27,723 bases of DNA from a virus, in the IMG/VR virus record IMGVR_UViG_3300027762_000029, positions 1 through 27,723 of that record, one strand, 5' to 3'. Made by a program: the position numbers and the translations under genes. The notes beneath the pieces are model-generated. The model had not been told where the DNA came from, searched no databases, and saw only the letters and a list, made by a program, of their open reading frames with translations. This document shows, piece after piece, positions 1 through 27,723 of the stretch. Every line of letters begins with the position of its first letter. Position 1 is the first letter of the stretch.

Positions 1-1
1 A

Positions 2-322
2 GATGTAATCGACGGCTATCTGCGCGGTCGGTATACGGTTCCTTTAACCACCGTACCGAGCCTTATTTCGGATCTTTGCACCAAGCTGGCAGTTTATTTC
101 CTGATACAGCGGTCATTGATAATTACGATGCCTGATAGCGTCAAGGATCAGTATACCACCTGCATAGATCTTTTAAAGGAGATGCAACGCGGTCGAGTAA
201 ACGCGTTCGAAGCGGTTTCGGAACCAGCATTCTTCAAGACAAACAAGGAAACTACTGACCAGTTGTTTACCACCAGCCCAACAACAACCAGTCAGATTGA
301 TATAGGATCTTATTTAATATAA
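2..322 (+). CDS. Mu gp36-like (DUF1320) head-tail protein, 5' truncated
   Basis: The frame is open from base 2, so the gene begins outside the window; the first in-frame start codon inside (TTG at 116) is not the real start. The visible 106 residues begin DVIDGYLRGRYTVPL and continue with VPSLISDLCTKLAVYFL. This matches the DUF1320/Mu gp36 pattern of an 'I-x-x-YL-x-GRY-x-x-PL' segment, a helix, then 'P-x-x-V-x-x-x-Y' and a short 'L-x-x-x-x-x-G' stretch (here MPDSVKDQYTTCIDLLKEMQ). Members of this family are about 140 residues long and lie between head and tail genes in Mu-like phages; a neck/connector role is likely but is inference. The C-terminal tail, rich in Thr and Ser, is not conserved in the family as I know it. 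The gp37-like gene follows after 18 bases, as in Mu. Confidence 0.72.
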   Translation, partial: DVIDGYLRGRYTVPLTTVPSLISDLCTKLAVYFLIQRSLIITMPDSVKDQYTTCIDLLKEMQRGRVNAFEAVSEPAFFKTNKETTDQLFTTSPTTTSQIDIGSYLI

Positions 323-340
323 AGTTATGGGTGAATTTCT

Positions 341-907
341 ATGATGGCAGAATTGCAAAAGGAAATTTTAGATCATTTAAAATCACAGGGCTTGGATGTA
401 AGGGAGATTGGTTTCAAGGACCTGATTACGCAAAAACCTGGAGCATTGAATCTGACCAGACCCTGCGTTAATATTTCGATCAATCAGGCAATTGCCAAAA
501 AGGTAACATTAACCACATATAAATGGATCTGTACCGTTTCTTTGACAATAATTTTCCAGCATCTCCAGGGTGGTTTTCTTGGAGATGCCAAAAGAAAAGA
601 AGGTATTTATAAATTGATAGAGGCCATTTCCGATTACTTGACATTAAGAGATTTCGGTCTGGATTTGGAAAACCCTCTAATGATGGATAGTTTTAGAAAC
701 ATAACATCATGGGAATTGGCTTCGGCAGGTTATCAGCTTTACGAATTAAAGTTTAGATGTTCATACAATATAAAATATGAGGAGTTACAGGACAGGGATG
801 AGGGAGTTATAACAAGCATATATTCGAAGTATTTCCTGGAACCTCCAGATAGTACTTCGGTGGTCAATACAGACGTTCTGGTAGATAGCACAACAATCTT
901 GACATAA
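341..907 (+). CDS. Mu gp37-like (DUF1834) protein, probable tail terminator
   Basis: This 188-residue protein resembles the DUF1834/gp37 family of Mu-like phages. Visible family features are the 'RPCVNISI' strand near residue 40, 'KVTLTTYKWICTVSLTIIF' near residues 54-72, the 'RKEGIYKLIEAISDYL' helix and the 'FRNITSWELASAGYQLYEL' segment near residues 117-135. In Mu-like phages gp37 sits between gp36 and the sheath gene and is thought to cap the tail at the neck, so the order here supports the call. The start at 341 has GGGTGA seven bases upstream; a second ATG lies at 344. The last ~35 residues (after YFLEPPDS) look like a disordered extension. A general minor tail protein is the alternative. 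Confidence 0.7.
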   Translation: MMAELQKEILDHLKSQGLDVREIGFKDLITQKPGALNLTRPCVNISINQAIAKKVTLTTYKWICTVSLTIIFQHLQGGFLGDAKRKEGIYKLIEAISDYLTLRDFGLDLENPLMMDSFRNITSWELASAGYQLYELKFRCSYNIKYEELQDRDEGVITSIYSKYFLEPPDSTSVVNTDVLVDSTTILT

Positions 908-932
908 ATTTTTCAAAAGGAGAGATACTCTT

Positions 933-2393
933 ATGGCAATCCCCTACACTAAAGTTCCAGGCAAATATGTCGATTTCGATCTTCGAAATCTCAAGCCCGG
1001 TTTAACTCCGTTAGATGATAAAGTTCTTATCATCGCACAAAGGACTTCAGGTGGAACAGTTCCTGAAAAGACGCCGACAAAAGTATTCAGCGATGCCGAT
1101 GCCGCTTTGTATTTCGGGTCAGGTTCTATTGCCCACCTTGCAGCCAGGGAAGCCCTCACAGCCAACGCCAACCTGGATCTGACAATCCTCGGTGTGGATA
1201 ACGCTCCTGGATCAGTCGATGCCACGGGCGGACTTGCCTTTACAACTCTTCCCACGGCCGGTGGAACCTTGCAGGTATATATCGGTGATCAGCTGATTCA
1301 GGCATCCTATGCCGGTACGGACACCACGGCGACACTGCTTGCCTCATTGCAGAGTGCTGCATCAATCTATAGTAATGTCATGCCTGTCGATACAACCAAC
1401 GCCATTACGACTTGGAAGATTACCGCAAAGAATTACGGCACGGTCGGTAACTACATTCCTATCCGTGTGGCGGATAAGAATGGTACCAGCTATGTGACCG
1501 TAACTCAAATGGCCTCGGGAGCCACCGACCCAGATGTTGGCAACTATAATACCGCAGGTTCTGTTCTGGCATCTGTCGCTGCCGGTCCTTATACGATCAT
1601 AATCAACTGTATTCCTAATACGCAAGCTTCTCACGACAGTGCTACTAAGATCAAGACCTGGCTGGACTGGGCCGGTGGATCGATGGAACAGCGTGGAGCC
1701 ATACAGGTAATTGCAGTGCCCGGTAAAGTGGATACCTATGCCAATACCGAAACTTTTGCAGGTACGGATCTGAACCACTGGCGTACAACCGTCTGTCGTG
1801 ATGTTTATACGGATTCTACTTCCACAATGGTGGCCAAGACCGAATATTTCAAGCAGGTTTCTGCTTATGGTGCTGTTCTGGCTTCGAATACCGATCCTGC
1901 CGAATCTTATGATGGTCTTCCTTTAACTGGTGTGGCTCCAATGTCGATCCCGGAACGCCTCAGCTTCACGATGATGGATGATCTTCTGGACAATGGAGTA
2001 ACCCCGTTGACCGTTATTTCTGGTGAACAGGTGGCCATTGGAAGGGCTATAACGACCTATATAACCACGGCTGGGGTTGCTGATTATACCCTTCTGGATA
2101 TAACGACTCCTAGGACCATGGATTACATCAGGACTCAGGTTCGTACACGCCTTACCACGAAGTTCCCGAGGTCAAAAAAGACCGCAAGGATTCTGAAGAG
2201 CATCGTGACAGAGACGGTTGATGTCCTGTCCCAGCTCGAGCAGAAGGAGATCGTCCAGAATGTGCAACTGTATAAGGATGGAATAACTTGCGTTAATGAT
2301 AATTCGGATCCGACTCGTGCGGTCCTTACTATTCCCGCAAACATTGTTCCCGGATTGCATGTTGTGGCAGCTACGATACAGCTGATACTGTAA
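933..2393 (+). CDS. Contractile tail sheath protein (Mu gpL-like)
   Basis: At 486 residues the length is typical of Mu-type sheath proteins. The N-terminus (IPYTKVPGKYVDFD) and the following 'KVLIIAQRTSGGTVPEKTP' strand, then 'FGSGSIAHLAAREAL', match the sheath pattern of a beta strand, a loop and a helix that handles unit-to-unit contacts. The central segment holds 'IINCIPNTQASHDSATKIK', like the sheath core fold. The C-terminal third has 'ERLSFTMMDDLLDNGVTPL' and 'MDYIRTQVRTRLTTKFPR', typical of the conserved domain whose C-terminal arm links neighbouring subunits. The protein polymerises around the tube and contracts on infection. A strong SD (AAAGGAGA) precedes the ATG. The tube gene follows after 29 bases, as expected. 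Confidence 0.88.
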   Translation: MAIPYTKVPGKYVDFDLRNLKPGLTPLDDKVLIIAQRTSGGTVPEKTPTKVFSDADAALYFGSGSIAHLAAREALTANANLDLTILGVDNAPGSVDATGGLAFTTLPTAGGTLQVYIGDQLIQASYAGTDTTATLLASLQSAASIYSNVMPVDTTNAITTWKITAKNYGTVGNYIPIRVADKNGTSYVTVTQMASGATDPDVGNYNTAGSVLASVAAGPYTIIINCIPNTQASHDSATKIKTWLDWAGGSMEQRGAIQVIAVPGKVDTYANTETFAGTDLNHWRTTVCRDVYTDSTSTMVAKTEYFKQVSAYGAVLASNTDPAESYDGLPLTGVAPMSIPERLSFTMMDDLLDNGVTPLTVISGEQVAIGRAITTYITTAGVADYTLLDITTPRTMDYIRTQVRTRLTTKFPRSKKTARILKSIVTETVDVLSQLEQKEIVQNVQLYKDGITCVNDNSDPTRAVLTIPANIVPGLHVVAATIQLIL

Positions 2394-2422
2394 AAACTTT
2401 TTAAAAAGGAGAATATAAAATT

Positions 2423-2806
2423 ATGGCAGACATTTATGTTTCCAGGTGTTCACTCGAAGTCAACGGAGCGAACATTACCGATTTCAAGGCTATTACCGAG
2501 AAGGCCCGTACGATGCGTAAAAAGGTGAACCTGATGAATAAATCAGGGTCGGCCAATATCACACAGCGTTACGAGGTTGAGGCTGATTATGTTGTACCGC
2601 AGACCGGTTCCATTACTTTCGACGCGGTAGAGGGTGGCACAATTACGGTGGAATACGATAACGGTGATCGTATCAGCTACGGTGGAGCGGCTTGTGCTGA
2701 AGTCGGTGACGCAGCCATTGATGGTGAAAATGAGCTTGTCAAGAAGATCCGTTTTATCTGTGAGACCCGAAACAACAATACCGGTGCCACAATAGTACCT
2801 GTATAA
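2423..2806 (+). CDS. Tail tube protein (Mu gpM-like)
   Basis: This 127-residue protein is the usual size for a Mu-type tail tube subunit and lies directly after the sheath gene. The N-terminus (MADIYVSRCSLEVNGANI) followed by 'DFKAITEK' and a long basic 'TMRKKVNLMNKSG' stretch fits the tube fold, in which a beta barrel with a loop stacks into hexameric rings. Later strands are 'QTGSITFDAVEGGTITVEY' and 'NGDRISYGGAACAEVG', near residues 60-96. The start has an AAAAGGAG SD 11 bases upstream. The next gene begins only five bases after its stop, with no clear SD, so translation of the chaperone is probably coupled to this gene. Confidence 0.85.
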   Translation: MADIYVSRCSLEVNGANITDFKAITEKARTMRKKVNLMNKSGSANITQRYEVEADYVVPQTGSITFDAVEGGTITVEYDNGDRISYGGAACAEVGDAAIDGENELVKKIRFICETRNNNTGATIVPV

Positions 2807-2811
2807 ATCTT

Positions 2812-3330
2812 ATGAATTTGGATTTAAAATCTTTGATTGCAGGGACCGATAATGTAAAGCCGATCAAGTGGCCTGGGACGGATATTACTGTCAATCTCAG
2901 GGTACTTAATCAGCAAGACCTACAGGAAGCGTCTTTTGCTACTGAAAAACTTTTTCAGGCGCAGAAGTTGCCTTATAATACCTGGATGTTTGATACATAT
3001 CAGGGTGAGCAGGAGACGCAGGTCCTTTATCGAGCCCTTCGAAACCCGGAAAACGATCAGCCGTTATGGCCTTCTATTACGGAATTTCGAAAAGCTTTGA
3101 CTTATGAGACCAAGAAACTACTCTGTCAGGAGTATAAGGCTCATGAGGATAAGTGTTCGCCCAATCCTAATGAGCTGTCAGCTGAAGAGTTTGATAGGCT
3201 CACGCAGGATTTAAAAAAAAAGCCAGAGGAGACAGTTGGGGCTTGTACCAGTTTGTCAACTCTGAGAAGGCTTTTGCTTTTTACGGTCTGCCCGCCCGTA
3301 AACTCACCTCAGGGCAATGGCTCGCTTTAA
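2812..3330 (+). CDS. Tail assembly chaperone, short (unshifted) form
   Basis: The 172-residue product lies between tube and tape measure genes, the fixed position of the tail assembly chaperone (lambda gpG/gpGT; Mu gp41/gp42). Its N-terminal part has a beta-rich opening (KWPGTDITVNLRVLNQQD) and a helical middle (FRKALTYETKKLLCQEYKAH), as in that family. Codon 134 begins the run TTA AAA AAA AAG, which contains the slippery heptamer at 3216-3222. Without slippage translation ends at 3330 after a Ser/Leu/Pro-rich 35-residue tail that looks unselected. There is no clear SD and the tube stop is five bases away, so coupling is likely. The chaperone coats the tape measure and recruits tube subunits and is not found in mature virions of well-studied phages. 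Confidence 0.75.
   Translation: MNLDLKSLIAGTDNVKPIKWPGTDITVNLRVLNQQDLQEASFATEKLFQAQKLPYNTWMFDTYQGEQETQVLYRALRNPENDQPLWPSITEFRKALTYETKKLLCQEYKAHEDKCSPNPNELSAEEFDRLTQDLKKKPEETVGACTSLSTLRRLLLFTVCPPVNSPQGNGSL
3216..3222 (+). promoter_or_regulatory. Programmed -1 ribosomal frameshift site (A AAA AAG)
   Basis: Zero-frame codons AAA (3217-3219) and AAG (3220-3222) follow an A at 3216, giving A AAA AAG, one of the most efficient -1 slippery heptamers known in bacteria (the dnaX type). Nine A residues run from 3213 to 3221. Twelve bases downstream a small stem can form between AGTTG (3234-3238) and CAACT (3257-3261), with an 18-base loop; this is a weak stimulator at best and a pseudoknot was not excluded. 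Position and direction match known tail chaperone frameshifts. Confidence 0.75.
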
Positions 3331-3452
3331 GGGCCTATCAGCAGGCACAACCAGATTTACCTGTTTCAGGTCCCGATACAATTTACAACGAAAATACCGT
3401 AGGACCAAAAACCTACAAAGTAAGAAGGAATCCTGATGGACCGCAATCTTAA
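3222..3452 (+). CDS. -1 frameshift extension of the tail assembly chaperone (gpT-like)
   Basis: Slippage at the A AAA AAG heptamer moves ribosomes into the frame that runs from 3222 to the TAA at 3450-3452. The shifted product is 213 residues: 137 shared and 76 new. The new part starts ARGDSWGLYQFVNSEKAF, followed by FYGLPARKLTSGQWLAL, and has normal protein composition, unlike the zero-frame tail over the same bases. A TTG at 3243 lies in this frame, but no SD precedes it, so independent initiation seems unlikely. The extension ends 15 bases inside the tape measure gene. In lambda-like systems the T part binds the tube subunit. The RGD triplet at the junction is probably chance. Confidence 0.75.
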   Translation, partial: ARGDSWGLYQFVNSEKAFAFYGLPARKLTSGQWLALRAYQQAQPDLPVSGPDTIYNENTVGPKTYKVRRNPDGPQS

Positions 3453-4935
3453 TATATCCGCAACATTCACCAACCAGATGGGATCAGGAATAGGTGCCGC
3501 ATCTAGTATGTTGCACAGCTTCTTTCAATCCAGCATCAAAGCTTCCAGCCTTCTGAACTCTTCCCTGAGAGTTGGCGGAATGGCCATGGCCTCAATTCTT
3601 GGAGGAGCCGGAGCCATATTCGCAGGGTTTGCAAAAAGTGGCATGGAATTCGAGAAACAACTGGTCGATATAAAAGTTGCAGGTAATCTGACTACAAAAG
3701 AGATGTTGACAATGGGTGATTCCATTAAAGAAGCCTCAGTCACATTCGGGGAAGGGCGTGGAGATATCGCCACATTGACGGAAAATTTTATCAAGACCTC
3801 CAGGAATGGCGCTGAAGCAGCCAAGCAGGTTGATTTTTTCTCCATGATGCTCAAGAATTCTAATGTGTCGGCAGAAGAATTGGGTTCTACTTTGGGTGAT
3901 TTACAGAGGGAATCTGGGGCGACAGGGAAAGATTTTCAGGACATGGTTAAGGGATGGTATTCCGCAACCAAGATGGAAGGTGCGGAAACCGTTTGGGATA
4001 AACTATTACCTTCTATACCTGACCTCGTATCAAAATTTAAAGCAGCTAATCCTAAAGCAGATTTTAAAGATATTAATAAATATGTTACTGCATCCATCTT
4101 TACAACTGATCCTGAAGCGATGAAGCGTGCATCTGATTATATGACGCCGAGATTAATGAAAGATCCAAGATTATTAAAAGAACTCACGAAATTAGGAATA
4201 ACTAATGTAAACAAAGCCTCGGTTCTTGGTGTTATGGAAAAAGTAATGACTCAATATAAAACCTCGTCTGAGCGTGGCAAAGCCCTTGGAGACTTGTTTG
4301 GAATGAAGACCGCCACATCACTGATGCCCCTACTCGAGCATTGGGCAGAATATCAAGAGCGCCTTAATAAACCCGATACCGCTCGAGCTCAGGCAGATGC
4401 CGTGACCAAAGCTGGAACATTGGGAAGTAAGTGGAAATCCTTGACGAATACAATATTCAATCTTGCTTCCCCGTCGATAATGGCTGCAGTTGACAAGATC
4501 ACAAATATGTTAACACACATGACCCCCGAAGAGATGGAGGCAATGAAAAACGGATTTCAGGCAATATCAGGTTTAATTGTGGCAATAGGTACAGGATTAA
4601 GTGCCCTAATAGGAAAATTGGGGGAAGTTTCCGCCTTTTGGGAAACAACGGGATCCGATATATACCGACTATTTCACCCCGAATATGCGGCAGGAGCTCG
4701 TGGGCCTACGAAAGTCATAGGAATGATTGATCCTGCTACTGGTAAGGCTGTTCCTGTTGAAACCCCCCGTACGGTTCAGCCGACTGGTCGAACCGCTCAA
4801 GGAACCCAGACAGGAATAACTTTGGAAGTTGGTGGGCCGGTATTCAATGTAACAGCAATGTTTCCTGGTCAGCCACCGGTGACGGCCACGCATACGGAAG
4901 TACACAGACAGAGTAATATAGGGGCAAAGAAATAA
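3436..4935 (+). CDS. Tail tape measure protein
   Basis: This 499-residue, helix-rich protein directly after the frameshifted chaperone is the tape measure. The N-terminus (NISATFTNQMGSGIG) is of the 'F-x-N-x-G-x-G' type seen in phage tape measures. A hydrophobic Gly/Ala stretch (VGGMAMASILGGAGAIFAGF, residues 47-66) and a second one (SGLIVAIGTGLSALIG, residues ~379-394) could be membrane-active segments. The 'EFEKQLVDIKVAGNLT' and 'FVKTS'-like region follows the usual pattern of the TP901/gp42 type. The length predicts a tail near 75 nm at about 0.15 nm per residue, by the rule derived from lambda, so a short tail. The C-terminal part from residue ~420 is Pro/Thr-rich and unlike a coiled coil. 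SD AAGGA lies seven bases upstream. The stop overlaps the next ATG by one base. Confidence 0.85.
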   Translation: MDRNLNISATFTNQMGSGIGAASSMLHSFFQSSIKASSLLNSSLRVGGMAMASILGGAGAIFAGFAKSGMEFEKQLVDIKVAGNLTTKEMLTMGDSIKEASVTFGEGRGDIATLTENFIKTSRNGAEAAKQVDFFSMMLKNSNVSAEELGSTLGDLQRESGATGKDFQDMVKGWYSATKMEGAETVWDKLLPSIPDLVSKFKAANPKADFKDINKYVTASIFTTDPEAMKRASDYMTPRLMKDPRLLKELTKLGITNVNKASVLGVMEKVMTQYKTSSERGKALGDLFGMKTATSLMPLLEHWAEYQERLNKPDTARAQADAVTKAGTLGSKWKSLTNTIFNLASPSIMAAVDKITNMLTHMTPEEMEAMKNGFQAISGLIVAIGTGLSALIGKLGEVSAFWETTGSDIYRLFHPEYAAGARGPTKVIGMIDPATGKAVPVETPRTVQPTGRTAQGTQTGITLEVGGPVFNVTAMFPGQPPVTATHTEVHRQSNIGAKK

Positions 4936-6263
4936 TGGACGACCTATTCGATGCAAAACTTTCCTGTACGGCTTCTGGAGTAACGCACGACTACGAACTC
5001 CAGATTCTCGACATTACTGATGTCAATACCGCAGCTATTGTCCAGCATCAGTTCATCAATACTGATGGTGGACAGATCGAGCATATGGGAAACCGTCCAC
5101 GAAACATCACGTTCCGTGCTTATTTCTTCGGGGTACGCAACCAGATCGGGGCCACGATACCTGCCGATTATAACAACCATATCAAACTCCTGGCCGATCT
5201 CGGTGACAGCCGCTTAACAGTAAACTGGAAACTTACTCACCCCAAATACGGTATTTTGTCTGGAGGAATTAACTCTTGGACGGTTATCCACGATGATACC
5301 CAGGATTATGTGACCATTGACATCGGTTTTATTGTCGACGGGACCACAAATGTCAATACCGAACTCAAAAATAAGTTTGCGCAGAACGAGGCCACACAGA
5401 TAAACGCCTCTGTAAATGCCAACATCAATGGTCTAAACAAGAATCTCAGGACTCTTGGTTATTCATCGCTTCTTAACAAAGCAATAAACTTCTCCCAGAA
5501 TCTGAACAATCAGTTGACTTATGTCACTGATGCGGTAAGTAAGTTTACCAACGAAGTAGATACGGTGCTGGATACTTTCGACACATTCATGGAAAATGTT
5601 ACTGCACCTATAAGTGCTATAGAACGTACCGCTAATTTCGCTTCGGATATACCCTCCAGGATTATCCTGAGTATGCAAGGAGCTTGTAACAGGCTTATAC
5701 AATCTACGACTGCGGTTACCGACTCTCCATATTTATTTGTAAACAATCTTGTAACAAATATGATCAACCTGAAAAATTCTTTACCGGGAGGGTCTAATTC
5801 CAATTTCTGGCAACTCACCTGGTGTTCCCAGAGTTCTGTTAATCTTATCGACCAGACTTTTACAAAAATAAAAGAAGATGTGAATAAAAAAGACCAGAAT
5901 ATCACCACCCAATCTTTTGGTATGGATGGCGTTCTTATCAATACCAAGCCTTTGATACCGATATTGACCACAGACGAATTTGATAAGATGCTTATAGCCA
6001 CCAGGACTTATGTGAATTCGACCTTGTTACTTGATCGTGAGAATAATTCTTTGAAGAAATTGATTGCAGATCTGACTCAATATGTCAATCAGGTAAGGAT
6101 CGACAGGCCTTCTATAAAGACAATTTCGGTGTCCGAAATGCCTATACATGTTTTAATGGTTAAACTAAGCAAGCCTTATAACTATGCAGAGGAAGTTTTG
6201 AGTCTTAACCCTTGGATTAAGAACCCGAATTACATCACCGGGGATGTGCAGTATGTCGGATAA
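4935..6263 (+). CDS. Mu gpN-like baseplate/tail protein ('DNA circularisation protein' family)
   Basis: The 442-residue product follows the tape measure, as Mu gpN does. The N-terminal ~140 residues fit the family domain: 'NTDGGQIEHMGNRPRNITFR' near residue 43, a strand-loop-strand, 'KLLADLGDSRLTVNWKLTHP' near residue 86, then 'GGINSWTVIHDD'. The middle (residues ~150-330) is helical and poorly conserved. The C-terminus (SKPYNYAEEVLSLNPWIKNP, then 'YITGDVQYV') resembles the short LysM-like end seen in many gpN proteins. Mu gpN forms the upper hub ring at the tail tip, so the family name 'DNA circularisation' is historical. The ATG overlaps the tape measure stop as TAATG, which indicates coupled translation. 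Confidence 0.74.
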   Translation: MDDLFDAKLSCTASGVTHDYELQILDITDVNTAAIVQHQFINTDGGQIEHMGNRPRNITFRAYFFGVRNQIGATIPADYNNHIKLLADLGDSRLTVNWKLTHPKYGILSGGINSWTVIHDDTQDYVTIDIGFIVDGTTNVNTELKNKFAQNEATQINASVNANINGLNKNLRTLGYSSLLNKAINFSQNLNNQLTYVTDAVSKFTNEVDTVLDTFDTFMENVTAPISAIERTANFASDIPSRIILSMQGACNRLIQSTTAVTDSPYLFVNNLVTNMINLKNSLPGGSNSNFWQLTWCSQSSVNLIDQTFTKIKEDVNKKDQNITTQSFGMDGVLINTKPLIPILTTDEFDKMLIATRTYVNSTLLLDRENNSLKKLIADLTQYVNQVRIDRPSIKTISVSEMPIHVLMVKLSKPYNYAEEVLSLNPWIKNPNYITGDVQYVG

Positions 6264-7596
6264 AGTATCATTCCTGATAAATAATACGGACTTCTCAGAC
6301 TATTTGAAGAGGTTTGCCGTGTCTTGGGATCTGTTCGGCGGACCTGGAACTTTAAATGTAGAACTTGGGCCTGTTACTAAACAGAACGAAAACGTTCTGC
6401 TGTATGATTCATGGTCAAAAGAAACCAAATTCCAATTTAAAGTAAACGACATCAGTATGATGTCAGGCTATGTGGACACAATAAATATTAACAGATCCAA
6501 AGGAATGTCCGGGGTTACAATAACCGGCCGAGATCTGTTGGCCATATTGACGGATAATTATGTCATGGTATCTACATCTTATCCACCTCCTGATGTTCAA
6601 CTGGTCAGTGAGTCTGGAGAGATAAAAGTTAGTAATCAATACTACTCGATAAAAAATATTATCAAGGATATTTTGGAAAAAAACTTATCGACAAATACTA
6701 TTCAAGGGATCAGTCCGGCAGGACAGCATATCACCAGAAGTATTGCTGGAGACCTGAGCACGCCTTATATAAATATTTTGTACAATAGCGTTGCAGAAAA
6801 CATTCTCAGGACAGGACCGGGAGTGACCAAGATCAGGGCCAATTATGGCCAGAATTTGTTTGAAGTGATTTCTAATCTGTTGAACCAGAGAGGAATATTC
6901 TTATATGCTTTTCCAGGTGGATCTCCCGATGTTGTATTTGCTTTTGGCCTGGATCCGGATACAATGTCCTCTTATAATACTGCGGGATCAGCAGAAGACA
7001 TGAATGTTGTTAAATTCACGATTAATGATGCAATAAGCAATATAATAGAGGATAGAATGTCCATTGATCTGAAGGAGTTCTATAAACTGGTTCGAGCGGT
7101 TGGACAGGCTGGTCAGGAAGAGGATCTGGTCTCATCAAAGGGTGATATAAATCAGGTAAAAGTTCTTGGTAACAAATCCTCGAGCTTGATTTTAGATGTC
7201 CTTGATGGGGTTGATCTTAACTATGGTAATTCAGTCCCGATAAGCAAGGCCGAGGTACAGCAGGGTTTTAACGGCCAGACCAAGTTCAGGTCGACCGACA
7301 TTCGCAATGTGGATGCTCTTACTTGGACCAAAGCTTCCGAATCCGTACAGGATAACATTCAATTCAGGCAGTATCGTGGCTTATTAAATGTTACAGTAAA
7401 AGTCCCAGGTCTGACAAGCGGAGGAGTTCCTTATTTCATGAATAGGATTTATGGATATGATAACGGTTACATCAATACGAATATGTATTGTTTCGGTTTG
7501 CAGATGGAAGGATCAAAAGATGGTGGTCTGACCACATCCTTAAACTTGTCCTTTCCGTGGAAGAACTTTTTTCAATCGGTGCCTAAATCGATATGA
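6253..7596 (+). CDS. Mu gpP-like baseplate hub protein (gp27/gpD type)
   Basis: This ~447-residue protein has the N-terminal beta strands of the gpP/gp27 hub fold: 'SFLINNTDFSDYLKRFAVSW', then 'GGPGTLNVELG', 'FQFKVNDISMMSGYVDTINI' and 'GVTITGRDLLAILTDNYV' (residues ~1-100). The 'G-x-x-x-x-x-x-GRDL-x-x-L-x-D' segment is diagnostic. The C-terminal part holds 'RSTDIRNVDALTWTKASES' and ends in strand-rich sequence. In Mu, gpP forms the trimeric hub that binds the spike gp45, whose gene follows here with an ATGA overlap. I chose ATG 6253 because GGGGA lies eight bases upstream; ATG 6244, three codons earlier, abuts that purine run. The start lies inside the end of the gpN-like gene. Confidence 0.75.
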   Translation: MSDKVSFLINNTDFSDYLKRFAVSWDLFGGPGTLNVELGPVTKQNENVLLYDSWSKETKFQFKVNDISMMSGYVDTININRSKGMSGVTITGRDLLAILTDNYVMVSTSYPPPDVQLVSESGEIKVSNQYYSIKNIIKDILEKNLSTNTIQGISPAGQHITRSIAGDLSTPYINILYNSVAENILRTGPGVTKIRANYGQNLFEVISNLLNQRGIFLYAFPGGSPDVVFAFGLDPDTMSSYNTAGSAEDMNVVKFTINDAISNIIEDRMSIDLKEFYKLVRAVGQAGQEEDLVSSKGDINQVKVLGNKSSSLILDVLDGVDLNYGNSVPISKAEVQQGFNGQTKFRSTDIRNVDALTWTKASESVQDNIQFRQYRGLLNVTVKVPGLTSGGVPYFMNRIYGYDNGYINTNMYCFGLQMEGSKDGGLTTSLNLSFPWKNFFQSVPKSI

Positions 7597-8132
7597 ATAT
7601 TTTCAAATCAATAATGAAATCTATAGTGGAAAAAGGAGCCCAGCGGTTCTTTTATTCCATCGGTCGTGGTGGTGAGAAGATCCTATCCAAGCATATTCAG
7701 CATTATGGATTTCGTTCTGTCCCTCCAGAAGGAACTGAACTTGTCAATCTGGAAGACGGAAATCTTTGTTATACGGTGGCAGAAAATGACGGGAATGCTG
7801 TAGAGCCCGGGGATGTTTTGAAATTGGAAACTGGTGAAGTAGCAATCTACACCAGTAAAGATAATTTCGTTAATATCGTTCCTGAAGAGAGCGGAAACCT
7901 AACTGGAATATATGTAAAATCGGACAGGATTTGCCAGGTATCCGCAACTACGGTTGTAATAGAGGGAAATCCCTATGATTTGACGGCAACTTATCTGGTG
8001 AAAGCAAATTACTTAACAGCGTTGGAGACACAACTTGGACTTATAGCAACATCATTAAATACGCTCGGGCAACCTGTAACTCCGTTTGTGCGACCTGCCA
8101 ACTCCGTAACAACCGTTTTAAAGGCGGAATAA
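7593..8132 (+). CDS. Mu gp45-like baseplate spike / assembly protein V
   Basis: The 179-residue product follows the hub gene. It contains the gp45 hallmark 'QHYGFRSVPPEGTELVNLED' (residues ~36-55): an 'HYGF-x-SVP-x-x-G-x-E' run that opens the OB-like domain. After it come 'KLETGEVAIYTSKDNFVNIV' and repeated short strands, as expected for the beta-helical spike. In Mu gp45 the trimer tip pierces the outer membrane and binds an iron ion through a His-x-His motif; no such motif stands out in the C-terminal end here, which instead finishes with 'LETQLGLIATSLNTLGQPV', a helix-like end often seen in spikes of this type. The ATGA overlap with the hub gene indicates coupled translation. Confidence 0.74.
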   Translation: MNIFKSIMKSIVEKGAQRFFYSIGRGGEKILSKHIQHYGFRSVPPEGTELVNLEDGNLCYTVAENDGNAVEPGDVLKLETGEVAIYTSKDNFVNIVPEESGNLTGIYVKSDRICQVSATTVVIEGNPYDLTATYLVKANYLTALETQLGLIATSLNTLGQPVTPFVRPANSVTTVLKAE

Positions 8133-8138
8133 ATTTTT

Positions 8139-8534
8139 ATGGATTTTCAGATTAACATGAATCAATCGTATCCGAGAGGATACATGACTTTTGATAAGAA
8201 TACAGATATTCGAAGCAACATCTATTTGTCAATTATGGTTAATAAAGGCTCGTTTTTTCAGGATCCTGAATTCGGTTCAGAGCTTTACAAGATAAAAAAG
8301 ATAACCGTATCTAATATTAATCTGGCCGCACAATATGTCAAAGCGGCCCTGGCTTGGCTGATTACCGCAGGTAAAGCAAAATCGATCGATGCTGCAGTAA
8401 CCAAAGGAGACCAGGTAGGGTTAATGAGTATTGATATACAGGTAGTTCAAGCTGACGGAGTTGAATTATTCTACGAAATGTTTACCGATGTAAGAACCGG
8501 AAAATTAATCTGGAAACCCATCATAGAGGAATAA
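8139..8534 (+). CDS. Mu gp46-like baseplate wedge protein (gp25/W-like role)
   Basis: At 131 residues the protein has the size and neighbours of Mu gp46, between gp45 and gp47. Family features are 'NKGSFFQDPEFGSELYKIKK' near residues 35-54, which matches the 'G-x-x-x-x-D-P-x-x-G-x-x-L' pattern of the gp46 family, and an Ala-rich helix (LAAQYVKAALAWLITAGKAK). The end 'FTDVRTGKLIWKP' is a beta strand pair. In related contractile systems (T4 gp25, P2 gpW) this small protein holds the baseplate wedge to the sheath. It begins six bases after the spike stop, and the purine run AAAGGCGGAA in the end of that gene can act as SD. Confidence 0.72.
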   Translation: MDFQINMNQSYPRGYMTFDKNTDIRSNIYLSIMVNKGSFFQDPEFGSELYKIKKITVSNINLAAQYVKAALAWLITAGKAKSIDAAVTKGDQVGLMSIDIQVVQADGVELFYEMFTDVRTGKLIWKPIIEE

Positions 8535-8541
8535 AAATTTT

Positions 8542-9693
8542 ATGGCATCACCATATTTAATTGATTTTGACACACTGCTGGCCGCAATATTAGCCGATTA
8601 CCAGAACCTGGACCCGTCCCCGGATATTACCAAAGGGTCGCCAGTATTCATTAAAGCCAGCTGTCTGGCATCGGCTATATGGGGTGTATACAGATTTAAT
8701 GACTGGAACTCCAAGCAACAATTTCCGGATAAGGCGGATACTGAATCCCTGAACCACTGGGGCAGCATCTATGGCCTGCCTAGGATTGCAGGAGAGAGCG
8801 ATGCCGCCTATTCTTCGAGGATCATCAGCATTATCCAGCAACCAAGCGCTGGCGGTACCGAAAAAGATTACGAAAACTGGGCCCTTGAAGCCACACCCAG
8901 CCCGGGGATCCCAGCTAATATAGCTGAAGATTTCCTGCCGACCGCTGTTTCATTAGCGAACAACAATATCGCCTTGGATGGCACCGTGAACAGTCTCGGC
9001 TGGGTCCACGACGACCCGATCGAATTTACCTCCACAGGAGCCCTTCCAAGCCCGTTGGCTGAGGGTACCCAGTACTGGGCTATCCGTGAGGACACCACCG
9101 CCATAAGCGTTGCCAGCGCGTCTGGTGGCTCGGCAATCGATATAACAGACCAAGGGACGGGCGTACACCAGGTCTACCACGCCGCCCAAACAGACGACCC
9201 GAATAATTTTTACAACGACGACGTGGCGGTGACCACGCCCAATTCGACACCTATTGCCACCCAGCCTGGGTATGTGACAATAACGCTGGTTCCGAATGAC
9301 GAGGCGATACTGAATCCGGCTGATACCTATCACCCAGCGGTGGCTGCCCTGGAATCGGTTACTACCGCCTATATCGAGGCGCGCAGACCAGTGACATCTG
9401 GAGTAACGGCGATTGGGGTTGAGGATACAACCACCTATGGTATAGCGCTGTCGTGCAGTCCGATCACGGTTACGGTAACAACGATCCAGAACGATATTTT
9501 AACATATGTAAACGGTCTGCGTCCTGGAGCGGTGCTTTACAAGGTTCAACTTGAAGCTATCGCATTGCGCGATGGAGCTCTGAATGCGTCGGTGACGGCA
9601 CCGACAGGGTGGGACGCCAACGGACGGATAATCCCGGATAGTACAACGGCAATAAGAACGGACAGTGTTTCGATTAATGTTTATTCGGAATAA
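8542..9693 (+). CDS. Mu gp47-like baseplate protein (baseplate J) with inserted domain
   Basis: The 383-residue protein carries the baseplate J pattern: 'SPYLIDFDTLLAAILADYQN' at the N-terminus, 'GSPVFIKASCLASAIWGVY' near residue 32, 'ADTESLNHWGSIYGLPR' near residue 65, 'GESDAAYSSRIISIIQQ' near residue 84, and 'GGTEKDYENWALE' near residue 104. Usually a short strand pair giving 'G-x-V-x-V' follows at once, but here about 85 residues (~134-220) intervene. They hold 'DDPIEFTSTGALPSPLAEG' and 'SAIDITDQGTGVHQV', a small beta module common in phage and bacterial surface proteins. The core then resumes with 'PGYVTITLVPNDEA' and the 'RPVTSGVTAIGVEDTT' strand. Mu gp47 forms the wedge that joins the baseplate to the fibres. 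The SD is AGAGGA. Confidence 0.84.
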   Translation: MASPYLIDFDTLLAAILADYQNLDPSPDITKGSPVFIKASCLASAIWGVYRFNDWNSKQQFPDKADTESLNHWGSIYGLPRIAGESDAAYSSRIISIIQQPSAGGTEKDYENWALEATPSPGIPANIAEDFLPTAVSLANNNIALDGTVNSLGWVHDDPIEFTSTGALPSPLAEGTQYWAIREDTTAISVASASGGSAIDITDQGTGVHQVYHAAQTDDPNNFYNDDVAVTTPNSTPIATQPGYVTITLVPNDEAILNPADTYHPAVAALESVTTAYIEARRPVTSGVTAIGVEDTTTYGIALSCSPITVTVTTIQNDILTYVNGLRPGAVLYKVQLEAIALRDGALNASVTAPTGWDANGRIIPDSTTAIRTDSVSINVYSE

Positions 9694-9698
9694 AATTT

Positions 9699-10220
9699 AT
9701 GGCACATAGTCATTACGAAGTTCTGAAAAAATTATTCCCCGTACGGGACATGACAGGGGAGATAGATAACGACCTGTCAATCGAAGGAAAATACCTGGAC
9801 CTGGCCGATACAACAGCACAGTCCCAGTTAAACCAGTTCTTCCCTGACATGGCAGATGGGTCGGCATTAACCAGTTGGATGGCGTTGACGGACACCACGG
9901 ACCAGACCTCAGCTTTGTATGTAATGGAGCAACTGAAGAAAGTTGACGGATGGATGTCGCCTAATTATTATGTCTCGTTGTGCTCCAGATATGGGTTGGA
10001 TGCGACGGTTTATGAAGGGATAGATGATGTTTTTATTCTTGCGGTGTCACCTATAGCGTCGTCTCTGCCACACGCGGTGTATGATACAACTCATCAGTAT
10101 ACCTGGATTGTCGACACGACAGGAACGATAGATTCGACGGTTAAAGGAATTTTGCAGAATAAAATAATAGACCGTGCCCCAGCGTGGACAAAAGTTTCTT
10201 TTACTGGATCAATAGCATAA
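9699..10220 (+). CDS. Mu gp48-like (YmfQ/DUF2313) tail protein
   Basis: This 173-residue protein directly follows the gp47-like gene, as gp48 does in Mu. The start 'HYEVLKKLFPVRDMTGEID' fits the 'Y-x-x-L-L-x-x-L-x-P' opening of the YmfQ/DUF2313 family, and 'YYVSLCSRYGLDATVYEGID' near residues 90-110 fits its middle. The family's 'D-P-x-T-A-x-x-L-x-x-W' signature is degraded here to 'GSALTSWMALTDTTDQT'. Members sit between wedge and fibre and are thought to help attach the fibre; that role is inferred. Homology is weaker than for the preceding genes, so part of my confidence rests on gene order. The homing endonuclease gene starts ten bases after its stop. Confidence 0.65.
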   Translation: MAHSHYEVLKKLFPVRDMTGEIDNDLSIEGKYLDLADTTAQSQLNQFFPDMADGSALTSWMALTDTTDQTSALYVMEQLKKVDGWMSPNYYVSLCSRYGLDATVYEGIDDVFILAVSPIASSLPHAVYDTTHQYTWIVDTTGTIDSTVKGILQNKIIDRAPAWTKVSFTGSIA

Positions 10221-10225
10221 GGAAA

Positions 10226-10237
10226 TGTACATGTACA
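10226..10237. other. 12-base perfect palindrome at the start of the HNH gene
   Basis: TGTACATGTACA is self-complementary and spans both candidate ATG codons of the HNH gene. It could be chance, an insertion scar or a self-binding site that controls the nuclease; the sequence alone cannot separate these. Confidence 0.45.
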
Positions 10238-10971
10238 ATCATAATTTTATAAACTTATCTAACCAAGTATTTGGTTATTGGAAAGTATTGAAAAAAGACA
10301 AAACAGATAAGTATGGCAATATAGCGTGGATTTGCCAGTGTAAATGTGGTGTGGTGCGGTCTGTACTTTCTAAATCTTTAAGACAAGGTGTTAGCACATC
10401 TTGTGGGAAATGTGGGAAAGATAGAGATGATTTATTTGATAAAAAAATAAACAATTTTAAAGTTTTAAACTTTGAGGGAATAAACAATAAACATCATGGT
10501 GCTATGTGGAAAATAAAATGTTTGTTGTGTGGAAAAGAGGTAATACGAAGTCAGAGTAATATACGAAATCTAAAAAGTTGTGGGTGTATTAGAAAACTAC
10601 CTTATGGGGAATCAGCTTTTAATAGCCTATACGGACAATATAAAAGAGCTGCCACTAAAAGAAATTTAAAATTTGAATTAAATGAAAAAACTTTTAGGCT
10701 CTTAACTAAAAAAAATTGTTATTATTGCGACAAACCCCCCACAAATGTTTCTAAGGGGCATCGACGGAATAAGAATGGATATGTTTCTGAATATGTATAT
10801 AACGGTATCGATCGAGTGAACTCCTCAAAAGGGTATGAAAAAAATAATATTGTTACATGTTGTGGCTCCTGTAATCAAATGAAAATGGATTTATCCTTAA
10901 AAGAATTTAAACAGAACATTTATAAAATTTATAATAATTTAGATTTGAAAAAGGAGTTTACAAATGAGTAG
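10231..10971 (+). CDS. HNH homing endonuclease with two N-terminal zinc-ribbon motifs
   Basis: The protein has two N-terminal Cys clusters, 'CQCKCGVVRSVLSKSL' with 'SCGKCG', and 'IKCLLCGKEV' with 'SCGCI', which are the tandem zinc-ribbon DNA-binding repeats of phage HNH enzymes. The C-terminal nuclease has 'NCYYCDKPP', 'YNGIDRVNSSKGYEKNNIV' and 'CCGSCNQMK'. The first HNH His position reads D-R (GIDRV), a variant I know from other phage HNH enzymes, so activity is not certain. It likely cuts fibre-region DNA in phages lacking the gene. ATG 10231 is preferred over 10225 because AAGGA lies seven bases before it but only one before the other. Base composition is clearly more AT-rich than its neighbours. 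Its last codons contain the SD and start of the next gene (overlap 8 bases). Confidence 0.85.
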   Translation: MYNHNFINLSNQVFGYWKVLKKDKTDKYGNIAWICQCKCGVVRSVLSKSLRQGVSTSCGKCGKDRDDLFDKKINNFKVLNFEGINNKHHGAMWKIKCLLCGKEVIRSQSNIRNLKSCGCIRKLPYGESAFNSLYGQYKRAATKRNLKFELNEKTFRLLTKKNCYYCDKPPTNVSKGHRRNKNGYVSEYVYNGIDRVNSSKGYEKNNIVTCCGSCNQMKMDLSLKEFKQNIYKIYNNLDLKKEFTNE

Positions 10972-11479
10972 TACACATTTTTCTGACGGCCAGCAAGTTA
11001 CCGCGACATTCATGAATACGATTTTTTATAATTCTCATGTCCATGATGGTACGGACGCGGACGGTCACGCATCAAAAATAGATATTACTAGAGACACAAC
11101 TGGAAATATAGCCTCGGATAGAATCGATTGGGTAACTGATGGGTCTTTTATAGCCCAATTTGCAGATTTACAGTATATAGATGTTACCTGCTATTATAAA
11201 ATATTTCCGTCAACATTGTCCGGTATGCCAGAATTTGTACAGCTTTATATCCCCGAAACCGGAGGAACTGTAGGGGAGGAAACCATTATATCATCAACCG
11301 CCATACCAGCGGCAATTCAACCGTCCCCAGGGAAAACTCTTGAGGCATATTTCAAAACCGATGGTACGGAGGAAATGGCTCGTGTAGTGGTGGGCGGGAG
11401 TATAGCTTTCGTCCGTTATGTACCTCCGTGGAAAAATGATACCACAATGTATGAAAATATTTTTACTTATGCGGTATAA
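10964..11479 (+). CDS. Putative tail-associated structural protein (fibre attachment)
   Basis: This 171-residue protein begins 'STHFSDGQQVTATFMNTIFY', followed by 'HVHDGTDADGHASKI' near residue 27. An N-terminal 'F-x-DGQ-x-V-T-A-x-x-x-N' followed by 'H-x-HDG' is frequent in phage tail or fibre proteins that dock on the baseplate; I recognise the pattern but no named family. The rest is beta-rich (FIAQFADLQYIDVTCYY, then 'ARVVVGGSIAFVRYVPPW'). No signal peptide or membrane segment is seen. AAAGGAG lies seven bases before the ATG, inside the end of the HNH gene. It comes immediately before the giant fibre gene, so a fibre-joining or small adhesin role is inferred from position. Confidence 0.5.
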   Translation: MSSTHFSDGQQVTATFMNTIFYNSHVHDGTDADGHASKIDITRDTTGNIASDRIDWVTDGSFIAQFADLQYIDVTCYYKIFPSTLSGMPEFVQLYIPETGGTVGEETIISSTAIPAAIQPSPGKTLEAYFKTDGTEEMARVVVGGSIAFVRYVPPWKNDTTMYENIFTYAV

Positions 11480-11491
11480 AAAAGGAATTCT

Positions 11492-14400
11492 ATGTCATTA
11501 ATAAATCCTATCCATTATACGGTCTACGACCAGAAGGTTCCGAAGGACAGACTGCCCGAAATCAACATTACCTCGGACAGCATGGCCTGGGGAACGATCG
11601 AGATGCAGTTGCCGATCGATGCTTTGGTGTCAACCAGCGCCAAGGTGTGGCAGTTGGCCGTGCCGAGCTATGATCCTTCTCATCTGGATCGGTGGAGCCG
11701 TCTACAACCAGAGATGCTGTCGCTTTATCCAAACATACTCGACCATACATCGGTGCTTTTGGATTCTGGTTATTATAAGTTAAGCTGGCATTTTAATCCT
11801 TCCGACATGACACCGACTGCCGACTCATCAGGTAATTGTCCGTGTTATTCCGTTGAATTTTTTGTCAATGCCGATACATCAGCATCGTCCGATGTTGCAA
11901 CGCCGAAGCTTATCATTCTCATTGAGGATCCGATCGCTTTTACAGGGATTACGGGAATACAGGCAACGACAGGTTCCGTCTTCCAGGGCGAAACAGGTGT
12001 TCAGGGTATAACGGGGATCATCGGATCGACAGGAGTCCAGGGACCGACTGGAATCCAGGGTCACACAGGACTTGGTGTTCAGGGTTATACCGGATTCTAC
12101 GGACAAACGGGAATTCAGGGCGAGACGGGAATTCAGGGCCTGACAGGATTCTATGGACAGACAGGACTTCAGGGAGAAACCGGAATTTATGGTGAAACAG
12201 GAATACAGGGATTAACCGGATTCTATGGACAGACAGGAATCCAAGGAAAAACAGGTTTAGGTTTACAAGGAGAAACAGGACTTCAAGGTGTACCTGGTAT
12301 GACGGGTATTCCCGGTGGAGGGACTGGAGTTCAAGGCCCAACTGGATTTTATGGACAAACAGGAATTCAAGGATTGACTGGTTTTTATGGTCAGACAGGA
12401 ATTCAGGGAGTAACTGGTTTTTATGGACGGACAGGAATACAAGGTCAAACAGGAATACAAGGAACCACAGGGATATCCGGTATAACCGGTTTTTATGGTC
12501 AGACTGGCATTCGTGGAATGACGGGAATAGCAAGCTCCGACAATTATGGAGCAGATTGGGTACCTGTCTGGAAAACAGGTCTACCAGTACTTGGCGGGTA
12601 TGTTTCTGGCCCGCAATCTTTAGCTCTATCCTCCGATGGACGTTATCAATCATTGACACAAGGAATCCCTTACATCGATAGTACATCTACTACCAATGAT
12701 GTGTGGGCAATGTTTAATTCGTCTGACTATGGACAGACTTGGATATTGGATAATACAGATTGGAGTCCGTGTTCAGTTGCCGTGTCAAGTTCCGGAAATT
12801 ATCGTGTTAAAGGCGTGCTCCGATACAATAGTGGTAATATGGGATCAATCTGGACATCCTCTGATTCTGGACAGACTTGGACGGAACGTTTTAATCAAAT
12901 ATTGTATTGGCGACCTCAGTGTTTCATCTCCGATTCTGGACAATATCAAATTGCCACCGGAGGAGGTATATCTACTTTACTGTATGAATCAACAAATTTC
13001 GGCGTAGACTGGTCGGGAAGGGACAGCAGCAGATACTGGTTACGGGCCGCCATGTCATCCGACGCATCATACCAGTTGGCGTCCGTAGCTTCCACAGGAT
13101 ATTTATATAGGTCGATTAACTCAGGAAATGATTGGTCAACCGTATCATCTTCTTTGCAATGGCAGGATGTTGCAGTATCCGGAACAGGACAGTATCAGGT
13201 AGCGACCGCATACAACAACGGAGTTTATACAAGCAGTAATTATGGTCTAACATGGTCGGGACCGAAACCATATCCCACGTCCGAAAACAGAAGAGTTGCG
13301 ATGTCCAAAAGCGGTCAGCATATTACTGTTGCCGACGATAGATATGTCTACAGATCGTCCGATTACGGCGAATCCTTTGTTTATGCCTATGACAGTTCGG
13401 CATCCGTCAGCGGAGTCGCCGAAATAGAAATGTCCGATGGAGGAGGCTTTCAGGTAATTCTTGGCTGGAAGCAGACCTACCCAAGACCGCTCCCAGGATA
13501 TTTTGGAATAATTATTTCTACTTCACAGATTCAAGGCCAGACAGGAATTCAAGGACCTCAAGGCATTCAGGGTACTCAAGGTATAACTGGATTAAAAGGT
13601 CTGACTGGATTCTATGGTCAGACTGGAATTCAGGGAGTAACTGGTTTTTACGGTCGTACCGGAATCCAAGGTACGGGTCAGACAGGACTTCAGGGACAGA
13701 CTGGAATAAAAGGAACTACCGGACTTCAAGGAATTCAAGGAGAAATTGGAAATCTTGGTCAGACAGGTATTGGTGGTCCCACAGGAGTTCAGGGACAGAC
13801 AGGACTTTCCGGTGGAGGAACAACGGGACTTCAGGGTACAACAGGTGTTGGATCACCTACGGGAGTTCAGGGACAGACAGGACTTTACGGTGGAGGAACA
13901 ACAGGTTTGCAAGGACCAACAGGGATTGGATCTCCGACAGGGATTCAGGGACAGACAGGACTTTCCGGTGGAGGAGATACGGGTATTCAAGGTCCAATAG
14001 GACCTGCTGGACAAACCGGATTACAAGGACTTCAAGGACCTGGTGGATCGCAGGGTGTGACGGGCATATTCGGCCTGACAGGCGTTCAGGGAGTAACTGG
14101 ATTTCATGGTCAGACTGGAGTTCAAGGTCTGACAGGGTTTTATGGAAGAACTGGTATCCAGGGCATAACAGGATTCTATGGTCAGACAGGAATTCGTGGC
14201 GTAACTGGTTTTTACGGACAGACTGGAGTACAGGGTCTTACAGGTTTTTATGGGCAGACTGGTGTTCAGGGCATAACTGGTTTCTACGGTCAGACAGGTA
14301 TACAGGGAACGACGGGACCTTCGGGTGGTGGAACGGGTCTTCAGGGACCGACAGGTATTGATGGACAAACGGGAATTCAGGGTCTTACCGGACAAACTGG

Positions 14401-16087
14401 AATTCAGGGTGTAACCGGTTTCTATGGTCGTACTGGAATTCAGGGCTTGACTGGTTTCTATGGACAGACAGGAATTCGTGGCACGACAGGAATACAAGGA
14501 ACCACTGGCTTGGTCGGAATAACCGGTCTGCAGGCTTATACTTATTACGAGATAAAACGCAATTCCGATGCCGATACAACAACCGTATTGGATTCGTATC
14601 TCGAAGATGGAGGAGGGCCGTATTATCCGTCAAATCGCGGAATATCCAATTCAATTTTAGTTGGTCCTGGAATATGGGCTGGGTATACATCATACCGCAC
14701 AGGGATGATAAAATTTAATGATATACCAGACATCCCTATAATAGACGCTAAAATATCTGCTTATCTTATCGGCACACAATTACAACAAGGAGTTGATTCT
14801 TCCGTCATTGTATATCGTTGCTTGTCGGAATGGAAATCTGACGAAACAGATGCCGAAGGAACATTCGGACCGACATGGGATAATCGGGAATACGAAACAA
14901 CAACAGCATGGGACAAAACTGGATGTTCGAGCTTGGATGTCGATATAGATTCAACTCCAATGTGTGTCGCCCATGTACAGATGAATGCCAATGATACAAA
15001 TCCTGGGTATAGGGATTTTCCTTTTACTGATTACGGCGTTTCTTGTATTAAAAGTATGATGTCAGGATCATTGCCTAATTATGGCTTTGCTCTCAAAGAT
15101 ACATCAACAAATAATTATTATGTTTTTTACTCGAGCAATGTAACTGACCCTGCAAAAAGACCAAAGCTTGTACTTAACTATGCTACTCAAGGACCATCTG
15201 GTTCCACTGGTATCCAAGGTGAAACAGGAGTGCAGGGAGTAACTGGTCTTGTCGGACAAACTGGAATCCAAGGTATTCAGGGAGAGATCGGAAATCTCGG
15301 CTACACTGGAATCCAAGGTGAAACTGGACTAATTGGATCTACTGGCTCGGAAGGACAGACAGGAATCCAGGGATATACAGGACTTGCTTTTGGTGCGACT
15401 GGGCTTCAGGGAAATACTGGATTGGTTGGAGAAACAGGTATTCAGGGCGTGACTGGTTTTTACGGTCAAACAGGAATTCAGGGTTTTACAGGTTTCTACG
15501 GCCAGACAGGAGTCCAAGGCCTGACAGGATTCTACGGCCAAACAGGATTGCAGGGTTTAACAGGATTCTATGGAGACACCGGAGTCCAGGGTCTGACAGG
15601 ATTCTATGGACAAACGGGAGTACAAGGACCTCAGGGATCTGGTGGATCACAAGGAGTGACTGGATTCTATGGTCGCACCGGTATTCAGGGACAAACAGGA
15701 ATTCAGGGTGAAACTGGTTTACAAGGGAATACGGGTCTGCAAGGACAAACTGGTATCGTCAGCTTTTCGACATATGGCGGTGCGACTGGAATTATTGGCG
15801 ATGTCGTATTGCCTTATCGCGTTTACTTTGGAGACTGGGCGGTTACAATGGATTCATCAGGCACAATCGACTGTAATATTTATAATACACCATATGCAAC
15901 GCATAATACAGCACCATATCTGATGGGCGTGACTGGCATAGGCATATATGTTGCAGGTGTCAAGGCACAAGGCACTAACTACTGGGGTGGTGTGACAGGT
16001 GCTGCTGGCAATGTCGTGCGTGTCGATGTTAAGGGCACGACAGTGCAGAAGTCAGCAAGTTTACATTTAGGATATTACAGGTGGTAG
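11492..16087 (+). CDS. Giant collagen-like tail fibre with Asp-box and DNRLRE-like domains
   Basis: The 1531-residue protein is built in modules. Residues 1-150 form a beta-rich N-domain, presumably for attachment. Residues ~150-346, ~680-1013 and ~1232-1426 are Gly-X-Y repeats (about 22 G-F-Y triplets in all). Residues ~347-675 hold about six or seven Asp-box motifs (SSDYGQTW, SSDSGQTW, SINSGNDW, SSNYGLTW), implying a beta propeller of the sialidase/Vps10 type, with no identifiable sialidase active site. Residues ~1015-1232 resemble a DNRLRE/CBM96 domain: 'MIKFNDIPDIPIIDAKISAY', then 'YRCLSEWKSDET' and a final 'RPKLVLNY' strand. A 105-residue C-terminal domain ends in 'SASLHLGYYRW', probably the distal head or trimerisation unit. 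SD AAAGGA precedes the ATG. Host binding is inferred, not shown. Confidence 0.85.
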   Translation: MSLINPIHYTVYDQKVPKDRLPEINITSDSMAWGTIEMQLPIDALVSTSAKVWQLAVPSYDPSHLDRWSRLQPEMLSLYPNILDHTSVLLDSGYYKLSWHFNPSDMTPTADSSGNCPCYSVEFFVNADTSASSDVATPKLIILIEDPIAFTGITGIQATTGSVFQGETGVQGITGIIGSTGVQGPTGIQGHTGLGVQGYTGFYGQTGIQGETGIQGLTGFYGQTGLQGETGIYGETGIQGLTGFYGQTGIQGKTGLGLQGETGLQGVPGMTGIPGGGTGVQGPTGFYGQTGIQGLTGFYGQTGIQGVTGFYGRTGIQGQTGIQGTTGISGITGFYGQTGIRGMTGIASSDNYGADWVPVWKTGLPVLGGYVSGPQSLALSSDGRYQSLTQGIPYIDSTSTTNDVWAMFNSSDYGQTWILDNTDWSPCSVAVSSSGNYRVKGVLRYNSGNMGSIWTSSDSGQTWTERFNQILYWRPQCFISDSGQYQIATGGGISTLLYESTNFGVDWSGRDSSRYWLRAAMSSDASYQLASVASTGYLYRSINSGNDWSTVSSSLQWQDVAVSGTGQYQVATAYNNGVYTSSNYGLTWSGPKPYPTSENRRVAMSKSGQHITVADDRYVYRSSDYGESFVYAYDSSASVSGVAEIEMSDGGGFQVILGWKQTYPRPLPGYFGIIISTSQIQGQTGIQGPQGIQGTQGITGLKGLTGFYGQTGIQGVTGFYGRTGIQGTGQTGLQGQTGIKGTTGLQGIQGEIGNLGQTGIGGPTGVQGQTGLSGGGTTGLQGTTGVGSPTGVQGQTGLYGGGTTGLQGPTGIGSPTGIQGQTGLSGGGDTGIQGPIGPAGQTGLQGLQGPGGSQGVTGIFGLTGVQGVTGFHGQTGVQGLTGFYGRTGIQGITGFYGQTGIRGVTGFYGQTGVQGLTGFYGQTGVQGITGFYGQTGIQGTTGPSGGGTGLQGPTGIDGQTGIQGLTGQTGIQGVTGFYGRTGIQGLTGFYGQTGIRGTTGIQGTTGLVGITGLQAYTYYEIKRNSDADTTTVLDSYLEDGGGPYYPSNRGISNSILVGPGIWAGYTSYRTGMIKFNDIPDIPIIDAKISAYLIGTQLQQGVDSSVIVYRCLSEWKSDETDAEGTFGPTWDNREYETTTAWDKTGCSSLDVDIDSTPMCVAHVQMNANDTNPGYRDFPFTDYGVSCIKSMMSGSLPNYGFALKDTSTNNYYVFYSSNVTDPAKRPKLVLNYATQGPSGSTGIQGETGVQGVTGLVGQTGIQGIQGEIGNLGYTGIQGETGLIGSTGSEGQTGIQGYTGLAFGATGLQGNTGLVGETGIQGVTGFYGQTGIQGFTGFYGQTGVQGLTGFYGQTGLQGLTGFYGDTGVQGLTGFYGQTGVQGPQGSGGSQGVTGFYGRTGIQGQTGIQGETGLQGNTGLQGQTGIVSFSTYGGATGIIGDVVLPYRVYFGDWAVTMDSSGTIDCNIYNTPYATHNTAPYLMGVTGIGIYVAGVKAQGTNYWGGVTGAAGNVVRVDVKGTTVQKSASLHLGYYRW
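11941..12530 (+). repeat. Collagen-like repeat block 1 of the giant fibre gene
   Basis: Coding repeats of Gly-X-Y, mostly in 36-base units encoding G-[VLI]-T, G-F-Y, G-Q-T, G-I-Q. Seven G-F-Y triplets occur. The block ends in 'GIRGMTGIASSDNYG', where the Asp-box domain begins. Confidence 0.85.
13531..14530 (+). repeat. Collagen-like repeat block 2 of the giant fibre gene
   Basis: Gly-X-Y repeats between the Asp-box and DNRLRE-like domains, with nine G-F-Y triplets and one G-F-H. It starts with more classical G-P-Q/G-I-Q triplets and contains small breaks, such as 'GIQGTGQTG' near 13663-13690. Confidence 0.85.
13784..13995 (+). repeat. Three tandem 78-base direct repeats (26 residues each)
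   Basis: Units begin at 13784, 13862 and 13940; the third is partial. Each encodes 'GVQGQTGLSGGGTTGLQG' followed by T/P-T-G-[VI]-G-S-P-T. Each unit contains a G-G-G plus T-T that breaks the strict Gly-every-third rule, so these are probably hinges. Confidence 0.85.
15187..15768 (+). repeat. Collagen-like repeat block 3 of the giant fibre gene
   Basis: Gly-X-Y repeats between the DNRLRE-like domain and the C-terminal domain, with six G-F-Y triplets. One unit has G-D-T in place of G-Q-T. Confidence 0.83.
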
Positions 16088-16091
16088 GCGT

Positions 16092-17252
16092 ATGGCTATA
16101 GGTTATTTAGGAATGGCTCAGAAAGCTGACGGCTCGTTATGGGCTTGGGGCGATAACTCTGCTGGACAACTAGGGACAGGTAATACCACTAGTTATTCAT
16201 CACCAGTAGCTGTTATAGGTGGTCATGTTTTTCATAAATTCAGTTTCGGGGCACTTTCCACTGCATTAAACACAGCTTATGCTGCAGGATTAAAAGCCGA
16301 TGGTTCTGTGTGGACTTGGGGGAGCAATACCTACGGTCAATTAGGAAATAATACACGCACAAATTCTTCATCTCCTGTAGCTGTTGTCGGCAATCATTCA
16401 TTTGTAGATATTCGTTGTGGTGGTGGAAGTTATATGATTGCCCTTAAAGCGGACGGCTCTATTTGGTCTTGGGGCAACAATACCGCTGGACAACTGGGAA
16501 CTAACAATACTACCAGTTATTCATCACCAGTCGCGGTTGTTGGTAATCATTCGTTTGTTCAGATTTCCGCTTGCACTACCGCGTCAGGATTAAAAGAGGA
16601 TGGATCTGTCTGGATTTGGGGAGATGGGAATTACGGATCATTGGGAAATAACACAACTGCCAGCGTATCATCTCCGGTAGCTGTCATTGGTGGTCATGTT
16701 TTTACTGGCTTGTTTTCAGGTTTTTATTATAATGGAGGTATTAAATCCACGGGTGCAGTCTGGATGTGGGGTATTAACTCTTTCGGTCGACTTGGAGATA
16801 ATAGTACAACAACCAGATCATCTCCAGTAGCAGTTGTAGGCAGTCATGCTTTTGGTGAAGTTGATATCAGTTCTCAGGGTTCACTTGCCAGAAAGATTGT
16901 TGGAGATACGTGGGCTTGGGGGCAGAATACATACGGGCAGGTAGGAAATAATACTTCTGGCACCAGTTATTCATCTCCAGTGGCTGTAGTTGGAGGCCAC
17001 CTGTTTGTACAGACGGGAAACTCTTACTGGGCTTCTTATGGATTAAAATCTGACGGGTCTTTATGGGCATGGGGAAGAAACGATTATGGACAACTTGGAA
17101 CGAACAACAGAACATCATACTCATCGCCAGTTGCGGTTGTCGGTAATCATGCTTTTATAAATTTGTGGGGAGGAGCGGTAGTTCCTGGGCCCACAGAAGA
17201 TTTTGTAAAAGGTAGTTTTGTCACGACCTGGTGGGGTGGAGATTTTCAATAA
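16092..17252 (+). CDS. RCC1-like seven-repeat beta-propeller protein
   Basis: The 386-residue protein is almost entirely seven copies of an RCC1-type repeat of about 50 residues. Each reads like 'LKADGSVWTWGSNTYGQLG', then N-x-T-x-x-x-SSPV-A-V-[VI]-G-x-H-x-F. Seven repeats predict one closed seven-bladed propeller. The last 25 residues (after NLWGG, ending 'TTWWGGDFQ') lie outside it. RCC1 propellers bind proteins, nucleic acids or other ligands and have no fixed enzymatic role; the position within the fibre cassette, with the same strand and tight spacing, suggests a virion adhesin head. No signal peptide, membrane segment or attachment domain is seen, so it must dock on another fibre protein. 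GGTGG lies about seven bases before the ATG. Confidence 0.84.
   Translation: MAIGYLGMAQKADGSLWAWGDNSAGQLGTGNTTSYSSPVAVIGGHVFHKFSFGALSTALNTAYAAGLKADGSVWTWGSNTYGQLGNNTRTNSSSPVAVVGNHSFVDIRCGGGSYMIALKADGSIWSWGNNTAGQLGTNNTTSYSSPVAVVGNHSFVQISACTTASGLKEDGSVWIWGDGNYGSLGNNTTASVSSPVAVIGGHVFTGLFSGFYYNGGIKSTGAVWMWGINSFGRLGDNSTTTRSSPVAVVGSHAFGEVDISSQGSLARKIVGDTWAWGQNTYGQVGNNTSGTSYSSPVAVVGGHLFVQTGNSYWASYGLKSDGSLWAWGRNDYGQLGTNNRTSYSSPVAVVGNHAFINLWGGAVVPGPTEDFVKGSFVTTWWGGDFQ
16111..17150 (+). repeat. Seven coding repeats of ~150 bases (RCC1 blades)
   Basis: The SSPVAV coding core recurs near 16197, 16367, 16522, 16669, 16818, 16974 and 17121, a spacing of about 147-170 bases. Copies keep the protein motif but differ at synonymous sites. 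Confidence 0.8.
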
Positions 17253-17268
17253 AGGATAAGGTTTACTT

Positions 17269-19599
17269 ATGGCAATAATAAATGTATATCCAACGGTTCC
17301 GGTTGAACCGATCGATGCCGCTAACGAGCTCTACACCTCGACGCAGATAACGGTACCTGCCGGGCACGCGCACACGCCTGTATCGGCAACGGTCTACCGC
17401 GTGGTGCCTCCATCGAGCTCGGTGGCATATTATTCGGAATATGGTTCCGATTTGTATAGCGTCGGGTGTCTTACATACAGCGTTGCCTGGGCCACCTCTA
17501 CGGTCGGCACCATCACTTGGGAGTTCCTGCCGTCTGCGATACCTCTTTATTCTGTCGAATATGTCGCCGTGACTTTCGATGTTGCCGGAATAAAATTTTC
17601 GACTATTGTTCAGGTTATCGATAATCTCACCAACCACACTGGGCCTAAAGGGTCAACAGGGCTTCAGGGACCAACTGGAGTTCAGGGCCCGACAGGGGTT
17701 CAGGGTGGGACAGGGGTTCAAGGTTCAACCGGTATTCACGGGCAGACAGGAATTCAGGGCGTAACGGGGTTTTACGGCCAAACAGGCATTCAGGGCCATA
17801 CAGGGCTCGGCGTACAGGGTTATACGGGGTTCTACGGTCAGACAGGGCTTCAGGGCCTGACTGGCTTCTACGGTCAGACAGGGATCCAGGGGGTTACGGG
17901 CTTTCAGGGTATTACTGGTTTTTACGGCCAGACAGGCCTCCAGGGGCTCACAGGATTCTATGGCCAGACTGGTATCCGTGGGCATACAGGGCTCGGCGTA
18001 CAGGGCTATACAGGGTTCTACGGGCAAACTGGACTGATCGGTTCAACTGGGATTCAGGGACAGACAGGCATTCAGGGCCAGACAGGAATTCGGGGCGTTA
18101 CTGGACTGGTCGGATCGACTGGGGTTCAGGGTGGAACTGGGATTCAAGGACAGACAGGCGTTCAAGGGGTAACCGGGTTTTACGGACAGACAGGTATTCA
18201 GGGTGTTACTGGATTAGTTGGTGGAACTGGGGTTCAGGGACAGACTGGAGTTCAGGGTCTTACTGGTTTTTATGGTCAGACTGGTATTCAAGGTGTGACT
18301 GGAATTCGGGGACAGACAGGGGTTAGTGGTCAGACAGGAATCGCGGGAATGACAGGGCTTCCAGGTGTGGGACTCACAGGATTGATAGGAAATACCGGAG
18401 TTCAGGGCCAGACAGGAATCGATGGTCGCACAGGAATACAAGGCATAACCGGTTTCTACGGCCAAACTGGAATTCTCGGCCAAACGGGAATTCAGGGACA
18501 GACAGGAATCAGTGGTCTGACAGGATTTTATGGCCAGACAGGGATTCAGGGAATAACTGGTTTCTATGGACAGACAGGGATTCAAGGTGGAACAGGACTT
18601 CAGGGATCGACTGGTATCAGCGGTCTTACTGGGTTTTACGGACAAACAGGAATACAAGGACTGACTGGGTTTTACGGACAAACAGGAATACAAGGTCTTA
18701 CGGGATTGGTTGGAGAAACAGGAGTACAAGGTCTTACGGGATTTCATGGACAAACAGGAATACAGGGTCTTACTGGGTTAATTGGACAAACAGGAATACA
18801 AGGTCTTACGGTAGTAGGAGAAACCGGAATTCAAGGTTTAACTGGTTTTTATGGACAGACAGGAATACAGGGACAGACAGGACTCGGACCTACAGGAGCA
18901 ACAGGAATTCAGGGTGGCACTGGACTTATGGGAGGAGGCGGGACCGGAATCCAGGGAATAACCGGATTTTACGGACAGACGGGTATAGAAGGTCTTGGAA
19001 ATTTTATTGAAACCAATACCTATCCATCCATTGGACAAACTCCTGAATTGATATTTGCAGGTGGTGCTGCTTTTGCCGGTATTACAGGAGCATACGGTAA
19101 ATTAGTACAAATATCTGCGGGCTCTATGCAGGGAGCAAGAGGACAAACAGGAATTCAAGGAACCACAGGACTTCAAGGTTCCACGGGAGAGACGGGACTC
19201 CAAGGCCAGACGGGAATTATTGGTATTCAGGGTGAAACAGGTATTGTTGGAATAACTGGACTTGGATCAAATATTTTCGAATATTGCTGGGATATTATCA
19301 ATCCAGCGGTAGGCGGTATTCGTGGTCCAAAACTTTACACATCACAAACAGCTGTTCGAATAAGTTCATATGTAGCTTCTACAACAAATGTAATATTCAA
19401 TATTGAAGACAGAACATCTGCTCCAAATACGACAGGAACAAATATAATGTCAGTTGATCAGACAGCAACAACAACAGGAATTGATGAAATAACATTGTCA
19501 GGAGCAACATTGCCAGCCAATAGTTGGTTATATCTTGATATATCAGCTGTCAATGGAACACCTGGTGAATTGTCTGTAACCTTAGCAACAACGGTATAA
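17269..19599 (+). CDS. Collagen-like tail fibre protein, 776 residues
   Basis: Residues 1-123 form a beta-rich N-domain (QITVPAGHAHTPVSATVYRV, later 'SVEYVAVTFDVAGIKFSTI') that probably mounts the fibre; I do not recognise its family. Residues ~124-574 are Gly-X-Y repeats with about 15 G-F-Y triplets. A short globular break (residues ~575-623, PSIGQTPELIFAGGAAFAG) is followed by a second short Gly-X-Y stretch and a C-terminal beta domain (residues ~666-776, 'YTSQTAVRISSYVASTTNV') that is a candidate binding head. Collagen-like stalks in phage trimerise as rods. The gene uses G/C-ending codons early in the repeat and A/T-ending codons late. The SD is AAGGATAAGG. Confidence 0.82.
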   Translation: MAIINVYPTVPVEPIDAANELYTSTQITVPAGHAHTPVSATVYRVVPPSSSVAYYSEYGSDLYSVGCLTYSVAWATSTVGTITWEFLPSAIPLYSVEYVAVTFDVAGIKFSTIVQVIDNLTNHTGPKGSTGLQGPTGVQGPTGVQGGTGVQGSTGIHGQTGIQGVTGFYGQTGIQGHTGLGVQGYTGFYGQTGLQGLTGFYGQTGIQGVTGFQGITGFYGQTGLQGLTGFYGQTGIRGHTGLGVQGYTGFYGQTGLIGSTGIQGQTGIQGQTGIRGVTGLVGSTGVQGGTGIQGQTGVQGVTGFYGQTGIQGVTGLVGGTGVQGQTGVQGLTGFYGQTGIQGVTGIRGQTGVSGQTGIAGMTGLPGVGLTGLIGNTGVQGQTGIDGRTGIQGITGFYGQTGILGQTGIQGQTGISGLTGFYGQTGIQGITGFYGQTGIQGGTGLQGSTGISGLTGFYGQTGIQGLTGFYGQTGIQGLTGLVGETGVQGLTGFHGQTGIQGLTGLIGQTGIQGLTVVGETGIQGLTGFYGQTGIQGQTGLGPTGATGIQGGTGLMGGGGTGIQGITGFYGQTGIEGLGNFIETNTYPSIGQTPELIFAGGAAFAGITGAYGKLVQISAGSMQGARGQTGIQGTTGLQGSTGETGLQGQTGIIGIQGETGIVGITGLGSNIFEYCWDIINPAVGGIRGPKLYTSQTAVRISSYVASTTNVIFNIEDRTSAPNTTGTNIMSVDQTATTTGIDEITLSGATLPANSWLYLDISAVNGTPGELSVTLATTV
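17638..18990 (+). repeat. Long collagen-like repeat block of the 776-residue fibre
   Basis: About 150 Gly-X-Y triplets using the same 12-residue unit as the giant fibre. One break occurs at about 18801-18825 ('GLTVVGET'), where a codon is missing relative to 'GLTGLVGET' nearby. Confidence 0.85.
19141..19263 (+). repeat. Short second collagen-like block of the 776-residue fibre
   Basis: Gly-X-Y repeats (GQTGIQGTTGLQGSTG) leading into the C-terminal beta domain. Confidence 0.78.
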
Positions 19600-19601
19600 C
19601 T

Positions 19602-20252
19602 GTGGCAACCGATAGTACAACATACACTGTTCCTGGAACCTGGACTTGGACTTGTCCAGCTGGGATAAATACCGTTCAAATAGAGTGTTGGGGAGCTGGT
19701 GGAAACGGAGGAGATGAACAATCCGGAGGGGGTGGGGGAGCATACTCTAAAAAAAATTCATTCGCTGTTTCAAGAGGTGTTTCTTATTCAGTAGGGGTTT
19801 CAAATACTGCGTGGTCTGGATATACTTGGTTTAATAATATGTCTACTTGTTATGCTCAATCAGGGTATGGTGGTTCGTACCAAGAATCAAATAATAGCAA
19901 AGGTGGATCTGATTGTTTAGGAGATACAACCTACATTGGTGGAAATGGAGCAACGGGATCGGGTCCTGATGGTGGAGGAGCCGGAGGAGGAGCTGGAAGT
20001 TCTGGAAACGGAGGAAACGCTTCTGGAATGACTGGAGGAGCCGGTGGAAATCCTGATGGAGGAGCCGGTGGAAATGGTGGTGATTTTAATTGGTTATTAC
20101 CAACCAATGGGTATGCTCCTGGAGGAGGTGGTGGTGGAAATTATGAATATTATAGCACCACTGTCCCAGGGAAACCAGGACAAGTAAAACTGACATGGAC
20201 TGTCCCAATTAATGTTGTACAAAATGTAATCACTAAAAAAGCGAGCGGGTAA
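19602..20252 (+). CDS. Glycine-rich domain protein, probable tail adhesin
   Basis: The 216-residue protein starts at GTG, two bases after the previous stop, with no good SD, so coupled translation is likely. It opens 'TYTVPGTWTWTCPAGINTVQ', then 'IECWGAGGNGG', 'GGGGGAYSKKN' and 'VSRGVSYSVGVS', the pattern of a glycine-rich beta domain found in many phage and bacterial surface proteins. Residues ~110-185 are clusters of Gly with Ala, Ser and Asn (GGGAGGGAGSSGNGGNASG). Similar Gly-rich runs in the S16 phage gp38 adhesin form a polyglycine-II sandwich whose loops bind the host; that likeness is only compositional here. The final 20 residues (VPINVVQNVITKKASG) are not Gly-rich. It sits among fibre genes, so a small distal adhesin is inferred. 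Confidence 0.7.
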   Translation: MATDSTTYTVPGTWTWTCPAGINTVQIECWGAGGNGGDEQSGGGGGAYSKKNSFAVSRGVSYSVGVSNTAWSGYTWFNNMSTCYAQSGYGGSYQESNNSKGGSDCLGDTTYIGGNGATGSGPDGGGAGGGAGSSGNGGNASGMTGGAGGNPDGGAGGNGGDFNWLLPTNGYAPGGGGGGNYEYYSTTVPGKPGQVKLTWTVPINVVQNVITKKASG

Positions 20253-20257
20253 AAATT

Positions 20258-21511
20258 ATGAACTGGCCAATAACTCCTTTGAACGGCGATACGACGACCA
20301 ACGAATTTGGAACGCAGTTCACCTATGATGATTCCATCGGACCTGGTGCGTGGTTGATCACATCACAAGTGATCACTGGTATCACCGGAATCCAGGGCGG
20401 AACGGGGATTCAAGGTATTGGAATCCAGGGAGAAACTGGAATAAGCATTCTTGGCGAAACTGGGATACAAGGTCTGACTGGAATTCAAGTACAAGGAGAA
20501 ACAGGAATACAGGGATTTACTGGGCTAGCTCTCGGTTCTACAGGATTACAAGGTGTAACTGGATTCTATGGACAGACAGGAATACAGGGAGAGACTGGAT
20601 TCTATGGACAGACAGGACTTCAAGGTTTGGTTGGAGAAACAGGAATACAAGGAGGACTTGGTTTAACAGGTCTTCAGGGTCTGACTGGATTCTGTGGTCA
20701 AACAGGGCTTCAAGGATTAGTCGGAGAAACAGGAATACAAGGACTTGGTTTAACAGGTCTTCAGGGCGTAACAGGATTCTACGGTCAGACAGGGATACAG
20801 GGATTAGTCGGAGAGACGGGAATACAAGGGATTAGTTTAACAGGTCTTCAGGGTCTGACTGGATTTTATGGTCAGACGGGAATACAGGGAAGTTATTGGA
20901 GATCTATACTAGGCACACCATCCAGAAAATCAAATACGCAATTTACAGTTACCGATACAAACAACGCCGGGCACTATGATTTATTATTATCACGCGGAAC
21001 CGTGATAAAATGGGAAGATTCTACAGGGATACGCCAAGCGATGTCCAATACCACAGCGTATGCGGATAATGATGCAACCATCAATATTATTGGTGACTTG
21101 ATGCGGGAATGGGATTTTACTTCTGCGAATTTCTGTTACGCGGTAGAAAAAGCCAGAAACATACAGTTTGGAATACCTGGAGTTGTTGGGGTATTGTCCG
21201 ATGCTGCTGGAAGATTTAATACTCCATATGCAATAAAAACATTTGGAGTAGATTGCTATGTGTCAACTGCCGGAAGTACTGGGATAACCAGTTTTGATAT
21301 ACGATATGGTTCTCCTCTGGCAAGTCTATTTCTAACGAAGCCTTACATTGCGAGCGGAGTAACATCAGGGACAGGGTTCGCATCCGATAATACAGTTTCT
21401 TCAATTGCTGAAAACTCGTCTATGCAGTGTGATGTTCTTCTTTCGAGCCAAACAGCATCCGATGCGTGGCTGACAGTTTTCTTTACACCGGAGAATAATA
21501 AATATTTATGA
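20258..21511 (+). CDS. Short collagen-like tail fibre protein, 417 residues
   Basis: A ~40-residue N-domain (NWPITPLNGDTTTNEFGTQF, then 'GPGAWLITSQVI') leads into Gly-X-Y repeats (residues ~40-211) with four G-F-Y triplets and one G-F-C, where a Cys could cross-link chains. Residues 212-417 are a globular C-terminal domain, starting 'SYWRSILGTPSRKSN', with 'TVIKWEDSTGIRQAMSN' and ending 'SDAWLTVFFTPENN', that I cannot assign to a family; it is the probable binding head. The gene starts six bases after the previous stop with only a weak GAGCGGG upstream. It overlaps the next gene by ATGA. Confidence 0.78.
   Translation: MNWPITPLNGDTTTNEFGTQFTYDDSIGPGAWLITSQVITGITGIQGGTGIQGIGIQGETGISILGETGIQGLTGIQVQGETGIQGFTGLALGSTGLQGVTGFYGQTGIQGETGFYGQTGLQGLVGETGIQGGLGLTGLQGLTGFCGQTGLQGLVGETGIQGLGLTGLQGVTGFYGQTGIQGLVGETGIQGISLTGLQGLTGFYGQTGIQGSYWRSILGTPSRKSNTQFTVTDTNNAGHYDLLLSRGTVIKWEDSTGIRQAMSNTTAYADNDATINIIGDLMREWDFTSANFCYAVEKARNIQFGIPGVVGVLSDAAGRFNTPYAIKTFGVDCYVSTAGSTGITSFDIRYGSPLASLFLTKPYIASGVTSGTGFASDNTVSSIAENSSMQCDVLLSSQTASDAWLTVFFTPENNKYL
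20375..20890 (+). repeat. Collagen-like repeat block of the 417-residue fibre
   Basis: Gly-X-Y repeats, with a recurring variant unit 'GETGIQGLGLTGLQG' that appears three times between 20630 and 20860 and breaks strict triplet phase. Confidence 0.82.
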
Positions 21512-22167
21512 GTTATGGAATGCTAGCTCCACGCATAACAATGGGAGGATATTATCCTCTAAATGGTGATACATCTGTAGCACAAGGGCTTGATATATCC
21601 GGTAATAATAGACATATGGATAATACAAGCCAAGTCAACGCATCTATTGTTGGTAAATATAATCAGGGATTACATTGCGGTTCTGTGTTTCTATATAAAT
21701 TTGCTACGAATTCGGACATGAATATAGCTGATAATATGACTATATCTTTTTGGACAAAAGATATGCAAAACGGATATCCTGTAAATTTAAAACGATCAAC
21801 AAGTCCAAAAACGCTTTATCGATTAATATATTCCAATAGTAATACTCTGACATTTTATAGAAATACCACTACTGTAGTAGTTACATATACTATACCAGCA
21901 ACATGGACACACATTGCAATGACTTATGATGGTACAACATTAAAAGCATTTATAAATGGACTATTAAAAGGACAAACTGATACAAGCGGGGAAGGATCTC
22001 AATCAACTGATTATTTTTCTTTTATGTGCGATTTAGCTTTAACAAACAAAGGAGCGGTTGGTGATTACGATGAATGTATAGTTGATTCAAGAGCGTGGAG
22101 CGAGGCTGAAATAAAAAGATATTATAGTTTGTCGCTTGGTGGTTTTGTTCCAAAAGTCATTAATTAA
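21508..22167 (+). CDS. LamG/ConA-like lectin-fold protein, probable tail adhesin
   Basis: The 219-residue protein fits the LamG (Laminin_G_3) pattern: 'GYYPLNGDTSVAQGLDISGN' near the N-terminus, 'NMTISFWTK' near residue 78, 'WTHIAMTYDGTTLKAFING' near residues 132-150, and the closing 'GDYDECIVDSRAWSEAEIKR'. LamG domains are beta sandwiches that bind glycans or proteins, often with calcium. No enzymatic residues are expected. It is the last gene of the late operon, ATGA-coupled to the short fibre, so it may be a head or cap for that fibre; this is inferred from position. A free-standing structural protein is the alternative. Confidence 0.75.
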   Translation: MSYGMLAPRITMGGYYPLNGDTSVAQGLDISGNNRHMDNTSQVNASIVGKYNQGLHCGSVFLYKFATNSDMNIADNMTISFWTKDMQNGYPVNLKRSTSPKTLYRLIYSNSNTLTFYRNTTTVVVTYTIPATWTHIAMTYDGTTLKAFINGLLKGQTDTSGEGSQSTDYFSFMCDLALTNKGAVGDYDECIVDSRAWSEAEIKRYYSLSLGGFVPKVIN

Positions 22168-22169
22168 AA

Positions 22170-22205
22170 AAAATACTCTGGTCCGATCATCGGATAAGTT
22201 TTTCC
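22170..22205. terminator. Candidate bidirectional terminator between convergent blocks
   Basis: TCCGATCATCGGA (22182-22194) is an inverted repeat around one central C, giving at most a 4-5 base pair stem. On the plus strand it is followed after four bases by TTTTT; on the minus strand an eight-T run lies about ten bases beyond. The stem is short, so termination is only suggested by the convergent position. Confidence 0.35.
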
Positions 22206-22453
22206 AATCTCACCAACGCGTTTTCGTTTTTAGCTGACAGGCAGTAATATGCTGGTGAATTACCAGTAATTAATCTGAAGTTCTCAATCGCATTTGTCAA
22301 TACCATCTTTGCCACCGCCTCCCGTAGTTGTGGTTTTTTATAAGCATCCTTGATCGGATTCTTGGCCCTGAAACGGGCACAAAATAGGCGGTTGGCGTAA
22401 AACCGGCAACCGCCCAACCCTTGTGTGTGCTTACAAGCAGGACAGGATTTCAT
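22187..22453 (-). CDS. Small Cys-rich hypothetical protein
   Basis: The 88-residue protein starts 'MKSCPACKHTQGLGGCRFYA' and has 'LFCARFR' a little later. The Cys pattern C-x2-C-x9-C-x7-C could bind zinc. The rest is helical and basic (PQLREAVAKMVLTNAIENF). I recognise no family. The ATG overlaps the stop of the upstream gene as ATGA, with GGGGAG close before it, so it is translated with that gene. It is the last gene of the minus-strand block. Confidence 0.6.
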   Translation of the reverse strand: MKSCPACKHTQGLGGCRFYANRLFCARFRAKNPIKDAYKKPQLREAVAKMVLTNAIENFRLITGNSPAYYCLSAKNENALVRLEKLIR

Positions 22454-22914
22454 TTCTCCCCTTTTAAGATTTTTTCCGCGTAAGCTGATACGATTTTGTC
22501 TTTGTTCATATTACAGAGTAAATCATCCATTGCGAAAAACTTTATCAGCTTGCAAGCTTCTTCTTCGAGTTTTTCAATATGATCGACTGATGCTTGCGAC
22601 AAATGTTTTCCGCATGATGTTTTTATTCGATTACGGATCGAAGGCTCTGCAATCTGTTTGCTGCTATAAGATGCTAAGACATTCCCAGATGTGTTGCTGA
22701 TCTTGACTATAACAACAGCACACATGTTCCCCACATCCCAACAACCGAAAAAGGGAAATAGGGGTTGGTACACTTTCGTATGTACAAACCACCTTCCAAA
22801 ACAAAAATCTGGGTAGCAGTTCTGGATCACAAATCTCCAATCTCCTGGTATAACCCGCGAATTATAACTTGAAACATTTTCTTTCGTCCCACTGCCTTTT
22901 ATAGTCCGCATCAT
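22450..22914 (-). CDS. Hypothetical protein, 154 residues
   Basis: No family recognised. The middle is aromatic and Cys-rich (DWRFVIQNCYPDFCFGRWFV) with 'FFGCWDVGNMCAVVIVKI' following; the C-terminal third is helical (SVDHIEKLEEEACKLIKFF). The frame begins 53 bases inside the end of the upstream HTH gene, at ATG-ATG with no clear SD. A GTG at 22828-22830 has GGAGA close before it and would give a protein 28 residues shorter with almost no overlap; this may be the real start. It is ATGA-coupled to the Cys-rich gene downstream. Confidence 0.55.
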   Translation of the reverse strand: MMRTIKGSGTKENVSSYNSRVIPGDWRFVIQNCYPDFCFGRWFVHTKVYQPLFPFFGCWDVGNMCAVVIVKISNTSGNVLASYSSKQIAEPSIRNRIKTSCGKHLSQASVDHIEKLEEEACKLIKFFAMDDLLCNMNKDKIVSAYAEKILKGEK

Positions 22915-23407
22915 CGATGCAGTTAAGTGCCGTTATCAGATCCCAAAGATGGTAGGCGGGAAACGGCATGGTTCCTCCTCCCTTTGCAGGTTCGTCCCGC
23001 GTATATCGCGGAAGAGCCTCGGACTCTGCCCGCAGCCTTTCGTAGCCGAATTTTTTGATGAATTCTTCAACCTTGGCATGCGCCGTCAATACCCAACCCT
23101 GCCATTCGGTTTTCTCGTGCATCAGAGCCCGTCTGGCCTTCGGGACAGGGCCTAGGGCTGCAGATACCGTCACCCTGCCGTCAACGACATCCTTGACCCT
23201 CACAGGTGCTGTTTTTGCCACCTGACCAGTGGTTTCGGTGGCGGGAGATGTGGACTTAAAAATCTCCGCCAGCTGAGCTGATATGCCCCACTGTTTAGCT
23301 GACCGCCATACGGTCTGTGGTTTGCAACCAGCAGCCTTGGCCAGATCAGCATAGCTATGAGCTGATGCCGACCGCGCTAAATCCAGCAACGCCTGTTTTT
23401 TATCCAC
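22862..23407 (-). CDS. Helix-turn-helix DNA-binding protein, candidate regulator
   Basis: The N-terminal part holds an HTH: 'SYADLAKAAGCKPQTVWRSA' near residues 18-37, then 'KQWGIS'. A Pro/Thr/Val-rich linker follows, and a C-terminal helical part ends with 'HLWDLITALNCIDDADY'. I do not recognise the C-terminal domain. Two GTG codons are possible starts (23413 and 23407); AGGGG lies five bases before the second, which I prefer. The gene has its own candidate promoter and an inverted repeat between promoter and start, so it may repress itself. It lies downstream of the replication genes on the minus strand. A small transcription factor is likelier than a terminase small subunit, which can carry a similar HTH, as no large subunit is nearby. 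Confidence 0.62.
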   Translation of the reverse strand: MDKKQALLDLARSASAHSYADLAKAAGCKPQTVWRSAKQWGISAQLAEIFKSTSPATETTGQVAKTAPVRVKDVVDGRVTVSAALGPVPKARRALMHEKTEWQGWVLTAHAKVEEFIKKFGYERLRAESEALPRYTRDEPAKGGGTMPFPAYHLWDLITALNCIDDADYKRQWDERKCFKL

Positions 23408-23428
23408 TCTCACCCCTATACCCGCGAT

Positions 23429-23456
23429 ACGGGCAACAATTTATTTCGTTACCCGT
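23429..23456. promoter_or_regulatory. Candidate operator: inverted repeat upstream of the HTH gene
   Basis: ACGGGCAAC (23429-23437) and GTTACCCGT (23448-23456) are complementary at eight of nine positions, separated by ten bases, about one helical turn. A third half-site, TACCCG, lies at 23420-23425. The repeat sits just downstream of the candidate -10 box, over the expected transcription start, a place where a bound repressor would block the polymerase. Confidence 0.5.
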
Positions 23457-23464
23457 TCTTAAGT

Positions 23465-23494
23465 ATTATATATCGTGCCAGCAAGCGGTGATAA
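23465..23494 (-). promoter_or_regulatory. Candidate sigma70-type promoter for the HTH gene
   Basis: Read on the minus strand, TATAAT (23470-23465) is a perfect -10 box, with TTATCA (23494-23489; 4 of 6 to TTGACA) 18 bases upstream. It drives towards the HTH gene about 50 bases away and sits just past the stop of the zinc-ribbon gene. Confidence 0.5.
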
Positions 23495-23507
23495 AATTTT
23501 AGCATCT

Positions 23508-24017
23508 TTAGACATTTTCTAATATTTCATTCAATTTAATTCTGTCCATCTTCGGATGGACAATGTCGTATTCCTCTTTTTCTTTTTTCCATCGTTCAAA
23601 CGATTTCGAAAACGAACAACAATCGTTTTCGAAGGCAATCCGTAGATCAAGTTCTTCCTTCAAGCCCTCGCTTTCCCCAGCGTAATATCGTTCGTATGAT
23701 TCAAGTTTTTCTTCCATATATACTTGTATTTCCATACGGTTCTTTTCAGCTTCTGGTGCAAATTTTTCGGCACAAGTAGGACACAGATATTCTTTGTCAA
23801 TTGAATTTTTAAGAATGATTATATCAAGAAGTTGCTCTGGAAAAGACTTCCCGCACTTGACACACGAGTGTGAGATGTCTCCTAAATCCCTACCACCCAC
23901 ATTGTTGAAATCGTCTATATAGTTTAGACTATAACATGTTATAAGATATTCAGGCTGTTCAGGCTGTTTTGGTTTTATTTCTGGTATAGTACCCTTTATA
24001 ATATCAAAACGGCTCAT
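23508..24017 (-). CDS. Zinc-ribbon hypothetical protein
   Basis: The 169-residue protein contains 'SCVKCGKSF' near residue 51 and 'YLCPTCAEKF' near residue 77, a C-x2-C ... C-x2-C pair that should bind one zinc. The C-terminal half is charged and helical (EEKLESYERYYAGESEGLKE, then 'SFERWKKEKEEYD') and could form a coiled coil. No family recognised. The start is well supported by AAAGGAG eight bases upstream. It lies 15 bases after the MORN-like gene and is probably co-transcribed with it. Confidence 0.65.
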   Translation of the reverse strand: MSRFDIIKGTIPEIKPKQPEQPEYLITCYSLNYIDDFNNVGGRDLGDISHSCVKCGKSFPEQLLDIIILKNSIDKEYLCPTCAEKFAPEAEKNRMEIQVYMEEKLESYERYYAGESEGLKEELDLRIAFENDCCSFSKSFERWKKEKEEYDIVHPKMDRIKLNEILENV

Positions 24018-24032
24018 GTTTCTGCTCCTTTC

Positions 24033-24848
24033 TTATTGTTTTACCCACTCGACGGTTTCTTTGTATAGCTCCCCGTTTTTGTACCACGCTTTATAACCGT
24101 TTGGTTTCGTTCTTCTCTCAACAGCGGGTAAATCTCCATCTCTGTGCCTCTTCCCATTGATGCTCCATACTTCAAGACCGTCAGGGTGTGTCTCAGCTGG
24201 TCCGCCGATTCTATGCAACTGACCGTTTTCATACCACGCCTGATAACCCTTTTTATTTTCAACGGCGGGAGCGCCTATACGGTGTTTTAATCCGTTTTGA
24301 TACCAGAACGAATACCCGTCCGAATCTATACGTGCCGGTCCGTCTGCTCTGTGATATTGCCCCGCTTCGTTTTTGTGCTCTTCAATAATACTAAAAACGG
24401 TTGTACTATCCGCCATATTATTTACCCCCATCTTTAAGCTTGATTCTGATTTAGATTCTTTTTTCGGTGCCTGAGTAACTGGTTTCAGATACGGGTTTTT
24501 ACTATAATAAGCTGTATCGTTGTCACCATCAATGCACAACGGGCTGTCCAGAAGACAATACCTTGAATTTTTTTCAAGACCGGACTCCAGCATGTCGGCA
24601 CACAGATCACAGGTAAGATCTATGGCCTCACGGGAAAAATAAGTGGCTGGGTAATCACCATAAGTCACCTTAAACAAGCCTGAATATTTTCCAGTGGGGA
24701 AATTATCACAATCCAAAACCCCCTTTTCACGAAGCCTGCAAAGCATTTTATTGCGGCCACCGCTTTTAATTTTGAACTTAATAGCGTAGGCAACGGCCCG
24801 AGACGGGTAGAAATCTTGTTCGTCTGGAGGAAAATAATATGGTTTCAT
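24033..24848 (-). CDS. ANT/KilAC-like domain fused to MORN-like 'GPA/wyxNG' repeats
   Basis: Residues ~14-78 resemble the phage antirepressor C-terminal (ANT/KilAC) winged-helix type: 'GGRNKMLCRLREKGVL' followed by 'DNFPTGKYSGLFKVTYG' and 'FSREAIDLT'. A Cys-containing segment (CDLCADML) and a Ser/Lys linker follow. Residues ~160-265 hold four repeats of about 25 residues: 'GQYHRADGPARIDSDGYSFW', 'YQNGLKHRIGAPAV', 'WYENGQLHRIGGPAE', 'WSINGKRHRDGDLPAV', 'WYKNGELYKE'. Such repeats occur in phages and giant viruses; their function is not known to me. GGAG lies eight bases before the start. An internal ATG at 24416 with GGGGG upstream could give the repeat part alone. A regulatory role is inference. 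Confidence 0.62.
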   Translation of the reverse strand: MKPYYFPPDEQDFYPSRAVAYAIKFKIKSGGRNKMLCRLREKGVLDCDNFPTGKYSGLFKVTYGDYPATYFSREAIDLTCDLCADMLESGLEKNSRYCLLDSPLCIDGDNDTAYYSKNPYLKPVTQAPKKESKSESSLKMGVNNMADSTTVFSIIEEHKNEAGQYHRADGPARIDSDGYSFWYQNGLKHRIGAPAVENKKGYQAWYENGQLHRIGGPAETHPDGLEVWSINGKRHRDGDLPAVERRTKPNGYKAWYKNGELYKETVEWVKQ

Positions 24849-24867
24849 AGTTTTTTCTCCAAAGATA

Positions 24868-26943
24868 TTACATCAATGCCGACAGGTCCAACGGTTTTGC
24901 CGGTATTTCCTTCGGAGCATCCTTTATAAAATCGGAGAACAGAATACCTTTACAGCGTTTGTACACTTTAAGAAAATATTCAGGCCCAAGTACTTTTACT
25001 TTTGTCATCATCGATTTTAGAACGGAAGAGTAGCCGAAAATCCCTGACTCCTCAAACATCTTGGTCAGTACGTGATGGTTGTTGGCCAGTAAAAGCATTT
25101 TTTGTCCGTCAATTATTTTTATTTTTATTCCGCACCGTGCCAAAGCGGAATCGTACCCGCCTTCAAGCATCTCCTGCAGCTGCAGGTCGGTGTTGCAATC
25201 CCGTATTTTAAGAGTGAGGAGCTTTTCTATGAATGAGTCGAAGGATATTTCAGATTTATCAGATTTGTCCATATAAGCTTCGGTCAAGGACCTTGTGACC
25301 ATGTCTATTACCACCCCGTCCCTGTCGATATTGAATTCGCTACGGGACAGCAGGGTGACAACATACGCCGCAGGAATAGCGTACAGGTTCGCGGCCGCCA
25401 GATTTATTTTGGTGTTTTTCTGGGAAATATAGGTCAGAATCTTGTCGACATTGAATTGTATGAGAGAAATATTATCTACTATAAAACGGTATATGCAGCG
25501 ACATTTCTCCTGCGTAAAGCACCGCTGTATTTCTTTTTCCTTTGCGCTCCAAGTCGAATGATCGTCATCAGGCACGACCAAGGAGATGGACAGGGTACGG
25601 CGGGACAGAGTTTCCTTCTTGTCCGTACAATTACCAACGGATGCAAAAGTAAAACCGCACTGGAAGCTCCGTTTGATGGCCCGCTGCTGTTTCGTTCCTT
25701 TCGATATGCTGGCTCCACCTGTCGTCGCGGAGAGCGCAACATCATTAATACCGTCGATCGCGGACTGGTTGACGATCGAATTCGGTTCATGTTCGTCCAA
25801 AATACATGACACATTGCCATTAATAGATTGCATGGTTCCAGCGGTGGTGCTGCCACCGGTAAGATGAATGCCGCCACCCGCGAGGATTAGTTGCCTAGAT
25901 ATAGTTTTCAGTATCATTGTCTTTCCGCTGGCACTCGGACCTATCAGCTCGATTATCGGAACGATATTGCTGAGCGACGGACACATCTGGGCATAGGTTC
26001 CGCCGAGAAAGAGAAAAGCACTGTCCTGATTCACGAAGGACAGCTTACGACATATATTAAGCTGATCAACGACGATCGTAGAGTCGTACATAGTGTCCGA
26101 CAAAGTTATTTTGGATTCCATGGGCATATAGTAGCCACTGAAGATGGAGTTTGCCTGCTCGTACCCGTATCGCGTGCTGTCGCAGTATACCGCATTGCCG
26201 AGATTTATAACATTACAGGCGGTGCCGTCGCGGGAATCCAGCCACAATCCAAGCTCATTGAAGTTCCTGTTGGCAAAACACCCCACCTCCTTACAGGATT
26301 TGAACAGCCATTGTGCGGCCGCCTCTACATCTATGCCCACGCATTTATTCCCTGCATATTTCGGAAAATCGTTCAGCCACGCGGTTTCGGAGGAATACAG
26401 GGACAGCAACCATTTATGGGTCACATCTTTGGCGGAAAAGAAGACGGGGAAATGTCCGTCAGCTGAATGAACCACAAAATCATTTTCGCGGGTGCAGCCG
26501 AGAAACTGTATATGGTTCTGTATACTGTCGGAAATATCTGGAACTGCCGTCGTAGAAGCAGCAGGAGCTGATGACGGTGTTGTCCCACCGCCAGACAGGA
26601 AAAGAGAAGTCTGATCCAACCCTTCTGCGGAAGGGGTTGGGGGTGGTGTCTGTGATGCTTGTAAGAACGGAGTAAAACTCTGTATGGTGTAGTGATCAAC
26701 TAAGCTTCCAATATCACGACCGGTACAACTATTGTGGTAGCAGAAGAATTGCGGATAACCATCACCACGGTTCAGGTAGATGACCGAGTCGGCTGGCTTC
26801 TGGGATGATCCTGTGTGCCCCGACTGCCATGGACAGGTAATGAATATTTTTTCGGAATCTTCTGAAAGATAGATACCAACCGACCTGGACCACGCAGCCA
26901 TGTCACACCTGGACAGGTGAGAATATTTATCCGTTATGATCAT
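24868..26943 (-). CDS. Replicative helicase with CHC2-type zinc finger (D5/SF3-like)
   Basis: The 691-residue protein has an N-terminal zinc finger: 'CPWQSGH' (C37, H43) and 'FFCYHNSC' (C68, C73), the CHC2-like form seen in phage and plasmid primases. A Pro/Ser/Thr linker (residues ~92-135) follows. The ATPase core has Walker A 'GPSASGKT' (335-342), Walker B 'SCILDEHEP' (acidic pair 383-384), and 'KGTKQQRAIKRSFQCGFTFA' (416-435) with 'SRR' (447-449) as probable arginine finger region, as in D5/P4-type helicases. It most likely unwinds DNA at the phage origin with the AEP-domain protein encoded just upstream, which it overlaps by ATGA. SD AAGGA lies eight bases before the ATG. Exact subfamily (D5_N/SF3 versus DUF927-like) is not resolved by eye. 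Confidence 0.75.
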   Translation of the reverse strand: MIITDKYSHLSRCDMAAWSRSVGIYLSEDSEKIFITCPWQSGHTGSSQKPADSVIYLNRGDGYPQFFCYHNSCTGRDIGSLVDHYTIQSFTPFLQASQTPPPTPSAEGLDQTSLFLSGGGTTPSSAPAASTTAVPDISDSIQNHIQFLGCTRENDFVVHSADGHFPVFFSAKDVTHKWLLSLYSSETAWLNDFPKYAGNKCVGIDVEAAAQWLFKSCKEVGCFANRNFNELGLWLDSRDGTACNVINLGNAVYCDSTRYGYEQANSIFSGYYMPMESKITLSDTMYDSTIVVDQLNICRKLSFVNQDSAFLFLGGTYAQMCPSLSNIVPIIELIGPSASGKTMILKTISRQLILAGGGIHLTGGSTTAGTMQSINGNVSCILDEHEPNSIVNQSAIDGINDVALSATTGGASISKGTKQQRAIKRSFQCGFTFASVGNCTDKKETLSRRTLSISLVVPDDDHSTWSAKEKEIQRCFTQEKCRCIYRFIVDNISLIQFNVDKILTYISQKNTKINLAAANLYAIPAAYVVTLLSRSEFNIDRDGVVIDMVTRSLTEAYMDKSDKSEISFDSFIEKLLTLKIRDCNTDLQLQEMLEGGYDSALARCGIKIKIIDGQKMLLLANNHHVLTKMFEESGIFGYSSVLKSMMTKVKVLGPEYFLKVYKRCKGILFSDFIKDAPKEIPAKPLDLSALM

Positions 26944-27722
26944 ACTTTTTTCCTTTTTTTAATCCATTTAAGTGATGGAACGAAAACGCCCGACAGCTGA
27001 TACAACATAGAAAGCTTCGTCAGCAGTTCGGTGGATAGATAAACCCCATCGAATCTGTGTCGGATGAAACGGCCCGACTCAGCTTCCTCTTTGGTCTGCT
27101 GAAAGTTTGGAAGATAGAAGAACCGTGATGAATCGAACGATGTCAGATCAAGACCGGACGACAGAGGTCCTAGAATATACAGGAATATCGAAATGCACTG
27201 CTTATAAGTATTATAGGACACAATATTATTCATAGGTATCAGGAGGCGGAATTTTCCAGCTCCCGAGAAAGTCGAATACATTATATAGTTCAGGCGGTGG
27301 GTATTCATGAAATCAATCAGCTTTTCCTGAAGACCGGAAACGAAAAGGCCGGTATTGTCGTAATCCAGAAAAAGACAGTTATGACCACGGCACAAAGATT
27401 TGCGCCGAACCGACCAGCAGTCGACATTGATAGGGTAATGCTGTGTAGCTTCGCGAAGCTTGTTTGATACGGCCAGGCTCGATTTTTCGTTCAGAGATTT
27501 GTAATACCTGATAAAATCCATTACGCAGACCCTCTCCAGACCGGATATGTTGAAACCCCAGGTATCCTTGCTAGTAGATGAGTAGCGCGTAAAATATAGT
27601 ATAGTAGAAAGAACCTGCCGCCAGGTCAGCCCCTGCAGGCACTGGCATATGGCAACAGGTTCCGCACTGACCAGGGATCTGGTCAGGTTGAGCTGGAACG
27701 GATTTGACGCTTCAGCTGTTAT
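26940..27722 (-). CDS. Archaeo-eukaryotic primase (PrimPol) domain protein, open to window edge
   Basis: Numbering from the ATG at 27521, motif I is 'CLFLDYDNTG' (D53, D55), the metal-binding DxD. Motif II falls in 'YSTFSGAGKFRLLIPM' (82-97), matching the 'ST-x-S ... R-x-R/L-L-I-P' strand but with G where PrimPol relatives usually have His. Motif III is 'LDLTSFDSSRFFYLP' (124-138). These three define an AEP primase-polymerase that would make primers or initiate replication with the helicase. The same frame stays open for 67 further codons to base 27722 (including 'LTWRQVLSTILYF'), with no ATG, GTG or TTG. Thus the start is either ATG 27521, with GGAGAGG nine bases upstream, or lies beyond the window. 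The stop overlaps the helicase start. Confidence 0.7.
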   Translation of the reverse strand: MTAEASNPFQLNLTRSLVSAEPVAICQCLQGLTWRQVLSTILYFTRYSSTSKDTWGFNISGLERVCVMDFIRYYKSLNEKSSLAVSNKLREATQHYPINVDCWSVRRKSLCRGHNCLFLDYDNTGLFVSGLQEKLIDFMNTHRLNYIMYSTFSGAGKFRLLIPMNNIVSYNTYKQCISIFLYILGPLSSGLDLTSFDSSRFFYLPNFQQTKEEAESGRFIRHRFDGVYLSTELLTKLSMLYQLSGVFVPSLKWIKKRKKV

Positions 27723-27723
27723 G

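Follow-up and report, generated by a model that had tools for sequence, protein, structure and literature searches.

Three collagen-like fiber genes, each followed by a separate putative adhesin gene, in the tail locus of a contractile-tailed virus

The window analyzed here is a 27,723-nucleotide stretch of virus DNA (IMG/VR record IMGVR_UViG_3300027762_000029, positions 1 to 27,723). We found no close phage DNA relative of the window; when its sheath was searched against viral_contigs, a single-sequence query returned 0 matches, and a two-sequence alignment returned three records. A Mu-like contractile tail module is followed by seven consecutive plus-strand genes with intergenic gaps of −4 to +16 bp. 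An earlier, sequence-only reading had described a cassette of seven consecutive genes with several binding modules at 10,964–22,167, and the genes do fill that interval. Three of them encode fibers with collagen-like stalks (A, B, and C), and a stalkless gene lies directly 3′ of each (RCC1, Gly, and LamG, respectively).

An HNH-like gene (10225..10971, +; Pfam HNH 12.4 bits, cut-off 21.4) with low local GC lies between gpI and the cassette. It is possibly linked to the different position that the cassette occupies here; in record L003, an HNH-like ORF (E 4e-4) is found just upstream of a relative of p171, the first cassette gene. After LamG, a terminator-like hairpin (22181..22195, +) was picked up by consensus scan only. 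That scan gave 12 sites against 9.3 expected; promoter and terminator scans were both near expectation, and nothing is built on them. The p171 gene itself (10964..11479, +) carries neither a stalk nor a recognized head and has no match in Pfam or PHROG. Its N-terminal ~47 residues are common to the first-fiber genes of other phages with different C-termini (aa 1–47, 53% by blastp in genome G013 at 27238–28224), and tblastn found relatives at 49% (L002) and 30% (L003). The product is putatively a short fiber or an anchor.

Fibers A, B, and C all have the long G-X-Y repeats of collagen-like phage tail fibers. There are 222, 162, and 52 triplets, respectively, with matches to Pfam Collagen (PF01391) at E values of 5e-83, 6.7e-63, and 2e-17, and the best PHROG match for both A and B is phrog_6320, tail fiber protein. 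Thr occupies the Y position in 40–48% of triplets, and Pro makes up ≤2% of stalk residues; with stalks so nearly free of Pro, a stable triple helix is an assumption. The sequence-only reading had placed its heads on collagen-like stalks, which is correct for A, B, and C, but RCC1, Gly, and LamG are separate stalkless genes. Its broader proposal, that several different putative binding modules sit within one tail-fiber locus, stands, and profile searches of the heads placed Disaggr_repeat, RCC1, and Laminin_G_3 above their Pfam cut-offs.

Fiber A begins with an anchor domain (A_N, aa 1–148; 11492..11935, +) that gave no sequence match in the PDB. Homologues at 34–41% identity occur in genomes G002 and G013, the latter also having a standalone paralogue of 143 aa, but the remainder of A is different in them. 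The anchor domain of fiber B (B_N; 17269..17637, +) matches the A_N profile (hhalign probability 92%, E 5.8e-7), and by this profile comparison A_N and B_N are of one anchor type. Triplet runs divide the collagen-like stalk of A into three segments (11987..12532, of the TGIQG/GFYGQT type; 13535..14533; and 15191..15760, all +). Two beads are placed within this stalk, not at its tip. The first (12533..13534, +) is a predicted Asp-box (BNR) β-propeller, as the earlier reading had called it: aa 346–690 contain eight Asp boxes where shuffled sequences average 0.06, solved BNR sialidases in the PDB are weakly matched (E 0.005), and a 31% homologue is carried on a collagen stalk in G003. The second (14534..15190, +) is a DNRLRE/CBM96-like module (Pfam Disaggr_repeat, aa 1085–1227; 34.3 bits, cut-off 33.9) with a homologous bead in the A fiber of G013 (E 3e-9). 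For the terminal domain (A_C, aa 1428–1531; 15773..16087, +), tblastn against phages found no match.

The gene after A, RCC1 (16092..17252, +), encodes a 386-aa standalone RCC1 β-propeller and putative adhesin (PF00415, 1.9e-58, seven stretches, above the gathering cut-off). A frameshifted fusion of A and RCC1 was rejected, as each gene has its own stop or start, 4 bp apart. Standalone RCC1 homologues are present in other phages, and the genes upstream of them are not collagen fibers. In G013, the gene 3′ of the A homologue encodes a 179-aa protein with no Pfam match, so either the partner differs there or the pairing rule fails. We infer the pairing of A with RCC1 from position in this one genome.

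In fiber B, the collagen-like stalk (17641..19266, +; Pfam Collagen) contains a small inserted domain at ~19000–19131, for which a look-alike was seen by eye inside a stalk in G003. The terminal cap domain (B_C, aa 669–776; 19273..19599, +) is 44% identical to the cap that ends a 1196-aa collagen gene in LR756501, a 735-kb phage. Next to it, Gly (19602..20252, +) encodes a standalone, stalkless glycine-rich protein of 216 aa, the putative adhesin partner of B. The glycine-rich module of the sequence-only reading is recovered here as a Gly_rich_2 match (7.8e-5), though at 23.2 bits it falls just under the cut-off of 24.3. The order B_C then Gly recurs once, in LR756501, where the stalk is of GPT/GPQ type and the partner matches Gly_rich_2 at 2.2e-15. 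A B_C scan of viral_contigs returned no further B_C-Gly pairs, and by tblastn the LR756501 cap matched its own genome only. Together, the two genomes point to a B-Gly pairing.

Fiber C starts with a short N-terminal domain (C_N; 20258..20371, +) of an anchor type other than that of A_N and B_N, with matches of 40% at the N-terminus in G001 (1e-6) and 38% in G003 (0.009). It is followed by a collagen-like stalk (20378..20896, +; Pfam Collagen) and a terminal head (C_C, aa 212–417; 20891..21511, +), which is the putative socket for LamG. With A_C, B_C, and C_C, we count three C-terminal heads where two unassigned ones had been described. Profile comparison found no relation that would make these three one cap family, although the profiles are shallow and the three may still share a fold. 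Searching PDB sequences with profiles of A_N, B_C, and C_C yielded no convincing match. An AlphaFold2 monomer model of C_C (pLDDT 80, pTM 0.78) predicts a small β domain and a C-terminal jelly roll of the type found in phage 7-7-1; residues 88–206 best match the long tail fiber tip of that phage (9rkv; Z 9.8, 105 residues, 2.9 Å, 13% identity). LamG (21508..22167, +) overlaps C by 4 bp and encodes a standalone, stalkless LamG/ConA-like lectin of 219 aa (Laminin_G_3 1.8e-12, 48.1 bits, cut-off 27.6), a putative swappable tip adhesin. An AlphaFold monomer model of LamG built without an alignment (pLDDT 35.5) was set aside.

Full-length homologues of C_C, at 31–35% identity, were found in five IMG/VR records (L068, L069, L070, L071, and L072) that represent about three clades besides the window; a wider second scan returned the same records. 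In all five, a standalone LamG gene of 210–232 aa lies directly 3′ of the C_C homologue, scores above the Pfam cut-off, and is the sole Laminin_G_3 match of the record. Four of the records have a clear start and a spacing of −4 to +11 bp between the two genes; in L072 the LamG frame is an open frame overlapping the C_C gene. A further record, L073, shares the first C_C domain only and has no LamG match. No similarity could be detected among the N-termini of the window's fiber C and of the proteins in L068, L070, and L072. As far as sequence can tell, the adjacency of C_C and LamG is conserved on unrelated N-termini. One of these records, L069, matches vir525, for which the recorded host is Methanosarcinales.

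Two of the records, L068 and L069, belong to one clade and provide a single comparison, in relatives of the window, that bears on LamG replacement. Between them, LamG is 59% identical, against 90% for the C_C gene and 88–100% for the flanking genes, making the LamG partner far more variable than the C_C fiber end in this comparison. LamG dS is 1.97 (synonymously near-saturated), compared with 0.01–0.83 for its neighbors, and its dN/dS is 0.16, which argues for replacement of the whole gene and not for point selection. By these substitution patterns, relatives exchange the entire gene of the LamG lectin. One fiber end and its lectin-like partner appear to stay paired while the lectin gene swaps, suggesting a modular change of stickiness.

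We propose, with a probability of roughly 60%, that the locus encodes bipartite fibers for host recognition by a contractile-tailed virus, in which a stalk with a conserved socket is combined with a separately encoded, swappable adhesin. The products would be part of the virion, with the partners seated on the sockets and binding the receptor. On this proposal, the locus would make three collagen-like fibers, A and B on one N-terminal anchor type and C on another, and A would be a string of beads, with the Asp-box propeller and the DNRLRE/CBM96-like module set within its stalk. The terminal domain of each fiber would be the socket at which the separate partner docks as the distal adhesin, by analogy with gp38 on gp37 in T2/S16-type phages. 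Specificity would change mainly by replacement of the partner gene and, by an alternative route, through movement of a socket-plus-partner pair onto another stalk. More tentatively, and at somewhat less than even odds, this may be a general two-gene tip design, in which a socket class is matched to a lectin or propeller class (C_C-LamG, B_C-Gly), pairs cross stalks and viruses, and the lectin swaps alone; that estimate includes a reach extending to the 735-kb phage and to a virus whose assigned hosts are methanogenic archaea.

Chaperone genes often follow fiber genes, and the conserved C_C-LamG adjacency alone would fit a fiber-assembly chaperone too. RCC1, Gly, and LamG could then be assembly chaperones or caps outside the mature virion, leaving receptor binding to the beads of A, B, and C and to the terminal jelly rolls. 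T4 gp38 is a chaperone that is released after assembly (PMC12892980), and conserved adjacency to one terminal domain would suit a dedicated chaperone. However, LamG, RCC1, and glycine-rich folds are typical binding modules, and LamG is the most diverged among its neighbors and appears to be replaced as a unit, which is unexpected for a chaperone whose client is 90% conserved; we regard this explanation as unlikely. Less likely still is that the three stalkless products are independent virion decorations (on the capsid, the baseplate rim, or other fibers), merely co-transcribed with the fibers. Such a role is suggested by standalone RCC1 and LamG genes with no adjoining collagen fiber in other phages and by the collagen-stalked proteins that G002 and G013 also encode in their head regions, but it sits poorly with the strict C_C-LamG adjacency on different N-termini and with B_C-Gly in two unrelated genomes. 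We give similarly low weight to some of the modules being enzymes acting on host surface polysaccharide, for example the Asp-box propeller as a glycosidase or Disaggr_repeat as a depolymerase component. Depolymerases are common among phage tail proteins, the Asp-box repeats weakly match solved sialidases, and the Pfam model matched in A bears the disaggregatase name, but the matches are confined to repeat motifs (about 90 aa), catalytic residues were not identified, and Pfam gave no catalytic family match in any cassette protein.

Stalk vocabulary tracks the genome and not the gene: the mean cosine is 0.68 for stalks of one genome and 0.27 for stalks of different genomes (permutation P < 1/5000), and orthologs change stalk type together. 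Synonymous matching between stalk genes, at 0.439, also exceeds the shuffle null of 0.401 by a small margin. These observations would favor homologous recombination at collagen repeats common to the three stalk genes as a means of reshuffling heads within this genome. Against this, the longest exact DNA matches were 23 bp for A-B (codon-shuffle null 22), 26 bp for A-C (20.5, P 0.05), and 24 bp for B-C (19.6, P 0.1), none of them clearly above the null, which only the repeats within a gene exceed (31–32 bp). Relatives, moreover, show conserved heads on different stalks and N-termini together with whole-gene LamG replacement, and repeat recombination, already weakened, is the least probable of the alternatives. 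As one of two options, the sequence-only reading had suggested head exchange between stalks at the shared repeats: comparison of the locus with relatives supports the passing of heads between carriers, with a whole LamG gene replaced and terminal heads reused, but not a repeat-mediated route in the window.

The bipartite fibers proposed here resemble gp37-gp38 of phages T2, S16, and PP01 (PMC12892980) in having a fiber gene with a small, separate protein gene directly 3′, a conserved fiber end with a highly variable partner, and, in the B pair, a glycine-rich partner. They differ in that the partners include LamG and RCC1 folds, the shafts are collagen-like, and there are three pairs in one locus; T2/S16 gp38 is located at the tip, a position that is putative for the cassette partners. 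Since Gly has no gp38 family match in Pfam and no gp38 chain in the PDB was matched by sequence, we describe the locus as working like gp37-gp38, and not as a member of that system. Fiber A, with its eight Asp boxes between collagen stalks, resembles the eBAP3 fibers of eCIS in joining a β-propeller and a C-terminal globular domain to a collagen-like shaft; according to the eCIS report, phage literature had yet to describe collagen-shaft-plus-propeller fibers (PMC12923769). In contrast to eCIS, the record here is that of a virus with replication genes, and, unlike eBAP3 fibers, A also has a DNRLRE bead and adjoins separate partner genes.

In the baseplate of Staphylococcus aureus phage 80alpha, which has the collagen-like FibU and an RBP with a five-bladed β-propeller (PMC7048315), one virus likewise encodes a collagen-like fiber and a propeller. 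Unlike in A, the two belong to separate proteins, whose N-termini are Ig-like/coiled-coil, and 80alpha is without LamG or glycine-rich partners (PMC7048315). C_C finds its best structural match in the C-terminal triple jelly roll of the long tail fiber from Agrobacterium phage 7-7-1 (9rkv; PMC12796354). The shaft of that fiber is a β-helical domain and not collagen-like, and no LamG partner is reported for it. The sequence-only reading took most contractile phages to carry one or two fiber types; well-studied phages carry many, as in Klebsiella phage RaK2, in which ten tail fiber proteins were studied (PMC10253068). The locus is similar to the RaK2 multi-receptor-binding adsorption complex in having many different tail-fiber proteins in one phage, but those of RaK2 are mostly depolymerase tailspikes (PMC10253068), whereas the cassette modules are lectin- and propeller-like.

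In tailed viruses, it is usually the fiber protein's C-terminus that is examined for receptor specificity. If the pairing rule holds, specificity would instead lie in a small neighboring gene, often annotated just as "hypothetical" or "LamG," and socket class would predict partner class, giving a genomic handle on the adhesins of uncultured viruses. It would also make modular exchange of tips testable in a concrete case and would extend collagen-shaft-plus-propeller fibers from eCIS to viruses.

The seven genes of the cassette (10,964-22,167, + strand), spaced from 4-bp overlaps to 16-bp gaps, run in the order p171, A (1531 aa), RCC1 (386 aa), B (776 aa), Gly (216 aa), C (417 aa), and LamG (219 aa). 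Domain calls were checked against Pfam and PHROGs. Pfam Collagen matched A (5e-83), B (7e-63), and C (2e-17), with Disaggr_repeat barely above the cut-off in A; RCC1 matched Pfam RCC1 (1.9e-58), LamG matched Laminin_G_3 (1.8e-12), and Gly matched Gly_rich_2 slightly below the cut-off. The propeller of A contained 8 Asp boxes, compared with 0.06 in shuffled sequences, and its top matches in a PDB sequence search were weak ones to BNR sialidases. The module identities that the sequence-only reading had assigned by eye were thus borne out by the Pfam/PHROG calls and Asp-box count. Its picture of heads on collagen-like stalks required revision, as the G-X-Y stalks, where 40-48% of triplets have Thr at Y and proline is nearly absent, occur only in A, B, and C, and RCC1, Gly, and LamG are entire, separate, stalkless genes. 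Within A, both recognized modules are set as beads along the stalk.

Each stalk gene of the window directly precedes one stalkless globular gene (A-RCC1, B-Gly, and C-LamG). The terminal domain of C (C_C, aa 212-417) has a homologue (32% identity) in the Methanosarcinales-assigned virus BK063673.1 and full-length homologues in five IMG/VR records, L068 to L072, of which L069 is nearly the same as BK063673. The gene right after the C_C gene encodes a standalone LamG protein of 210-232 aa in 5/5 records, each passing the Pfam cut-off and each being the sole LamG match of its record. The parts N-terminal to C_C are unrelated among window C, L068, L070, and L072. In a further record, L073, only the first C_C domain is common, the second half is different, and no LamG match was found. 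If L068/L069 and L071/L072 are each treated as a single clade, these two, L070, and the window amount to about four independent cases; since each record holds one LamG among several tens of genes, chance adjacency in all of them would be very unlikely.

The terminal domain of B has one distant homologue (44%), terminal in a 1196-aa GPT/GPQ collagen gene of the 735-kb phage LR756501, and a standalone Gly_rich_2 protein gene lies directly 3′ of it. Successive LamG-type genes lie directly 5′ of the same collagen gene (L067:391-4679). A second case of the A-RCC1 pairing was sought and not found, and RCC1 genes in other genomes follow different genes. Several viral contigs (L015, L013, L022, and L024) carry standalone RCC1 genes, 370-400 aa long, in tandem, and RCC1 genes lie directly 3′ of a conserved 122-129 aa protein (MAAPNIV...) in L013, L016, and L024.

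The close relatives L068 and L069 share 90% identity in the C_C gene and 88-100% in the other flanking structural genes, but 59% in LamG. Synonymous divergence was 1.97 for LamG against 0.01-0.83 for its neighbors, with a LamG dN/dS of 0.16, which indicates that a divergent allele replaced the entire lectin gene, rather than point mutation under selection. Across six C_C/LamG pairs, identities were 31-90% for C_C and 20-61% for LamG, the lectin being less conserved every time. The Methanosarcinales-assigned virus has a reverse transcriptase next to a tail protein (L058:11026-13476; L069:2026-4476) for which L068 and L069 show only about 62% identity; no reverse transcriptase is present in the L068 stretch. 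The two genes are a possible diversity-generating element.

An AlphaFold2 model of C_C, built on a six-sequence alignment (pLDDT 80, pTM 0.78), matched the end of the phage 7-7-1 long tail fiber (9rkv, Z 9.8), described as a triple jelly roll (PMC12796354). As jelly rolls are common and a Z near 8 is middling, the modeled match speaks for a fiber terminal domain and not for any particular function.

Alongside the observed gene order, pairing, fold, and replacement, we propose a mechanism in which fibers would attach via the N-terminal domains of A and B (A_N/B_N) or of C (C_N), collagen-like stalks would extend them, and the fiber end would form a socket where the separately made partner docks as distal adhesin. 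We infer that the partner would bind this socket, be present on the virion, and contact the receptor. T2-type gp38 on gp37 provides a precedent for a partner seated on the fiber end, whereas T4 gp38, at the same gene position, is a chaperone (PMC12892980). The main rival follows the latter precedent, with the stalkless partner genes encoding chaperones. Collagen-like phage fibers and phage proteins with RCC1 and LamG domains are already known, as are multi-receptor-binding phages (PMC7048315, PMC10253068). The fibers of eCIS combine a propeller with a collagen shaft, said to await description in the phage/virus literature (PMC12923769). No description of a jelly-roll-LamG gene pair was found in the literature searched.

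The sequence-only reading had also suggested that heads are exchanged between stalks by recombination at shared repeats, for which we saw no sign of recent A-B-C swaps. The longest DNA tracts that any two of A, B, and C have exactly in common are 23-26 bp, about codon-shuffle level, and repeats inside one stalk gene reach 31-32 bp, above codon shuffles. Stalk vocabulary groups by genome (mean cosine 0.68 within versus 0.27 between; 0/5000 permutations as high), and the A orthologues of the related records G002 and G013 have unrelated stalks, as does a head-region protein that is 38% identical. Together, matches and vocabulary point to slow stalk homogenization within a genome, or to a shared host constraint. 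The head-region orthologues (G002 18044-18883, G013 5790-6302; N-terminal parts 38% identical) bear collagen-like tails of their own genome's stalk type, TGIQG versus SGYSG, and are possible head fibers.

The window is a virus fragment, the whole of an IMG/VR record of 27,723 bp. Upstream of the cassette are genes for the tail sheath (phrog_165, 2e-93) and tail tube, the tape measure, the hub and wedge of the baseplate, and proteins resembling Mu Gp37 and Gp45. These are followed by baseplate J, a gpI-like wedge protein, and an HNH-like gene whose match is weak. The opposite strand downstream of the cassette carries further genes, among them one resembling a primase. The closest phage relatives of the sheath are Mu-like sheaths (30-36% identity), and a contractile tail is well supported. 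An alignment-based search found the same tail module in three IMG/VR records, with sheath identities of 53% (G002), 45% (G013), and 41% (G014). G002 and G013 match the A N-terminus at 38-40% identity, and the rest of the protein is dissimilar; the 1920-aa G013 A protein has an SGYSG stalk, a DNRLRE bead homologous to that of the window (E 3e-9), and two more beads, C1q/TNF-like by eye. B_N is homologous to A_N by profile comparison (probability 92%, E 5.8e-7), so A and B probably attach at the same kind of site; the C N-terminus differs from this type. A 143-aa gene in G013 (26206-26637; L065:10206-10634) encodes nothing but the A_N anchor domain and lies directly 5′ of gpI.

In G013, baseplate J and gpI flank the cassette, and in G002, A comes directly after baseplate J. 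The window differs in that gpI, the HNH-like gene, and p171 precede A. The low-GC HNH-like gene (10225-10971) is directly 5′ of p171 and may be linked to this changed position. An HNH-like ORF also lies just 5′ of a p171 relative in another viral stretch (L003 8931-9293), which further encodes an IMP dehydrogenase-like ORF (L003:800-2302) in which an apparent intein-like insertion (CFVPGTKVLT...VVHN) immediately precedes the catalytic SICKTRI motif. G014 has two baseplate J-like genes in succession (L066:8931-10636), matching window gpJ at 36% and 39%.

Fiber modules also occur with another tail type. G003, a 35.5-kb record (L050:1-18000 and L051:1-17563), has portal, coat, and head-closure proteins of the P22 type, no sheath was detectable in it, and it is a P22-like podovirus. 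Part of one gene is repeated at both record ends, and the record therefore probably represents a full circularly permuted genome. It carries an Asp-box propeller, 31% identical to that of A, on a collagen stalk with the same signature as the window, and its primase is 76% identical to the window primase. These shared features indicate that fiber modules and replication genes move across tail types.
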